A stretch of DNA of 64,000 bases, from NCBI RefSeq assembly GCF_030124325.1, contig NZ_JASKLR010000014.1:62001-126000 (forward strand). The letters run 5' to 3'. Under the pieces are notes generated by a model. The model had not been told where the DNA came from, searched no databases, and saw nothing but the letters and a program-made list of their open reading frames with translations. Both the position numbers and the translations under genes were made by a program. Position 1 is the stretch's first letter; each line of letters begins with the position of its first letter. This DNA is from Sinorhizobium sp. 8-89 (lineage in GTDB: Bacteria; Pseudomonadota; Alphaproteobacteria; Rhizobiales; Rhizobiaceae). Below are positions 1 to 64,000 of the stretch, in pieces.

Positions 1-702
1 GATGATCTTGGGAGCGCGGAGCGCGTGCGCGTGAGTGCGACGCATACGGCAATCATTGGCGGCGGCGGCGACGCCTCGTCAATCACCGCGCGGCGGGCGC
101 AGGTGCAACGGCAATATGACGTCGCTCCACCCAACATCGAACAGGACAAGCTGCGCGAGCGCCTCGCCAAATTATCGGGCGGCTCGGCCGTCCTCTATGC
201 GGGTGGTGTCACGCCCGTCGAGCAGAAGCGGGCGATTCAGCTGATCGAAGATTCGTTGCATGCGGTCAGGGCTGCCATCGAGGATGGCGTGGTCGCCGGC
301 GGCGGAACCGCTCTCGCGCAGATCGCCCCCGTTCTGGACGGCGTTCTCGCCGAGGCGAAAGGCGACGTTGCAGAGGGTGTGCGGCTGGTCCACGCGGTGC
401 TGTCGCGACCTCTATGGCGGATTGTCGAGAACGCGGGTGGCGACCCGGAGGCCGTGGTGGCCAAGGTTTCGAGTGTCAACGGCGGCTTTGGCTACAATGC
501 GGCCCTCGGCGAGTATCAGAACATGTACGAGGCGGGCATCATCGACCCAGTACGGGTGACTTGCACCGCGCTCAAGAATGCGGCCTCGGTGGCAAAGCTT
601 ATTTTGACCACTGAAACGCTTGTCGGCGATCTCGCCGAGGACGAAGACCCAACCGCAGGGCCGGCGCTCGGCGGGGGCGCGGAAAAGCTCGGCCGTCCGT
701 AG
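1..702 (+). CDS. groEL: Chaperonin GroEL, C-terminal part (5' end outside window)
   Basis: The frame is open from base 1, so the gene begins upstream and only about the last 233 residues are seen. It matches the apical, intermediate and second equatorial parts of the 60-kDa chaperonin, which folds proteins in a 14-mer with GroES in the cytoplasm. Recognisable stretches are the AERVRVS and IIGGGG region, LRERLAKLSGG, VLYAGG, AIEDGVVAGGGTAL and the end of the equatorial domain (NAALGEYQNMYEAGIIDP). The tail lacks the usual GGM repeats and ends EKLGRP, and several positions differ from the housekeeping protein (AVLYAGGVTPVEQK where AVIRVGG is usual). This suggests one of the extra plasmid-borne GroEL copies common in rhizobia. 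Confidence 0.93.
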   Translation, partial: DDLGSAERVRVSATHTAIIGGGGDASSITARRAQVQRQYDVAPPNIEQDKLRERLAKLSGGSAVLYAGGVTPVEQKRAIQLIEDSLHAVRAAIEDGVVAGGGTALAQIAPVLDGVLAEAKGDVAEGVRLVHAVLSRPLWRIVENAGGDPEAVVAKVSSVNGGFGYNAALGEYQNMYEAGIIDPVRVTCTALKNAASVAKLILTTETLVGDLAEDEDPTAGPALGGGAEKLGRP

Positions 703-846
703 CCGTGATTTTCGTGTTTCCTCGAGCGGAGCCGGCGAGAGGAAAGACTTATAGGAATGCCCAGGGCTTGAGCGGCGCCTGTGCCGTCGGAGCTCATCGC
801 AATCGTCACCGGGCCGCATGTGCTGCCCAGGCGAGAGAATACATGT

Positions 847-870
847 CCTCGCGGGCGACGGCCCGCGAGG
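847..870. terminator. GC-rich hairpin downstream of groEL
   Basis: A perfect 10-bp inverted repeat (CCTCGCGGGC / GCCCGCGAGG) is separated by four bases. It lies about 145 bases after the groEL stop. No T-run follows, so this is a possible terminator or mRNA-stabilising structure rather than a classical intrinsic terminator. Confidence 0.4.
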
Positions 871-895
871 GTTACCACAGCACTGGGAGAGGGAA

Positions 896-1041
896 ATGAA
901 CAACTAGTCCGCGACTCCATCGGCACTTTCGCGCTCGCCTTCCTCGGGTGCGCCACCGTGCTCTTCATGCGCGGCAGCCTTCTGGGGTGTTGCCTTCGCC
1001 TTCGGCCTGTCGGTTTTGCGATGGCCTGGACGGCACTTTAG
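896..1041 (+). pseudogene. Aquaporin Z-like remnant, frameshifted
   Basis: Two reading frames together spell the start of an AqpZ/MIP water channel. One frame gives LVRDSIGTFALAFLGCATVLF, and one base later in phase it continues GVAFAFGLSVL, the conserved first helices that precede the first NPA loop in this family. The second frame then stops. The in-phase ATG at 896 is followed by a stop after two codons. The rest of the channel is absent, so this is a decayed 5' fragment. It is a family-level reading from a short match. Confidence 0.55.
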
Positions 1042-1228
1042 ACGGTGTCTGCGGCCGATCACTGACAGGGTGAAAGTCGCAGTTGTTCGTAACGTCTAAG
1101 ACATCAGAGCTATCAGAAAGGATCGCCGGGGAGCCGAACTTGAGGAGGGTTTCCGGGGCATTCAGCGCAGTTTTGCAAGCGACGGCTCCGGGACGCCATC
1201 CAGAGATCAAACGACGCCATTCATTTGA

Positions 1229-3472
<2,244 letters not shown>

Positions 3473-3487
3473 TCAAGCCTGATGGGT

Positions 3488-3546
3488 GCCCCTGCATGGT
3501 TCGGTCGTCGGGCTCGACCGAGCTGCGTTCCAAACCATGGAGGGGC
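3488..3546. repeat. Long imperfect inverted repeat after katG
   Basis: The outer arms (GCCCCTGCATGGTT and AACCATGGAGGGGC) pair at 13 of 14 positions. An inner CGGTCG / CGACCG pair extends the structure. It starts 15 bases after the katG stop and lies between katG and the convergent regulator gene, so it may end transcription from katG. It could also be a small dispersed palindromic repeat; no second copy was noticed. Confidence 0.45.
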
Positions 3547-3707
3547 CCTTGCATGTCCGGAAAAGTGGGTCGGGGCGCGGTTGGATTCGAGCCGCTTCGA
3601 GGTTTCAGGAACCGCGGTCGAACATCTGCGCATCCCCGGACACGGGGGCGATGTGGAGTGCCGAGATATGGGGAAGAAAGCCAGACAGTTCGCCGAAGAC
3701 GCATTCT

Positions 3708-5732
3708 TTACGTGAAACTGCGGCGGATGCCGTATTGATCGAGCTTCCGGTAAAGGGTGGGGCGGGAGATTCCGAGCCTCACGGCGACCCGGCTCAGATT
3801 GCCGTGTTCAACTTCGAGCGCGGCCCGGAGGGCTCGCTCTTCGGAACCCGGGCTATTGCAAGGTTTCTCGATGCTGAAGTTGCCCGCTGGAACGCCGACC
3901 CAAGCAGACTGAGTGCGCTCTGGGGCGGCCGCGATCTCACGAGGCAGATCGGCAACGCATATTCGTTCGCCTCCAGCCAGCACATGCAGTCTTTCGACGA
4001 GGTTCTTCAACTCGCGCACGTTGCCAGGCCACGAATAGGCGATGAGCATGTCGAAGGTATCAGCGGAAAACTCAAGGGGCTGCGCTCCCGTCCGTTCGGC
4101 GATTTTGCGGTTGAAATGGTCAAGCAGGAGGGGAATATCCCCCTCCCGTTCGCGGAGTGGGGGAACGCTGACCACAACAGTGCTTATTCGATAGTAAAGA
4201 TCACGGCGGAACCGACCGGCCGCAACTTCCTGTTTCAAATCGCGGTTCGTTGAGGCGATCAAACGCACATCAACCGGCCGGCCGCGATTGTCTCCAAGGC
4301 GATGTACGACACGTTCTTCCAGAACCCGAAGCAGGAAGGGCTGGATGTCCAGGGGCATCTCGCCGATTTCGTCAAGACAGAGAACCCCGCCGTTGGCCAG
4401 CTCGAACGCGCCTGCCTTGCCATCTCGGCTCGCGCCCGTGAAAGCACCCGCGACGTGGCCGAAAAGCTCGCTACCGAAAAGTTCCCGCGTGATGGCGCCG
4501 CAGTTCAGGGCGATGAACGGTGCATTCTCCGAGCGGCGACTGCCAAGATGAACCAACCGGGCGAAGAGCTCCTTGCCGACGCCGGTCTCGCCCTCGATCA
4601 GTAGCGAGGTGAGTTCGCTCGACTGGGCTACTCTACAGGCTATATCGATGGCGCTGAGCATTGCGTCACTTTGCCCGACGATCAGGTCCGCGGCCTCGCG
4701 TGAGGGCCATCGCGGCCGGCGAGGGGCAGAGACGGCTGCACTTTTCGCGCTGGCCGGAAAAACAAGGGCTGCGCCCCGAAACTCACCTTCCAGGGTGAGG
4801 GGGCTCACGTGGCAGGCGCGTAGCCGGTCGGGAAGTGCTGCAGTGAGCTCGGCGATGTTGCGCGGACCAGACGCCGGCAGAAGTCGGCGGCCCCGTCTTG
4901 CCGCGGGGTCGGAAAATACGTCGAGGCCCGGCGGGGGCACCTTGCTGCAGTAGATAGCCCGTCCAAGATGGTCGACGATTATCAGGCCATCCGTGCGGCG
5001 GTAAGAAGGGGCTTCGGCGATAAAGGCCTCAAGAAGACGGGTGCGCTGTTCGTTCTGATGTTCGGCGAGCGCCTTCTCGATCTCCCGCGCAGCGGCCGCG
5101 ACCAGCGCGGTATTGTGCGGCCGGAAAATGTCAGGGTGTCCGGACAGGTCGACCACGCCGATGATCTTGCCGTCGAAGGGGTCGCGTATCGGCGCGCCTG
5201 CACAGGTCCACGACTTGATCCCGGCGCAGAAATGTTCCGCAGCGTGTACGAAGACCGGTTCTCCGGCCCAAAGTGCGGTGCCGATGCCATTGGTGCCGAC
5301 GACGTCTTCCGTCCATTTGCCACCGATGCCCAGGTGGATATCCATGCCGTTGTGGATCGTGCGCTTATCGCCGATCACATCAATCAACACCCCATCCTCG
5401 TCGGCCAGTACCATCATCGCTCCGGTGCCATCAAGAAGGCTTCCGACGACGGCGAAGGAGCGTCGTGCCGCTCCCAGCAACTCACCGCTGTTGCGCGTCA
5501 GGTGCTCGATATCATCCTTGCTATTGCTGAGGGGCGCTTCGTGCCGCTGCTCGTCGATACCGCCGGAAATGCAGCGCTCCCAGGATTCATGTATCAGGCC
5601 TCGAACAGGAAAACGGAGACGGGTCTCTTCAGTTTTTCCGGCCAACAGATTTTCCCAGGCGGACATTGTCGCATATTCGTTGTAACCATCCGCCCGCAAA
5701 AGCGATGTTCTGACTTTTTTCCCTGACGGCAT
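3708..5732 (-). CDS. Sigma-54-dependent activator, AcoR family
   Basis: Transcription activator of the AcoR type: an N-terminal GAF-like sensor region (about residues 75-215), a central AAA+ domain (about 350-575) and a C-terminal Fis-type helix-turn-helix (SRVAVRLGISRPTLYRKL). The AAA+ domain has Walker A GETGVGKE, the sigma-54 contact loop GAFTGA, Walker B LCLDEIGEMP and the arginine-finger region RRDLYYR, so it should hydrolyse ATP and open sigma-54 holoenzyme complexes. No acetoin or alcohol catabolic operon lies beside it, so the inducer and target are unknown. It is convergent with katG. The start used gives 674 residues, normal for the family. Confidence 0.88.
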   Translation of the reverse strand: MPSGKKVRTSLLRADGYNEYATMSAWENLLAGKTEETRLRFPVRGLIHESWERCISGGIDEQRHEAPLSNSKDDIEHLTRNSGELLGAARRSFAVVGSLLDGTGAMMVLADEDGVLIDVIGDKRTIHNGMDIHLGIGGKWTEDVVGTNGIGTALWAGEPVFVHAAEHFCAGIKSWTCAGAPIRDPFDGKIIGVVDLSGHPDIFRPHNTALVAAAAREIEKALAEHQNEQRTRLLEAFIAEAPSYRRTDGLIIVDHLGRAIYCSKVPPPGLDVFSDPAARRGRRLLPASGPRNIAELTAALPDRLRACHVSPLTLEGEFRGAALVFPASAKSAAVSAPRRPRWPSREAADLIVGQSDAMLSAIDIACRVAQSSELTSLLIEGETGVGKELFARLVHLGSRRSENAPFIALNCGAITRELFGSELFGHVAGAFTGASRDGKAGAFELANGGVLCLDEIGEMPLDIQPFLLRVLEERVVHRLGDNRGRPVDVRLIASTNRDLKQEVAAGRFRRDLYYRISTVVVSVPPLREREGDIPLLLDHFNRKIAERTGAQPLEFSADTFDMLIAYSWPGNVRELKNLVERLHVLAGGERICVADLPREIAAAPERTQSAWVGVPAGNFSIEKPCNSPGSEERALRAALEVEHGNLSRVAVRLGISRPTLYRKLDQYGIRRSFT

Positions 5733-5846
5733 CCGAGCGCGCTTGGTCCTTCCATTTCTTGGTGGCTTGAGGCCCGACCTGCAATCGATCGAGTTGACGT
5801 TGACTCCATGTTTACCGGAAAGCTTTCTGAAGGAGCTAACGGCAGT

Positions 5847-6329
5847 CTATTCGGCGATCCCGAGCGTCGAGCCGAGTTCCCCCGCGAGTTGCTCTTCGGT
5901 GTAGTCCGGCCGAAGGGGCCTGCCGTCGAATTCGGCGAGTGCGACGGCAGAGGTCGCGTCCAATGGGGAGACGAAGCCATTCTCTTTCGTGGCGAGCACG
6001 AAGACGTCCGCGCCATTTCTTCGTCTGATCTCACCGAGATACTGGATTTGTCGCGCGGTGTTCCTATCCACTACCACCACGCGGCCGTTTAGACTGACAC
6101 GAATGTAGGGACAGGCTTCCTCGGAAGAGGGACTGCCCGCGCCTGTGTGGTGGATGATTAGTCCTCGCGCTTTTGGGATCTCCGGCCGGGCCATCCTGTT
6201 GACCGAATAGGCGCCCCCGCTGATGTGGTCGGCAATACGTGTTATGACCCCGCGGTTACGCTCGACCAGTTGCTTGATCTCAGCGTCTTCACGGCGTGGC
6301 CCATCCCGCTTCGAAATGATCTCGACCAT
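5847..6329 (-). CDS. Conserved hypothetical protein (rhizobial)
   Basis: A protein of 160 residues beginning MVEIISKRDGPRRED. The start is fixed by a near-perfect ribosome-binding site (GGGAGGAGG six bases before the ATG). It is mostly charged and soluble, with no signal peptide or membrane segment. I recall similar proteins in other Sinorhizobium genomes but know no function. A middle stretch (RVSLNGRVVVVDRNTARQI) and a C-terminal EEQLAGELG helix are the most regular parts. It lies upstream of the AcoR-type regulator on the same strand, about 115 bases away, so they might be co-transcribed. Confidence 0.7.
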   Translation of the reverse strand: MVEIISKRDGPRREDAEIKQLVERNRGVITRIADHISGGAYSVNRMARPEIPKARGLIIHHTGAGSPSSEEACPYIRVSLNGRVVVVDRNTARQIQYLGEIRRRNGADVFVLATKENGFVSPLDATSAVALAEFDGRPLRPDYTEEQLAGELGSTLGIAE

Positions 6330-6733
6330 TGAACCTCCTCCCAAAGATCTCGCTGGTCGGAGTGTCTCTCGATCACTCCTCAAGTCTGGCAACATGCCTT
6401 GCCGCAATCGTCAACTTAACAAATCGCAAGCCCGATGGGTAGTAATGGTTTGCTACAGATGGTTTGAATGCTCAACCGGAATCCGGCCTCATGATGAGCG
6501 GTTAGCGGCTGAAAGCGTAACGCCGGCTAACTTACAAGAGCCCCTTCATGGCCAGATCAATATGTTCGAGCAATTGCCCAGGATTGCTGAGGGGGCCGAT
6601 GCGCATCTTACTTCTCTGCGGCAGCTTCCCTGTCTGAGCGGCTGCATGGCGCCCTGGGGACGTTCAGTCATCAATGCGTCGATAGAAACGAATAGTCTGA
6701 GATCAAGGCCCTTCAAACGCGTTATCCCGGTGC
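6330..6733. other. Intergenic stretch without recognised gene
   Basis: About 400 bases between the start of the minus-strand hypothetical gene and the nod box. It should hold the promoter of the hypothetical gene. Open frames here are short or antisense, and nothing was recognised. Confidence 0.5.
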
Positions 6734-6782
6734 ATTAATTGCACGAATGAGTGTGATCCAAAGAATCAATTTTCACCAACCT
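6734..6782 (+). promoter_or_regulatory. nod box (NodD-dependent promoter element)
   Basis: The stretch fits the degenerate 47-bp nod box consensus read on the plus strand: a left part with ATT-AAT-GCACG-AATG, then ATC followed by CAAAGAATCAATTTTCACCAA, which corresponds to the conserved ATC-NAAACAATCRATTTTACCAAT core. There is one extra base (TTTTC before ACC) and a few mismatches. It points toward nodM, whose start codon is about 240 bases downstream. NodD with a flavonoid is expected to activate from here. Confidence 0.75.
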
Positions 6783-7019
6783 GGTGAGTGCCATTAGAAA
6801 GCGCTGGTCAGAAATCAAGTGTATCGCCGGTAGCTTGATTCTCGGCACGAAAATTCTACCACCGGCATTTCGCCAGCGTCGCGATTGACGGTGGCAGGCG
6901 ATGCGCATCGAAGAAGTCATCGCGTGGCTGGGGGCGATACGCGAGCTACTGATGTAGCCTTGCTCACGTGCGGTATTTGAGTACGCCGCGATCGGCGTGG
7001 AAGGGGCGCGGAGAGGGTT

Positions 7020-8846
7020 ATGTGCGGGATTGTTGGCATCGTCGGGAGCCAGCCGGTATCGGAACGGCTGGTCGAGGCATTGGAGCGGCTGGAGTATCGC
7101 GGTTATGATTCGGCCGGCGTCGCAACCATCCACGGGGGCCGGCTGAAGTGCCGCCGCGCCGAGGGGAAGCTGTTCAATCTCGAAGCGAAGCTGAAAGAGG
7201 AGCCACTGGCCGGCAGCATCGGCATCGCCCACACGCGCTGGGCGACGCATGGCGCGCCGACGGAGCGCAACGCACATCCCCATTTCACCGACGGCGTTGC
7301 CGTGGTCCACAACGGCATCATCGAGAACTTCGCGGAATTGAAGGATGAACTTGCCGCATCAGGCGCCGAGTTCCGCACCGATACCGATACGGAAGTCGTG
7401 GCGCATCTCCTGGCGAAATACCATCGCGATGGTATGGGGCGCCGCGAAGCGATGCACGCGATGCTGAAGCGCGTTACCGGGGCCTATGCCCTCGCCGTGC
7501 TCTTTGAGGATGACCCATCGACGATCATGGCAGCCAGAAACGGGCCGCCGCTCGCGATCGGCCATGGCGACGGTGAAATGTTCCTGGGGTCGGACGCGAT
7601 CGCCTTGGCGCCCTTCACCAATGAAATCACCTATCTGATCGATGGCGACTGGGCCATTATCGGCAAGGCCGGTGCGCACGTCTTCGACATTGACGGCAAT
7701 GTCGTAACGCGTCCGCGTCAGATTTCGATGGCCGCGGCCTATATGGTCGACAAGGGCAATCATCGCCATTTCATGGAGAAGGAAATCTACGAGCAGCCGG
7801 AGGTCATCTCCCACGCGCTCGGTCACTACATCAACTTCATTGAAAACCGGGTGACGGCCGTCTCCGATGCCATCGATTTCGCCAAAGTGCCGAGCCTTGC
7901 GCTTTCCGCCTGCGGTACCGCTTATCTCGCCGGACTGGTCGGCAAGTACTGGTTCGAGCGTTATGCGCGCCTGCCAGTTGAGATCGATGTGGCTTCAGAG
8001 TTTCGCTATCGCGAGATCCCGCTCTCGCCGCAATCGGCCGCTCTTTTCATTTCGCAGTCCGGCGAAACGGCTGATACGCTGGCATCGCTCCGGTACTGCA
8101 AGGAACACGGCCTGAAGATCGGTGCCGTCGTCAATACCCGCGAATCGACGATCGCGCGGGAATCCGACGCCGTCTTCCCGATCCTCGCCGGTCCCGAAAT
8201 CGGCGTCGCATCGACCAAAGCTTTCACCTGCCAGCTTGCCGTGCTCGCCACGCTTGCCATCGGTGCTGGCCGGGCGCGAGGCACGGTCAGCGAGCAGGAA
8301 GAACAGGCGCTGGTGAGAAGTCTCGCTGAGATGCCGCGCATCATGGGTCAGGTGCTGAACAGCATCCAGCCGAAAATCGAGCTCCTGTCGCGCGAATTGT
8401 CGAAGTGCCGTGACGTGCTCTACCTCGGCCGCGGCACCAGCTTCCCGCTGGCGATGGAAGGCGCACTGAAGCTCAAGGAGATTTCCTACATCCACGCAGA
8501 GGGCTATGCGGCCGGTGAACTGAAGCATGGCCCGATCGCGTTGATCGACGAGAACATGCCGGTCATCGTCATCGCGCCGCACGACCGGTTCTTCGACAAG
8601 ACGGTCTCGAACATGCAGGAAGTTGCCGCTCGTGGCGGGCGCATCATTCTTATCACGGATGAAACGGGAGCTGCCGCCACGAAGCTCGACACGATGCATA
8701 CGATCGTGTTGCCGAATGTCGACGAGATCATCGCACCGATGATCTTCGCGCTGCCGATCCAGCTTCTTGCCTATCACACGGCCGTGTTCATGGGCACCGA
8801 TGTCGATCAACCGCGCAACCTCGCCAAGTCGGTAACGGTCGAATGA
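7020..8846 (+). CDS. nodM: NodM, glutamine-fructose-6-phosphate aminotransferase (isomerizing)
   Basis: GlmS-type enzyme that makes glucosamine-6-phosphate from fructose-6-phosphate and glutamine, feeding the chitin backbone of Nod factors. The 608 residues are the family length. The N-terminal glutaminase begins MCGIVGIVG with the nucleophilic Cys2, and two SIS sugar-isomerase domains follow (SACGTAYLAGL, SQSGETADTL, GRGTSFPLAMEGALKLKEISYIHAE). The C-terminus LAKSVTVE is the conserved tail. The start is set by Cys2 and a GGAGAGGG ribosome-binding site. The upstream nod box marks it as the symbiotic paralogue rather than housekeeping glmS. In S. meliloti nodM is followed by nolFG; here only a broken gene follows. 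Confidence 0.93.
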   Translation: MCGIVGIVGSQPVSERLVEALERLEYRGYDSAGVATIHGGRLKCRRAEGKLFNLEAKLKEEPLAGSIGIAHTRWATHGAPTERNAHPHFTDGVAVVHNGIIENFAELKDELAASGAEFRTDTDTEVVAHLLAKYHRDGMGRREAMHAMLKRVTGAYALAVLFEDDPSTIMAARNGPPLAIGHGDGEMFLGSDAIALAPFTNEITYLIDGDWAIIGKAGAHVFDIDGNVVTRPRQISMAAAYMVDKGNHRHFMEKEIYEQPEVISHALGHYINFIENRVTAVSDAIDFAKVPSLALSACGTAYLAGLVGKYWFERYARLPVEIDVASEFRYREIPLSPQSAALFISQSGETADTLASLRYCKEHGLKIGAVVNTRESTIARESDAVFPILAGPEIGVASTKAFTCQLAVLATLAIGAGRARGTVSEQEEQALVRSLAEMPRIMGQVLNSIQPKIELLSRELSKCRDVLYLGRGTSFPLAMEGALKLKEISYIHAEGYAAGELKHGPIALIDENMPVIVIAPHDRFFDKTVSNMQEVAARGGRIILITDETGAAATKLDTMHTIVLPNVDEIIAPMIFALPIQLLAYHTAVFMGTDVDQPRNLAKSVTVE

Positions 8847-9182
8847 TCATCCGGCCGGAAACGGGACGTTTCCGATCGTGCATATTCCCGCTCCAGGACG
8901 AACTCGGCCCGTTTGAGCAAAAACCGCTCCCTTGCATTGACGAACATCTTTCGCTCCCCCCGCATTTGGTTCAACCCTTCGATAGAGCAAGCCGGTCGTG
9001 GACACCGCAACGCGACCGTCATCGAAAAGGCCGCTTGTAGAGAGGATGGCCTCAGTCCATCCTCAGCAGGGGAGATATTCGCCGGCAGTCACGTCATGGT
9101 GCCCGGCCCGAAGGGCGTGTGAGGAAACGATAGCTGCAGCGCGATTGCAGTCCAGGTTTTGCTCAAGGTTGGGGGGAACACT
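8847..9182. other. Intergenic stretch without recognised gene
   Basis: About 335 bases between nodM and the next, broken gene. Short frames only. No hairpin with a T-run was seen directly after nodM. Confidence 0.5.
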
Positions 9183-9777
9183 ATGAAAACACCTTGGAAG
9201 TTCCTTGCTCAACTGACGTCGCGGCGAAAACCGACGAAAGTGCAAGAGAATTCGATTGGACACGACACTGATCCCGAGGCTCTTGAAAGCGAAGCGGAAC
9301 AGCTCAGCACTTCCGTCCGATGATCCAACGGAAGCGTCCAGCACACCTGATCACGATGCGGATATCGCTGTTGATCAAGTACCAATGGTATCGGGTAAGG
9401 CGAACGGCGATCCCACTGTCGCGCAGGCAACGGGCCTGCCGATTGATATTGAAAAGGCTCAATCCCCTGCGTCCAATGAAGCCCATCATTCGGGTGTCGA
9501 GGCGGATGCATCGGGGGATAAAGGCGAGGCAAGCACACCGTCCCAAAGAAAACCGGGGATGAGGCGTCGAGAGCGTGCGAAGAAAGCCCCCACGTGATTG
9601 CGCAGAGCGCTGTCGCCACAAATGAGTCTCAAAGCGTACAACTCTCGTCCGCCGGGGATCCGTTCTTCGATGAAGTGGCAATCCTCGACGAGGAAATTAA
9701 CGACGCCTGCTGGCCCAAAAGCTTTATCTGCAGAACGTCCAGCTTAAAAATATGCTTCAGCGTTTCGACGTTTTTTG
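9183..9777 (+). pseudogene. Rhizobial conserved gene broken by several frameshifts
   Basis: Three reading frames join into one protein of about 195 residues: MKTPWKFLAQLTSRRKPTK to a stop at 9321, then the frame SSALPSDDPTEASSTPDHD through SQRKPGMRRRERAKKAP to a stop at 9595, then VIAQSAVATNESQ to DPFFDEVAILDEEI, and last LLAQKLYLQNVQLKNMLQRF. The pieces are collinear and abut, which shows at least three small indels. The product would be a soluble protein with a low-complexity middle, a basic patch and a C-terminal coiled coil. I recall related intact proteins in Sinorhizobium genomes, where they are hypothetical. Confidence 0.6.
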
Positions 9778-10342
9778 ACCTCGACGTCAACTGACGCTGG
9801 ACTTGGGGAGATGCTGCAGGACGTAATTCGCCGAAGCTTTGAGCCCTGCTCGGAAGCGGGAGCCGGCGGGTGTGCCAGCAGGTCGGCTGGCCGTGCGGCT
9901 GGACGGAACGAATTCATGTCCCACCATCCCGACCTATGGCCCATGCCAACGCTGTTGTCCTGGACTTCCACGACCTCGGAAGTCGACAAGGACGCCTTCA
10001 TTGCAGCGTTTAACGGTTGCTTCCAGGCGCAATGTCGGGACTAGCCCTGGTTCCTGGCCCTTCCGGAGTCCCCGAAAGATGGAGCATCGGCGTCGAGACG
10101 ATGCAGAACGCCTTATAGAACGTTGCAAACAAGGGCTCGATTTCAATGGAAAATTCAGGAAGAGCAACCAGACCGCCTTCCTGAAAGAGGTGATGCTTAG
10201 GGAGCGGGCCCGGCCTGAGTGTTCGCGCGTGCCCGCCGGAATCGATCTCGGTCATGCACGGCATGTCGGCCCACCACCAAGTCGCATCAGGCTACGTGCC
10301 TTGATGTAGAGGCAAAGGCAAGGGCCTGCTTGAAACGCGCAG
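9778..10342. other. Stretch without confident gene
   Basis: Several overlapping open frames of 80-156 codons exist on both strands but none has a recognised domain, good ribosome-binding site or convincing codon pattern. One plus-strand phrase (RLIERCKQGLDFNGKFRK, ending near 10200) looks protein-like and may be a relic. Confidence 0.35.
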
Positions 10343-10379
10343 AGGACCGGAAGCGAAGCAAGTTTTCGCTTCCGGTCCT
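10343..10379. terminator. Strong hairpin downstream of qseC
   Basis: A perfect 15-bp inverted repeat (AGGACCGGAAGCGAA and its complement) with a 7-base loop. It lies about 150 bases past the end of the minus-strand regulator gene and could terminate it. No clear T-run is present in either direction. Confidence 0.5.
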
Positions 10380-10530
10380 TCGGCCCGCCGCAAGTCAACC
10401 CTGTTGCTCTGGAACCTGCCGCATTTGAGCAAAGCGAGAACCCTCCATTACCGCATAGCCGTATTCTTGTTTCGCAAGAGGTAATTGCGGCGCTTCCGCC
10501 CGCTCGCGAAAGCACTGTCAGGACAGTCTG

Positions 10531-10743
10531 CTAAGATGTGCGTCGCAAAAGGTCACACGGATCGACGCCAAGGCAATCTGCGATGCGCCCGAGGACTGTG
10601 ACACTGGCGGACACTCTTGCACGTTCGATCGCGCCGACATAACGCATGCTCAACCCAGCCTGCGCCGCCAGTTCCTCCTGGGTCAGTTTCTTCGCGTGGC
10701 GAATGCGACGCAGATTGACCGCCATGGCGTCCTTCAAGTCCAT
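10531..10743 (-). CDS. qseC: XRE-family DNA-binding regulator, QseC-like
   Basis: A 70-residue protein that is almost entirely one Cro/C1 helix-turn-helix (LTQEELAAQAGLSMRYVGAIERA). Small XRE regulators of this size, divergent from a small DUF2285 gene and followed by a DUF6499/DUF2285 pair and an rdfS-like gene, match the QseC-QseM control unit of ICEMlSymR7A in Mesorhizobium. There QseC binds operators in the qseM-qseC gap and represses the antiactivator gene. Here a 33-bp double dyad begins 19 bases upstream of the start codon, fitting autoregulation. The symbol is given by gene context and family, not by alignment. Confidence 0.82.
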   Translation of the reverse strand: MDLKDAMAVNLRRIRHAKKLTQEELAAQAGLSMRYVGAIERARVSASVTVLGRIADCLGVDPCDLLRRTS

Positions 10744-10761
10744 GGCTGATGGGAAACAGAC

Positions 10762-10794
10762 TAGGAATGATCGTTCTAGGAACGATCATTCCTA
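10762..10794. promoter_or_regulatory. Double-dyad operator between qseC and qseM
   Basis: A perfect inverted repeat of 15-bp arms around TAG. Each arm is itself a near-palindrome: GAATGATCGTTC, then TAG, then GAACGATCATTC, so the site holds two GAAYGATCRTTC dyads whose centres are 15 bp apart. This is the form expected for two dimers of a small XRE protein. It lies 19 bases before the qseC start codon. Confidence 0.75.
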
Positions 10795-11045
10795 TTCGTC
10801 ACGGATGTGGTATAAGGCAAGCCGAAATTTTGAGCTCGAAGCGGCAAGCCCATCGCTTCATCAGCCCGTCGAATGGGACTTCAAACACCTTCGGGTTTCA
10901 ATGGTCTTTACAACTGCAACTGTTCGTTCATTTCAGCGATAACCGCATTCCGGACTTGCCAGAAAGTTGGCGTTATGAAACTCTTACCTCGGCCGATGGG
11001 TTGCAGCCCGACTGGAACGGGCGCCCGCATAGTGAGGACTGATCG

Positions 11046-11309
11046 ATGAGCAAGCCCTTGCGCGAAGACGGCCCCCCTCTGACCGAGAGAGTGAACGACT
11101 ACGATGAAGCTCACTTCTCAACCTATCTCCGCCTGCTCGACGCCGACGCGGAAGGCGCTGACTGGCGCGAGGCGGTCAAGATCATCTTCGGCATCGATCC
11201 TGAGGCCGATCCTGTCCGGGCAAAACGTATTCACAACACCCACCTTGCTCGCGCCCGCTGGATGACGGAGGTCGGTTACCGTCACCTGCTCGATCCCCGC
11301 ATGCAATGA
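11046..11309 (+). CDS. qseM: Small DUF2285 protein, QseM-like antiactivator
   Basis: An 87-residue protein with one DUF2285-like helical domain (DADAEGADWREAVKIIFGID, then RAKRIHNTHLARARWMTEVGYRHLL). In the ICEMlSymR7A system QseM is a protein of this kind that binds both TraR and FseA and blocks excision and transfer. Size, domain and position, divergent from the XRE gene and upstream of the split fseA, agree with that role. The ATG follows GAGGACTGATCG. Identification rests on context and domain reading. Confidence 0.75.
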   Translation: MSKPLREDGPPLTERVNDYDEAHFSTYLRLLDADAEGADWREAVKIIFGIDPEADPVRAKRIHNTHLARARWMTEVGYRHLLDPRMQ

Positions 11310-11467
11310 TGTTCCGGGAACGCCACGTTGCCGCCATTCATCAAGATACGCATTTTTTTGAGGGAATTGTGCGGGGGCGCCATTCCAAATTTCGGGGTTG
11401 TTCCCCTCCCGGCGCGATGAATAGATGAGCGACTCTCTCATGTTCGCATCCGGAAAGGGATTTGCCG

Positions 11468-11680
11468 ATGGAACCATTAGAGGATTGGCGCTCGCCGAAG
11501 TTCGAACAGGAACTTGGCCGTTTGGATCGAGGCGGTATCAGCTTCGAATTTCTCAGACGCAATGACGAGTATCGGGCCGATTACAAGGCCGCAACGGACG
11601 AGAGTTCCAAGGACACTCACGCGCTCGTTGCGGCGAGGGAGGGCTTGACCCGGCGGTGGGGTGTCATGTTTCCCCGTTAA
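11468..11680 (+). CDS. fseA: FseA N-terminal part (DUF6499)
   Basis: A short frame of 70 residues with the DUF6499 signature DW, then FEFLRRNDEYRADYK. Alone it ends at TAA 11678. In ICEMlSymR7A the equivalent frame (msi172) is joined to the next one (msi171) by a programmed +1 ribosomal shift, giving FseA, the activator of the excisionase gene rdfS. Here the downstream frame lies in +1 phase and overlaps this one. A TTG two codons upstream is an alternative start; the ATG is used because GGAAAGGGA lies at a suitable distance. Confidence 0.8.
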   Translation: MEPLEDWRSPKFEQELGRLDRGGISFEFLRRNDEYRADYKAATDESSKDTHALVAAREGLTRRWGVMFPR

Positions 11681-12257
11681 CCCGTACCGGCCCGCCAGCA
11701 ATTCCAACCCCATCTGGGTACCGCAGCTCTATCCGGCAACGCTTATCGTCGCGCCGGCGCCGCCCGGTTTCGAGGACTGCCTTTCCCTCGACCCCGGAGC
11801 CTTGCCGATTGCAAACGCCGTTCTTCGCGACGGCTTCCATGTGTGCATCCCGGATGCCGATGGTCTTCATCGACTGTGGTTTCCGAACGGCGATGCGCCG
11901 CTCAAGGCCGCTGTCGTCATTCCGCTCGACGCTCATCTTTCCGAGCGCCTGCTGAGCCTGCAGCGATGGCACCGCTGGCTCTCGCGCAACGCATCCCGTC
12001 CGTGGCCGCGCTGGCAACGCTTCTCGCCCTACCGGGTTCACCGCTTCAGCCTGATGCTGCGTGCCTGGGATGGCGTCAGCAAGGGTGCAGCCCGGCAAGA
12101 GGTTGCGAGCGTCCTTCTCAATCCGGACCTCAAGACGCTGCGCTCCATCGACTGGAAAAATACGCCGGAGCGCCGCAGGGTCCACCGCCTCTTGAAAGCC
12201 GCACGCGCCCTGATCGAGGGAGGCTATAGCCGCCTTTTGAAACCTGGTTCCGAATAG
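11661..12257 (+). CDS. fseA: FseA C-terminal part (DUF2285)
   Basis: An open frame of 198 codons from the GTG at 11661, overlapping the end of the DUF6499 frame. After the junction region it carries PNSNP-like text, LSLDPGALPIANAVLRDGFHV and then a DUF2285 domain in the last 80 residues (YRVHRFSLMLRAWDGVSKGAARQEVASVLL to RRRVHRLLKAARALIEGGYSRLL). No convincing ribosome-binding site precedes the GTG, so it is probably translated only as the 3' half of a +1 fusion of about 262 residues. The expected role is activation of rdfS and element excision, countered by QseM. Confidence 0.8.
   Translation: MSCFPVNPYRPASNSNPIWVPQLYPATLIVAPAPPGFEDCLSLDPGALPIANAVLRDGFHVCIPDADGLHRLWFPNGDAPLKAAVVIPLDAHLSERLLSLQRWHRWLSRNASRPWPRWQRFSPYRVHRFSLMLRAWDGVSKGAARQEVASVLLNPDLKTLRSIDWKNTPERRRVHRLLKAARALIEGGYSRLLKPGSE
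11669..11680 (+). promoter_or_regulatory. Probable +1 ribosomal frameshift site in fseA
   Basis: The first frame ends TTT CCC CGT TAA. A +1 slip on the CCC C run lets translation continue as F-P-V-N-P-Y-R-P in the DUF2285 frame without loss of residues. Runs of CCC C just before a stop are known +1 slip contexts in bacteria. The exact slip base is inferred. Confidence 0.65.
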
Positions 12258-12288
12258 GGTGATGCCCGCCGGCTGGTCGTCGGATAAG

Positions 12289-12314
12289 GCCACGGCGCCT
12301 GGCGGCGCCGTGGC
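12289..12314 (+). terminator. Hairpin terminator after fseA
   Basis: An 11-bp perfect stem (GCCACGGCGCC / GGCGCCGTGGC) with loop TGGC, starting 32 bases after the fseA stop, followed by a pyrimidine-rich run TCTCCTCTCTCT. It is a likely intrinsic terminator, although the run is not pure T. Confidence 0.55.
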
Positions 12315-12964
12315 TCTCCTCTCTCTGACGTCCCAGTTTACGCCAGCCCATCCGGCGTCAAGGCCATCGCGCTCTCCTCCAATTTTCTGGCGCCTTCCCT
12401 CGCATGGCTCGGGCCGCTTCGCGACGGCACCAGAAAATCGACTCCCCGCTCGCCGCACTGCGGCTGCGTTCCGCGGTCCTTGACCGCTCTGGTCTACAGC
12501 GTGGGCTCCTTTCGTCAGAGACACGAAAGGAGATGACACATATCTGAATTCGACCATCTCGCACTGTTTACGAATGCTCTCGGGCTTTCGGCTCGTGGTT
12601 CTCGCCAACCGCTTCGGCGCTGAGGACGAATTTTCCAACGCGCTTCATGCTGATCGACGGCCTCGAAGCCGCGATCGCATTCTCCCGCCGAATCATGAAA
12701 ATGGAGCGCGAAGCGTCCGACGGGGCGGCTCTCATCTCTTCCTGCCCGCGAGCGATGACGGCCAGGATCGACTGGCCGCCAACGCCATGAAGGGGCATGC
12801 AACATCTTTTAAGCCAAGATCACGTCGGCTTGGCTCGTCCTTCTCCATTGCAGGGGGACGTTCCCACGAACCCACGCATTCTGTCACTCCGCCCTGCCTT
12901 GTGACCTTCGCCATCGTCGCAACCGACCCGCCCGTTCCGTGGCGGTTGCGACGGAGGCCCCACA
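12315..12964. other. Stretch between fseA and rdfS
   Basis: About 650 bases. It holds the rdfS promoter region and one weak small reading frame (listed separately). Fragments near 12546 (ISEFDHLALFTNALGL) and 12640 (LIDGLEAAIAFSRRI) lie in different phases and may be parts of one decayed gene. Confidence 0.4.
12647..12790 (+). CDS. Small hypothetical protein, possibly a gene fragment
   Basis: A 47-codon frame starting MLIDGLEAAIAFSRRIMKME. The first 30 residues look like an amphipathic helix. An upstream phrase in another phase suggests it is the 3' part of a frameshifted gene. There is no good ribosome-binding site. Low confidence as an expressed gene. Confidence 0.3.
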   Translation: MLIDGLEAAIAFSRRIMKMEREASDGAALISSCPRAMTARIDWPPTP

Positions 12965-13237
12965 ATGCAACAGAAAACCGATCCTGACTGGCCGCGCTTC
13001 GTGCGCACACCCGAGGCTGCTCAACTGCTCGATCTTTCTCCCCGAACCCTCGAAAAGCACCGCTGCGAGGGAACCGGCCCGATATACCGGAAGCTTGGGG
13101 GCCGGGTCGTCTACTCGGTCGCCGACCTTCAAGCCTGGGTCGAGGCCGCCGCCCGCAAGTCGACGGCGCATCCCAGATCGAAGGAAAGCGCGCCGCGGCC
13201 GCGTATAACCGGCGGCACGGCCGCCGTCTTGCGCTGA
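12965..13237 (+). CDS. rdfS: Excisionase-like HTH protein, RdfS type
   Basis: A 90-residue DNA-binding protein of the MerR/HTH_17 excisionase class: FVRTPEAAQLLDLSPRTLEKHRCEGTGP, then a wing region GGRVVYSVADLQAWVE. In ICEMlSymR7A the gene in this position is rdfS, the recombination directionality factor that drives excision by the integrase, and its promoter is the target of FseA. A GGAGG ribosome-binding site precedes the ATG. It is 16 bases upstream of the replication gene, so the two are probably one operon. The cognate integrase gene is not in this window. Confidence 0.75.
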   Translation: MQQKTDPDWPRFVRTPEAAQLLDLSPRTLEKHRCEGTGPIYRKLGGRVVYSVADLQAWVEAAARKSTAHPRSKESAPRPRITGGTAAVLR

Positions 13238-13253
13238 GCCCCGGGCGATAAAC

Positions 13254-14114
13254 ATGACATTGCACCGGACATATCAAGGCGAGCAGCTCGAACTGTTCCA
13301 GGCACGTGGCGGCGGAATTGCTACGCGCGATGCTCAGGACCTGATGTCATGGCCATTCTTCTCGCTTGCCAAGTCCCGCCGCGTGACGCCGATCGACTTC
13401 CGCATGGGGGACGTCTGGCTCCGCGTCGAGGCGACCGCAGAGCACGGCATGGCGACTATTTGGGACGCAGACATTCTGATATGGGCCGCTTCGCAGATTG
13501 TGGAGGCGCGCGACAAGGGCCTGCGCACGTCGCGCTTCATGTCGGCAACACCCTATGAGATTCTCACTTTCATCAGCCGCGACGACTCCGCCCGCAGCTA
13601 TGAACGGCTGAAAGCGGCTTTCGATCGATTGCAGTCCACTACTGTCGTTACCTCGATCCGCCAACTGTCCGAACGGCGGCGCCATCGCTTCTCGTGGATC
13701 TCCGAATGGAAGGAGCGGCTGGATGCCGCCGGCCGACCCCTTGGCATCGAGCTGATCCTTGCGGACTGGTTTTATGCCGGCGTTATCGACAATGCGCTGA
13801 TCCTGACCATCGACCCGGCCTACTTCAGCCTGACGGGTGGCCTCGAGCGCTGGCTTTACCGCCTAGTGCGCAAGCACGCAGGACGTCAGACATGGGGCTG
13901 GAGCTTCGATCTTAAGCACCTGCATCTGAAATCCGGCAGCCTATCACCACTCCGGCGCTTCCGTTTCGAGATCAGGTCCATCGTCGGCCGTCAGCCGCTT
14001 CCGGGCTACCGGCTCGCGCTTTCCATCGACCCGAACGGGTGCGAGCGTCTGACCTTCCGACCGGTGAGCCCGGAGTGTCCCGTCACACAGCGCGTTGCGG
14101 GAGCGTTATCATGA
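13254..14114 (+). CDS. Replication initiator protein A (RPA family)
   Basis: A 286-residue protein of the RPA family, iteron-type plasmid initiators also found in many proteobacterial ICEs. Family text includes DLMSWPFFSLAKSRR near residue 28, WDADILIWAASQI, the winged-helix section TPYEILTFISRDDS and the C-terminal FRFEIRSIVGRQPLPGYRL. Three iteron-like repeats lie just after the gene (14168-14231). Its role would be plasmid-like replication of the excised element or of a plasmid. A parA gene normally comes next in this gene order and is missing here. Confidence 0.85.
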   Translation: MTLHRTYQGEQLELFQARGGGIATRDAQDLMSWPFFSLAKSRRVTPIDFRMGDVWLRVEATAEHGMATIWDADILIWAASQIVEARDKGLRTSRFMSATPYEILTFISRDDSARSYERLKAAFDRLQSTTVVTSIRQLSERRRHRFSWISEWKERLDAAGRPLGIELILADWFYAGVIDNALILTIDPAYFSLTGGLERWLYRLVRKHAGRQTWGWSFDLKHLHLKSGSLSPLRRFRFEIRSIVGRQPLPGYRLALSIDPNGCERLTFRPVSPECPVTQRVAGALS

Positions 14115-14167
14115 GCCGTTTCCCGCCGATCCGTGAAAGAGGCAGCAGTGGACAAGCTGTGGATGGG

Positions 14168-14231
14168 CCCGTGCTATCGGGAACACTCAAGCCCGTGCCA
14201 TCGGGAACGCCATTCCCGTGCTATCAGGAAC
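14168..14231. repeat. Three iteron-like direct repeats
   Basis: Three 17-bp copies of CCCGTGCYATCRGGAAC start at 14168, 14192 and 14215, that is with 24- and 23-bp periods, about two helical turns. The copies differ at only two positions, and each has a CCCG/CGGG inner symmetry. Their place directly after an RPA initiator gene suggests binding sites for that protein and a possible origin. Confidence 0.75.
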
Positions 14232-14294
14232 GCGGACCGGTCTTAAGCTTCGGAATCAGAAAAGGAATTCCGGCCCCTTTTAACATACCTAACA

Positions 14295-14313
14295 AAGAAT
14301 CCTTCGGATTCTT
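14295..14313. terminator. Short hairpin after the rep gene
   Basis: An 8-bp perfect stem (AAGAATCC / GGATTCTT) with loop TTC. It separates the iterons from the next operon. No T-run follows, so it is a possible terminator only. Confidence 0.4.
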
Positions 14314-14364
14314 CCTAACGCACCCCCGCAAATCTGCTGCTGTGGAGCACGTGGGAGAAGCGCC

Positions 14365-14883
14365 ATGAAGGGGTACCCGAAGCCTGACGGCTTTCCCGTG
14401 GGAGCGACGTTGGTCGAGCTCACATGGCGCAAAGGACGGATCGAGCACTGGATCCGCTTCGGAAAGTTCGCCGCCGAGCAAAGGCTCGGACGGGAAAGAC
14501 GCATCGTCGGATTTGCGTCAGGCAGCGTCTTCGCCTTTGTGCGTTGGGCGGCGAACGACTACGGCACGGTGATCTCCCGTATCGATATCGTGCGTGCCGT
14601 CTATGCCGGCGAAGCGTACCAGACCCTGCCGTTCGTTCGGCCGGGAGGCGACATTCTCCTGCGCCTCCATAACTGGGCTAAGGTCGAAACCGTGCTCATC
14701 GCGATCGACGCGATTGAGGCGCTCGGCATCGATCCCGCTGATGTCGCGCCCGAGCATTGGCGGCATCTCCACAATCGCCTGAGCGTCAATGAGCCCTTCC
14801 GCTGCTATTCGCACGAGCAGCACCGCGCCTGGCTCAAGCGGGCGGCCATCGGCGATCCTTCCGCGGACGGAGAAGCACGATGA
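14365..14883 (+). CDS. DUF2840 family protein
   Basis: A 172-residue conserved protein found almost only in conjugation regions of alphaproteobacterial ICEs and plasmids. Family text: HWIRFGK, GSVFAFVRWAANDYGTVISRIDIVRAV, LPFVRPGGDILLRL and GIDPADVAPEHWRHLHNRLS. No catalytic motif or signal peptide is seen and its function is unknown. Its stop codon overlaps the traF start (ATGA at 14880), so the two are translationally coupled. The N-terminus begins after a GGGAGAAG ribosome-binding site. Confidence 0.85.
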   Translation: MKGYPKPDGFPVGATLVELTWRKGRIEHWIRFGKFAAEQRLGRERRIVGFASGSVFAFVRWAANDYGTVISRIDIVRAVYAGEAYQTLPFVRPGGDILLRLHNWAKVETVLIAIDAIEALGIDPADVAPEHWRHLHNRLSVNEPFRCYSHEQHRAWLKRAAIGDPSADGEAR

Positions 14884-15431
14884 CGCGCTTTTCCTGGATC
14901 ATTGCAACCTATGTCTCGGCTCTTGCAGCGACGGCTTTTGCTATCCTCCAGCCGCAGAAGAAGCTGATCTGGAACGCCTCTGCCAGTGCGCCGGTCGGGC
15001 TCTATCGTGTCGAGACGACGGATCATATCAACGTCACCGATCTGGCCGTGGTCATGCCCCCCGACAACGTCGCCAGCTTCCTCGATCAACGCCAGTATCT
15101 GCCGAAGGGCGTACCGCTCTTGAAGCGCGTGCTGGCACTTGCGGGCACCACGGTCTGCCGTGAAGGCGGAACGATCACCGCCTACGACGCAGTCTACGGC
15201 GTCGCGCTCGACCACGACAGCCGCGACCGTCCTCTGCCCGTTTGGCAGGGCTGCGTCACGCTTCGACAAGACCAGGCCTTCTTCATGAACTGGGACGTGC
15301 CCGGCAGTCTCGACAGCCGGTATTTCGGGGCGCTTCCGCTTTCGACCGTCATCGGTCGCGCCGTTTCCGTCTGGACCATCGACGAACCTTCCCAATCCAC
15401 TTCATCAGCCCACGAAAGGCAACCGCAATGA
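14880..15431 (+). CDS. traF: TraF, S26-family conjugative peptidase
   Basis: A 183-residue inner-membrane serine peptidase of the TraF/LepB type. It has one N-terminal membrane segment (ATYVSALAATAFAIL), the catalytic serine region SASAPVGLYR and the catalytic lysine region PLLKRVLALAG. In RP4-like systems TraF matures and cyclises the pilin TrbC. The start overlaps the previous gene and the stop overlaps the next (ATGA at 15428), giving a tightly coupled operon. No pilin gene is present in the window. Confidence 0.88.
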   Translation: MTRFSWIIATYVSALAATAFAILQPQKKLIWNASASAPVGLYRVETTDHINVTDLAVVMPPDNVASFLDQRQYLPKGVPLLKRVLALAGTTVCREGGTITAYDAVYGVALDHDSRDRPLPVWQGCVTLRQDQAFFMNWDVPGSLDSRYFGALPLSTVIGRAVSVWTIDEPSQSTSSAHERQPQ

Positions 15432-15754
15432 CTCATATCGGAACCTTCACGCGCAAGGATGACGGCTTCTTCGGGCGCATTCGCACGCTCACTCTCGACA
15501 CCGAAATCACGATCTTGCCGGCTGACGAGACGGACGTCGAGAACGCGCCAAACCACCGCGTCTTTGCCGCTGGTCAGGAAGTCGGAGCGGCATGGGATCG
15601 CACTGGTGAGCGCGCCGGCAGCTATCTTTCGGTCGCAATCGATGATCCATCTTTCATCGAGCCGATCCGCGCGCGTTTGTTCGAGTCTGATACCAGGAAG
15701 GATGTCTGGAATCTTCATTGGACGCGAAATGTCCGGCGCGACGAACAGGGCTGA
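15428..15754 (+). CDS. DUF736 family protein
   Basis: A 108-residue soluble protein with the full DUF736 pattern: MTHIGTFTRKDDGFFGRI, then TLTLDTEITILP, GAAWDRTGERAGSYLSVAIDDP and a C-terminal WNLHWTR. The family is almost always found in conjugation loci of alphaproteobacteria, next to traF and the relaxase. Function is unknown. Its start codon overlaps the traF stop. Confidence 0.9.
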   Translation: MTHIGTFTRKDDGFFGRIRTLTLDTEITILPADETDVENAPNHRVFAAGQEVGAAWDRTGERAGSYLSVAIDDPSFIEPIRARLFESDTRKDVWNLHWTRNVRRDEQG

Positions 15755-16020
15755 GCCATGCGCATAGTCGTTCTCGCCATTCTTCAGGCTCAATCCCCGT
15801 GATCGATTGTGCACCGATTAATCCCCTCAACCCGATCGTCTTCGCGACAGCCGGCGCGCGCAGCGAAGGTCAAGGGCGGCGGCCAGTTTTCCGGAAGGCG
15901 GGCATGTCTTCCGGCGATGCCCGTCCGGAAAATCTTGACCGCCGGCAAAGCCTCGCCCTTGGCCGCAGCGAGCACGATGGCAGGCTCGCAGCAGTTCGAG
16001 AAGATGGCGTTGGCCCGGTC

Positions 16021-16761
16021 ATGCGAGCGATCATGGCCTTGCCGATCGCACTCACAATAATCGTCTCTCTGCCTGGCGTTGCATCCGCCGATCCGCCGTC
16101 GAATGATCGGTTCGCGAACCGTGCGTCCGTTTCCCCGTCGTCCGATCCCTATGCCCGCTTCGTCGCCGAGGCCGCCAAACGCTTCGCCATTCCCGAGCGC
16201 TGGATACGCGCCGTCATGCATGTCGAAAGCCGGAACAACCCGGCCGCGGTCTCGCCGAAAGGTGCGATGGGGCTGATGCAGATCATGCCGGCGACGTGGC
16301 ATGAATTGCGCACTCGTTATCGCTTGGGTAAGGACGCTTTCGATCCGCGCGACAACATTCTGGCGGGCGCTGTTTACCTCGCTGAACTGCATGATCTCTA
16401 CGGTTCGCCTGGTTTCCTGGCAGCTTACAATGGAGGCCCCGGTCGCTACGAAAAACACCTCGTAACCGGCGACCCACTGCCCTTCGAGACCGTTGACTAT
16501 GTTGCGAAGGTCGCGCCCATGATCGACACGGAAGCGCCGTCCGTCGTGCAAAACACCGCGCGTTCAGAGCGCAGTCGTTGGGTCGGTTCACCGTTGTTTG
16601 TCGTGCAGCGAACTCACCCAAACAGTTCTCGTCACGAAGCCCGCCCACTGACCTTCGGCCGCTCGGAGCACGAGCTCGCTATTGTCGATTTATCGGCGCT
16701 CGTGCCGGCCTCCGGTGGTCTGTTCGTTGGACGCGCGGCGGTGTGGGAGGGCCAACGGTGA
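16021..16761 (+). CDS. Lytic transglycosylase of the conjugation system
   Basis: A 246-residue periplasmic enzyme that opens peptidoglycan for the transfer apparatus. The chosen ATG gives a signal peptide (MRAIMALPIALTIIVSLPGVASA). The SLT domain follows: RFAIPERWIRAVMHVESRNNPAAVSPKGAMGL, with catalytic Glu in HVESRNN, then GLMQIMPATW and AYNGGPGRY. The frame is open for another hundred codons upstream (to 15718), but that part is arginine-rich without a signal sequence. The C-terminal 80 residues show no domain. Confidence 0.85.
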   Translation: MRAIMALPIALTIIVSLPGVASADPPSNDRFANRASVSPSSDPYARFVAEAAKRFAIPERWIRAVMHVESRNNPAAVSPKGAMGLMQIMPATWHELRTRYRLGKDAFDPRDNILAGAVYLAELHDLYGSPGFLAAYNGGPGRYEKHLVTGDPLPFETVDYVAKVAPMIDTEAPSVVQNTARSERSRWVGSPLFVVQRTHPNSSRHEARPLTFGRSEHELAIVDLSALVPASGGLFVGRAAVWEGQR

Positions 16762-16912
16762 GCAGCGTGGTTCTGAGCGCTGGCGCGAAGGCGATGGTAG
16801 TCTTAGCGGAAAGGAGCGGGGGAGCGAGGGAACCAACCCGGGCATGGCAAGATAAAAGACCGCACATCGCGGCTTGGACGGTCGGTTGTTTTGATTGGGT
16901 TTTCTGGCCATT

Positions 16913-16947
16913 TGCGCACATCGTCAGCGCGAAACGCGATGTGCGCA
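16913..16947. other. Candidate oriT: inverted repeat upstream of relaxase gene
   Basis: A perfect 11-bp inverted repeat (TGCGCACATCG / CGATGTGCGCA) with a 13-base loop, partly extended by CCA/TGG outside. It lies 55 bases before the relaxase start codon, and a partial copy of one arm (CGCACATCGC) occurs at 16861. Origins of transfer often carry such a repeat beside the relaxase gene. No nic site can be named from sequence alone. Confidence 0.45.
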
Positions 16948-17002
16948 CTGGCAAATTACCCTGCTGCTACAATGCATTGCGCACCTCGCGCCGTATTTCT
17001 TG

Positions 17003-18745
17003 ATGACCAGGGACGATGATTTCCGCGTCCGGCCTGGCCGCATCCGATCATCTAAAAGCCAGCGGACAAGGCCCTTCATTGCGCAAGCGCTTGCCGCCGC
17101 TCAGAAGGCTGGCGGTCGTGTCTCTCCATCCGGCAAGATCAGCAGGGGCAACGGCCGCAGCCCGAGCTTCGCGCGCGGCCGTGTCGCAAGCGTCCGCGCC
17201 AATCGCTTCATCACCAACCGGACGCGGCTTTGCACGGTCAAGGCGCGGGTCGTGCGTAACAATGGCCGTCGTGCGCCTCTGTCGCGGCATCTCGACTATC
17301 TGCGGCGCGACGGCGTCACCCGCGACGGTGAAAAGGCGCACATGTTCGGCCCCGACAGCGACAACGTCGATGCGAAAGAGTTCGCCGAGCGGTGCGAGGA
17401 TGACCGGCATCATTTCCGGTTCATCGTCTCGCCGGAAGACGCGGCCGACATGGAGGACCTGAGGCGCTTCACCCGCGAACTGATGAGCCAGGCCGAGAAG
17501 GACCTCGCCACCAGGCTCGACTGGATTGGGGTCGATCATTGGAACACTGACAATCCGCATGTCCACGTGATCCTGCGCGGACGCACGGACGACGGCCAGG
17601 ACCTCGTCATCAACCGCGACTATATCCGATCCGGTCTCCGTGACCGGGCACAGGACCTCGTCACGCAGGAGATGGGGCCGCGAACCGATCTTGACATCAA
17701 TCGTTCGCTCGACCGCCAGATCGACGTGGACCGCTGGACTCAACTGGACCGACAGCTTATCCAGGACGCTAACGCCCATGGTATTATCGATGTGGCGCCG
17801 TCAGCGGATGCGCAGCCCGACGAATATCTGGTCCAAAAGGTAGGCCGGCTTCGCTATCTCGAACGTCTTGGCCTTGCGCAAACCGTTGGTCCCGGCCAAT
17901 GGATCGTCGCCGAAGAAGCCGAAGCCATCTTGCGGGAGCTCGGCACCCGCGGCGACATCATCAAGCGGATGCATCGGCTCCTCTCGGAGCAGGGAATCGA
18001 GCGTGGTGCTGCCGATTTTGTGCTTGCTGGCGAGGCGCAGGACGCGCCGGTTATCGGCCGGCTGGTCGAACGCGGCCTTGACGACGAACTGCGTGGCACC
18101 GCCTTTGCCGTCGTCGACGGCATCGACGGCCGCATCCATCACATCCGGGTTCCCGACCTCGAAGCGACGGGCGACAGCGCACCGGGTTCCATCGTCGAAT
18201 TGCGGATGTTTCAGAGTGCGAGAGGCGAGTCGCGCGTGGCGCTGGCAGTGCGCTCTGATCTCTCGCTTGCGGCACAGATCAGGGCCGATGGCGCGACTTG
18301 GCTCGATCGCCAGTTGATTGCACGCGGCCCAAGTGATCTCGGAGGCGGCTTCGGACTTGAGGTAAGACAGGCGATAGAGGCGCGTACCGAACATCTGATC
18401 GGGGAGGGACTTGCGCGTCGCGAGGCGGGGAGGGTAGTTTTTGCCCGCGACCTGCTTAGCACTCTCCGCCAGCGCGAGCTTGACGCGCTCGGCGAGAAGC
18501 TCGCTCATGACTTGGGCATGCCGTTGCAGCAGGCGGCTCAAGGGGACTATGTCTCCGGCACCTATCGCCATCGCTTGACGCTTGCCTCCGGTCGCTTCGC
18601 CATGATCGACGACGGGCTCGGTTTCAAGCTCGTGCCGTGGACGCCCTCCATGGAGAAGCATATCGGCCAACATATCTCCGGCATTGCCCGAGTAGACGGG
18701 GGGATCGACTGGAGCTTCGGCCGAAAACGCGGGCTCGGTCTTTGA
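17003..18745 (+). CDS. rlxS: Relaxase with DUF3363 domain (RlxS-like)
   Basis: A 580-residue mobilization nuclease of the DUF3363 type, which nicks oriT and pilots single-stranded DNA. The start MTRDDDFRVRPGRIRS is the usual N-terminus of this family. The relaxase core has RHLDYLRRDGV, HHFRFIVSPEDA and the histidine triad region WIGVDHWNTDNPHVHVILRG. DUF3363 fills the C-terminal half (LGLAQTVGPGQWIVAEEAEAIL onward). It lies between the lytic transglycosylase and the coupling protein, as in ICEMlSymR7A. A longer open frame (from 16895) has no family support upstream of residue 37. Confidence 0.9.
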   Translation: MTRDDDFRVRPGRIRSSKSQRTRPFIAQALAAAQKAGGRVSPSGKISRGNGRSPSFARGRVASVRANRFITNRTRLCTVKARVVRNNGRRAPLSRHLDYLRRDGVTRDGEKAHMFGPDSDNVDAKEFAERCEDDRHHFRFIVSPEDAADMEDLRRFTRELMSQAEKDLATRLDWIGVDHWNTDNPHVHVILRGRTDDGQDLVINRDYIRSGLRDRAQDLVTQEMGPRTDLDINRSLDRQIDVDRWTQLDRQLIQDANAHGIIDVAPSADAQPDEYLVQKVGRLRYLERLGLAQTVGPGQWIVAEEAEAILRELGTRGDIIKRMHRLLSEQGIERGAADFVLAGEAQDAPVIGRLVERGLDDELRGTAFAVVDGIDGRIHHIRVPDLEATGDSAPGSIVELRMFQSARGESRVALAVRSDLSLAAQIRADGATWLDRQLIARGPSDLGGGFGLEVRQAIEARTEHLIGEGLARREAGRVVFARDLLSTLRQRELDALGEKLAHDLGMPLQQAAQGDYVSGTYRHRLTLASGRFAMIDDGLGFKLVPWTPSMEKHIGQHISGIARVDGGIDWSFGRKRGLGL

Positions 18746-18875
18746 ACTGCAAGGGACAAGTATTTTTACGAGCACGTTCTCTCCGCTACGACACCGGCTG
18801 CCTGGCGCGTTGCGAAGCATGTCTTGATGCCTTTCCACTGCAGCATTGCTTCGGTTGCAGAAGGAAGAGATCGCC

Positions 18876-20897
18876 TTGCCAGCCACGCGCGTGCTCTGGA
18901 GCCAGATCATCGTCGTCTTACTTATCGTGCTTGTCGCCATCTGGGGCGCGACTCAGTGGACGGCATGGCGGCTCGGCTTCCAACCGCAACTGGGGCTGCC
19001 GTGGTTCGAGCTGGCAAACCTGCCCGTCTATCCGCCGCCTGCGCTGTTTTGGTGGTGGTACTTCTATGACGCCTATGCGCCGCACGTTTTTCTCGAAGGG
19101 GGCGTGCTTGCCGCCTCCGGTGGGCTGCTTGCGATTGCGGCGGCTGTCGCCATGTCGATCTGGCGGGCGCGCGAGGCGAACGACGTTCATACGTACGGAT
19201 CCGCCCGCTGGGCTGAACGCGAGGAGATCGAGAAGGCTGGCCTGCTCGGCGATGACGGCGTCGTGCTCGGTCGCTATGACGACGCCTACCTCCGTCACGA
19301 CGGCGCCGAGCATGTGCTCTGCTTCGCGCCGACGCGATCCGGCAAGGGCGTCGGTCTTGTGGTGCCGACCCTGCTCACCTGGCCGGGCTCGGCCATCGTT
19401 CACGACATCAAGGGCGAGAATTGGGAGCTGACAGCCGGCTTTCGCGCTAGGCACGGCCGGGTCCTGCTCTTCGATCCGACCAATCCCAAATCGGCCGCCT
19501 ACAATCCGCTGCTGGAAGTGCGGAAAGGCGAATGGGAGGTGAGGGACGTCCAAAATGTTGCCGACGTCCTGGTTGACCCGGAAGGCTCTCTCGAAAAGCG
19601 GAACCATTGGGAGAAGACGTCCCACTCGCTTTTGGTCGGCGCGATCCTGCATGTCCTCTATTCCGAGAAGGACAAGACGCTCGCGGGCGTCGCGGCCTTC
19701 CTTTCCGATCCGCGCCGGCCGATCGAGTCGACTCTCGCGGCGATGATGACAACGCAACATCTAGGAAAGAACGGCCCACATCCCGTCATCGCCGGTTCTG
19801 CACGGGAGCTGCTCAACAAATCCGACAACGAACGTTCCGGTGTGCTGTCGACGGCCATGTCGTTTCTGGGGCTCTACCGCGATCCCGTTGTGGCAACCGT
19901 CACCCGCCGATGCGACTGGCGGATCGCCGATATCGTAGGAGGGGCAAAACCGACGACGCTCTTTCTGGTCGTACCGCCGTCCGACATATCGAGGACCAAG
20001 CCGCTGGTGCGACTCGTGCTCAACCAGATCGGCCGGCGATTGACTGAGGATCTTCATTCGCGCGATGCCCGGCACCGTATGCTGATGATGCTCGACGAGT
20101 TTCCCGCTCTCGGCCGGCTCGACTTCTTCGAGAGCGCGCTGGCCTTCATGGCTGGCTACGGCATCAAGGCATTTCTCATTGCTCAGAGTCTTAATCAGAT
20201 CGAAAAGGCCTACGGCCCCAATAATTCCATTCTCGACAACTGCCACGTGCGGGTGAGTTTCGCCACCAACGATGAGCGGACCGCCAAGCGCGTCTCCGAC
20301 TCGCTCGGCACTGCGACCGAGATGCGCGCGATGCAGAACTACGCCGGCCATCGGCTGGCGCCCTGGCTATCGCACCTGATGGTCTCGCGCTCGGAGACGG
20401 CAAGACCGCTACTCACACCAGGCGAAGTCATGCAGCTTCCGCCCGACGATGAGATCGTAATGGTAGCCGGCATCTCCCCGATTCGAACGAAGAAGGCACG
20501 GTACTTTGAAGATGGGCGGTTCAGGGAACGTGTTCTGCCTGCTCCAGCGATCGACGGGCTCGGCGAGATTCGCGCCGCAACGGATGACTGGTCGAGCTTG
20601 GGGAATACGGAGGTCAAATCGACAACTGTCGACATCTGCACCACGAGTGCGAAAGGACCTCGGCCGGAAAGCTCCAATCCGAGCGACGACACGGCGACTG
20701 CAGGCCTTCGACGCGAGCCGGCACTGGAGGATTACAAGGAGATCGTACCGGAACGAATGGTCCCGCCAATCAATGAGTTCGACTTGGATACCGACGAGCC
20801 GGAAGGCGATGTCGCCGCAGATCGTGCGCTTTCGCACCGAATGCGCCAGGTCGCTCGACAGATTTCGATGGACCCAGGCGACGGTTTGGATTTGTGA
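18876..20897 (+). CDS. traG: TraG/VirD4-type coupling protein
   Basis: A membrane ATPase that links the relaxosome to the type IV secretion channel. Two N-terminal membrane segments are visible (IIVVLLIVLVAIWGATQW and the hydrophobic stretch LLAIAAAVAMSIW). Walker A is APTRSGKGVGLVVPTLL, Walker B MLMMLDEFPALGRLD. The C-terminal tail is acidic. The chosen start is a TTG after AGGAAGAGA, because family members begin just before the TRVLWxQIIVVLL segment; an ATG ten codons upstream lacks such a site. The next gene starts three bases after its stop. Confidence 0.92.
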   Translation: MPATRVLWSQIIVVLLIVLVAIWGATQWTAWRLGFQPQLGLPWFELANLPVYPPPALFWWWYFYDAYAPHVFLEGGVLAASGGLLAIAAAVAMSIWRAREANDVHTYGSARWAEREEIEKAGLLGDDGVVLGRYDDAYLRHDGAEHVLCFAPTRSGKGVGLVVPTLLTWPGSAIVHDIKGENWELTAGFRARHGRVLLFDPTNPKSAAYNPLLEVRKGEWEVRDVQNVADVLVDPEGSLEKRNHWEKTSHSLLVGAILHVLYSEKDKTLAGVAAFLSDPRRPIESTLAAMMTTQHLGKNGPHPVIAGSARELLNKSDNERSGVLSTAMSFLGLYRDPVVATVTRRCDWRIADIVGGAKPTTLFLVVPPSDISRTKPLVRLVLNQIGRRLTEDLHSRDARHRMLMMLDEFPALGRLDFFESALAFMAGYGIKAFLIAQSLNQIEKAYGPNNSILDNCHVRVSFATNDERTAKRVSDSLGTATEMRAMQNYAGHRLAPWLSHLMVSRSETARPLLTPGEVMQLPPDDEIVMVAGISPIRTKKARYFEDGRFRERVLPAPAIDGLGEIRAATDDWSSLGNTEVKSTTVDICTTSAKGPRPESSNPSDDTATAGLRREPALEDYKEIVPERMVPPINEFDLDTDEPEGDVAADRALSHRMRQVARQISMDPGDGLDL

Positions 20898-20900
20898 GAC

Positions 20901-21332
20901 ATGGCAGTGCGTTCAGACAAGAAGCAGCGGCTGTCGGTCTATCTCGAGTTAGATCTGAAGCGCCGGCTTTCAGATTTTGCAGATCGGCGAGGGCAATCTG
21001 CTTCGCTCATCGCAGAGGCCGCCATTGCCTCTTTCCTCTCGCCTGATGCAGATGAGCGCAAAGAGGCGGCGGTCACGAGACGCCTCGATCGGATCGATCG
21101 TAGCCTTCACCGGGTTGAGCGGGATCTGGAGATCACGAGCGAAACTCTGGCCCTGTTTATTCGGTTCTGGCTAAATTCCACAGTTCCACTGCCAGATACA
21201 GCGCAGGTGGCAGCACGAGCTAAGGGTGGAGAGCGCTACGAGCAATTCATTGCGGCTCTTGGCCGTCGCCTGTCGCACGGTACGAAGCTCCAACAGGAGG
21301 TGTCTGAAGAGGTCGCCCGCCAAGAACTCTAA
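20901..21332 (+). CDS. CopG-type ribbon-helix-helix protein
   Basis: A 143-residue DNA-binding protein with an N-terminal ribbon-helix-helix (KKQRLSVYLELDLKRRLSDFADRRGQS, then LIAEAAIASFL). The middle is a coiled-coil-like helix (RRLDRIDRSLHRVERDLEITSETLALFIRFWL). It directly follows the coupling protein gene, as in related ICEs where trbB comes next. It probably regulates transfer genes or helps the relaxosome. Here the conserved gene order stops after it. Confidence 0.85.
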   Translation: MAVRSDKKQRLSVYLELDLKRRLSDFADRRGQSASLIAEAAIASFLSPDADERKEAAVTRRLDRIDRSLHRVERDLEITSETLALFIRFWLNSTVPLPDTAQVAARAKGGERYEQFIAALGRRLSHGTKLQQEVSEEVARQEL

Positions 21333-22109
21333 GATCACATCGGTGCCGAGCCGATACCGAACTTCTACGCGATGGCAAACAGCTCGGCGTTCCGCAGGTG
21401 AACGAGGCTCCATAAGGCACTCCTGTCCAACCCTGTGTGCGCCATTGATGGCGAGACCGAGCTTGTGTTGCTGGCGCCCTTGAGTGCAATTGTGCGGCCA
21501 GATGGTTTGGCCGGACAGAAACGTGCAAGGCAGGGTACGACACGCGACAATGGAAGTCTGTCTGCTCCACTGCCGGCAGGCTCGTGCTCATCGTTGCAGA
21601 CGTGACGATCGGATTTGCACAGAGGCGTTGCAATCCATCTTCCGCGCGTTCGGCCAAAAAAGTGGCAACGTCGAATGCGTGCAACGCGTGCCTTTGAGGA
21701 ACGAGCGGCAGGGCCCTCAGAAATTCAGGCGCTGAATTCAGGGGGGTGGACTGGCCAGCGGCTGTTGGACCAGATTGACGAAAGGGAGGGAGCGCTTTGG
21801 AGTGGCGCTGAGCCGCTTGTCAGCCACGGCGTTTCGACCGCTCGACATGTTCCATCGATCATGACCGCCCGACAGTATTCGTCGGTGTTGCGGTTAAGGC
21901 TGCGGACATACCGGTTCCTGTGGACTAGGAGGCTACGGGAATTACCGGGGTAGACGATGTAGGCGGCGGCAGAGAGAAAACGTGGGGAATCCGACACTCC
22001 CGTAGATTTTCGATCCGCGACAAGGTGGGGTTTGGGCTCGCGTCCTGTTGCACTCTCATTTAAGCCTTTGAACGACAGCGGAAATTTCTTCTGAAGCTTT
22101 TAGGCGCAA
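21333..22109. other. Decayed DNA after the conjugation module
   Basis: About 780 bases where trbB would be expected. Frames on both strands are short, with no recognisable trb text. No insertion sequence end was identified. The sequence looks like unconstrained relic DNA. Confidence 0.45.
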
Positions 22110-22126
22110 TTGGCACGACTTTTGAA
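22110..22126 (+). promoter_or_regulatory. Sigma-54-like promoter candidate
   Basis: TTGGCACGACTTTTGAA matches the -24 element perfectly (TTGGCACG) and has TTGA in place of TTGC at -12 with correct spacing. It lies about 70 bases before the decayed kinase gene. No perfect TGT-N10-ACA NifA site was seen upstream. Confidence 0.4.
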
Positions 22127-22194
22127 GCTCTGTCATCGCGGGGCAGATCGTCGGCTGTGCCGTCAACGCCGATTTCATCAGCTGGAGAATCTTC

Positions 22195-23065
22195 ATGCGT
22201 GCGATAGATGGGCGCGGTGAGGCTATCGGACACCATGGCGAGCTTGTTCAGGGCGTTTTCGAGGACGAGGATGCTCGCTTGCGCCGCGGCTTGGTCTCGC
22301 TGCCATGCCGCCACCTCAACTCAAAGGCACGGTTCAGGGCGAACGCAGAGGGGCGGGTGTCCGTAACCCCACGCCATTGTGAAAAGTCATTGCGTGCCGT
22401 GGAGCTCACGCTCAACAGATTCGCCGGGGTCAGGACTGGTGGGCACCTTACAATCGAAAGCAACATCCCTGTTGGACGCGGCATGGGTTCATCTACCGCC
22501 GATGTGCCGGCCAGCATTTTGGCCGTTCTCGATTCCCTGGATGTCCAGCCAACGCCTCATGAGGTGATGAAAATTGCAGTGAGCGCTGAGACGGCATGCG
22601 ATTCCACGTGGTTCTCTCAGCAGGCGGTGCTCTTCGCACAAGGGGATCGTGATTGAATCATTCACAAACTCGCTCCCGCCCTTCGACTTGATCAGCGTCG
22701 ATACAACTGGCGGGCAAAAGGTCGATACTCTCGCATTTGAGCCGGCACGGTATAGCCCTGAGGAGATCGAAACCTTTCGTCCTCTCCGGGCCCTCTTGCG
22801 TCGAGCGATCAAGGCGTCCGATTTCGCCTTGCTTGGCCGAGCAGCGACCGCGAGCGCTTGGATCAACGAGCGGTTCCTGCCAAAACCGCGCCTTACCGAC
22901 ATCGAAACTATCGGCGTTTGTCACGGCGCAGTCGGTGTACAGGTTGCCCACAGTGGGACAGTCGTTGGCTTAATGTTCGATCCAGCCAATGAAAAGACCT
23001 CCGACAACATGGAACGAGCGATGCATGACCTGAGAAAGTCGGGTTTTGAGCCCTCGATCGTCTAA
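22195..23065 (+). pseudogene. GHMP kinase, L-threonine kinase (PduX)-like, frameshifted
   Basis: Two frames form one kinase of about 290 residues. The first (22195-22656) has GEAIGHHGELVQG and the glycine-rich ATP loop PVGRGMGSSTADVPAS. The second (open to 23065) carries the rest: LPPFDLISVDTTGG, ARYSPEEIETFRPLR and the C-terminal GVCHGAVGVQVAHSGTVVGLMFD. The phase change falls near 22640. The family phosphorylates L-threonine or similar hydroxyamino acids (PduX in cobalamin side-chain synthesis). With the frameshift the product lacks half its fold, so it is probably inactive. It overlaps the next gene region by a few bases. Confidence 0.75.
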
Positions 23066-23093
23066 CATCGAGGCAACCGGTTGGAGAGAAGCA

Positions 23094-23998
23094 GTGTTCA
23101 ACCGAGTTCTAATGCGCAAGTTTGAAGCTTTCGAGAATCCCCGAATTGTCGAGTTGAGCGATGGGGTGTATGGCGCCAGCTTCTTTCTTATGAAGCTCCT
23201 TCCTGCGCGCTTTATGCTGGAACGGGCCGTGGAGCAGGGATTGCTGAAGCCAGGTGCGACGATTTGTGAATCCTCCTCGGGCAACTCCGCTCTCGCCTTG
23301 GCCATGCTTGCCGTACAGCATGGCTACAAACTCATCCTGGTGAGCGACTGGACGCTCGACCGACACCTTCATCGGCGCCTTCTCGGGCTTGGCGCGCACG
23401 TGGAGATTGTCGACGAGCCGGCGCCCACTGGTGGGTTTCAACAGGCACGGTTGGACAGGCTTGGAGTGTTGCTTAAAGAGATACCGAACAGCTATTGGCC
23501 CGCGCATTACTCCAACGCGGACAATCCCATCGCCTATGCGAAATTCGCAGAACTGCTTATCGACAGGGTAGGAGAAATCGACTGTCTGGTCGGGTCTGTT
23601 GGATCGGGGGGATCCATCTGCGGCACGTCCAAGTATCTACGGATACTCTTTCCCGAGTTGCATGCCGTTGGCGTTGATGCGCCAGGGTCCGTTCTGTTCG
23701 GACAACGTAGTGGCAGGTTACGCCTTTACGGGACTAACATTGTACCTTCCAATCTCGACCACAGACACTTTGATGAGATTCACTGGCTGACGCGTGCGGA
23801 GGCGTTTTACGCGGCTCATCAGTTGCACCGGGACCATGGACTATTCTTAGGCCCCACCAGCGGTGCTGCATCAGAGTTGCCGATTGGTGGTCACACAGAA
23901 ACCCAGGCAAGAAGGTGGTCGCGATCTTTCCCGACGAGGGGCATCGGTACGTCGAAACTGTGTACGACGAAAACTGGCTCTTCTCGGTTCCAGGATAG
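23094..23998 (+). pseudogene. PLP-dependent cysteine-synthase-family enzyme, frameshifted near the 3' end
   Basis: A fold-type II PLP enzyme related to cysteine synthase. Motifs: FFLMKLLPARFMLERA (degenerate relative to the usual NPxxSxKDR region), the cofactor-binding ESSSGNSALALAML, and the phosphate loop GSVGSGGSICGTS. After GLFLGPTSGAASE the frame is lost; the next phase continues VADWWSHRNPGKKVVAIFPDEGHRY and ends ENWLFSVPG, stop 23996. So one indel near 23875 breaks the last 40 residues. The GTG start at 23094 is chosen because GGAGAGAA precedes it. Downstream of the kinase on the same strand, likely once co-transcribed. Confidence 0.75.
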
Positions 23999-24026
23999 CC
24001 TTCGTCGGTGCACCCAGAGCCAATAG

Positions 24027-24549
24027 TTGTTGCAGCGCCTATGGTAGAAATGACCGGCTGGTCCTCGTATTTCTGGGGCAGGCGGACACTCGATGAAGTG
24101 CTCTCGAGCGTCGTCGAAAGTGGGCCAAAGCCTTCTCGCCTTCAGCCACTTGCCGGCATCAGACCTCCGCGGCAGGGCTGAGCTGGCGCGACATCTTTGG
24201 CAAGCTCCGGCATGATGGAGAGAGCCCGATCTCGGCCAACTCCACGGATAAATCTCACGCACACCCTGGGCGGCGGTCTTGATGTGATAGAGCTCCGAGA
24301 TGGCCGCCTCCGGCGCCAACGCAGGCGAGGTCTGGTCCTGGCAAGATGTAAAATCGACATTTCACCAACAGCTCCTCACTGCTGCAGCATGCCGCGTCTG
24401 CTCGCCACGAGACCGGACGATCACCGTAGTGATTGTCATGGGAATGGCATTCGGCCAAAGGTGATATCGCGCTCCCCTTTCGAGTTCAGCGTGGATGCGA
24501 CTTGGGCGGATCTAATGCTTGCGCGCAAACTCCATCAAGGAAGCAAGCC
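24027..24549. other. Decayed stretch
   Basis: About 520 bases between convergent broken genes. Short frames on both strands; none recognised. A phrase on the minus strand (PEAAISELYHIKTAAQGVREIYP, in part) could be a relic of another enzyme but was not identified. Confidence 0.4.
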
Positions 24550-25187
24550 TCACGCTAGCTGCCACAACAGGAAGCACATTGCAGCGATGTACAGCAAGAC
24601 AGCCGGTAACACGTTCGGACTTTCTCGCGGGAAATAGAATGGAGAGACATTCGCCACGGCGAAGAGCAAATACAGCGTGGTCACCATCGACCAGATCGTC
24701 TGAAATTGTAGCCACTTTGCCACCACGACTATCGCAGCCATGACCAGTATATTATGTGCGATCGGTAGACCCAAAACCTTCCCGTCGTGTGTGGCGCCAT
24801 ATACGTTGAAGAAGCTCAGGCGAATAACCCCCGTACAAGCAATAAACACGGCCGCTAGCCAGTGCGGCACCGCGTCCGGCGAAACGCACACGACGAAGAC
24901 GATGGGTAAACCGCGCTGCTGACGAGGTCGGCAAACGAGTCAAGGTTCGCGCCCATTTCCTTGATCTGAGACGCCCTCGGTCCGATCTTTGTGGCCACCC
25001 ACCCATCTACCCAGTCCGACGCGACTGCAAGTAGCGCGAAGATTAGCGACAGTTCGTACCTGCCCCTAATCGCATTGATTATCGCGATAATGGACAGGCA
25101 AAGCCCCATCTGGGTAACAATGTTCGGGAGATCCACGATGGTGACCAGCATACTGCGGGGTCTTTCTTCCAAGGGTGTGATTCTCAT
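24550..25187 (-). pseudogene. CDP-alcohol phosphatidyltransferase, frameshifted
   Basis: Two minus-strand frames form one integral membrane enzyme of about 210 residues. The first contains LPNIVTQMGLCLSIIAII and the catalytic motif region ASDWVDGWVATKIGPRAS, then GANLDSFADLVSS, close to the family pattern DxxDGxxAR-x8-GxxxDxxxD (T-K replaces A-R). The second frame gives the remaining membrane segments (LAAVFIACTGVIRLSFFNVYG, ILVMAAIVVVAKWL, VLLYIAAMCFLLWQL). A shift near 24890 separates them. The family moves a CMP-activated alcohol or phosphatidyl group to make phospholipids. Its start overlaps the stop of the upstream nucleotidyltransferase (ATGA). Confidence 0.75.
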
Positions 25188-25624
25188 CTCCGATTCCTTT
25201 TGTTCTCTACCACTGCTAAACGTCTTCGGCGGGCGCTCTTTGGTGAGCTAGCAGACGACGAAAACAGGACCTGGGCTTGGCGATAGTCTTCCAAGTCATC
25301 GATCTCTATCCAGCGCGACCCATGACAGGCGACGGCGTGGATCTCATCCGCGTTCTTCGAGATCAGCTCCGTCAAAACATCTTCGTAAAACCACGATGAA
25401 TTTCCCCGGCCGATCGCTTCCTCCATCGTCGGGACGAGATGTTGCTGAAGAAAATCCGCAGAGAATCGCTGAATGCTCAAGGTCTTTTGAAGTGAACCTG
25501 TTGAAGTTTCGGCATCTTCGTCCCTGCGGATTACTCGGAGCCGAGTGATCCTTTGACGGGCGTCGCCGGCCGCCAGCACCACCGCCGAGCGTGTCGCGTG
25601 TTGGCTTGAACATTGATCCATCAA
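25184..25624 (-). pseudogene. Nucleotidyltransferase with internal deletion
   Basis: A 146-residue frame. It starts like an NTP transferase (TRSAVVLAAGDARQRI), but then jumps to the C-terminal half of such enzymes (SWFYEDVLTELISKNADEIHAVACHGSRWIEIDDLEDYRQAQ). About 90 central residues with the metal-binding aspartate are missing, so it cannot be active. Comparable enzymes activate phospho-alcohols with CTP. It lies divergent from the fused nucleotidyltransferase gene and directly upstream of the CDP-alcohol phosphatidyltransferase. Confidence 0.6.
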
Positions 25625-25661
25625 TGCATCTCAACTCTTTGGCGCACCTTGACTTAGAGTC

Positions 25662-25707
25662 CGACTTTGAAGTCGCACTAATCAACTATCCGATCTGGTA
25701 GTGGATA
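25662..25707. promoter_or_regulatory. Conserved divergent control region, copy 1
   Basis: It holds the dyad CGACTTTGAAGTCG followed ten bases later by CTATCCGATCTGGTAGTGGA. Both parts recur upstream of the second, degenerate nucleotidyltransferase at 41220-41265 in the same order and orientation relative to that gene. Conservation between two otherwise diverged copies suggests an operator and promoter for the divergent genes. Confidence 0.55.
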
Positions 25708-25761
25708 AAGGGCACGATCCTCAGTTATTTTTGAGGGCGTGCCCAGTTCGAGGATAGACAA

Positions 25762-27668
25762 ATGCACAAAGTTCGGACTTTGGCGATTGTTATCATCGAC
25801 CCTCGACAGACGATCTCGACCTGGAAAAAGCGCTTCTCAGCAGCCCTGGGTATGGTTGGCGGCACGTCGGTTCTGCGACGCTTATTATCTCAATTGGCAC
25901 GTGCCGGCGTGCAGAAAACGATTGTCCTGGCGCGGGGAACTATGGGCGACATCGCCGGCGACTTCGGCGACGAGGTGGATGGGATGGAGCTCTGCTTACG
26001 CGCTCTGCCCAGGCCAAACGCCGGACGTCTTATTGACGCAGTAACGATAGATGAAATCGCCCACGTTGGCGGGGAAGTTCTGGTCTTCACCGATAATGTG
26101 GTTATGGACTTCGAGTTGATCGAGCGCCTGTTGCGGTCGCCGGACCGCAACATTGCCGCGGTCAGCAAATCACACGGCAGACGATCCCTGCGCATACTAG
26201 CGGACAACGTGCTGCGCCTTACAGCAATCCTACCCAACCGCTCTCTAAGACAGAAGAACGCCTCTGCCGACTCGAACCTGGTCGGCGTTTATAAGTTTAA
26301 CTCCGCGCTCGTTCGCGCGATTGACCGAAACCGCCGGCATCGCACGCATGACGATCTCGAGTTCTTTGAAACCGCATTAGGAATTCCAGCACATCAGATG
26401 CACGTCATGTATGCCGAACCCCATCGTGCAGTGCCGGTGAACGATGCCGTCGAGCTTGAGACCGCCAATTTCGCGTTCAGTTCCAGTTCCGATCAGCTGG
26501 CAACGGTTGAACACTTGCACGGCGGTTATTGGCGGTATCCAGTCAGTGAGCACATCTTGCTCTGTAACTGCCATTTTCCTCCCGCCGCACTGTTCGACCG
26601 AGTCAGGGAACGCTTGCCGGAACTCCTTCATCTTTATCCTTCTGGTCATGACGAAATTGCCGCGCGTGTCGCGGAGATGGCTGACGTTCCGGCTGAGTGC
26701 CTTGCTATCGGCAACGGAGTGAGCGAGCTCCTGAAAGCCCTGTACGGTCACCTCGATCCACGCTTGTTATCCCGACTCCAACATTCGTTGAATATCAGAA
26801 TGCGCTGGCACCGAAGAAGGTGAGTTGTTTCGAGCTTCCGGCTGACACTTTTGACCTCAACGTCAGTGATTTCGCAAATTATGCCAAAACGAGGCAAGCG
26901 TCGGTCGCTGTTGTCGTCAACCCGAACAACCCTACGGGACGGCTCGTTTCCGTGAAGAACCTATTGCGGTTGGCCTCGTCTCTTGCCGCCGCAAAATGTC
27001 GGCTAGTGATCGATGAGTCCTTCATCGAGTTCACAGGCGTCGGAAAGAAAAATTCGGTCGAGGGCTTCCTGAGCGAATATCCGAATATCATCATACTCAA
27101 AAGCCTATGCAAGATCATTGGATTGGGAGGCGCGCGGCTCGGCTATCTCGCCTCGGCAGACAAGCAGCTCGTCCAGGCAGTTCGCCGGCGACTTCCGCTG
27201 TGGAATGTAAACGGCATCGCCGAATATCTCCTTTGGATCCTGCCGGAATTTCGCGACGAGTGGCGCGCGAGCTTTCGACGCACCCGAGCGGACGTCAGGT
27301 CCTTCTCTCAGATGCTAAGGTCTATTCCAAACTTTAAAGTGTTCCCGTCCCATGCGAATTTTCTATTTTGCCGGATTCCGAATGCTTGGCCCGGAGCAAA
27401 ACACGCTGCCGAAATCCTCGCTATCCGTTACGGCCTCTTGGTCAGGCATTGCGGATATCAATCCATGAAAGACGGCGATCGCTATTTGCGCCTGACCGCG
27501 AGAAGGAACGAAGAAAACACCGGTCTTGTGGCGGCGCTGCGCCAGATCAACGAGGATTTTAGTTCTTCGGTCAAGGCGGCAGCGACGGATTTCCCCGTCG
27601 CGTCCGCGCACCGTGCGGGCAATCTCCACGCGAGCAGCCTTCGGAGGCATCTTGATGTTGATGGCTAG
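25762..27668 (+). pseudogene. Fused nucleotidyltransferase / CobD-HisC-like PLP enzyme, frameshifted
   Basis: The first frame (25762-26823) begins with a MobA-like nucleotidyltransferase of about 240 residues ([32 protein letters not shown], then [14 protein letters not shown]). It runs into a fold-type I PLP domain ([32 protein letters not shown]). The second frame (open from before 26760 to 27668) completes that domain: VVNPNNPTGRL, VIDESFIEF and the Schiff-base lysine in KSLCKIIGLGGARLGY. The frame changes near 26760. The N-terminal glycine-rich NTP loop is also degenerate ([13 protein letters not shown]). CobD/HisC-like domains decarboxylate or transaminate phosphorylated amino acids; the fused partner would then activate the product with CTP. 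Confidence 0.7.
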
Positions 27669-27828
27669 CGCGGTCCTATCATTGCTACGGAAGCTGGTGG
27701 ATGTATCGACTACCCCTTGGAGGGTTGGGTGGACAGCTTTTATCTCTCACGGCTCCCGCGCATTGGATCCTGCAGAGTAGCTCGGCTTTGGACGACTCCT
27801 CCGAGCCGCGAACTTAGATCATGGCCCC

Positions 27829-28633
27829 ATGAACGAGTTAATGCGTCGTCCGCAATACCACATCAACACACCCCACACGGGTCGGTTCAAGCGGGCACCG
27901 ACAGCTTTGAGCGCGAGTCGCCATCGCCGTATTGTGCAACGGAAACGGCGGAACTGCACGTCAATGATTTATCCGACATCTTGAGAGTGTCTCCAGAGAC
28001 GATTCGACGTGACCTAAGGCGCCTTCAACAAAGAGGGTTGTTGCGTCGTGTCCATGGGGGCGCTGTGCTCTGCCAAGAGGTTAGAGCGCGGCCGTACCTC
28101 GAACGGGTGGACGATTAACACCAGAAAGGACGTCATTCCCGAGCAGATTGTGGGCCTAAATCTCCGTAGAGAAGCTCAGACCATTTTTATTGGCGGCGGG
28201 TTCTGTGATGCTTTCCTTAGCAAGGCGAATGTCTGGCCTGGAACCCGCAACATTTGTCACCGACACGGTCGGTGTTGCAATAACCGTGACAGGTTCCGGA
28301 GTTCACAATGTTGTTCTGACTGGAGGGAAATCTGCATGATGAACACGAAGCACAAACCGGAAATTATGTCCTGGAAACAAATCCAAGTTTGACGTGGCTT
28401 ATACCAGCGTAAAGGCTCATGGATACCGGCTTGGGCATGCTAGATTCGAAAAATCTTTTTTGCACCGTTTGGTCGCAAGGCACTCCCGGAAATACGTCGT
28501 TGCGGTTGACCAACCAGCTCGTGGGGTCGCTCACGACCCGGAGCTAGGCGCAGTATTCTTTCGGCGGGTGGCATTGCCGCGACATCGGGGGTACGACGAA
28601 CTTGCTGTGCGCATGCCCCGCCCATCTCAGTAA
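27829..28633 (+). pseudogene. DeoR-family regulator, multiple frameshifts
   Basis: At least three frames are needed. The N-terminal piece has RHRRIVQR. The next has the DeoR helix-turn-helix: ELHVNDLSDILRVSPETIRRDLRRLQQRGLLRRVHGGAVL. Later pieces give the sugar-phosphate-sensing domain (TIFIGGGFCDAFL, then FDVAYTSVKAHGYRLGHA and RHSRKYVVAVD). All are collinear, so this is a full-length regulator that has decayed. It follows the decayed biosynthetic genes and may have controlled them. Confidence 0.65.
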
Positions 28634-28694
28634 GGCGACTGTCGCCATAGGAGTGCTGTTCCTGCGGGCTTCATGCTTCTTGAATACCACATTT

Positions 28695-29534
28695 TTACAA
28701 TTCGATAATTCCGAGGGTTGTTGCTTTTACAGCCGCGACCGTTCTGCTAGTGACATCCAACTTTCGCAATACGTTCTTCATGTGATAATTCACGGTGTTC
28801 TCGGAAATTCCCAGAATAACGCCTATATCCCAAGACGATTTCCCTCTTGCCGCCCACAGAATACACTCTTTCTCCCTTAGCGAAAGGTCAGAAGCTTTCC
28901 ATTTACAGCGCGAATTAACGACCTGCGCGGCTCTCAGATGGAAATGAAACGCAGCAAGTTGCAAGTAGGTGATTGTTTTATAGTGAAGTTCTCGGCAGGT
29001 TTTTCGAGCAAAGCTCATGATCGCGAAGTCAATGCCGAGGCCGTGCAATGGAACACTGATGCCCGACTTTAAACCGAAAGTCGCGGCCTCGTCGAAAAAG
29101 CGCCGTTCCACTTCCGTCGTATTTACGTCATTGTACACCTCGCTCCATCGAAAGGCGCCCAACTGTTTTCTGCTCTTTTTGATGATGGGGTCAATCCTGT
29201 GGTAACCCATCTGAATATAATGTTCCTGCCATTCATCAGGATAGCTCCTGAGGGCCGGAGTGCGTGGGACCGACTTCGGGATCGGGTCGGCTGGATGAGT
29301 ACTATAGGCGATCCACGGACACCCATACTGAAGGGCAAAGGCCGATAACAGATCGAATAGTTGCTCGGATCGAGCGACACCATCAGTCTGGTCCAGAAAC
29401 CGGCTGAAGTCGATCGGAAACGCCTCCTTGGCTGGTTCAAGGGAAACCATCGACGGGACCAACGAGAGCCGATCGGATACTCTGCCTCTCGGTCCTCGAA
29501 CTTGAGAAAACGCAGTCATCCGCGGGCGTTCCAT
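28695..29534 (-). CDS. LuxR-family regulator with autoinducer-binding domain
   Basis: A 279-residue protein from the ATG at 29534, which has a strong GGAGGAGAGG site (the frame is open further upstream but without support). Residues 55-190 fit the autoinducer-binding domain: CPWIAYSTHP, YPDEWQEHYIQMGYHRIDPI, FGLKSGISVPLHGLG. The C-terminal GerE-type helix-turn-helix is LSLREKECILWAARGKSSWDIGVILGISENTVNYHMKNVLRKLDV. No luxI-type gene is in the window, so it is a LuxR solo or answers to signals from elsewhere. It points the same way as the NRPS-PKS gene, with an IS110 between them. Confidence 0.88.
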   Translation of the reverse strand: MERPRMTAFSQVRGPRGRVSDRLSLVPSMVSLEPAKEAFPIDFSRFLDQTDGVARSEQLFDLLSAFALQYGCPWIAYSTHPADPIPKSVPRTPALRSYPDEWQEHYIQMGYHRIDPIIKKSRKQLGAFRWSEVYNDVNTTEVERRFFDEAATFGLKSGISVPLHGLGIDFAIMSFARKTCRELHYKTITYLQLAAFHFHLRAAQVVNSRCKWKASDLSLREKECILWAARGKSSWDIGVILGISENTVNYHMKNVLRKLDVTSRTVAAVKATTLGIIEL

Positions 29535-30098
29535 AGCCTCTCCTCCGGAGCTTGGTGCTCCGCAACTTGTCACTGGAGCACAAGCTGCCGATTGCCCGAG
29601 ACTGCGGCTTTGCGCGTCCTCGCCGGTAGACAGCATCGCCAAACAGTAACGACGCGAATACGAGCAATGTGCGGTTCCTGGTGAATCGCAACGAACGACT
29701 TTCAAAAGTCGTGCCAACATCGCAATAAGAACATCGGAGGAGCTCTTCTGCATCTTAATCAACGGCTTAATGTGATTGCAGCAAGAGCCAGGTCGAACAT
29801 CACGATGTTACGGACTCGACAATCCCGCCACAAGCAGCCATCTCGTCTACCAGATTCCGCTGGACAGCGGGTTTCTCGGCCGTCGAGTTCGATGCGCCGG
29901 CTCTGGTGAGTGACTCAGAGTGGCTCTGACCGAGCGGTCAGCTTACATTTCAGTAGATGCGAAATTCGAAGATGGCGATCAATCGCATCGTACAAGTCAG
30001 CCATTTTGAGCCGCAGCTCGTGGATTGAGAGCCCTCTTTGTCCCGAGAAGATTCTTCGTACAAGAGCAACAACGCTCACAGCGTGGTATCCACAATCT
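29535..30098. other. Intergenic stretch between LuxR gene and IS110
   Basis: About 560 bases. The first 60 hold the luxR-type promoter region, including a weak dyad CTTGT-N9-ACAAG at 29566-29584. No other gene is recognised. Confidence 0.45.
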
Positions 30099-31102
30099 TT
30101 ATAAGCGCAGAACTTCACTTTCCCTCGCCTGGGATCTGAGATCATGATTTGGTGGAGAGGGGAGGGCGACTGTCTTCGCTGTCAAGCTTTGCCATGATTT
30201 ATGGTCCCGGATCCTGGCGTTGAGGACTGTAAGCAATTTGCGCATGGTTGGGACGACGACGATCTTGGGCTTTCCAGTGGCGGCGAGGCGATCGCGGAGT
30301 GCCTTGATGGTGGGGTGTGGCGGATGCTGACGAGGGCGGCCATGAAAAAGGCCGCGCGCACGGAACTGCGCCCGCCGCCGATGAAGCTCTTGCCGCGCCA
30401 CTTGCCCGACTGGCGGGTGAAGGAAGCCAGCCTCGCGAGCGCGGCGATCTGACGGCGATTGAGGCTGCAGAGTTCGGGCAACTGGGCGAGCAGGGTTCTC
30501 GCCGCCGGCGGCCCAATTCCGGGCAGCAGCTTCTCCCTGACCCGCCACAGCGGCGACTCGCGGATGTGGTCGTCCAAGTCGGCGTCGATCGCTTCCAACT
30601 CGCGCTTCAGCGCGGCGAGCAGCCGTCTGATGCTCTTGAGGGCCTGGCGGCTGCTCGCCGAGCGCAGACGGTGCTGCTCGGCCATGACCACCTGGACGAT
30701 TTGGCGCCGGCGGGTAACAAGGCCGGCCAGCACGCGCGTCGCCGAAGGGGGGAGCGGCGGCCGCAACTGCGACCGCACGGCGGCGGCGAACGCAGCGATC
30801 ACCGCCGCATCGATTGGAGCGGTCCTGGCGCGTTTGCGTAGCGCGTTGGCGAAGGCACGCACCTGCGCCGGATTGACCACGACCACCGGCAGACCCGCCC
30901 CGGCCAGTGCCGCGACGGCCAACCGCTCCAGGCCGCCTGTGGCCTCGAGCGCGATTCGCTCCGGCGCAGCCCGAGAAAGCCTTTCCCGCAACTCGGTAAT
31001 GCCGACATCATCATTGCCCACCCGGAAGCGCTCGCCTGTCGGCAGCACATGCACGTCCAACCAGTCCTTCGAAACGTCGGCTCCTACGAAAGTCGCCTCC
31101 AT
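30099..31102 (-). pseudogene. IS110-family transposase, frameshifted
   Basis: The main frame (30182-31102) has the DEDD N-terminal domain (FVGADVSKDWLDVHV, RIALEATGGLERLAVAAL, VVNPAQVRAFANALRKRARTAPIDAAVIA) and the C-terminal transposase_20 domain (LPGIGPPAARTLLAQLPELC, RQSGKWRGKSFIGGGR, VRAAFFMAALVSIRH). One extra base near 30320 then shifts the frame; the true end (TIKALRDRLAATGKPKIVVVPTMRKLLTVLNA) lies in the next phase, running to 30099. The element separates the LuxR gene from the NRPS-PKS gene. IS110 elements lack typical inverted repeats, so the ends were not set. Confidence 0.85.
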
Positions 31103-31310
31103 CTTTCCCCATCCTTGCCTAAGCCTCGCGCGCAGTCACCAGCGACTGTTCGGGTTCTATGGAAAGGCGGACGAAGACCCCAGCTCTGCCACGGGCTGCC
31201 TTTAGGGGGCTTCGGTCTTCCGGCAGTGAGTAACTGTAGAGCAGTGCAAACCGCCGCACTCGAATCCATGGGATTACCCGTGGCCGGTCCGTCACGTATT
31301 CGCAATATCT

Positions 31311-34300
31311 CTAATGGAAGTAGAGAATTTGCTTTATCAACTCCGCAATCTGCGGCGCGTTGTCATGCCGCATAATGGTGAAATGGTCTCCACGAACGAC
31401 GTGAACGTCCACGTTGGCTGCAACTTTCTTCCATCCCCATGTGGGATCAACTGAAGTTGCTTTCTCCGTTGGCAATTGGCTGCCAAAGACCCCTACTGTT
31501 CCCGCTCTTACAAATGTGAGCGGGATGGTCGTTTCGCTGGCTTCAAATTTCGCTGCAATTATAGTATTTGCCCAATAGATCGCGGCTGTTTGTTTCAGAC
31601 TAGGATCGATCGTTCCGGTGGCACAAGCAAGATCCAATGCATCGAATGCCTTTGCCGGCGTTTCTGATATCATTGCGTTGAAGCTCTTCTGGTCCAGTGG
31701 GTGTGCGGCCCGCCCACTCACAGAGATTACTGGGGAGGCACTCGCCGGGATGTCCAAAATCATCACTCGTGCGACGTCGACATTCTGCCGATGGAGCTCG
31801 ACGGCCACCTCGTTTGCGATTTTGCCTCCAAAAGAGTAGCCGATTAGAACTACGCGATTGCCATTTGCTGCCTCTTTGGCGCGAGCAGTCATTGGGACGA
31901 TAATGTCAGACGGCTCGATTTCATTTCGCCATGGATCAAGGCCTGTTGGGTATTCAAGGATTTCAAATGAGAGATCACCAAGTAAGGGAAGGAGCCCTGC
32001 GAAGTCCATCGGCTCGCCTGTGATGCCGGGAATAAGAAGAAGCCGAGCATCGTTCCGCGTCAAATCTTGCAATGTGGTATGCAGTCGGGAGGCGGTCTCG
32101 TGTACTTCCGTAGCAAGGCGGCGCGGAGTTCGGCTACTCATGATCACGGTCGAAGATGCGGATGTTCCAACAGATTTTCGCAGCCTGTTACGGAGTTCGA
32201 TCAAACCCAACGAATCTAGTCCAAGATCGCGCCATTCGAGATCCGGATCGATAGCTAATACATCCCTTTCCCCGAGAAGCATAGCAATCTGCTCTATGAT
32301 TAGCCGCAAGACGCCCTCTTCGGTTTGATCTAGTGATTTGACCAGACCCCTGGGCTGCCTAGATTCACTGGGCTGATCGCGAGGGCCAACAGCCGCAGTC
32401 GGCGTAGCAAATGAATCGGTTTCCGGGCTGCAGCTGAATCGTTTCCTGCGAAATGGATAGGACGGCAAGGATACGCGATGCCACGGCTTCGTAGACGCAA
32501 GATCATCGAATCGGATATCGATGCCACGTTTGAACAATTCGGCGACGGCCGTGAGGAATGTTTTCACTTCACAAGAGCTGCGGCAAGAGGCAATCCAGGT
32601 CCTCTCAGCGTCGGGGTCATTTTCCATACCCAGACCAACAAGCATGGGTTTAGACCCGAGCTCAACAAAAATTGTTGATCTATCTTCAAGCATGTACTGA
32701 AGCATACGGTCAAAGCGGACCGGTTCCATGACGTGATCCGTAAGGTATTCGGTCCAGTCAAGATTGCTTAGAAGAGGTGCTCCTGTGACGGAAGAGACGA
32801 CAGGAATTACTGGGTCAGAGAAGGAAAGCCGCGCGATGACGGATGTATATTCGTTAATAATGGGGCGCATCTGCTCGGAGTGGAAAGCGTGGGACACTGG
32901 CAGCGAGGTGACGCTGCAACCGGACACTTCACCAGCATCAATAAGCTTTGCCATAACATCTCTGCCACCGGCCAATACGATGGAGTTTGGTGAATTGAAC
33001 GCCGCCACACTCACATCGCCGGATAAATTGGAGACGAGAAGTGCAATATCTTGCGCGCTACCTTTGGCGACGGCCATAACACCTAGTCCGGCAGGAATAT
33101 CCCCCATTAATCGTCCCCGCTCAGAAACGAGGACGCACGCATCGTCCAGCGACAGGGCTCCTGCAGCAACCCACGCCGCAATCTCACCCAAACTATGGCC
33201 GGCCACCTGCTCAAGCTGAACGCCGAAAGACCGAAAAAGACACGTCATGGCGTACTCGAACGCGAAGATCGCCGGTTGCGCAAACTGGGTGAGATTCATT
33301 CTTGGTTCCAAACCGGGTGTCTCTCCCACCACCTGCTCAAGGTCGATCCCATGGCTAATTCTTATGCGCTTGAAGCAATCTTCCATCGCGTTCTTGAAGA
33401 CAGGAAAAGCGCGCGCGAGCTCCGTACCCATCTCCGTGCGCTGGCATCCCTGACCAGTAAATAGCCCGGCAATTTTAGTTCGACCTGCACTGTCGGAGGG
33501 TAACAGTGCTCCCTTGATGACATCGTCAAGGAACCGGGACAACTCGACTTTGCTCGAAACCGCATTAGCGATCCGATATCGTTCCGGCCGGCGGCCGACA
33601 CAGGAGGTCATACATACGTCTCGCAAACTCAGGTCCTCGCTAGACGAAGTGACAAGATTGTACATTTCCTGGGACAGAGTGATTAGTTGTTCGGGTGTTC
33701 GAGCCGATAGCACGAAGATTTCGTGCTGCAGAGAACTACAAGCGTCTTGCTCAGCATCACGACGGTTTTCCCGGCCCTCAAGGATAATGTGACAATTGGT
33801 GCCTCCTATGCCCAAGGAGGTGATAGCTGCCCGTCTTGGTCTTCCCGGTCGACTCTGCCAGTTCTGCGCTTGCCCATGTGCAATTTTCAGGCGGGATCCG
33901 TTTAGGGTCACGCGCTCATTTGCGTTCTGAAACGTCGGGATGGCCGGGATTTTGCCCTGTTGAACACAGAGGGTTGCTTTAACCAATCCTGCTGCACCTG
34001 CCGCTTCATCAAGGTGGCCGATGTTAGCCTTCAGGGATCCGACCAGGCAATGTTCAGCGGCGGAAGGTTCGCCGTATGTTGATAGAAGTGCCGCAATCTC
34101 AATGGAATCGCCAACCGGTGTGCCAGTTCCATGCGCTTCAACATAGTCAATGTCGGAGGCAATAAGACCGGCGTCCGCCAGAGCTGCGTTGATAACTTCA
34201 ACCTGACCTTCCAAGCTCGGCCCAGTATAGCTCAGTTTGCGGCCGCCGTCGTTGTTGACAGCGGTACCGACAATCGCCGCCAAGATTTGATCGCCATCGC

Positions 34301-36917
34301 GAACCGCAAGATCATAGTTTTTTAAAACGAGGACCGCGCATCCGTTTCCAAACACGGTCCCGTCGGCCGCCGCATCAAAGGGTCTGCAGGAGCCCGTCGG
34401 TGATAGGATCAGCCCCTCGTGCGCAAAATAACCCACATTCTGTGGCGTGCAGATTGATACGCCACCCGCAATTGCCATGTTGACTTCTCCGCCACGAATG
34501 GCCTGGGTAGCATGATGGACTGCGACCAATGCACCTGAGCAGGCCGAACCTATAGAGACACTGGGGCCTGTCAGATCTAACTTGTTCGATACTCTCATCG
34601 AGATTTGCTCGGGAGAGTTGCCTTGCTCGATAAGAATCTCTTCGATATCGCGAATGAGACGGTGGCTCAAAAAAAGTCCATCATCCTCTTTCATCACCGT
34701 GGGTAAAATACAGTTGATGAGATAAGTGCTCGAGCCACTGGCCGAGTAGACGCCTGTATGATAAGGCACTTTCGTCGGTGCATAGCCGGCATTCTCGAGC
34801 GCATGCCATGAGCATTCTAAGAAAACGCGATGCTGCGGATCCATCAGCGAAGCCTCACGCTCACTGATTCCAAAGAATTCGGCATCGAAATGATCATGGT
34901 CGTCAAGAAATCCACCGATCCTGACGAAGTGCTCGCGTTCCGCCAGTGTCGGTGGGTCGTCCGTGGATGTCGTAAGCAAGACGTCATTCCTTAGAAGGCC
35001 GCGCCAAAGAGCGTCAACTGAGTCGGATCCAGGAAAACGACCTGCCATGCCGATAATTGCGACGTCCTTTCGCGCAGAAGGAACAGAGGTCAGCTTGCTT
35101 TTGCTTGTGGCGCCACGAGATCTTGCAATTTTGACGATCGACTCCTGCGTAGTCTCAACTGAAATGTCTGCCACCGAGATGTCAGCCTGCAGTTCTTGCT
35201 GCAGGCGTGTTACCAACTGCATCGCACTAAGTGAATCCCCTCCTGCTCCGGAGAAACTTCGCCCTTCACCACCAGGGAGGACATCATTCCAGATATCGGA
35301 AACTGCTTGCTCGAAACTTTGCTGCTTGCGTCTAGGAGAAGGGAGTACGGCAATGGCGGAGGATGCCATAGCCTCAAGCGCTCGGCGGTCAACCTTTCCG
35401 GTCGACGTCTTGGGAAACGTCGACACCGTATAGACGCGGTAAGGAACAGCTGCCTCGTCCAGGGTGTCGCGAACGATCATTCTAACATCTTCCTGCAGGA
35501 TGTCCCCGGTAGACTCTTCCGTCAGCGTTACGAAACCTATCAATTCGACTCGCCCGCTGATCTCAGTTGCTACAACCGCAGCCTGTCTGATGCGTCGAGA
35601 ACGTTCTATTGCGGTTTCTACAGCTGCCACGTCGACCTGTTGGCCGCGGACCTTCACTTGCCGGTCAATTCGCCCCGTGATTGAAATACTGCCGTCAGCC
35701 AGGATAGATCCGAGGTCGCCCGTAAGGTACTCGTTAGCTGAACTTGTGGAGGTTGCAGGAAGGGGCAAGAGACCGTCAGTGTCGCCCTGCATGTACCCCA
35801 TTGCAACCTGGGGCCCTGTGACAACGATTTGTCCTTTAGATCCTGGATCCGACGTGACACCTGTGGGAGTGAGTACGCTCACTTGCATGCCCGCAATGGG
35901 GAGCCCGATTGATGGCAGATCCGGCCATTGATCAGGATCTCCGTCGAGTTGCAGCGACGTAACGTCTTGCACCTCTGTTGACCCGTAATTGTTGTGAAGT
36001 ACAGCTCCAAGTCGTTTGAAAAGCGACCGAATATTACCGTTGATCTTCAACTGTTCCCCAGCTGTAGTAATGTCCGTGAGGTATAGCGGTTTGGTGAATG
36101 AAGACGATGCGAGTGCCAGCTGATTTAGCACAGTGTACGGCAGGTACGCCTTTTCGATGCGGCTTGCAGAAAGTAAATCTAGGAGTAGGCCGATATCCCG
36201 CCGCTGCTCACTCGTTGCTAAGACCGCCGTTCCTCCCGAACTGATCGCCGTAAACAACTCATGAAACGCAATGTCGAAATGGAAGGATGCGAATTGCAGA
36301 TGGATCACACCCGGTTCACATCGTCTATGACATATATCCCATCGGATTAGGTTGGCGAGACCCCTATTTGACATGAGCACCCCTTTCGGCGTTCCGGTCG
36401 TACCGGACGTGAAAAGCAGGTAGCAGCCCGAATCGGGTATTGCTTGATATTGATCACTTGAGAACTCGTGGTTTGCTTGCCGGTCGACAAGAACCATTTC
36501 GATATGGAAAGAGTCGAAGAGCGGTCGCACATCGGGAGTGACCGGAGTGCTGTGAGTAACAAGAGCAAACCTGGCTCGCGAGGTTTCTAAGATATGGCGC
36601 GTCTTCGCCTCGCCCCCGGAAAGATCGAGGGGACACACTATCGCTCCCCGAAGTAGAATTCCCGCAATAAGGAACACTGTGTCCAGGTGACGGGAAGGAC
36701 TAATCAAGACAATGTCGCCTGTGCCCACACCCCACTCTGCTAACCGGCGTGACACATACGATGCCTTACGCAACAGCTCGTTGTAAGTCATTCGCTCGTC
36801 ACCGCACTGAACTGCGATACTTTCGGGATATTTCTGTGCGCACTCCACAAAGGCCTCAGATACGGTGCGCCAGAGTTCGACGCGGGATTGACTGCTAGAC
36901 TCGTTGTTACCGGTCAT
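31311..36917 (-). CDS. Single-protein hybrid NRPS-PKS (A-PCP-KS-AT-ACP-TE)
   Basis: An 1868-residue megasynthase. Adenylation domain (about 20-520): core motifs LLFTSGTTGTPKGV, FDIAFHE, NNYGSTEVQD, YLTGDLG and lysine motif PKTSTGKVDRR. Carrier 1: GGDSL, Ser562. Ketosynthase (618-1050): Cys793 in GSACSGALVA, His929 in EAHGTGT, His968 in KANIGH. Acyltransferase (1150-1440): Ser1242 in GHSLGE and HAFH at 1343-1346, the malonyl-specific form. Carrier 2: GLDSLGL, Ser1569. Thioesterase (1625-1868): Ser1695 in GYSFGG and GDHFTIM. No condensation or reductive domain exists, so an activated amino acid is extended once with malonate and released as a beta-keto product or cyclised. Codon use is richer in A/T than in neighbouring catabolic genes, suggesting acquisition. 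Confidence 0.93.
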   Translation of the reverse strand: MTGNNESSSQSRVELWRTVSEAFVECAQKYPESIAVQCGDERMTYNELLRKASYVSRRLAEWGVGTGDIVLISPSRHLDTVFLIAGILLRGAIVCPLDLSGGEAKTRHILETSRARFALVTHSTPVTPDVRPLFDSFHIEMVLVDRQANHEFSSDQYQAIPDSGCYLLFTSGTTGTPKGVLMSNRGLANLIRWDICHRRCEPGVIHLQFASFHFDIAFHELFTAISSGGTAVLATSEQRRDIGLLLDLLSASRIEKAYLPYTVLNQLALASSSFTKPLYLTDITTAGEQLKINGNIRSLFKRLGAVLHNNYGSTEVQDVTSLQLDGDPDQWPDLPSIGLPIAGMQVSVLTPTGVTSDPGSKGQIVVTGPQVAMGYMQGDTDGLLPLPATSTSSANEYLTGDLGSILADGSISITGRIDRQVKVRGQQVDVAAVETAIERSRRIRQAAVVATEISGRVELIGFVTLTEESTGDILQEDVRMIVRDTLDEAAVPYRVYTVSTFPKTSTGKVDRRALEAMASSAIAVLPSPRRKQQSFEQAVSDIWNDVLPGGEGRSFSGAGGDSLSAMQLVTRLQQELQADISVADISVETTQESIVKIARSRGATSKSKLTSVPSARKDVAIIGMAGRFPGSDSVDALWRGLLRNDVLLTTSTDDPPTLAEREHFVRIGGFLDDHDHFDAEFFGISEREASLMDPQHRVFLECSWHALENAGYAPTKVPYHTGVYSASGSSTYLINCILPTVMKEDDGLFLSHRLIRDIEEILIEQGNSPEQISMRVSNKLDLTGPSVSIGSACSGALVAVHHATQAIRGGEVNMAIAGGVSICTPQNVGYFAHEGLILSPTGSCRPFDAAADGTVFGNGCAVLVLKNYDLAVRDGDQILAAIVGTAVNNDGGRKLSYTGPSLEGQVEVINAALADAGLIASDIDYVEAHGTGTPVGDSIEIAALLSTYGEPSAAEHCLVGSLKANIGHLDEAAGAAGLVKATLCVQQGKIPAIPTFQNANERVTLNGSRLKIAHGQAQNWQSRPGRPRRAAITSLGIGGTNCHIILEGRENRRDAEQDACSSLQHEIFVLSARTPEQLITLSQEMYNLVTSSSEDLSLRDVCMTSCVGRRPERYRIANAVSSKVELSRFLDDVIKGALLPSDSAGRTKIAGLFTGQGCQRTEMGTELARAFPVFKNAMEDCFKRIRISHGIDLEQVVGETPGLEPRMNLTQFAQPAIFAFEYAMTCLFRSFGVQLEQVAGHSLGEIAAWVAAGALSLDDACVLVSERGRLMGDIPAGLGVMAVAKGSAQDIALLVSNLSGDVSVAAFNSPNSIVLAGGRDVMAKLIDAGEVSGCSVTSLPVSHAFHSEQMRPIINEYTSVIARLSFSDPVIPVVSSVTGAPLLSNLDWTEYLTDHVMEPVRFDRMLQYMLEDRSTIFVELGSKPMLVGLGMENDPDAERTWIASCRSSCEVKTFLTAVAELFKRGIDIRFDDLASTKPWHRVSLPSYPFRRKRFSCSPETDSFATPTAAVGPRDQPSESRQPRGLVKSLDQTEEGVLRLIIEQIAMLLGERDVLAIDPDLEWRDLGLDSLGLIELRNRLRKSVGTSASSTVIMSSRTPRRLATEVHETASRLHTTLQDLTRNDARLLLIPGITGEPMDFAGLLPLLGDLSFEILEYPTGLDPWRNEIEPSDIIVPMTARAKEAANGNRVVLIGYSFGGKIANEVAVELHRQNVDVARVMILDIPASASPVISVSGRAAHPLDQKSFNAMISETPAKAFDALDLACATGTIDPSLKQTAAIYWANTIIAAKFEASETTIPLTFVRAGTVGVFGSQLPTEKATSVDPTWGWKKVAANVDVHVVRGDHFTIMRHDNAPQIAELIKQILYFH

Positions 36918-37337
36918 GGTGTCCTCGAAAGTTTGCTATCGGTAAGTCCACGCGACCACTAAGGAAGCGATATCGTGAACCCTGTTGCCTGAGAGACGAA
37001 GCAAACAGGCGCGGATCCTCCGCATCGTCGATTAGTCGCTTTGTTTTGGACACGACAATCCGGGGTGGCGCTATCACGTTCAACATGCTCCATTGTTAAG
37101 ACTAAGTATTATTGAATTAATCCCAGCGATACTACTAAGATTGGTAGTTGCCATAACCTTTGTCACGTTTAACTACTGCGGGTGCTGCTTCAACGGTGAA
37201 GGGAAATTGCTGGCGTGGCCGTGTGCTAAAGCAGGATCGCTAGCACAGCACGGCGCCCGAACACGTTTCGAAGCGGTCCTAAGCTGGATCCTGACGACAG
37301 ACGGTCGCAGGGCTTTAACCCCTCCGCGAGACCAAAA
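36918..37337. other. Divergent promoter region of NRPS-PKS and PPTase
   Basis: About 420 bases, notably AT-rich around 37090-37170. It must hold promoters for both divergent genes. No nod box, clear lux box or sigma-54 site was recognised. Confidence 0.45.
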
Positions 37338-38006
37338 ATGCAGACATGCAATCCTGGCCAAAGTCCCCTACTGTCCTTGAGCTTGGAGCTACCGGCCCTT
37401 TTGAAGATGGATAGAGTGGTGATCGCCCTCCAGAAGTGGTCACCGACGGAACAACATTCTTGCACTTTTCTTTCACCTGGCGAAAAGGATCGCTTTGCAC
37501 AACTTCGAAGCTCCTTTGCGCGAGCAGAGTTCGTGGCAGCAAGAACCGCTCTGTATCATGCAGGACTGGCACTTGGATGCGACGCAAGCGCAAGTGATAT
37601 CAATTACGACAAGACCTCAGGAAAGCCTTACTTCGACCCGTTCGAGGGCTCCTTTAATTTCAGCATTGCACACACTTTGGGGTTGGCTTGCTGCGTCGCA
37701 TCTCTAGAGCATCAGGTTGGTTGTGACTGTGAGAGATGGGATCGCTCCATATATGCCGAGGCATTGGCCTTTTTCTTTAAAAGAAGATTCGCGACAGATA
37801 GGGAATACCTAATAGAGTGGACAAGGCTCGAGGCGTTCTTGAAGCTGCGCGGTCAAAGATTGATCGACAGAATCGACGAGAGGGGTCGGCTCATTCCATC
37901 CGCTTCGAGGGAAGTTGAGGAAATGCATATTTCTCAAGTGACCTTTAACCTCAATAGGAAGTTCGTCGTCAGCTACTGCACGGATTCCTCCAAGGCACCT
38001 TATTAG
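37338..38006 (+). CDS. 4'-phosphopantetheinyl transferase (Sfp-like)
   Basis: A 222-residue enzyme that loads the phosphopantetheine arm onto carrier domains, here presumably the two carriers of the divergent NRPS-PKS. Motifs: KPYFDPFEGSFNFSIAHT (P1/P2 region), GCDCER at the position of the metal-binding VDIE motif with Asp and Glu kept, and WTRLEAFLKLRG for the WxxKEAxxK motif with the first Lys replaced by Leu. An ATG at 37407 (MDRVVIALQKW) may be the true start, giving 199 residues. Its stop codon TAG straddles the end of the target duplication of the following IS: the coding end is unchanged by the insertion. Confidence 0.88.
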   Translation: MQTCNPGQSPLLSLSLELPALLKMDRVVIALQKWSPTEQHSCTFLSPGEKDRFAQLRSSFARAEFVAARTALYHAGLALGCDASASDINYDKTSGKPYFDPFEGSFNFSIAHTLGLACCVASLEHQVGCDCERWDRSIYAEALAFFFKRRFATDREYLIEWTRLEAFLKLRGQRLIDRIDERGRLIPSASREVEEMHISQVTFNLNRKFVVSYCTDSSKAPY

Positions 38007-38177
38007 ATCGTGTCTCAGGGAGTGGTGTAGCTTCCGGCAGGTAGCCGTGCTTTCCGGCGAGGGCCGGAGTGGGATTTCAGCGTGCGACTGCAGGCAGGCT
38101 GATTTGCGGATCATCGCTCATTGATGCCATTGTCTCAAGTGTCATGTACCTGGCACGCTGGACGGCCCATTCATCAT

Positions 38178-38231
38178 TTTGACCTTGCCCCCAAGTTTGA
38201 CCTTGCCCCGAAGTTTGACCTTGCCCCCAAG
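38178..38231. repeat. Three tandem 18-bp copies at the IS3 end
   Basis: TTTGACCTTGCCCCCAAG occurs three times head to tail (38178, 38196, 38214), with one substitution in the middle copy. The first copy abuts the resumed IS256 transposase sequence and includes the likely IS3 terminal inverted repeat, so the IS end appears triplicated. Confidence 0.7.
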
Positions 38232-38437
38232 TTTTATCCAGATTTGAGTTCGCTCCAGCGGTTTTGGGTTGCTGCATTTGCGGCGGTAGCGGCGGGTTGC
38301 GGTGCGGAGCCATTTCGGCTGCGCAGCACCGCATCACGTCGCGGGTTGATGGTCTGAGCGAACTCGGCAGGTGTCAACCAGCCGAGTCCAGAGTGTGGTC
38401 GGTTATCGTTGTAATCGCTTCGCCAGTTTAAAAGCGT

Positions 38438-39163
38438 TCATCGGGCATGGGTCAGTGACGAGAAGAGAGTCTCATTCAAGAACTCGTCTCGCAGCTGCCC
38501 ATTGAAGCTTTCGATGAAGGCGTTTTGGATCGGTTTGCCCGGCGCGATATAGTGCCAATCCACCTTGGTCCGGTCCGTCCATTGCAGGATCGCGTTGCTG
38601 GTGAACTCGCTGCCATTGTCGCTGACGATCATCTTCGGCTTGCCGCGCTTCTTGATAATCCGGTCAAGCTCACGGGCAACCCGCAGGCCGGAAAGCGATG
38701 TATCGGCGACGAGTGCCAGGCATTCCCTGGTGCAATCGTCGACGACCGTCAGAACCCGGAACCTGCGTCCATCGGTGAGCTGATCCGACACGAAGTCCAG
38801 CGACCAACGATCATTGGCTGCCATCGGGATCAGCATCGGCGCTCGCGTGCCTATCGCGCGCTTTCGGCCGCCGCGTTTGCGCACCGTCAGCTTCTCCTCC
38901 CGATAGAGCCGGAAGAGCCTCTTGTGGTTCACAAGGTGCCCCTCGCGCCTGAGCAGCACATGAATGCGTCGATAGCCAAAGCGGCGGCGTTCATGCGCCA
39001 GCGCCTTCATTCGCTCGCGAAGGTCATGATCGTCGCTGCGGCTCGTTTCGTAACGGATAGTCATTCGGCAAAAGCCGATGGCTTTACACGCCCGCCGTTC
39101 GCTCATCCGATGTTGGTCCATCAGATGCGCGACAGCTCGCCGCTTGGCTGCGGGCGTCACCAC
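38438..39163 (-). pseudogene. IS3-family transposase OrfB (frameshifted at 3' end)
   Basis: An rve-type integrase: helix-turn-helix remnant [30 protein letters not shown], then the DDE core ([52 protein letters not shown], and [20 protein letters not shown] with the catalytic Glu). The frame stops soon after at HAR; the family ending (WRSDYNDNRPHSGLGWLTPAEFA) is in the next phase down to about 38245. OrfB overlaps OrfA as usual for programmed frameshifting. Confidence 0.82.
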
Positions 39164-39399
39164 TTCTTTCCCAAAAGGTCTTTTAAAGCAGCATTGTCGA
39201 GCATCGCATCCGCCAGAAGCCGCTTCAGCTTCATGTTCTCGTCCTCCAGCGTCTTCAGCCGCTTAGCTTCGGACACGTCCATGCTGCCGACCTCCAGCTC
39301 CATCAGCCGTTCGGCGGCAAAGCCGATCATCTCCCGCAACAAATCGGCATCGGCACTCTTCTCAACAAGCGAGCGCACGTTCATCATCTCGTCGGTCAT
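39157..39399 (-). pseudogene. In-frame IS256-transposase / IS3-OrfA chimera
   Basis: The first 38 residues ([20 protein letters not shown], then [17 protein letters not shown]) are the N-terminus of an IS256-family transposase. The following 42 are the C-terminus of an IS3 OrfA ([38 protein letters not shown], a leucine-zipper region). The join is near 39285 and keeps frame. The OrfA helix-turn-helix is lost. Confidence 0.75.
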
Positions 39400-39511
39400 C
39401 GGTGGTCTTTCCATCAGGTTGGTCTTGAACAACCCGGCCCTGCCGGAAAAACACTGATGGCCACCTAATCCTCAGGACCTACACCACCTAACGGGACACG
39501 ATCCCTTATTA

Positions 39512-39943
39512 GAGGAAGCGCGGCTTGCACGGCGCGTCTGACGTGGGCGCCCGGTGCTGGAATAACCCATTTTGAAGTAAGCTCTGGCCTGAAGAACAAG
39601 CGCAAACGTTTCAAAACAAACAGATTTGTCGATTTGTGAAGGCTCGAGGCGGGCATCATCGTCGCATCGTCGCGGCGTATCGATGCAGCAAGACGGCGAG
39701 CCGGTTCGCCTGCAATCGAAAGCTCCGGCGTGTGTTTATAGATGGCGCAGGAACCGTTCGGTCGGTTACGCCCGAATTGCGAGCGTCGACTGCGATTCCG
39801 ACCTTATGACTCTGTCGTACCATCCGTGAATCCCGCACCCCGCACCAAATTTGCGGAAGAACCCGTCGCGCTGATCTCGTCCAGATGGCTCTCTATAGGG
39901 ATTTTGGGCCGCTTCACTCAAACCCCCCGGTTTTAGCCCGGTT
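39512..39943. other. Stretch without recognised gene
   Basis: About 430 bases between the IS and ectC. Frames of about 60 codons on both strands show no domain. It is downstream of the PPTase gene and of ectC, which converge here. Confidence 0.4.
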
Positions 39944-40330
39944 TCAATAGGCAGAGCCGGACGCGTCATCGAGGTTGTGGCGCTCGGTGCCCTTTAGCGG
40001 CGGGTTGAAGATGCTGACGAGAACTAGGTCTTTGTCCCGCCCTCCGCGTAGATAATGCTTGTCATGCTTGTCGAGCACGTAGATGTCGCCCACGCGAATG
40101 GGAAAGACATTGCCTTCCATGTCCTCGACCTCGCCCTCTCCAGAAATGCAATAGCAGGCCTCCAGGTGGTTCCGGTATTGGAGCAGTGAAACGGTATTGG
40201 CTCGCACTAATGTGTGACAGACAGTAAACCCCATGCTGTCCTCTTCCGTGAGCAGACGGTGGCTCGTACCACTGCCCCACTCAACGAAGTGGTCGGTGGC
40301 TTCAACATCTTGCAGGCTGCGCACAAACAT
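39944..40330 (-). CDS. ectC: L-ectoine synthase EctC (orphan)
   Basis: A 128-residue cupin that closes N-gamma-acetyl-diaminobutyrate to ectoine, a compatible solute. Family text is clear: [68 protein letters not shown] and [11 protein letters not shown]. Metal and substrate residues in the HLEACYC and DKHDKH motifs are in place. An ACGGAGA site precedes the ATG. Neither ectA nor ectB is nearby, so it is a solitary ectC that would need an imported or otherwise made precursor, or act in reverse or on another substrate. It lies 13 bases after a degenerate nucleotidyltransferase frame on the same strand. Confidence 0.92.
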
Positions 40331-40343
40331 GGTGTTCTCCGTA

Positions 40344-41168
40344 TTAGGAATTTGACAATAGCGGCAACGCGAATTCAGATCGCTTGCGGCAGGTTCCCTT
40401 TATCTGCTTGCTATCTGCAGCAAACAAACGACTATGCCTCACGAGATAGTTGGGGCCGCGACGGATCTCCTGCACGACGAGACGACGGCTCACTGGCAGC
40501 AATGGTTCACCAAAGCAGGCGTGCAGCTGCTTCGAATGCCAAAAGGTTTCATGTTTCAGGACTTCAAATTTCTGGCTACGGGAGCTATCGCGGGGCATGC
40601 CGTCGCACTCTGTCCGGGGAGGTGTGCCGGCGAGAAATCGAAAACGGCGACCTGGTTGGCACTCTCCAACATCGGGCTTCTCTAAGGGGTAAGCTATTTC
40701 ATGATTAGCAAGGCGTCGCGTCAGAAGCCAATGGCTGCTTTCTGCAAATGATTCCAACAAGTCGTCGCCCGGGCGGGGGACTGACGCCTCCGAGTGACTC
40801 CTTGTCCGCGCGAATGAGCGCCATATCCTCAAATTCCCGCTTGTGTCTAGCCCCCTACGCATTCCGGATATAGGGCCCACGGAGGCATCAAGAGCCTGCA
40901 ATAATCGGAGGACCTGCAGGACAAGATGGGGTAACACGGTCGGCAGAGCTGCTCCAATACTAAACCAGCGTGATAAGCGATCGCCTACAATTTTCGGCCC
41001 TGGGGTAAACATCTTCTGCACCCCGGCTGGTGCCAATGCCGATAAACAGCGACCAAAAACCGGCATGCTAGCAAGCCAGCCTAGCACCATAGAGCAGCGA
41101 ACTGTCCAGGTCGAGATCAGCGGCCGTGGGTCGGAGATAACAATCGTCGATCTCTGAACTTCGAACAT
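40344..41168 (-). pseudogene. Second, degenerate copy of the nucleotidyltransferase gene
   Basis: The frame is open for 274 codons but only the start resembles a real protein. Its first 60 residues parallel the nucleotidyltransferase at 25762: TIVISDPRPLISTW against [14 protein letters not shown], and LAPAGVQK against LARAGVQK. After about residue 65 the text becomes arginine- and serine-rich and unrelated, which suggests frameshifts or deletion. The upstream control region is also shared with the first copy. Probably a relic of a duplication. Confidence 0.55.
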
Positions 41169-41219
41169 TTTGTATCTCGATCTAAGAACTCGCTTAATCC
41201 TAACTTGGGTCCCGTGCTC

Positions 41220-41265
41220 TATCCACTACCAGATCCGATAGTCCAGAAGTGCGACTACAAAGTCG
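41220..41265. promoter_or_regulatory. Conserved divergent control region, copy 2
   Basis: On the minus strand it reads CGACTTTGTAGTCG then CTATCGGATCTGGTAGTGGA, matching copy 1 at 25662-25707 with a one-base change in each part and similar spacing. A further 25 or so bases beyond the dyad are also alike. It precedes the degenerate nucleotidyltransferase. Confidence 0.55.
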
Positions 41266-41995
41266 ATGTAGTGAACACGCAAAGGTGTCAAGGCGCACTT
41301 CTTTGACCTGCGGCTCGGTTGCGAGTTTAGGGTGCATTCTCAAACCGCCGAACGATGCCGGACACACATCAGCATCCGACCACATGCCTGTACCGATGTC
41401 AGTAATTTGACTGCATTTACTAGGGCATCCACACACGTCGACTCGAAGAATGCCCGCAAGTCATGACGGCTTGGCTTTAGGGTCCGGCGCATAGGTGTAG
41501 GGCGACGCGGGCGCTTCATCGCCTACCCAGCTAGCCGATCATCGATCATCTGTGAGATGCCCGTTCGTCCTCCCCGTGCGAGCAGATTTTCCTACAGACC
41601 ATTGCTCCGTACCGACCTAGCGCGAGTGTCTCAAGCATCGTTAGCCTGCGCCTGCGAAACCGGGCATCGGTCACGCACCGACCCGAGGCGCCTATCTTCT
41701 CCGGCACTCGGCAGCAACCAGCGCTGCCGGCCGCGCCACGCTGGATGTGATCGACCATCGTTCATTCCAGACAACTACCCATTACGCAAAGGTGGACATC
41801 GAAATGTTGGCGGGGATCGCCCAGCCTTGGCCAGGGAGTGCGTTACGCTGAGCCAAAGGCCTCGCGAGGTATGCAGAATTGCACCAGGGAGCGACACGGT
41901 GACCGACATGTCTCAAGCGGCGAGCGTGCTGGAATGGGCTAGACTTGCGCCGTCGCCGCAGCAGTTGGAGCCCTCTTCGGCCCAAGAATCAAACA
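41266..41995. other. Decayed stretch
   Basis: About 730 bases. Frames are short on both strands and nothing was recognised. By analogy with copy 1, a divergent nucleotidyltransferase could once have started here. Confidence 0.4.
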
Positions 41996-42109
41996 TCAGG
42001 CGGTGATGCAGACGGGCGCATTAAGACAGCGCTTCCCCAGAAAGTCGACATACTCGAGCTCGTCGATCCAAACGATCCTACTCGTCCCTACCACAGTTAC
42101 CGAGCTCAT
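41996..42109 (-). pseudogene. Truncated betainyl-CoA thioesterase
   Basis: A 37-codon frame beginning MSSVTVVGTSRIVWIDELEYVDFL, which parallels the intact thioesterase at 47134-47577 (MSWIVTWEGTVERDWLDELDHVNFL). Homology stops after about 25 residues. The start codon overlaps the stop of the upstream dehydrogenase (ATGA), exactly as in the intact copy, so this is the remains of the same two-gene operon. Confidence 0.7.
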
Positions 42110-43059
42110 CGGGCACTGCCGTCGCTCCTCCTGAGATCCTCGAGTAGCACCCTGATTTTCGCCAGCCCTTCGTTACGCAAAGCGATCATGTTGATCCGGC
42201 CCCTGCAGCCTATGCTCTGACAAACCTCGTCAGCGTAGGCTTTGATCAAAGCCTTATCGGGCTCGAAACTTGGAGGGGCGGTATAGCCGCTATCCAGTTC
42301 ACGCGCAAGCAGCTCGACAAAGTCCTGGTACAGGGAAGGGTCGCGAGCGCCCAGGTAGAACACGGAGGAAGGCCCCATCACAGCCCACCGAATAGCTGGG
42401 CCTGCTGCGATAGCTTTGTCGATAGCTTCGAGATCCGCCACACCCTGCGACAGCAGGTAGAGAATTTCCCTGAAGACAGCAAGCTGAATTCGATTGCCGA
42501 TGTAGCCATGAATTTCTCGCGTGAGCTCCACGACCTCACATCCAGTCATTCGGTAGAAATCTGCGGCGACGGCGACCGACTTTCCAGCGACGTCTCCTCC
42601 AGCCAACTCAACGAGCGGAACGAGATACGGTGGATTGAAAGGGTGACCGATGATGATCCGGTTCCCAAATCTTGCCTTACGTCTCAGGTCGGCAGCGAGG
42701 AAGCCTGAGGAGCTCGAAGCAATAACCACTTCGGGTGGCGTCAAGGCATCTATCTGCGCTATCAAAGATGTCTTAGCATCAACGTCTTCGGTCGCGCTTT
42801 CCTGGACAAATTGGCAATCTCGGAGTGCCTCTTGCAGATCCGTGGTGAACTTGACCCGCGAAGGGGATGCCCCCGATGCCAAACCAAGTTCTTCTAACGC
42901 CGGCATGGCCTTTTCAAGGGCCTCCCTTAGGAACGCTTCGCGCCCGGATGACTTGCCTTGAACGGTCACGTCCAAGCCAGCGCGCATAAAGTGTGCAGCC
43001 CAACCAGAGCCAATAAGGCCCGCGCCAACGCAAGTCACTTTGGTGATAGGATGGCTCAT
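42106..43059 (-). CDS. L-carnitine dehydrogenase-like 3-hydroxyacyl-CoA dehydrogenase, copy 1
   Basis: A 317-residue NAD-dependent enzyme of the 3-hydroxyacyl-CoA dehydrogenase superfamily, carnitine dehydrogenase branch (oxidises L-carnitine to 3-dehydrocarnitine). Rossmann motif VGAGLIGSGWAAHF at residue 10; catalytic region SSSSGFLAADL, GHPFNPPYLVPLVELAGG with His-Asn-Pro, and EIHGYIGNRIQLAVFREILYL. It is closely parallel along its whole length to the copy at 47574-48527. Its partner thioesterase is truncated, so this is a spare copy, perhaps still active. The first copy differs at DVTVQGKSSG where the other has HDQSAE. Confidence 0.9.
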   Translation of the reverse strand: MSHPITKVTCVGAGLIGSGWAAHFMRAGLDVTVQGKSSGREAFLREALEKAMPALEELGLASGASPSRVKFTTDLQEALRDCQFVQESATEDVDAKTSLIAQIDALTPPEVVIASSSSGFLAADLRRKARFGNRIIIGHPFNPPYLVPLVELAGGDVAGKSVAVAADFYRMTGCEVVELTREIHGYIGNRIQLAVFREILYLLSQGVADLEAIDKAIAAGPAIRWAVMGPSSVFYLGARDPSLYQDFVELLARELDSGYTAPPSFEPDKALIKAYADEVCQSIGCRGRINMIALRNEGLAKIRVLLEDLRRSDGSAR

Positions 43060-43432
43060 TCGGTAGCCGCTCCGTCTTCCTCGCCTGTGCGACGAGTGTG
43101 CACGTAAGCTGCATCAGGATTCTTAAGAAATCGCATGTCTGCCAGTGTGGGGAGTTTTTGCTTGCGGCGTGACGAGCAACGTCGCTGTTTCTATTCCTGC
43201 TGCGAACAGGGGAATACCAAAGAACGGCCGATGACGACACTACTAGCATGGGTAGGCGCGTGGACCGACGTTATGCTGTAAAACCGCGGGGCCAGACCGG
43301 CAGAATAGCGGTTGGACGCTGGCGTGGGCGGCACTAGCTGCGCAAAGTGCTGACGGAGGCAGACGCCACCGGAAAAGAAATCCTTCGAGGATTAACGATG
43401 AGAACACCAAAAGTTACTGCGGATGGCCCGCT
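43060..43432. other. Stretch without recognised gene
   Basis: About 370 bases between the dehydrogenase start and the decayed nifX-associated gene. It may hold relics of an upstream nif gene but none could be read. Confidence 0.4.
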
Positions 43433-43930
43433 GTGAACAAGGACGAGGCAGCCCTTGCGACACCTTTCCTCAATGCCTTATGCGGCTGATCCGCGCTCAG
43501 GATTCCTATGGATCGCGGGAAGGCGGATGCTGAGCTGCTGGCCGACTTCATAGTCACCAACAAGCCGTGCCGTGAGATCCCGATCATCGGCGCTCCTGTC
43601 CCGGACGTGCTATTGAGGCTCCAGATTTGCTACACATGCGGGGAGCTCGCGATCGAGCAGCGCTCCGGTCGGGTGGCATCGTCGATCATGATGATGAGCC
43701 ATGAGGGCTTCCGCCACGTGGTTCTCACGACGGGGCGGTTGGTGATTCTGTCGAAGACCCTTCGCGACGTCCATCCGTTCGGCTTCAGCACACTTTGCAA
43801 ACTCGCACGGGCGGGTGCGGAACTGGTCGACGGTGTGATAGCCGTCATGAGCAAAGCGATCACTTTGGGGACATGCGATGGCCAGCCCACTCAACCGGGG
43901 CGGTCGAGGCCGATTTGGTCGTTGGGATAG
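43433..43930 (+). pseudogene. NifX-associated (DUF269) gene, frameshifted
   Basis: Three phases together give the DUF269 protein usually encoded after nifX: first EAALATPFLNAL, then MRLIRAQDSYGSREG, then the long frame KADAELLADFIVTNKPCREIPIIG, SGRVASSIMMMSHEGFRHVVLTTGRLVILSKTLRDVHPFGF and LCKLARAGAELVDG. The indels lie near 43485 and 43525. The C-terminus also departs from the family after about residue 115. Some family residues are lost (PDPDVLWRLE became PVPDVLLRLQ). It is a nitrogen-fixation relic without its nif neighbours. Confidence 0.75.
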
Positions 43931-43935
43931 CGCTG

Positions 43936-44640
43936 ATGAAGCCACTGGTCCTGATCTGTTCGCAAGATGCGGAGTTATATCTGTTTCTCAGCCACATTCT
44001 GGGGGTGGACGGCTTCACAAGTGAGCCGGCAGACGGCGTCAAGGAAGCACTCGCATTGGCCGATGAAAAGGAGCTTCATGCGGTAGTGCTGGACTGCGGG
44101 CCAGCAAGCGCGATAGACTTTACAATCTGCGCCCGGCTCAAGAAGGAGCCCCGGACCGGCGGCCTGCCCGTTATTGCCCTGATCGCGCCCGGAGCTGAGA
44201 ACCAGCACCTCGAACTTTTAAAGGCAGGCATTGACGAGAGTTTTGTTCGGCCGATCGCGCCGGCCAAGCTGCTTGACTGTCTACGGACGAAGCTGGCGCT
44301 GCCGAAGTCGGGTTCAAACGGGATTGAAAACGGCAGCTGGATCTGCTGCGGCAGCCTTGAGATGAAGCTCGATGCCCATCGAGTTCGCGGTAATGGCCGC
44401 GACATTCATCTTGGACCGATCGAGTTCAACGTGCTGCGGCATTTGCTTGAGGCTCCGAGCAAGGTCTTCAGCCGCGATGAACTGATCAACGCGGCGTGGC
44501 CGGACAATATTCATGTCGGTGCACGCACCGTCCACGTCCACATCAGCCGGATCAGAAAGGCGCTGAAGACGGCCTCGCCCGGAAGCGTCATTCGTACCGT
44601 CAGGTCGATCGGCTACTCGCTCGAGATGGCGGACGACTAG
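43936..44640 (+). CDS. OmpR/PhoB-type response regulator (y4xI-like)
   Basis: A 234-residue two-domain regulator. Receiver domain (1-125): phosphoacceptor Asp in AVVLDCGPAS, with PVIALIAPGAE and a Lys-Pro-like end (VRPIAPAKLLDCL). The N-terminal acidic pair of typical receivers is replaced by SQDAE. The winged-helix DNA-binding domain (140-234) has the usual LGPIEFNVLRHLLEAPSKVFSRDELINAAWP and VHISRIRKALKTA, VIRTVRSIGYSLE. I recognise it as close to y4xI of the NGR234 symbiotic plasmid, whose function is unknown. No histidine kinase gene is adjacent. It starts six bases after the decayed DUF269 gene. Confidence 0.85.
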   Translation: MKPLVLICSQDAELYLFLSHILGVDGFTSEPADGVKEALALADEKELHAVVLDCGPASAIDFTICARLKKEPRTGGLPVIALIAPGAENQHLELLKAGIDESFVRPIAPAKLLDCLRTKLALPKSGSNGIENGSWICCGSLEMKLDAHRVRGNGRDIHLGPIEFNVLRHLLEAPSKVFSRDELINAAWPDNIHVGARTVHVHISRIRKALKTASPGSVIRTVRSIGYSLEMADD

Positions 44641-44763
44641 GCCCGATCGACATTCAGGATTGAACGAAGCCGCTGACGCGGCATTTGGAGCAAGGATTTG
44701 CGCATGATGCTCCCGTTTTGAAGGATTGGCCTGTGAAGCCCACCTTTGAACAGGAGAATGACG

Positions 44764-46017
44764 ATGACAGAGATCAGCCCTCTGCGCCGGCGTATGATCG
44801 AGGACATGACGATCCGGAATTTATCGCCGGCAACGGTCCTATCTCATGCGGCTGCTAAGTTCTCGCGGTATTTCGGGCGGTCGCCTGACCGTCTCGGGCT
44901 GGAGGACGTGCGCGCCTTCCAGGTTCATCTGGTGTCGACCGGCATTTCCTGGCCGGCGCTGAACCAGACGGTTTGTGCCTTGCGGTTCTTCTACGGCGTG
45001 ACGCTCGGCCATGCGGAGATACCGGAGCGGATCGCCTACGCCCGCACACCCGGCAAGCTGCCGACGGTCCTCAGCAGCGACGAGATCGTCCGGTTCCTCG
45101 AGGCGGTACCGAGCCTGAAGACACGGACGGCGTTGACGACAGCCTATGCCGCGGGGCTGCGTGCCTCGGAAGCTGTCGGGCTAAAGGTCAGCGACGTCGA
45201 TAGCGACCGCGGCGTCATCCGGGTCGAACACGGCAAGGGCGGCAAGGACCGCAATGTCATGCTGTCAGCGCAACTGCTCGGCATCCTGCGGGTCTACTGG
45301 CGGCTGGCGAGGCCGCCGGTGTGGCTGTTTCCGCGACGTGACGGAAACGGACCGATCCATGTTCAGGTTCTGCATACGGCTTGCCGTTCGGCACGGATTG
45401 CCGCCGGGATCGACAAGCGCGTGACGGTGCATACGCTGCGGCACAGCTTTGCCACCCATGTTGCACTGATCTTTCCTGTCGCCGGCCATGGAAGGCCGCG
45501 CAAGCATTCGATCCCCGACACCCTATCGACGGCAGCCGAAACGATCCTGGAAGGAGCCGTCTGGAAGAAGGTCAGTTGGCGGCACGGCACGAAAGGTCGC
45601 CTGACCGCACGCTTCGCTGCCCTACGCATTCGCATTGCTGACGGCAACCCGCAACGCATCCTCGACAAGGGGCAGCAGCACATGCCGGGCGAGGAAGCAT
45701 GGCTCGTTGGTGAATGGCGCTCAAACGACGAGCGCAAACATTACCTCTCCAATCTGCCAGCAGATACGACCTCGAAAGCTCTCGCGGCTGCCATCAAAGC
45801 GCGATGGGTCTGCGAGCAGGCCCATCAGCAAATGAAGGAAGAACGCGGTCTCGACCACTTCGAGGGTCGATCATGGCAAGGTCTGCATCGACACGCACTG
45901 ATGACCATGATCGCTTATGCCTTCCTGCAACATCAACGCCTACACAAGGCAAAGCGGGAAGGAAGAGACACGGCCCGCCTAAACCGACACTGCCAGCCAT
46001 CCGACGCGCGGTCATAA
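44764..46017 (+). CDS. In-frame fusion of tyrosine recombinase and IS701-type transposase fragment
   Basis: The first 233 residues or so form the N-terminal and most of the catalytic domain of an XerC-like recombinase ([22 protein letters not shown], Arg in [22 protein letters not shown]). At about base 45465 the text switches to the C-terminal part of an IS701-family transposase ([95 protein letters not shown]). The recombinase lacks its tyrosine, so it cannot recombine. The IS701 end (CPHCRIRFRTLKAILPK, stop 46101) is in the next phase, showing one more frameshift near 45990. Probably a non-functional join left by transposition. Confidence 0.82.
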
Positions 46018-46103
46018 ACGCGCTTTTACCATCGGCAGTTCCAGAGCGATGTCCACACTGCCGAATTCGCTTCCGAACGCTAAAAGCAATTCTGCCAAAG
46101 TAG

Positions 46104-46408
46104 TGCTAGTCTCCAACGGTTGTGGTGCCATTTCGCATCTCCGTCGTGCTGAGGGCAAGTGTTTGCGGTATCGCAACGCGCTTACAGGTGCGACATACTC
46201 TGGAAGAGGCAGTCATAAGGCCTTGCTCGCCGGGCAGCCCATGCCGCTCATCCTGCCCTTTTTCCACGATCATCATTTTCGATTTGACGACGGCGGTATG
46301 GCGAGCCGCCGCTGGAGCAGCTTCGTGGTGAGAAACTCCCATGTCGCCAGCTAGAAATTCGCTAGCAAGGCGGGCGAGGGAACACAGGCGCGCGGATGGA
46401 GCGGCGCG
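46104..46408. other. Stretch without recognised gene
   Basis: About 305 bases between the IS701 fragment and traD. The end of a traC-like gene would be expected before traD but could not be read. Confidence 0.4.
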
Positions 46409-46462
46409 TTGCAATCCGGAAATGGCGAGTCCGCGCCGCTCAGGGTGGCGAGGCTTGTGAGG

Positions 46463-46663
46463 ATGCGCCGGACGACCTCGAGGGAAGCGCGAGAGAAGGA
46501 CACGCGCGAGAAGATCGAGCTAGGGGGCCTGATCGTCAAGGCCGGTCTGCGCTATAAACAGGCGCTGTTGCTCGGCCTTCTGATCGACGCGAGCCAGCGC
46601 ATGCGCGGCGACGGTGCGGAGCGATCGCGCCTGATCACCATCGGCGGAGGCCCTCGGTCATGA
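46463..46663 (+). CDS. traD: Conjugal transfer protein TraD (Ti/pNGR234a type)
   Basis: A 66-residue protein with the TraD pattern: [36 protein letters not shown], ending in a short polar tail. TraD belongs to the rhizobial plasmid traCDG operon that prepares DNA for transfer. The ATG at 46463 is preferred; an upstream in-frame ATG at 46409 adds residues without family support. Its stop overlaps the start of a traG remnant (ATGA at 46660), the usual arrangement. With traG destroyed it is unlikely to function. Confidence 0.75.
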
Positions 46664-46800
46664 CGGCGACTAGATTCTGCTCGCCGTCATTCCGGGATTG
46701 ATGATGATCGCCACTGCGATCTTTCCGGGGCATCGAGCATAGGCTGACGGCGTTCGGATCGCCGCCGCAGGTGAAGATGCTGGGGCCGCGTCGGACTTGG
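46660..46800 (+). pseudogene. TraG coupling-protein 5' remnant
   Basis: Starts MTATR in the frame overlapping the traD stop, then after a one-base shift continues LLAVIPGLMMIATAIF, and after another GIEHRLTAFGSPPQVKMLGR. These match the N-terminal membrane region of the TraG of Ti-like plasmids. The remainder of the roughly 640-residue protein is absent. It is unrelated in close detail to the intact coupling protein at 18876. Confidence 0.65.
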
Positions 46801-47133
46801 CCGCGTCGCAGAGCAGACGATCAGCCGGGAATGTCCAGCCGACGCTGACAATTGCCCCGATTACAAGTTCAAGGCGCTCGTTGATCAGGGCATCATGTTT
46901 CCTGGCTCGTACTGGAACTAGGTTCCAGAGCCAGCAATCACAGCGACGTTCATGCCAGACCGCCAATTTTCAGGCCACCGACGTGTCGTGTTGTGCTTTA
47001 CACTCATCGGGTGGAACGCGGCCTCATGGGCCAAGGCTGATGCTATTGAGAGCAATACACGCTATCGGTTTGGTTTGTCTTTCGAGCTCAAGAACGACGC
47101 AGCAGCAACGCCCACCACGCATCGTCTGATCAG
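46801..47133. other. Stretch without recognised gene
   Basis: About 330 bases. A small phrase near 46850-46915 (DYKFKALVDQGIMFPGSYWN) looks protein-like and may be a fragment of an unidentified gene. Downstream end of the thioesterase operon converges here. Confidence 0.4.
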
Positions 47134-47577
47134 CTACCCCTGCTTGCGTGTCATCGAGAGCTTCGGCACGACGTCCGCCGGCGGCGTTGGCCAGGTCAAA
47201 AAGTGGCTGGCAATGTCATCGCTGAAGTTCGCCACCCTGCGGCTGTCGGGGTCAAAACACAAATTGAGCGTCTCGACAGTGCACATCAACTCCTCGCCGC
47301 TTCTGATGTGATGGAGCAGCTGGAATCTCTTGCTGTCGAACGCAACCAGTGCTGAGATCACTTCTACGGGCATTCCGAGACGCAGCTCTCGGATATAACG
47401 GACCTGTGTCTCGGTCATGACGAACTCCAGACGGGTCTCCGGCAGCCCTTTTGCGCGGTGCCAGATGCCCAACGAGGCAAAATCAGCAATGCGCTGATAC
47501 TGGAGAAAATTGACGTGATCGAGCTCGTCGAGCCAATCGCGTTCGACCGTTCCCTCCCAGGTCACAATCCAACTCAT
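47134..47577 (-). CDS. Thioesterase, probable betainyl-CoA hydrolase
   Basis: A 147-residue hotdog-fold acyl-CoA thioesterase: ERDWLDELDHVNFLQYQRIADFASLGIW holds the catalytic Asp/His region of the 4HBT type, followed by RLEFVMTETQVRYIRELRLGMPVEV. Its start overlaps the stop of the carnitine dehydrogenase (ATGA), so the two are translationally coupled. In carnitine degradation, betainyl-CoA made by the beta-keto acid cleavage enzyme is hydrolysed to glycine betaine; in some bacteria this thioesterase is fused to the dehydrogenase. Assignment is from family and context. Confidence 0.85.
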   Translation of the reverse strand: MSWIVTWEGTVERDWLDELDHVNFLQYQRIADFASLGIWHRAKGLPETRLEFVMTETQVRYIRELRLGMPVEVISALVAFDSKRFQLLHHIRSGEELMCTVETLNLCFDPDSRRVANFSDDIASHFLTWPTPPADVVPKLSMTRKQG

Positions 47578-48527
47578 CGGACATCACCGCCGCGGGTCCT
47601 GAGACCTTCAAGAAGCACCCTGATCTTGGCGATGCCTTCGTTGCGCAGAGCGATCAGGCCGTCTTGGCCTTCGGATCCGATTCCTCGGCAGACTTCCTCG
47701 GCGTAAGCATTCATCAGCGCCTTGTCCGGCTTGAAGCACGCAGGCGCGGTGTAGCCGCTTTCCATCTCATGCGCGAGCAGATCAACAAACTCCTGATAGA
47801 GCGAAGGATCACGGGCGCCGAGATAGAACACGGAAGAAGGACCCATCACTGCCCATCTGATAGCCGGACCCGCGACAATCGCTCTGTCGATGGCCTCGAT
47901 ATCCGCGACCCCCTGTGACAGCAGGTATAGAATCTCGCGGAACACGGCAAACTGGATGCGGTTGCCGATATAGCCGTCGATTTCCCGTGCCAGCTCCACG
48001 ACTTCGCAGCCGGTCTTCTTGTAGAAATCGGTCGCAACGGTGATCGCCTCTTTGGCCACATCTCCACCAGCCAACTCCACAAGCGGGACCAGGTACGGTG
48101 GATTGAAGGGGTGGCCGATAATGATCCGTTCGCCATGTTTCGCCTGACGCCTCAGATCGGCCGCCATGAACCCGGATGAGCTCGATGCGATAACGGCTTC
48201 CGGCGGCGCGAAGGCATCTATCTCTGCGATCAAAGCGATCTTGGCATCGACGTCTTCCGTTGCGCTTTCCTGAACGAAGTGGCAATCGGCGAGCGCCTCG
48301 TGAAGATCAGTTGTGAACTTAACTCGAGACGGCGAGGCTCCAGGTGCGAGTCCCAACTCCACCAGTGACGGCATGGCTTTGTCCAGGGACTGCCTCAAAT
48401 AGCCCTCACGTTCAGCTGACTGGTCGTGAACAGTCACATCCAGGCCAGCCCGCATGAAGTGCGCCGCCCAACCCGAGCCGATCAGGCCGGCGCCCACGCA
48501 GGTGACTTTCGAAATCGCTTTGTTCAT
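47574..48527 (-). CDS. L-carnitine dehydrogenase, copy 2
   Basis: A 317-residue NAD-dependent dehydrogenase of the same type as the copy at 42106-43059: Rossmann motif VGAGLIGSGWAAHF, SSSSGFMAADL, GHPFNPPYLVPLVELAGG and EIDGYIGNRIQFAVFREILYLL. It should oxidise L-carnitine to 3-dehydrocarnitine in the cytoplasm. It is first in an operon with the thioesterase and is divergent from a LysR-type regulator that starts about 190 bases away, which is the usual arrangement for a LysR target. The other steps of the pathway follow downstream of the regulator. Confidence 0.93.
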   Translation of the reverse strand: MNKAISKVTCVGAGLIGSGWAAHFMRAGLDVTVHDQSAEREGYLRQSLDKAMPSLVELGLAPGASPSRVKFTTDLHEALADCHFVQESATEDVDAKIALIAEIDAFAPPEAVIASSSSGFMAADLRRQAKHGERIIIGHPFNPPYLVPLVELAGGDVAKEAITVATDFYKKTGCEVVELAREIDGYIGNRIQFAVFREILYLLSQGVADIEAIDRAIVAGPAIRWAVMGPSSVFYLGARDPSLYQEFVDLLAHEMESGYTAPACFKPDKALMNAYAEEVCRGIGSEGQDGLIALRNEGIAKIRVLLEGLRTRGGDVR

Positions 48528-48718
48528 TCAGTGTCGCTCCAACTGATCCTGCGCCGGCGTTGCCGGAACTCCTCAACGCTTGTCGAATGCAGAAGTCCGA
48601 TCGTGCCCATCGTTTGGTCGCTCAGATCACCTGCGTTGGCTTCGAGATGTACAATGAAACCCCTCTCCTGACCGGTTCGTATTGCACCTCGACATGTGAA
48701 TATGATAGACGAGTGGCC

Positions 48719-49633
48719 ATGAAGCTCCCGCCGTTGCAATCACTTCGATCCTTTGAGGCCGTCGCGCGAATGCAAAGCGTGACGCGCGCTGCAGAAGAAC
48801 TCTGTGTCTCTCATTCGGCGGTCAGCCATCAGATCAGAAAACTCGAAGACTGGATTGGTATTCAGCTCATCGAACGCAATGGTCGCGGTATCCGGCTGAC
48901 CGAGGCGGGCGAGCGCTACAAGCTCAAGGTCTGTGACGCGTTCGAGAGCATCAACGCCGAGACGGAACTGCTGCGACAGCGCAGTTCCTCCCCCATGGTG
49001 CGGGTGTCGTGCCTGCCGATGTTTGCGGTCGCTTGGCTGATGCCGCAGATGCACGACTTCTGGGGGAAGTTCCCGGACGTGCAGGTCGCTATCCAGTATG
49101 CGAGGGCAGCGAAGATACTGGACCCCGTTTCAGTGGATGTCGCCATTCAGCATGGCAACCCCAGCGACTTTCCCGATTTCGTTGCCATCCCGCTACTGGA
49201 CGGGACCACGGTACCCGTCGCCTCGCCAGAGTATCTGCAACGCAACAACTACCAGGACCCGACAGATCTTACGCGTCTGACGCTGTTACACGATGATGAT
49301 CGGAAGTTCTGGGGTCTCTGGCTCAAGAAGGTTTCGATTGATTTTGATGTCGATCCGCAGCTGTCTGAGACAGGCACGATCTTTCCGGACGGCAACTTGA
49401 CCTTGGCCGCCTGTCTCGCAGGTGAGGGCGTGGCGCTCTTGCCTCGCAGCGTCGTCCTTTCTCAGTTGAGGGCGAAGACGCTCGTCTCATTGTCGACTGT
49501 GGCGATCGAGGAGGAGAAGTCATACCTGCTGCTTACGCCCAAGAACCGACCGGTTCCGCGCAGCGCCCTTTGTTTTGCGCAATGGCTGCAATCGCTTCCC
49601 GGCACCATTAAGATCGGCGTTCCCAAAGATTAG
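48719..49633 (+). CDS. LysR-family regulator, GcvA-like
   Basis: A 304-residue regulator. The N-terminal winged helix-turn-helix is LQSLRSFEAVARMQSVTRAAEELCVSHSAVSHQIRKLEDW; the effector domain follows (RVSCLPMFAVAWLMPQM, FPDVQVAIQYA, DVAIQHGN, GEGVALLPRS). The text resembles the GcvA/AmpR branch. The start MKLPPLQSLRSFEA was chosen from the family; the frame is open to 48560. It lies between the divergent carnitine dehydrogenase operon and the cleavage-enzyme gene, so it probably controls both in response to carnitine or a breakdown product. Known Pseudomonas CdhR is an AraC-type protein, so this would be a different kind of regulator. Confidence 0.9.
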   Translation: MKLPPLQSLRSFEAVARMQSVTRAAEELCVSHSAVSHQIRKLEDWIGIQLIERNGRGIRLTEAGERYKLKVCDAFESINAETELLRQRSSSPMVRVSCLPMFAVAWLMPQMHDFWGKFPDVQVAIQYARAAKILDPVSVDVAIQHGNPSDFPDFVAIPLLDGTTVPVASPEYLQRNNYQDPTDLTRLTLLHDDDRKFWGLWLKKVSIDFDVDPQLSETGTIFPDGNLTLAACLAGEGVALLPRSVVLSQLRAKTLVSLSTVAIEEEKSYLLLTPKNRPVPRSALCFAQWLQSLPGTIKIGVPKD

Positions 49634-49658
49634 CTTCGCCCCCGTTCATCGCCTTCTC

Positions 49659-49679
49659 TGTCAACTGGCAGAGTTGACA
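49659..49679. promoter_or_regulatory. Palindrome between the LysR gene and the cleavage-enzyme gene
   Basis: A perfect 8-bp inverted repeat TGTCAACT / AGTTGACA with a 5-base centre. It is AT-balanced and has no T-run, so it looks more like a protein-binding site than a terminator. It lies 26 bases after the LysR stop and about 350 before the next start. The rest of 49634-50031 shows no gene. Confidence 0.45.
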
Positions 49680-50031
49680 ATACTTCTCGGCGAAGGAATC
49701 GTCGTGCAGGGTGGGAAGCCCCGTTGGCGCTGATATTCTCCAGTGCGGCGACCCCGCCATTGTCACTCTGCGCGAGTTCGCGCGACTTTTCCCAAACGGA
49801 TCCCACCTCTGTCCCCCACCCGGGAATTGTCAATCTCATTCAAGTTTCAGTCGCCAACTTTCACTTGTCCCCAGAGCGGGAATCTCCGCTAGCTATGGAT
49901 ACGCTTCACAGTGAACGAGGCTTCTCAAGCAGCCTTCCCGACCAAGCGTTTTGTTTCAACGGCGCGGTGCTGATCCTTCGTCAGGGTCGGCGACGCTGGG
50001 TGGCAAGTCACGTCAATCATCGGAGACAAAC

Positions 50032-50916
50032 ATGAACCGCGAACCATTCATTACTTGCGCCGTGACAGGCGGCGGCGACTTCGCAGGCAAGAGCCCGCAT
50101 GTGCCGGTCACGCCTTTGGAAATCGCCGATAGCGCGCTCGAAGCGCATGAGGCGGGTGCAGCGATTGTTCATCTTCACGTCCGCGATCCCGAAACCCGTC
50201 TAGGTAGCCGGGACATCGGCCTCTATCGTGAGCTCGTTACGATCATCCGTGAGCGCAACAAGGACGTGATCATCAACCTCACCGGTGGCATGGGCGGTGA
50301 GATCCTGTTCAGCTCCGCAGACTCCCCACTTCCTCCGGCCGTCGGAACGGACTTCGTCGGCCCGGCCCAGCGTATGGAACACATCCTGGAACTGAAGCCC
50401 GAAATCGCCAGCCTCGACACCGGCTCGTTGAACTTCGACGACTCTCTCTACGCGACGACACCGACCTGGCTACGCGCAATGGCGGACAGCTACAAACATG
50501 CGTCCGTCCTTCCGGAGATCGAAGTCTTCGAGCTTGGCCATATCGAACTGGCAAAACAGTTGATCAAGGAAGGGCGCATTTCGCAGCCGGCACTCTTCCA
50601 GCTTTGCCTCGGGATCAAATATGGGGCCCCCGCTACACCGGATGCGATGATGGCGATGCGTAATGCCTTGCCGGCCGGTGCCATATGGGCTGGATTCGGA
50701 CTCGGCGCCATGCAGCTTCCCATGGCCGCACAAGCGGTGCTGATGGGAGGGAACATTCGCGTCGGTCTGGAAGATAACCTCTACCTCGAGCGCGGCGTCC
50801 TTGCGACGAATGCCCAGTTGGTAGCGAAGGCCCGCCAGGTCGCCGAAGCGATGGGCGCGAAAATTCGCTCTGCGTCAGAAACGCGGGCGTTGCTCAATCT
50901 CAGGTCCCGCGGATAA
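50032..50916 (+). CDS. Beta-keto acid cleavage enzyme (BKACE), probable 3-dehydrocarnitine cleavage
   Basis: A 294-residue zinc-dependent enzyme of the former DUF849 family. Family text: FITCAVTGGGD, SPHVPVTPLEIADSALEAHEAGAAIVHLHVRDPET with the two zinc-binding histidines in HLH, IINLTGGMGG, ASLDTGSLNF, and VGLEDNLYLERGVLATNAQLVAKA with the conserved Glu. In carnitine catabolism this enzyme reacts 3-dehydrocarnitine with acetyl-CoA to give betainyl-CoA and acetoacetate. GGAGAC precedes the ATG. Next to carnitine dehydrogenase and a thioesterase, so this substrate is likely. Confidence 0.92.
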   Translation: MNREPFITCAVTGGGDFAGKSPHVPVTPLEIADSALEAHEAGAAIVHLHVRDPETRLGSRDIGLYRELVTIIRERNKDVIINLTGGMGGEILFSSADSPLPPAVGTDFVGPAQRMEHILELKPEIASLDTGSLNFDDSLYATTPTWLRAMADSYKHASVLPEIEVFELGHIELAKQLIKEGRISQPALFQLCLGIKYGAPATPDAMMAMRNALPAGAIWAGFGLGAMQLPMAAQAVLMGGNIRVGLEDNLYLERGVLATNAQLVAKARQVAEAMGAKIRSASETRALLNLRSRG

Positions 50917-51043
50917 CGCATTGAGCGTTGCGGCTCAACATGAAGCCGCAACGCTCACGGCAACCAGAATATGTGGCGTCCAACGCGGCGCCACGTTTTT
51001 AGGCTTTCCGACCGGGCTCTGGCGTCTGAATCGCGTGTGGCGC

Positions 51044-51841
51044 TCAGATGACCAGGCTCCCACCATCGATGGGAAGGGCAATGCCGGTAATTGACTTGGC
51101 AGCATCAGAGCACAGGAACAGAACGCCGGCGGCAATCTCGTCCGTCTCCACGAAGCGGCGGGTGGGCATATCCGTCAGGAAATAATTCCGGGCGGCTTCA
51201 TCAAAGGAGTATTGAAGCTCATCAGCTTTCGCCTCGACCTGCTTTGCGACTAGCGGCGTCAGGACCCATGCCGGACACACGGCATTGCAGGTGATCCCGA
51301 GTTGAGCGCCTTCGAGAGCGGCTTCTCTCGTCAATCCAAGAATGCCATGCTTCGTCGCCACGTAGCCGGATTTGCGCGCTTCAGCGGTGAACGCGAGTGT
51401 CGAAGCCGTGTTTATAATTCGACCCCAGCCGCGCTCTTTCATCTGTGGCCAGACCGCCCGCGTGGTCGCGAAGGCTGCAGTCAGATTGATCGCAATAAGG
51501 CGCTGCCATTGCTCATCCGGGAACTCATCGATGTCCGCCAGGTGCTGCGCACCGGCATTGTTGACCAGAATATCCACTCTGCCGAGTGCGGCGGTTACAG
51601 CCCCGACCAGATCGCCCGCTTCCTTGAGGTTCGACAGGTCGTGACCAAAATGCTTTGCCCGGCGGCCGGTCTCTTTGCCGATGTCGTTTTCAATCGCTGC
51701 TATCTCTTCAGAGGAGGCGAAGCCGTTTAACGCCACGTCGGCCCCATTGGCAGCCAGCATCCGACCAATTGCCAACCCAATGCCGCTCGTCGATCCTGTT
51801 ACCAAGGCGACCTTGCGTTCAAGTGGCACAGAGATGTTCAT
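51044..51841 (-). CDS. Short-chain dehydrogenase, 3-hydroxybutyrate dehydrogenase-like
   Basis: A 265-residue SDR. Cofactor motif VTGSTSGIGLAIG at residue 14, NNAGAQH, catalytic Ser in NTASTLAFTAEA and the YxxxK motif in SGYVATKHG; ending GIALPIDGGSLVI. The sequence fits the D-3-hydroxybutyrate dehydrogenase group, including the insertion VAKQVEAKADELQ and TRRFVETDEIA. It would give acetoacetate, which the CoA-transferase and thiolase downstream can process. It is convergent with the cleavage enzyme gene and divergent from the transporter operon. Confidence 0.88.
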   Translation of the reverse strand: MNISVPLERKVALVTGSTSGIGLAIGRMLAANGADVALNGFASSEEIAAIENDIGKETGRRAKHFGHDLSNLKEAGDLVGAVTAALGRVDILVNNAGAQHLADIDEFPDEQWQRLIAINLTAAFATTRAVWPQMKERGWGRIINTASTLAFTAEARKSGYVATKHGILGLTREAALEGAQLGITCNAVCPAWVLTPLVAKQVEAKADELQYSFDEAARNYFLTDMPTRRFVETDEIAAGVLFLCSDAAKSITGIALPIDGGSLVI

Positions 51842-52250
51842 CGGGAGACCTTTCCAAAATCGTTGAACTCACAGGGAATCCAGAGAACGGCGCCGGAGGA
51901 AGAAGAACAAGTGAATCCGCACGCATTCTTGTGAGCAGAATTCACCAAAGAGAGACCTCCAACTCCAGACCGCTGGTGCCTGGAAAACGCAGGTTCACTT
52001 TCCTGTGTGCCTCTTCGCTAAACGGGCGAAGATCCGAATGTTGCAGAGGCTCGCGCGGCCGCGCGGTCTGACGCGTATAATTGTGAATCGGATTCACGTG
52101 TCGGGCACAAAAGATCAATTGAACGAACGACAGCAGTAAACGAGCATGCAGGCGCTGGGATAGAGCAATAGCCAATAGGCAAATAGTCTGCTGCGTCGAG
52201 TTGATCGGGCTGTTTCAGCGAGCTCAAGCGTGCGCAGCTGAAAAAGGGGA
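51842..52250. other. Divergent promoter region of SDR and transporter genes
   Basis: About 410 bases without a gene. It contains the dyad GTGAATC-G-GATTCAC at 52083-52097 and a looser GTGA-N7-TCAC at about 51931. These are candidate operators for the divergent genes. Confidence 0.5.
52083..52097. promoter_or_regulatory. Dyad GTGAATCGGATTCAC upstream of the transporter operon
   Basis: Perfect 7-bp arms around one base. It sits about 155 bases upstream of the ABC ATPase gene. The GTGAAT half-site recurs in the larger palindrome at 55410-55434 before the CoA-transferase genes. Confidence 0.5.
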
Positions 52251-53042
52251 ATGAGTGTGAACCCAAGTTCTTCATTGCCGCGAGAGCCGCTGCTGGAAGT
52301 CCGCAATCTGCGGAAGTCGTTCGGGTCTTTGGAGGTGTTGAAAGGTGTCGGTATTCAGGCCGCCAAAGGCGACATCGTTACGCTGATCGGTAGCTCCGGA
52401 TCCGGCAAAAGCACGCTCATCCGCTGCATTAACTTTCTTGAGGAACCGTCGGCCGGCGAGATTGTCCTCGACGGCATAGTATTTCCCGCGATGGGCGGTG
52501 TACGCCGGACGAGGAAAAACAATGCCGATCTGATTGCCTTGCGCCGCAAGGTCGGAATGGTGTTCCAATCCTTCAATCTCTGGCCCCATCGCAATGCGAT
52601 CGAGAACGTGATGGAGGGCCCGGTCCAGGTTCTCGGGATCTCAAAGAGAGAAGCGCGCGACAGGGCGCTTGGCTATCTGGAGAAGGTCGGTCTCGCGGGC
52701 CGCATCGATCATTATCCGTCTCAGCTTTCGGGCGGGCAGCAGCAACGCGTCGCCATCGCGCGAGCACTCGCCATGGAACCCGAGATACTGCTGTTTGACG
52801 AGCCGACATCGGCGCTCGATCCCGAACTCGTCGGCGAAGTTCTGCGCGTCATGAAGAGCCTGGCCTCGGAGGGGAGGACGATGATCATCGTTACCCACGA
52901 GATGCAGTTCGCGCTTGAGGTCTCCTCCGAGGTGGTCTTCCTCTCGAAGGGCAATATCGAAGAGCGAGGCGCGCCCTCCGAAATCCTCAAATCTCCGAAG
53001 TCGGAAGCGCTCGGGTCCTTCCTTCAAAGGTATCGATCCTAG
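52251..53042 (+). CDS. ABC transporter ATP-binding protein, polar amino acid type
   Basis: A 263-residue ATPase of the HisP/GlnQ/OccP group. Walker A GSSGSGKSTL, Q-loop VFQSFNLWPHRN, signature LSGGQQQRVAIARALAMEPEILLFDEPTSALDPE with Walker B, H-loop THEMQFAL. It powers the importer whose binding protein and two permeases follow on the same strand within about 2.2 kb. Context among carnitine genes suggests carnitine, a betaine or 3-hydroxybutyrate-related compounds, but quaternary amine carriers usually belong to other ABC families, so the substrate is open. AAAAAGGGGA precedes the start. Confidence 0.93.
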   Translation: MSVNPSSSLPREPLLEVRNLRKSFGSLEVLKGVGIQAAKGDIVTLIGSSGSGKSTLIRCINFLEEPSAGEIVLDGIVFPAMGGVRRTRKNNADLIALRRKVGMVFQSFNLWPHRNAIENVMEGPVQVLGISKREARDRALGYLEKVGLAGRIDHYPSQLSGGQQQRVAIARALAMEPEILLFDEPTSALDPELVGEVLRVMKSLASEGRTMIIVTHEMQFALEVSSEVVFLSKGNIEERGAPSEILKSPKSEALGSFLQRYRS

Positions 53043-53069
53043 TCAACATCAAGAAAAGGGGAACCTAAG

Positions 53070-53849
53070 ATGAAAATGTTCAAGATTTTGTCGTCGACTG
53101 TCTTCGCCGCCGCTGTGAGCTTCGGGTCGTTTTCCTCCGCTCATGCCGACGAAACGATCAAGATCGGCATTGATGCCGCTTACAAGCCATTCGCCTATGT
53201 CGATGCCAATGGCGAGATGTCTGGTTTCGAGATCGACCTGATCAAGGCTGTCTGCGCTGAGATCAAGGCGGACTGCGAACTTTCGAATGTGCCGTGGGAC
53301 GGCATCTTCACCGCGCTTGAGACTGGAACCATCGACATGATAGGTACCACCGTTACCAAGACGAAGGTGCGGCTCGAGAAGTACGATGCCTCACGGATGA
53401 TCTACCGCGTCGGCTTTGCATTCCTGGTCCCGAAGGACTCAGATACTTCGAGGGGGCTTGACGGCTTGAAAGGGCAGTCGATCGGCACAATCGTCGGAAC
53501 GCAATCCTACTACGATTACATCAAGGGCGTGCTTGGCGCCGACACGGACATCCGCGGCTACGACACCGCCGATGCGGCAGTGCTGGACCTCGACGCCGGT
53601 CGTATCGCCGCTTTCCAGAGCGATAACCTCCAGCTCGAGCAAGCTTACGTGAGCACGGGCAACTACAAGCTCGCGGCCGAGGCGACCTTCGATCCCAAAT
53701 ATGTAGGTGAAGGGAGGGCCTGGTTCTTCCGGAAGGGATCCGCCGATCTGGTCGGCAAGATCGACAAAGGACTGGACGCAGTCATCGCAGCAGGGAAGGT
53801 GGACGAACTTGGTCTGAAGTATTTCAACACCAAGCTGGTCTCCAAGTAA
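53070..53849 (+). CDS. Periplasmic substrate-binding protein of the ABC transporter
   Basis: A 259-residue protein with a cleavable signal peptide (about 27 residues, ending SAHADET) and the SBP family 3 fold: IKIGIDAAYKPFAYVDANGEMSGFEIDLIKAVC, CELSNVPWDGIFTALETGTIDMIGTTVTKTKVR, GTIVGTQSYYDYI. The family binds polar amino acids, opines and similar compounds; the aspartate after the YKPF/FE-ID motif that usually grips the alpha-amino group is replaced in part, so the ligand cannot be read off. An AAGGGGAACC site precedes the ATG. Second gene of the transporter operon. Confidence 0.92.
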   Translation: MKMFKILSSTVFAAAVSFGSFSSAHADETIKIGIDAAYKPFAYVDANGEMSGFEIDLIKAVCAEIKADCELSNVPWDGIFTALETGTIDMIGTTVTKTKVRLEKYDASRMIYRVGFAFLVPKDSDTSRGLDGLKGQSIGTIVGTQSYYDYIKGVLGADTDIRGYDTADAAVLDLDAGRIAAFQSDNLQLEQAYVSTGNYKLAAEATFDPKYVGEGRAWFFRKGSADLVGKIDKGLDAVIAAGKVDELGLKYFNTKLVSK

Positions 53850-53884
53850 TCGACTGATGGCAAACCTAACACAGGGGATGTGCG

Positions 53885-54565
53885 ATGATTGAAATCGTTG
53901 CACCCTACTTGAGCTTTTGGTCGAAGGGCGCGGCACTCACTTTGGGACTGTCGGCCGCGTCCTTTCCCATCTGCGTCCTGATCGGCTTGACGGTGGCATT
54001 CGCCGCCGTCTCGCAGGCCCGTCCGATGTCGCTGGCGGCGGCGGCATACATCAACATATTCCGTGGTCTCCCCGAGATCATCGTGATCTTCGTAGTGTTC
54101 TACGGTTCGAATATCGTTCTCACGGCGCTGGGGCAGTCTCTGGGTTTTCAGGTTGGAGGGACGAATCCCGCCGTTGCGGCGTTGGTGGCGCTTTCCATCC
54201 AGTTCGGATCCTATGCCGCTGTGATCTTCAAGGACTGGATGACTGTGTTTCCCAAGGGCTACACGGAAGCGGGACTGGCAATAGGCATGACCCGCTTCCA
54301 GATCCGCAGGCGGATCGTGGTTCCGCTGCTGTTGCGTTCGGCAACGCCGGCGCTCGGCAACCTCTTTCTCGTGATGTTAAAGGTATCGGCTCTTGCGTCG
54401 CTCATCGGAGTGGCGGAACTGAGCCGTACGACCAGTATCATCGCCGGATCCACGCGCGAACCGCTTGTCTGCTATCTGATCGCGGCTGTCATGTATCTCG
54501 TCATCTCGGCGTTTTCGGGCTTCGTTCAACATCGGTTCGAAGCGGCCATGGAGAGGTCACTCTAG
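53885..54565 (+). CDS. ABC transporter permease, HisM/HisQ type (first)
   Basis: A 226-residue inner-membrane permease with about five membrane segments. It has the N-terminal AALTLGLSAASFPICVLIGLTVAF, the FRGLPEIIVIFVVFYG segment and the EAA loop (YTEAGLAIGMTRFQIRRRIVVPLLLRSATPALGN). It forms a heterodimer with the next protein. The next gene starts directly after its stop codon (TAGATG), showing coupling. Confidence 0.92.
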   Translation: MIEIVAPYLSFWSKGAALTLGLSAASFPICVLIGLTVAFAAVSQARPMSLAAAAYINIFRGLPEIIVIFVVFYGSNIVLTALGQSLGFQVGGTNPAVAALVALSIQFGSYAAVIFKDWMTVFPKGYTEAGLAIGMTRFQIRRRIVVPLLLRSATPALGNLFLVMLKVSALASLIGVAELSRTTSIIAGSTREPLVCYLIAAVMYLVISAFSGFVQHRFEAAMERSL

Positions 54566-55276
54566 ATGCTGAATTTCGCTATTCTCGAGACGAGTGCCTT
54601 CTGGTGGGCCGTTCTGGACGGATTGGGCGTCACGTTGGCGCTTACTGCTCTCAGCATGATCCTGGGATTTCTCCTGGGCGGCGTTCTCGCGTCGATGAAC
54701 GTCTACGGCAGGCCCGGTATTCGGTTTACGGCCAAAGCGTACATCTTCGTGTTCCGCGGAGTGCCGCTCCTGATCCTGCTTTTCCTCTTCTACTACGGTC
54801 TGCCACGGGTGACCTGGCTGAGAGGAAGCCTGTTCTGGGATCTGGTCCTGACGTCTCCGTTCCGGACCGCGGTGTTTGTCCTGACCATCAACAACGCTGC
54901 TTATCTCGGCGAAATGATCCGAGGCGGCCTTCGGATGGTGCCCGCCGGCCTGCTGGAAGCGGCGGCCGCTGTCGGTATGACAAAGACACGCGCGTTCTTC
55001 CGTGTGCATGCCCCACTTGCCGTTCGATCCATCCTGGGAAACCTTGGGAGCGAAACGATTGCCGTGGTGAAGGCATCCGCAATCACCAGTGCGATTACCG
55101 TTCGCGATCTGATGGGCGGACCGACCGTGCTCGGCAAGGTGTACCTCGATCCTTTGACACCGCTGCTGGTCGTCGGCGTCATCTATATCGTGCTCGTGCA
55201 ACTCATCGACGTCGGCACAAAGCTGGTGAGGAGCCAGCTCGCACTGCCCGGTACGGCGCAATCTCATCACGTCTAG
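54566..55276 (+). CDS. ABC transporter permease, HisM/HisQ type (second)
   Basis: A 236-residue permease: GLGVTLALTALSMILGFLLGG, FRGVPLLILLFLFYYGLP and the EAA loop (GLLEAAAAVGMTKTRAFFRVHAPLAVRSILGN). It contacts the ATPase through this loop. Last gene of the four-gene transporter operon; no terminator hairpin with a T-run was noticed after it. Confidence 0.92.
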   Translation: MLNFAILETSAFWWAVLDGLGVTLALTALSMILGFLLGGVLASMNVYGRPGIRFTAKAYIFVFRGVPLLILLFLFYYGLPRVTWLRGSLFWDLVLTSPFRTAVFVLTINNAAYLGEMIRGGLRMVPAGLLEAAAAVGMTKTRAFFRVHAPLAVRSILGNLGSETIAVVKASAITSAITVRDLMGGPTVLGKVYLDPLTPLLVVGVIYIVLVQLIDVGTKLVRSQLALPGTAQSHHV

Positions 55277-55409
55277 CATTGTGGATCGTCCATCAAGGTC
55301 AACGGGCGCGCCTTGCCGACGCGCCCGCATTTCGTTGGTCTCTTCGGAATAGAACCGCGATAGCCAGAGTGAAATTCGCGCTTTCGCGCTGGCTGGCTCC
55401 GATATTCAG

Positions 55410-55434
55410 GATATGTGTTCACAATTCACATATC
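55410..55434. promoter_or_regulatory. Palindrome before the CoA-transferase operon
   Basis: Perfect 8-bp arms GATATGTG / CACATATC enclose TTCACAATT, whose TTCACA and the outer TGTG repeat the GTGAA theme seen at 52083-52097. It lies about 130 bases upstream of the CoA-transferase alpha-subunit start and is a likely operator for that operon. Confidence 0.5.
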
Positions 55435-55562
55435 TGAGTGAAAACGGCACCAATAGCGTGACCGGCAATTTGCTAGCACTCACAGCAGCCACGCCTAGAG
55501 CCCCATGGCTCCTAGGCCCTTTGCGGCAGAGCGCTCATCGGTTTCAAAATTGGAGGAGTGAC

Positions 55563-56261
55563 GTGAACAAGATCTATGCTGACGCGGGTTCAGCGCTTGA
55601 AGGCCTGCTGGTCGACGGAATGTTCATTGCTGCGGGTGGCTTTGGCCTTTGCGGCATACCGGAACTGTTGATCGACGCCGTTCGCGAGGCGGGCACAAAG
55701 GACCTGACGATCGCCTCTAACAACTGCGGCGTCGACGACTTCGGGCTAGGCGTGTTGCTGAAGACGAAGCAGATCAGGAAGATGATCTCGTCCTATGTCG
55801 GCGAGAACGCCGAGTTCATGCGCCAATATTTGAGCGGTGAGCTGGAACTGGAGTTCAATCCGCAGGGGACGCTGGCGGAGCGCATGCGGGCGGGCGGCGC
55901 GGGGATTGCCGGCTTCTACACCAAGACCGGCGTCGGCACGGTTGTAGCCGAGGGTAAGGAAGTGAAGAGCTTCAACGGCGAGAGCCATGTGCTCGAAACT
56001 GGCATCGTCGCTGACCTGTCGATCGTCAAGGCCTGGAAGGCGGACACCTCAGGCAATCTCGTCTTTCGCAAGACCGCCCGTAACTTCAACCCGCCGGCGG
56101 CGACCTGCGGCAAGATCTGCGTCGCCGAAGTCGAGGAAATCGTGCCAGCCGGCAGCCTCGACCCTGATCACATCCACCTGCCGGGAATCTACGTGCATCG
56201 CCTGATCCAGGGCGAGCATGAGAAACGCATCGAGCAGCGCACCACGCGCGCGGCGGCTTGA
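55563..56261 (+). CDS. 3-oxoacid CoA-transferase, subunit A
   Basis: A 232-residue alpha subunit of succinyl-CoA:3-ketoacid CoA-transferase, which activates acetoacetate with succinyl-CoA. Family text: [67 protein letters not shown] and ILPP-like end [21 protein letters not shown]. The GTG at 55563 is chosen since the family starts M/V-N-K just there and GGAGTGAC precedes it; the open frame reaches further back to 55413. The B subunit follows 20 bases later. Confidence 0.92.
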
Positions 56262-56281
56262 AGGACAGGGGAAGAGACAAG

Positions 56282-56911
56282 ATGGCCTGGGACAGAAACC
56301 AGATGGCGGCGCGCGCCGCCCGCGAGCTTGAAGACGGCACCTATGTCAACCTCGGCATCGGCATTCCGACGCTGGTCGCTAACTATATTCCCGAAGGCGT
56401 GCACGTGACGCTGCAGTCGGAAAACGGCCTGCTCGGCATCGGGCCGTTTCCGACCGAGGATCAGATCGACGCCGACCTCATCAATGCCGGCAAGCAGACG
56501 GTGACGGCGCTACCGCATTCGGCCTTCTTCGACTCGGCGCAGAGCTTTGCGATGATCCGCGGCGGCAAGATCGCCATGGCGATCCTCGGCGCCATGGAAG
56601 TGGCCGAGAACGGCGACCTCGCCAACTGGATGATCCCGGGCAAGCTGGTCAAGGGCATGGGTGGGGCGATGGACCTCGTCGCCGGCGTCAAGCGCGTGGT
56701 CGTGGTCATGGATCACACCAACAAGGCTGGCGAATCCAAGGTGCTGAAGGCCTGCACCCTGCCGCTCACGGGTAAGAGCGTCGTCGATCGGATCATCACC
56801 AATCTCGGTGTGCTCGACGTCGTCGATGGCGGACTGAGGCTGGTCGAGCTTGCCGAAGGCGTCACCGACGGCGAGATCCGCAGCGCCACCGAGGCGACCA
56901 TCGTCAACTAA
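56282..56911 (+). CDS. 3-oxoacid CoA-transferase, subunit B
   Basis: A 209-residue beta subunit. The catalytic glutamate is in [12 protein letters not shown]; other family text is [41 protein letters not shown] and [33 protein letters not shown] site precedes the ATG. With subunit A and the thiolase it turns acetoacetate into two acetyl-CoA, the carbon left from carnitine or 3-hydroxybutyrate. Confidence 0.93.
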
Positions 56912-56984
56912 GGCGGGCGGCTTATTGCCGAGAGGCTGAAGCCGGTGCTTTGCCGGCTTCATGCGAGGAGGAGAGGAGATCAGC

Positions 56985-58166
56985 ATGAGCATTCCATCGA
57001 TTGTCATCACCAGCGCCGCCCGCACCGCGGTCGGATCCTTCAACGGCGCCTTCGGCAATACGCCGGCGCACGAGCTCGGCGCTGCCGTCATCAAGGGCGT
57101 GCTCGAGCGCGCAGGCGTCGAAGCAGGTGAGGTCGACGAGGTGATCCTCGGCCAGGTGCTGCAGGCCGGCGAGGGCCAGAACCCGGCGCGCCAGGCGGCG
57201 ATGAAGGCAGGCGTCCCTCAGGAAAAGACCGCCTGGGGCATGAACCAGCTCTGCGGCTCCGGTCTTCGCGCCGTGGCGCTCGGCATGCAGCAGATTGCAA
57301 CCGGTGACGCGGACATCATCGTCGCCGGCGGCATGGAGTCGATGTCGATGGCGCCGCATTGCTCGCATCTTCGCTCCGGCGTGAAGATGGGCGACTTCAA
57401 GATGATCGACACGATGATCAAGGACGGCCTGACCGACGCCTTGCACGGCTACCACATGGGCATCACCGCCGAAAATATCGCGCGCCAGTGGCAGCTCAGC
57501 CGTGAGGAGCAGGATGCGTTTGCACTCGCCTCGCAGAACAAGGCCGAGGCCGCGCAGAAGGCCGGGCGTTTTGCCGACGAAATCATTCCCTTCATCGTCA
57601 AGACCCGCAAGGGCGACGTCACCGTCGATGCCGACGAATATATCCGCCATGGCGCGACGATCGACCAGATGCAGAAGTTGCGCCCGGCCTTCGACAAGGA
57701 AGGCACCGTCACCGCCGGCAACGCCTCCGGACTCAATGACGGCGCTGCCGCTACCTTGCTGATGACAGAAGCACAGGCCTCCAAGCGCGGCATCCAGCCG
57801 CTCGCTCGCATCGTTTCCTGGGCAACGGCCGGCGTCGACCCGCAGGTCATGGGCACCGGCCCGATCCCGGCATCGCGCAAGGCGCTCAAGAAAGCCGGCT
57901 GGGCGATCGGCGACGTCGACCTGGTCGAGGCCAACGAGGCCTTTGCTGCCCAGGCCTGCGCGGTCAACCAGGACCTCGGCTGGGATCCGTCGATCGTCAA
58001 TGTCAACGGCGGTGCGATCGCCATCGGCCACCCGATCGGCGCTTCCGGTGCGCGCGTGCTCAACACGCTGCTGTTCGAAATGAAGCGCCGGTCGGCCAGG
58101 AAGGGCCTGGCCACGCTCTGCATCGGCGGCGGCATGGGCATCGCCTTGTGCGTAGAGGCGATGTAA
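56985..58166 (+). CDS. Acetyl-CoA acetyltransferase (thiolase)
   Basis: A 393-residue thiolase that splits acetoacetyl-CoA with CoA into two acetyl-CoA (and can run in reverse). Active-site Cys in [15 protein letters not shown], His in [17 protein letters not shown] and the second Cys in [11 protein letters not shown]-terminus [36 protein letters not shown] precedes the ATG. Third gene of the CoA-transferase operon, with UPF0262 next. Confidence 0.94.
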
Positions 58167-58181
58167 GGGGAGGGCAGTCTC

Positions 58182-58673
58182 ATGACCGGTGCCCGCCTTT
58201 GCGATGTCGCGCTTGACCGATCCTTCGGTCGGCGAGACCCTCGTGTCGAGCGCGAACAGGCGCTCGCGGTGGTCGACCTCCTCGAGAACAACAGCTTCCT
58301 GCCCGTCGGTCATGAAGGCGGCCCTTATCGACTGAGGATCAAAACGGCGGATGGGCGCTTAGTGCTGCACATCGCCGACGACGAGGGGACGCATCTCGTC
58401 AGTCACCACCTGTCGATTACGCCCTTCCGCCGGCTGCTGAGAGACTACACCCGCATCTGCGACAGCTACTACGAGGCGATCCGCCGACCCGGGCCCGAAC
58501 GACTGGAGGCGATCGACTTGGGCCGTCGCTGCATCCACAACCAGGCTGCCGAACTCCTGAAAGAGCGTCTCTCCACCAAAGTGCTCATCGACAGGGATAC
58601 CACGCGTCGGCTGTTCACGCTGATTTACGCACTCCTCGTGCGCAACTCCCCTCATCAACTTCTGCTGATCTGA
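58182..58673 (+). CDS. UPF0262 family protein
   Basis: A 163-residue protein of the UPF0262 family known from rhizobia and relatives: [67 protein letters not shown] and [22 protein letters not shown]. Its function is unknown. It starts 15 bases after the thiolase stop and ends before a strong terminator, so it belongs to the same operon. The genome probably has a chromosomal homologue; this copy has diverged at the C-terminus. Confidence 0.85.
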
Positions 58674-58748
58674 AGCAGAGTCTCGGCGAGCCAAAAGCTC
58701 TCCGGAGACATCCTGGCCTCTTTCCCCAGCCTCCTCCCGAGGTGCCTT

Positions 58749-58786
58749 GGCTGCCGTCGGTCGGGCCCCGACGGCAGCCCTTTTTT
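58749..58786 (+). terminator. Intrinsic terminator of the CoA-transferase/thiolase operon
   Basis: A 12-bp perfect stem (GGCTGCCGTCGG / CCGACGGCAGCC) with a 7-base loop followed by CTTTTTT. It is the clearest intrinsic terminator in the window. Confidence 0.88.
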
Positions 58787-59475
58787 CGGAGTGATTTGGA
58801 AGTTGGCTCAGCGATGCGAACGAAAAGGCTGTCGATGCAGAGGAACAGAAATTGTCAGGAAGAGACATGGACGTCGCCATCTCCGATATGTCGCTGCCGC
58901 TCCCGGCAACGGGAGCTTTCAGTACTTCCGGGAACGAACTGAACGTACGTCAGCTGATCACCAGTAAGCGACCCGCGAACTGGAAGATGTGCTCGGCGTA
59001 TCTCCCTCTTCGATCGCGTCACATCAGGAGCGGGGCTCATACATTCGGGCGAGGAAGTCGTGGTCGGCGCCCGGCACATTATCGACCCCGTCGACAGCCG
59101 CAACAAGCCGGAGGCAAGTCATCTTTGTTTCCGGCATCGAGCACTGAAGACGGCAGAGGCGAAGCTCATGCTCCAGCGCTTCCTTATCTACCCGCCAGCG
59201 CGATGTGCCTCTTTGCGGCCATCTGGCTCATGAGCGAAGTTGGTTGTTTCAATGAGAATGGCCTCAAATATTCGTTGACAAGTCGCGACAATATGTCGAC
59301 AATAGCAACATCAAAGTTGGGAACCCATGAGACGACTTTTTCCAAGCTGCTCCGCGCCTTGCTTAGATCGCGAATCCAAATGCACCTACTCAACTGGAAG
59401 GTGTCGACCAAAGCAGCCTGGACTGAAGGACCTCAGATAAGCTCGTCGCGGAACACATTAGAGAGGACATCTTGT
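58787..59475. other. Stretch without confident gene
   Basis: About 690 bases. One phase from about 58990 to 59230 reads protein-like (LFDRVTSGAGLIHSGEEVVV, then GARHIIDPVDSRNKPEASHL) and may be a gene fragment of unknown family. The promoter of the M24 gene should lie in the last 150 bases. Confidence 0.4.
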
Positions 59476-60654
59476 ATGGACAGAGCGAACATTCCGCAGG
59501 CTTTCGAAGCGTCGGAGTATCGGGCTCGGCTCGATAAAGTGCGGATTTCAATGTCCAAAGCTGGAATGGACGCCCTGGTGGTCATCTCGGAGGCTAACCA
59601 CTACTATCTCCTGGGATATGACGCCATCTCTGGTTTTGAGCCGCAGGTGGTGCTCGTGACGTTGAATGATGACCCGTATTTCATCCTGCGCAAGATGGAT
59701 GCCGACACAGCGGCCGACGCCGGATGCTGGCTTGCACCGGATCGGGTTATCGGATACGCCGAAAGTTACGTCGGGGGCTCCGGACAGGCCAGTGCCTGGG
59801 AAATGATCGGGCGGTTCGTCAAGGACAAGGTGCGGGCGTCTGCACGTATCGGCGTCGAACTGTCGGCAATCAGTGCGCGAGGCTACGCCGTGCTCATGGG
59901 CGCGTTAGGCGTGCGGGAACTTCGTGACGGTAGCGACTTGGTTTCGGCATGCAGGATTGTCAAGTCCGAGCGCGAACTCTTGTATATGACCGAGGCAGCC
60001 GCGATAGCAGACCGGGCAATGCTTGCTGGTATCGACAAGATCTCCGTCGGTACGCGGCATTGTGAGGCTGCGGCCGCGATCATGTCAACGCTCTGTGAGG
60101 GGACCGAGGCCGTTCCCGGTGGACCGCCGCCATGTCCACCGTTTGTCCGTGGGGGCAAGTTCGCCAACGCACCACACCAGTTATGGATTGATGACGCATT
60201 TGAAGCGGGGCAGCAGTATTATCTGCAGTTTTCCGCTAGCCGGCACCGGTACCCAGCTCCAATAACGCGGGTCGCTCATCTCGGCCCGGCCACGCCACGC
60301 CGGAAGGATCGGCATGAAGGTGCCTTAGCGGGGTTCCACGCCGCCCTCGACGCGTTGCGCCCGGGCGCCACCTGCAGTGATGTCGCGCGCGCATTCCAAG
60401 CGGCAATCCGGCCGTATGGGCTCACGAAGGAGGAGCGCATGGGCTACTCCGTTGGTCTTGACTTCTCCATCAACGGCCCGAGCCTGGGGACCAACAACGA
60501 CACCGAGATCGTGACCAACATGACATTCGACCTCCAGTCTAATTTCATTGAGCGTGGCGAAATCTACCTGCTGAGCGACACCGTCCGTGTCACTGAAGAT
60601 GGGGCGGAACTGATGAGCACGGTCCCGCGCATCCTTTTCGAGCGCCCCGCATGA
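59476..60654 (+). CDS. M24 metallopeptidase-fold enzyme (creatinase / ectoine hydrolase-like)
   Basis: A 392-residue pita-bread-fold protein. The N-terminal creatinase domain is seen in EYRARLDKVRISMSKAGMDALVVISEANHYYLLGYDAISG, and the C-terminal M24 domain in RIVKSERELLYMTEAAAIADRAMLAGIDKISVGTRHCEAAA, with a glycine-rich end region. The metal ligands of true Xaa-Pro peptidases are not evident, as in creatinase and some DoeA-type ectoine hydrolases, which use this fold on small C-N substrates. ATG at 59476 follows AGAGAGGACA; the frame is open far upstream without support. A creatinase-type hydrolase of a betaine-like or cyclic amide compound is the likely class; substrate unknown. Confidence 0.8.
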   Translation: MDRANIPQAFEASEYRARLDKVRISMSKAGMDALVVISEANHYYLLGYDAISGFEPQVVLVTLNDDPYFILRKMDADTAADAGCWLAPDRVIGYAESYVGGSGQASAWEMIGRFVKDKVRASARIGVELSAISARGYAVLMGALGVRELRDGSDLVSACRIVKSERELLYMTEAAAIADRAMLAGIDKISVGTRHCEAAAAIMSTLCEGTEAVPGGPPPCPPFVRGGKFANAPHQLWIDDAFEAGQQYYLQFSASRHRYPAPITRVAHLGPATPRRKDRHEGALAGFHAALDALRPGATCSDVARAFQAAIRPYGLTKEERMGYSVGLDFSINGPSLGTNNDTEIVTNMTFDLQSNFIERGEIYLLSDTVRVTEDGAELMSTVPRILFERPA

Positions 60655-60852
60655 GCTGCCGGAGCAACGATAACAGGCGCAGCGAAGTCGCCGGTCTGCT
60701 AGATCCGTGGTTCACGTAGCTAACGGACGCCTCTGGCGAGCCCCCTGGGGCTCGTTTCGCGAGGGAAATGCGAAGCAGACCCTTCAGAAATACTGATGAT
60801 CTGAAAGCAGAACATCAATTAAATATCAAGAACCCAATCAGGATGCCCGCCA

Positions 60853-61977
60853 ATGACGCTTGCCTCGATACCCAACCCAGATCTGGTCGTCTCGTCGGTC
60901 GATAACAATGCGCACTGGAATTTGACGAACTATCGCCGGCACGGTTTTCAAAACCTCCATGCTATTGGCCGTTACGTCATGTCAATTCGTTCCCCGCGCG
61001 TGCTTCCGCTTAGGAAAGACATCGACTGGACTATTGGAGGGCGATCAGACGTCGCCCGGTTCCTCTCGGTACCGCATTTCTCCGGTTTCGTTGTGGTGCG
61101 TGACGATCGCGTCCTCTATGAGGCCTATGCGTCCGACTTCGGGCCGGATAGGCCGCAAGCCGTCATGTCGATCACAAAGACAACCCTCAATATCATGCTC
61201 GGCCGCTGCGTCGCAGAGGGTCTTCTCGATCCCGACCGAAAGATCAAGGACTACCTGCCCGAGATCGGGACGGGCTTTGCAGAGGCGACCGTCAGGGCAG
61301 TAGCCGACATGAATGTCGCCAACAACTATAGCGAAGACGGTGATTGGTTTTCCTTGGAGGCCGCTACAGGTTTACGTTTGTCACCCGATGATGGGATGGA
61401 GCTGACGATCCGCTCGGTTCTCTGCGGCATCACCGGAGACGATCTCGTCAATCGGACCGGCCACGTGATCTACAAATCGGCCAATACCGAAGTGCTTGGC
61501 TGGATCGTCGAGCGTGTGAGTAAGCGGTCGCTTCGCAGTTGGCTCATCGAGATCGTGGAAGCGGCAGGCCTTGAGGGCTCCCTCCATATCATCTGCGATC
61601 GCGAGGGCGTACCGCACCTCGGTGGCGGCGCCTCCCTTTCCCCCCGTGATCTCGCGCGCTACGGCCTACTCTTCGCGCGCAGGGGGATGGGCGTTGACGG
61701 ACGGCGCGTCGCCGATGCCGCCTTCATCGAAGAAACACGCCGCAATCCCGGGCCCTCTTGGCCGACGCCGCGCGAGGGGATGTACTATAGCCGCCAAACG
61801 ACCACGGACGGCACCTGGATCGGCCATGGGGGCTTTGGGGGGCAATACCTGCTCGCTAACCCGGACACGGGTACCGCCGTGGTCTATATGGCCGTGTTCG
61901 AAAACCAGAGCGGTGATGATGGGGACATTTACCCACCGCTAATCCAAATGATGGCTAAGCTGGCTGCAAACAAATAG
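60853..61977 (+). CDS. Serine hydrolase of the beta-lactamase / 6-aminohexanoate-dimer hydrolase class
   Basis: A 374-residue protein with the class C beta-lactamase fold. The catalytic SxxK is in VMSITKTTLNIMLG; the YxN-like motif is YKSANTEVLGWIVERVS; and HGGFGGQYLLANPDTG takes the place of the KTG strand. No signal peptide is visible, so it is cytoplasmic, like NylB-type amide hydrolases and EstB esterases rather than true beta-lactamases. It lies between the M24 gene and an aldehyde dehydrogenase on the same strand, so it may hydrolyse an amide or ester in the same pathway. Confidence 0.85.
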   Translation: MTLASIPNPDLVVSSVDNNAHWNLTNYRRHGFQNLHAIGRYVMSIRSPRVLPLRKDIDWTIGGRSDVARFLSVPHFSGFVVVRDDRVLYEAYASDFGPDRPQAVMSITKTTLNIMLGRCVAEGLLDPDRKIKDYLPEIGTGFAEATVRAVADMNVANNYSEDGDWFSLEAATGLRLSPDDGMELTIRSVLCGITGDDLVNRTGHVIYKSANTEVLGWIVERVSKRSLRSWLIEIVEAAGLEGSLHIICDREGVPHLGGGASLSPRDLARYGLLFARRGMGVDGRRVADAAFIEETRRNPGPSWPTPREGMYYSRQTTTDGTWIGHGGFGGQYLLANPDTGTAVVYMAVFENQSGDDGDIYPPLIQMMAKLAANK

Positions 61978-62302
61978 CAGGACTGGGACCAACGTGACGT
62001 GCAACTCTAGCAGAGGCAGACACTGGCTGGACAATTGCCGTCCGAGGTTCGAGGCGCCACAACTTTGGAACAGCGGCCGAGGGGGAAGCGGCGTCGGGGC
62101 AGTTAGAACGGGGTAATCGTATCCCCTCGACGACTTGACCGGTGCACATGGCGCAGCGCGACCTACGTACGCTTAGCGCACTTGCATGCGCGGGCTTGCA
62201 CTGCAACACCACATCCTCGGCTCTGACCCATTCCCGACCGGTCAAACACTTTCTGACCCAGTTGGCCGAATAATCCAGGAAAGCGAATTCAAGGAGACTG
62301 TT
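61978..62302. other. Intergenic stretch
   Basis: About 325 bases between the serine hydrolase and aldehyde dehydrogenase genes. No gene recognised; it may hold a separate promoter for the dehydrogenase. Confidence 0.45.
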
Positions 62303-63796
62303 ATGGACCAACCAACCGACTTCAAGGCGGCCGCCGCGGCGCTGAAGTTCGAGACCCGAGCCTTCATCAACGGTAAATATGCCGAGGCCGCTTCGGGCAA
62401 GACCTTCGCGACCATCAATCCGGCCAATGGGAAAGTGATCACGAATATCTCGTCGTGCGAGATGGAAGACGTTGACCGCGCTGTCGTTGCCGCGCGACGT
62501 GCTTTCGAGGTCGGGGACTGGTCGCGCAGATCACCAGCGGAGCGGAAGAAAGTTCTATTGAAGTTTGCTGATCTAATTGAGGCGAACATGGAAGAGTTGG
62601 CTCTTCTTGAGACCCTCGATAGCGGCAAGCCAATCCGTGACGCGCGCAATGTCGACCTGCCGGACTCAATCGCGACGCTCCGCTGGCACGCGGAAGCGAC
62701 CGACAAGATCTACGACCAAATGTCGCCGGCGCCTCATGATGTCGTATCGATGATTGTGCGCGAGCCGATCGGTGTCGTGGGCGGTGTCATACCGTGGAAC
62801 TTCCCGCTCTTTGTCGCTATGTGGAAATTGGGTCCTGCGCTTGCCGGTGGCAACTCACTGATCCTTAAGCCGGCGGAGCTTACCTCGCTTTCGCTGCTGC
62901 GACTTGCCGGCTTGGCTTCGGCAGCTGGCCTTCCCGATGGCGTTTTCAACGTCGTGCCTGGTCTGGGTCACGAGGCGGGCAAGGCCATTGGAATGCACAA
63001 TGACATCGACTGTGTGAGCTTCACTGGCTCGGGCGAGGTTGGCCGTTACTTCCTCGAATATTCAGCAAAGTCAAACATGAAGAAGATTGTCCTCGAATGC
63101 GGCGGTAAAAGCCCCGCGATCGTCATGGACGACGTAAAGGACCTAGGCCCGGTCGTTGAGAATTTGGCAATGGGCATCCTGTTCTGCCAAGGCGAAAACT
63201 GCTCGGCAGGGTCGCGCCTGATCGTTCAGGAAGGCATCAAGGATCGTTTGCTTGAAGAGCTGAAGAAACACTTTGCAGAGTGGAAGGTCGGTGATCCCTT
63301 CGATCAAGAAACGAAGGTCGGGGCGATGATCGAGGAAAAACACCTGAACAAGGTGCTGAGGCTAATCGACCGGGGAAGAAAAGACGGCGCTAAGGTCTCG
63401 TTCGGCGGCGACCGCGTGCGCGAGGAAACAGGCGGTTACTTCGTCGAGCCGACGATCTTCGAAGGGGTCACCAACGACATGATGATCGCGCGTGAAGAAA
63501 TCTTTGGCCCGGTGCTGTCGGTAATCTCGGTCAAGACTGAGGAAGAAGCCATCAAGATCGCCAATGACACAAACTACGGTCTGGCTTCGCAACTCTATAC
63601 CGACAACCTCAACGTCGCCCACCGTGTCGCCAAGGCAATTCGCGCAGGAACCGTGTCAGTCAACTGTTTCTCTGAAGGCGACCTCGCCGTGCCGTTCGGC
63701 GGCTACAAGGAATCTGGCTTCGGAGGTCGGGACAAGGGTCTTGCCGCGCACGATCAGTATACCGAGCAGAAGGCTATCTGGATCCAGCTTCGTTGA
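62303..63796 (+). CDS. Aldehyde dehydrogenase, PuuC/KauB-like
   Basis: A 497-residue NAD(P)-dependent aldehyde dehydrogenase. Motifs: EPIGVVGGVIPWNFPL, SFTGSGEVGRYFLEYSAKSN, the general base Glu in LECGGKSPAIV, the catalytic Cys in FCQGENCSAGSRL and the C-terminal VPFGGYKESGFGGRDKG. The overall text is like gamma-glutamyl-gamma-aminobutyraldehyde or aminoaldehyde dehydrogenases. AAGGAGA precedes the ATG (open frame extends back to 62186). It probably oxidises an aldehyde released by the neighbouring hydrolases or by the DapA-family lyase. Confidence 0.93.
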   Translation: MDQPTDFKAAAAALKFETRAFINGKYAEAASGKTFATINPANGKVITNISSCEMEDVDRAVVAARRAFEVGDWSRRSPAERKKVLLKFADLIEANMEELALLETLDSGKPIRDARNVDLPDSIATLRWHAEATDKIYDQMSPAPHDVVSMIVREPIGVVGGVIPWNFPLFVAMWKLGPALAGGNSLILKPAELTSLSLLRLAGLASAAGLPDGVFNVVPGLGHEAGKAIGMHNDIDCVSFTGSGEVGRYFLEYSAKSNMKKIVLECGGKSPAIVMDDVKDLGPVVENLAMGILFCQGENCSAGSRLIVQEGIKDRLLEELKKHFAEWKVGDPFDQETKVGAMIEEKHLNKVLRLIDRGRKDGAKVSFGGDRVREETGGYFVEPTIFEGVTNDMMIAREEIFGPVLSVISVKTEEEAIKIANDTNYGLASQLYTDNLNVAHRVAKAIRAGTVSVNCFSEGDLAVPFGGYKESGFGGRDKGLAAHDQYTEQKAIWIQLR

Positions 63797-63883
63797 CTCA
63801 TTCACAGTGTTCCCTCGGCCCATGTGCTTTGGGATTAAAATAGATATCTGCCCGGTATGGGCCCACTAATTGAGGAGACTAGT

Positions 63884-64000
63884 ATGACCAGTCTGCAAGG
63901 CATTTGCGTTCCTATCTGCACGCCCTTTAATGACAACGGTGCAACTCTCGACATTGCGGCGTTCGAGGAAAATATCGACTCGCTTATCGAAAGCGCTGTG
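63884..64000 (+). CDS. DapA/NanA-family lyase, 5' end only
   Basis: Only 39 codons are inside the window: MTSLQGICVPICTPFNDNG, then LDIAAFEENIDSLIESAV. The VPICTPFNDNG start and the L-x-x-x-x-L-I-E spacing are typical of the dihydrodipicolinate synthase / N-acetylneuraminate lyase family of class I aldolases. A GAGGAGACT site precedes the ATG, 87 bases after the aldehyde dehydrogenase stop. The reaction cannot be told from this fragment; with an aldehyde dehydrogenase next door a keto-acid lyase or hydrolase is plausible. Confidence 0.8.
   Translation, partial: MTSLQGICVPICTPFNDNGATLDIAAFEENIDSLIESAV

Follow-up and report, generated by a model that had tools for sequence, protein, structure and literature searches.

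The window (the whole stretch of DNA that was analysed, 64,000 nucleotides of Sinorhizobium sp. 8-89) contains a minimal hybrid NRPS-PKS assembly line at 31311–36917 on the reverse strand, an assignment that is firm. The synthase family to which it belongs is mostly paired with an enzyme like ectoine synthase (EctC), which hints at a role of stand-alone ectoine synthases. We propose, at somewhat less than an even chance, that an EctC-type cupin makes a cyclic-amidine starter, that the proline-like A domain loads this starter, that malonyl is added and that the TE releases a beta-keto or tetramate-like product. The original prediction overlooked EctC, the probable partner, as well as the proline-like pocket code, and both alter the product to be expected. 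The features are as follows.

28695–29762, reverse strand: solo LuxR-type regulator (Autoind_bind and GerE in Pfam), nearby but not dedicated
29806–29825, reverse strand: 20-bp element GGATTGTCGAGTCCGTAACA upstream of the LuxR gene (pattern match)
30182–31102, reverse strand: IS110 transposase (Pfam, NCBIfam), between LuxR and synthase, not counted in the system
31311–36917, reverse strand: NRPS-PKS synthase, A-PCP-KS-AT-ACP-TE, 1,868 aa, intact (Pfam, NCBIfam)
31326–32000 (edges approximate), reverse strand: thioesterase, GYSFGG with Asp and His (Pfam match at aa 1690–1864)
32094–32315 (edges approximate), reverse strand: carrier domain 2 (ACP), LGLDSL (Pfam, motif)
32628–33476 (edges approximate), reverse strand: acyltransferase, GHSLG and HAFH (Pfam, motif)
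33777–35069 (edges approximate), reverse strand: ketosynthase, Cys-His-His (Pfam, motif)
35118–35330 (edges approximate), reverse strand: carrier domain 1 (PCP), GGDS (Pfam, motif)
35373–36869 (edges approximate), reverse strand: adenylation domain, pocket code DIHYTANDV
37042–37061, reverse strand: 20-bp element GGATTGTCGTGTCCAAAACA upstream of the synthase, its left part kept in S. terangae
37338–38006, forward strand: phosphopantetheinyl-transferase-like (PPTase) gene, divergent from the synthase, with weak HetI and AcpT matches
38438–39163, reverse strand: IS3 transposase (Pfam, NCBIfam), between PPTase and EctC, not counted in the system
39944–40330, reverse strand: orphan-type EctC homologue, probable partner, 128 aa (PF06339 at 2.3e-37; NF009806 over cut-off)

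Pfam matches in the synthase (E up to 0.001) comprise AMP-binding, PP-binding in two stretches, ketoacyl-synthase N and C, acyltransferase and thioesterase; at the same threshold no condensation, KR, DH or ER domain was found. The catalytic motifs are kept across the family (GGDS in the PCP, Cys/His/His in the KS, GHSLG and HAFH in the AT, LGLDS in the ACP and GYSFG/D/H in the TE). We take their roles as generally understood, and HAFH, by rule, presumably marks a malonyl-type AT. A single chain carries A, PCP, KS, AT and ACP with catalytic residues present, as befits a hybrid NRPS-PKS. The open reading frames of the original prediction were found where it had placed them, and its domain order, catalytic residues and lack of condensation and reductive domains were all borne out; its domain logic of one amino-acid-type starter, a malonyl-type extender and TE release of what would be a beta-keto product also agrees with the motifs. 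No characterised member of the family was found in the collections and literature searched, within which the earlier statement that there is no characterised relative holds.

The PPTase gene matched no Pfam family at E ≤ 0.001, the PPTase domain included, and its matches to the curated families HetI (3e-7) and AcpT (1e-4) are both far below cut-off. It carries VGCDCE, with the Mg-binding D-x-E, and WTRLEAFLK, of the form W-(T/S)-x-x-E-A-x-x-K; we take both to be Sfp-type motifs. The Sfp type claimed earlier is favoured by these motifs, but not by the Pfam domain. The transferase gene is divergent, as stated earlier, and its dedicated nature is supported, since relatives (E ≤ 1e-15) occur in 2 of 72,556 plasmid records and both also encode a family synthase. 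The PPTase and the A domain gave AlphaFold models of too low quality to use (mean pLDDT 36 and 39, respectively).

The nine residues of the A-domain pocket were mapped by motif onto GrsA numbering. Family synthases were found in eight genomes, window included, and in these the code is near-invariant (V replaces I in two genomes from the window's genus, G439 and G791, and S replaces A in S. terangae); Asp235, which by rule presumably binds the alpha-amino group, is invariant. The best single-domain match in the PDB is tyrocidine synthase 2 (TycB; 9bfd_B), whose first module we take to activate proline, and the pocket is close to proline codes. Judged from its residues, the pocket is proline-like and carries an extra Asp. 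The code type D-x-H-Y-x-[A/S]-x-D-[V/I] recurs in two differently built assembly lines, both with an orphan EctC, namely a Mycetohabitans NRPS, whose first A domain adjoins EctC (DIHYIAHDV), and a split PKS present in S. garamanticum, R. gallicum M101 and S. meliloti USDA1021 (DVHYIAHDI). It was absent from all other coded A domains, a limited set mostly from EctC neighbourhoods; that few control A domains came from EctC-free loci counts against the EctC-starter proposal. So do NRPSs with the code DVQFYAQV, which also adjoin EctC but whose relatives mostly lack it: this A domain occurs in 75 plasmid records, 25 of them from Bradyrhizobium, and the EctC matches listed (60 of 67) include none of these 25. 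A literature search with the pocket-code strings gave no match.

An orphan EctC lies directly upstream, between PPTase and synthase, in five of the eight family loci (L003, L004, L006, L090 and L091/L092; L091 scored without a domain in the neighbourhood scan because its A domain sits on the adjoining piece L092). Each of the remaining three genomes carries an intact orphan-type EctC as well, which is about 3 kb upstream of the synthase in the window, 6.3 kb upstream in S. terangae, and on a different contig beside a second PPTase in S. shofinae. All five plasmid records of the window family (two) and the split PKS (three) contain an orphan-type EctC, against a background of 67 of 72,556 at the same threshold, an association that is partly circular because EctC was itself the route to two of the three split-PKS records. 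Among loci from genome samples, a subset of the EctC matches chosen blind to their surroundings, an A or KS domain (at least 75 bits) lay within 8 kb in 5 of 20 orphan-type loci (L066–L081, L194, L195, L200 and L201) and in 0 of 31 canonical ones (L163–L192 and L196; Fisher p 0.0066), with distant domains possibly missed because the 75-bit model was built from the synthase family's own domains. L064, L065, the genomes chosen for their synthase, L193 (neither signature) and short contigs were left out of this test. Without L078, whose match resembles a fatty-acyl ligase more, the count is 4 of 20 (p 0.019); adding the window-genome loci L064 and L065 gives 5 of 22 (p 0.009). The 15 of 20 orphan-type loci with neither domain within 8 kb argue against an EctC-made starter, as does the comparison within the genus, where all 5 of the 5 synthase genomes have EctC, yet so do 15 of the 28 others (p 0.065). 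For plasmids, 11 of 17 EctC neighbourhoods (L116–L132, hand-picked for diversity from the 67 records and non-random) had an A or KS domain at the same score and distance, the matches of L127 and L119 being below 95 bits. The EctC link within the synthase family is supported. Titles and abstract openings of the literature searched contained no link between EctC and NRPS/PKS.

The EctC of the window falls outside the coordinates of the original prediction. It keeps the iron ligands E57, Y84 and H92, has Cys for N38 and has its Trp at 18 instead of 21; family-type EctC has Thr for N38 and Trp at 18. Three intact EctC genes are present in the window genome, two of them without a nearby synthase (one of these on a 6.9-kb contig), which again weighs against the proposed starter route, as do a broken family-type copy in the same genome and the IS3 that separates EctC from the PPTase; the intact copies elsewhere are 87–90% identical to the one in the window. 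Between the window and S. terangae, dS is 1.24 for EctC and 0.34 for the synthase, and the two EctC proteins are not sisters in the tree (moderate support). Co-inheritance of the pair in these two strains was therefore ruled out and, since the EctC copies differ in history from their synthases, the EctC link is weaker at the window locus. A canonical ectoine operon was also rejected, with EctA over cut-off in 0 of 7 genomes searched; EctA-like matches below cut-off occurred in 4 of the 7, but in 7 of 14 controls too.

In the proposed pathway, (i) the dedicated PPTase would arm both carrier domains; (ii) a stand-alone EctC-type cupin, in the window strain the one at 39944–40330 or one of its 87–90% identical copies, would make a cyclic amidine amino acid, either ectoine-like or the five-membered 5-imino-proline (ADPC), the building block in the synthase family being most likely no standard amino acid; (iii) the A domain, by its proline-like pocket with the extra Asp, would recognise and load this alpha-amino-acid-type cyclic amidine; (iv) the KS would join it to a malonyl unit; and (v) the TE would release a small beta-keto product, probably closing to a tetramate-like, perhaps bicyclic, lactam. 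We infer the substrate, the order of steps, the number of malonates and the product; the domains, motifs, family, gene neighbourhoods and pocket residues are observed. A signalling role of the product in the nodule or rhizosphere, as the original prediction suggested, is conceivable. Such a cyclic-amidine building-block route was not found in the literature searched. In the available part of one report, an EctC is said to convert glutamine to ADPC in a side reaction (PMC6344544). The wider claim that some orphan EctC proteins are starter-unit enzymes of NRPS/PKS, with a cyclic-amidine amino acid loaded by A domains of the D-x-H-Y-x-[A/S]-x-D type and a bicyclic amidine tetramate made by the window synthase, is possible but doubtful.

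A rather unlikely alternative, though the one that survives best, is that a standard alpha-amino acid, perhaps proline, is joined to one malonate, the resulting beta-keto amino acid cyclising to a tetramic acid or losing CO2 to give an aminoketone, with EctC a passenger. The domain logic, the likeness to proline codes and to TycB, and the separate histories of EctC and synthase in the window and S. terangae would all suit it, but it does not account for the EctC directly upstream in five of eight loci, nor for a like code with EctC in two differently built assembly lines. That EctC instead acts late, closing the amidine ring on a released or carrier-bound product, seems improbable: the pocket code tracks EctC in the loci examined, which points to the loading step. 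The orphan EctC here does lack Asn38, as would be expected with a bound or extended substrate carboxylate; according to the part of the paper available (PMC6344544), this residue is in contact with the ectoine precursor's free carboxylate. We give little credence to an iterative line like the fungal FnsA, with a starter acid and several malonates, since Asp235, which by rule presumably binds the alpha-amino group, is invariant in all eight sequences; in favour of such a line, the full domain order of FnsA matches the long form of the family. The synthase is under purifying selection (dN/dS 0.24–0.25 against S. terangae and S. shofinae, 0.21–0.25 across five pairs, and 0.16 for the KS domain). 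Decay of a silent locus within an IS-rich region, which the adjoining IS110 and IS3 and the broken family-type EctC might suggest, is least probable of all given the intact frame and these ratios (about 0.24; KS 0.16).

The original prediction had assigned the locus its own LuxR regulator. The gene is real, but not dedicated: relatives (E ≤ 1e-40) occur in 44 plasmid records and the family synthase (at least 60% identity) in only 2, rhizobial plasmids often carry such a relative but no synthase, and in R. gallicum IE4872 the LuxR gene is on plasmid c and the synthase on plasmid a. LuxR was ruled out as a locus member by this distribution. In favour of the claim, a 20-bp element is common to the LuxR and synthase upstream regions, the pattern being derived from its two sites themselves. 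At 355 aa from a TTG start, the LuxR open reading frame as called exceeds annotated relatives in length, e.g., that of S. numidicum (7602–8435 of L008). A TGT-N4-T-N5-ACA match fits the consensus of a NifA-type site; NifA control is not claimed because no sigma-54 promoter was found in the three upstream stretches scanned. No nod box (up to 3 mismatches) was found, and three nearby open reading frames had no PHROGs match.

The role of solitary EctC proteins is stated to be open in the available parts of two papers (PMC6344544, PMC5924519), and the link to a synthase makes that question testable. That they recur beside A domains of a single pocket type offers a concrete, testable answer for some of these proteins and, if true, would give NRPS/PKS chemistry a further building block, a cyclic amidine. 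Being a single-protein system found in nodule bacteria, the synthase is suited to reconstitution. It is the smallest assembly line of the EctC-linked kind among those compared, and its host is a nitrogen-fixing soil bacterium.

Compared with ectoine synthase EctC, the window protein belongs to the same protein family by PF06339 and NF009806 and shares the iron ligands and most binding residues. It differs in lacking the Asn38 and Trp21 set and the ectA/ectB context; the orphan type has N38 replaced, the Trp shifted and a W-G-x-G-x-S-x-R signature, the window genome has no EctA above cut-off, and the 5 kb around the window EctC contain no class III aminotransferase. The family orthologues (S. 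terangae pCB3126_2, S. shofinae, R. gallicum pRgalIE4872a, M. norvegicum, M. loti UFLA 01-765, G439 and G791) are 63–84% identical to the window synthase and share its near-invariant A pocket. Their PPTase is divergent in all six relatives with the upstream side covered, the M. loti copy being a fragment, and five have EctC immediately upstream. Unlike the window synthase, three carry an inserted DH-KR, the KR of which lacks the catalytic Tyr. The split PKS has a similar logic, A-PCP-KS / AT-DH-ACP-TE (Pfam, S. garamanticum), a like code and an orphan EctC on its plasmid, but consists of two genes, with an N-terminal partial condensation domain and a DH, no KR being found. FnsA has in common an A domain that loads the starter for a fused type I PKS, and differs, according to the part of the report available, in using an aryl-acid starter loaded by that domain and three or four malonates (PMC9606254).

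The open reading frame at positions 31311–36917 (reverse strand) is intact and encodes one protein in which every domain of the A-PCP-KS-AT-ACP-TE order was detected. The expected catalytic motifs are present and are kept across eight homologues, and a domain search of the window synthase detected no condensation or reductive domains, as the original prediction had claimed. The features discussed here are:

31311–36917, reverse strand: NRPS-PKS synthase, 1868 aa
37338–38006, forward strand: PPTase-like gene, divergent from the synthase, with weak curated-family matches and Sfp-type residues
39944–40330, reverse strand: EctC-type gene (ectoine-synthase-type cupin) of a second subtype, in the same orientation as the synthase and 3 kb upstream of it
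28695–29762, reverse strand: LuxR-type gene

The nearest species-named relatives of the synthase are from Sinorhizobium (S. terangae, 84% identity; S. shofinae, 83%), followed by M. norvegicum, M. loti and R. gallicum at 65–66% and by two genomes of the same genus as the window, G439 and G791, at 63–64%. The synthase family is rare: its TE part has matches in 3 of 394 family-level genomes (E ≤ 1e-25) and in 5 of 33 at genus level (E ≤ 1e-10), counting the window genome (7.06 Mb, of which the window covers 64 kb). Values of dN/dS were 0.21–0.25 in five pairs, and a characterised relative was found neither in the collections nor in the literature searched. The window enzyme is real, intact and under selection, a minimal NRPS-PKS whose small family is carried by nodule bacteria. 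A DH-KR insertion occurs in the synthases of M. norvegicum, M. loti and R. gallicum, as judged by Pfam in R. gallicum, by tblastn with the DH-KR segment in M. norvegicum and by motifs of both domains in each of the three. In these long forms (L003, L004 and L006) the DH motif is intact and the inserted KR has His at the position of the catalytic Tyr, so that synthases with and without DH-KR are both likely to give a beta-keto product; the DH may act in a non-reductive dehydration. Elsewhere in the window, three genes occupy 42106–43059, 47574–48527 and 49951–50916: two for 3-hydroxyacyl-CoA/carnitine-type dehydrogenases (78% identical) and one for a beta-keto-acid cleavage enzyme. The region 22195–27668 holds a 153-aa ORF with a GHMP-kinase domain, a PALP enzyme, a CDP-alcohol phosphatidyltransferase and a CobD-like aminotransferase, possibly a threonine-phosphate-type pathway that has perhaps decayed.

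The PPTase-like gene gave zero Pfam matches and only weak matches to curated families; it does carry the residues typical of an Sfp-type enzyme. Its relatives occur in 2 of 72,556 plasmid records (E ≤ 1e-15), and since both also hold the synthase, the term "dedicated" is fair. The synthase's "own" LuxR regulator fared differently. The gene product has autoinducer-binding and GerE domains, and the single LuxI-type match in the window genome lies on a different contig. LuxR relatives are found on 44 plasmid records (E ≤ 1e-40); in R. gallicum IE4872 the synthase is on plasmid a and LuxR on plasmid c, S. terangae retains only a LuxR fragment ~10 kb upstream of the synthase, and a 50% relative lies ~6 kb downstream of it in M. 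norvegicum. Given this distribution and the IS110 that separates the two genes in the window, LuxR is a neighbour and not a member of the locus. A 20-bp element lies in identical orientation upstream of both synthase (37042–37061) and LuxR (29806–29825). At ≤3 mismatches the window contains two matches, where shuffled sequence would give 0.20, an enrichment that is overstated because the pattern was derived from these two sites. The element fits TGT-N4-T-N5-ACA, the pattern of NifA-type sites, but a scan of three upstream stretches showed no sigma-54 promoter. The S. terangae synthase retains part of the element in its upstream region, and TGT-N10-ACA is kept at the LuxR relatives of S. numidicum and S. 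garamanticum. In that form the element was not detected upstream of the S. shofinae synthase and of the EctC-synthase units of M. norvegicum, R. gallicum, G439 and G791.

Five of the relatives (M. norvegicum, M. loti, R. gallicum, G439 and G791) carry an EctC-type gene directly between PPTase and synthase, ~80–100 bp from the A domain, and the adjacent PPTase is intact in four of these five loci and fragmented in M. loti. No EctC is present at that position in the window. The EctC of S. terangae lies 6.3 kb upstream of the synthase. Between the window and S. terangae, dS is 1.24 for EctC, 0.34 for the synthase and 0.71 for the PPTase. Since the EctC value exceeds that of the synthase and the two EctC proteins are not sisters in the tree (moderate support), we infer that the window EctC arrived at its place independently, by replacement or chance, which counts against the link between EctC and the synthase. 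In S. shofinae, a contig separate from that of the intact synthase carries a second PPTase together with an intact EctC of the family type and a truncated A-domain start (C204, L199 3478–5064). Against the link, too, the window genome has further intact EctC copies with no synthase nearby. On its contig C61 (L064, 5327–6283) a broken EctC of the family type is separated by ~170 bp from an intact copy of the window subtype; on C38 (L065, 8940–9326) a solitary EctC has an acetate-CoA ligase gene on one side and a propionate-CoA-ligase-like gene on the other, and similar flanking ligase matches occur in several relatives.

The window and family EctC proteins share a W-G-x-G-x-S-x-R signature, in place of which canonical EctC has W-x-S-x-R (31 of 31 high-scoring loci compared). 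A class III aminotransferase (EctB-like) lies within 5 kb in 27 of these 31 loci and in none of the orphan-type (stand-alone) loci of the same comparison. The window and family proteins retain the iron ligands and have Cys or Thr in place of Asn38, a residue that, according to PMC6344544, touches the ectoine precursor at its carboxylate. Passages of two papers state that the role of orphan EctC is unclear (PMC6344544, PMC5924519); because the first also describes the binding residues as mostly conserved, some orphans may make true ectoine.

Of 20 orphan-type loci, chosen without regard to neighbours, 5 contain a KS or A domain (≥75 bits) within 8 kb of EctC, versus 0 of 31 canonical loci (Fisher p 0.0066). 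The five comprise an NRPS with several A domains (L079), a single A domain cut by a contig end (L068), A plus KS (L201), an A domain (L200) and a match resembling a fatty-acyl ligase (L078), without which the count is 4 of 20 (p 0.019). In the other 15 neither kind of domain was near EctC, a result against the link. The proportion was 11 of 17 among plasmid loci, a set picked by hand, and EctC presence at the genus level (5/5 synthase genomes versus 15/28 others, p 0.065) was not significant. An ATP-grasp ligase is a recurrent neighbour of orphan EctC or the synthase; by Pfam it has an L-amino-acid-ligase C-terminal domain in L006 and L128, and it was recognised by similarity in L092 and L198 and by annotation in L116 and L132. 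Orphan-EctC loci of Streptomyces, Aliiroseovarius and one Rhizobiales genome (L118, L119, L120, L122, L201) hold an AMP-binding protein, to which the annotations of L118–L120 add a carrier protein and an acyl-CoA dehydrogenase.

The A-domain pocket code is a sharper signal of the link than these neighbourhood counts. The synthase family has DIHYTANDV (DVHYTANDV in G439 and G791, DIHYTSNDV in S. terangae). Directly downstream of EctC in Mycetohabitans endofungorum, the first A domain of an NRPS reads DIHYIAHDV and matches the synthase family at 343 bits; the remaining two A domains of the part examined are much less similar, at 143 and 145 bits. A split PKS with DVHYIAHDI occurs in S. garamanticum, where EctC is the preceding gene and DH but no KR was found, in R. 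gallicum M101 (EctC ~2 kb from the nearest split-PKS gene) and in S. meliloti USDA1021 (EctC ~26 kb away on a circular plasmid). No such code was seen in the other coded A domains (~30 rows, some partial), which come mostly from EctC neighbourhoods, with only about eight from EctC-less loci (L007, L008, L010, L045, L046, L082, L203). Orphan-type EctC is on all five plasmid records of these two systems (two synthase family, three split PKS), whereas EctC of any type matches 67 of 72,556 records at that threshold; the count is partly circular because two of the three split-PKS records were found via their EctC, and the third, S. meliloti USDA1021, was known first as an EctC record, its PKS being shown later. 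R. jaguaris, P. sabiae, Mesorhizobium AR07, G035 and G476 have an NRPS with the code DVQFYAQV next to EctC; its part in the pattern is weak, since most of the 75 plasmid records with its relatives are absent among the EctC matches listed (60 of 67).

The code D-V-H-Y-I-A-H-D-I is similar to proline codes (D-V-Q-[F/L]-I-A-H-V-V), from which it departs by polar changes and an extra Asp at 330. Among single-domain PDB matches of the window A domain, tyrocidine synthase 2 is the best, and its first module takes proline. The pocket would suit an amino acid that is cyclic and positively charged, for example a cyclic amidine, the class of compound, ectoine included, that EctC chemistry yields. A side reaction of EctC converts glutamine to ADPC, as a passage of PMC6344544 describes. 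Orphan EctC would then supply a cyclic amidine (ectoine or ADPC) as the predicted substrate of the proline-like A domain. The novelty of the system lies, more than in its small size, in a loading domain paired with orphan EctC in three differently built assembly lines.
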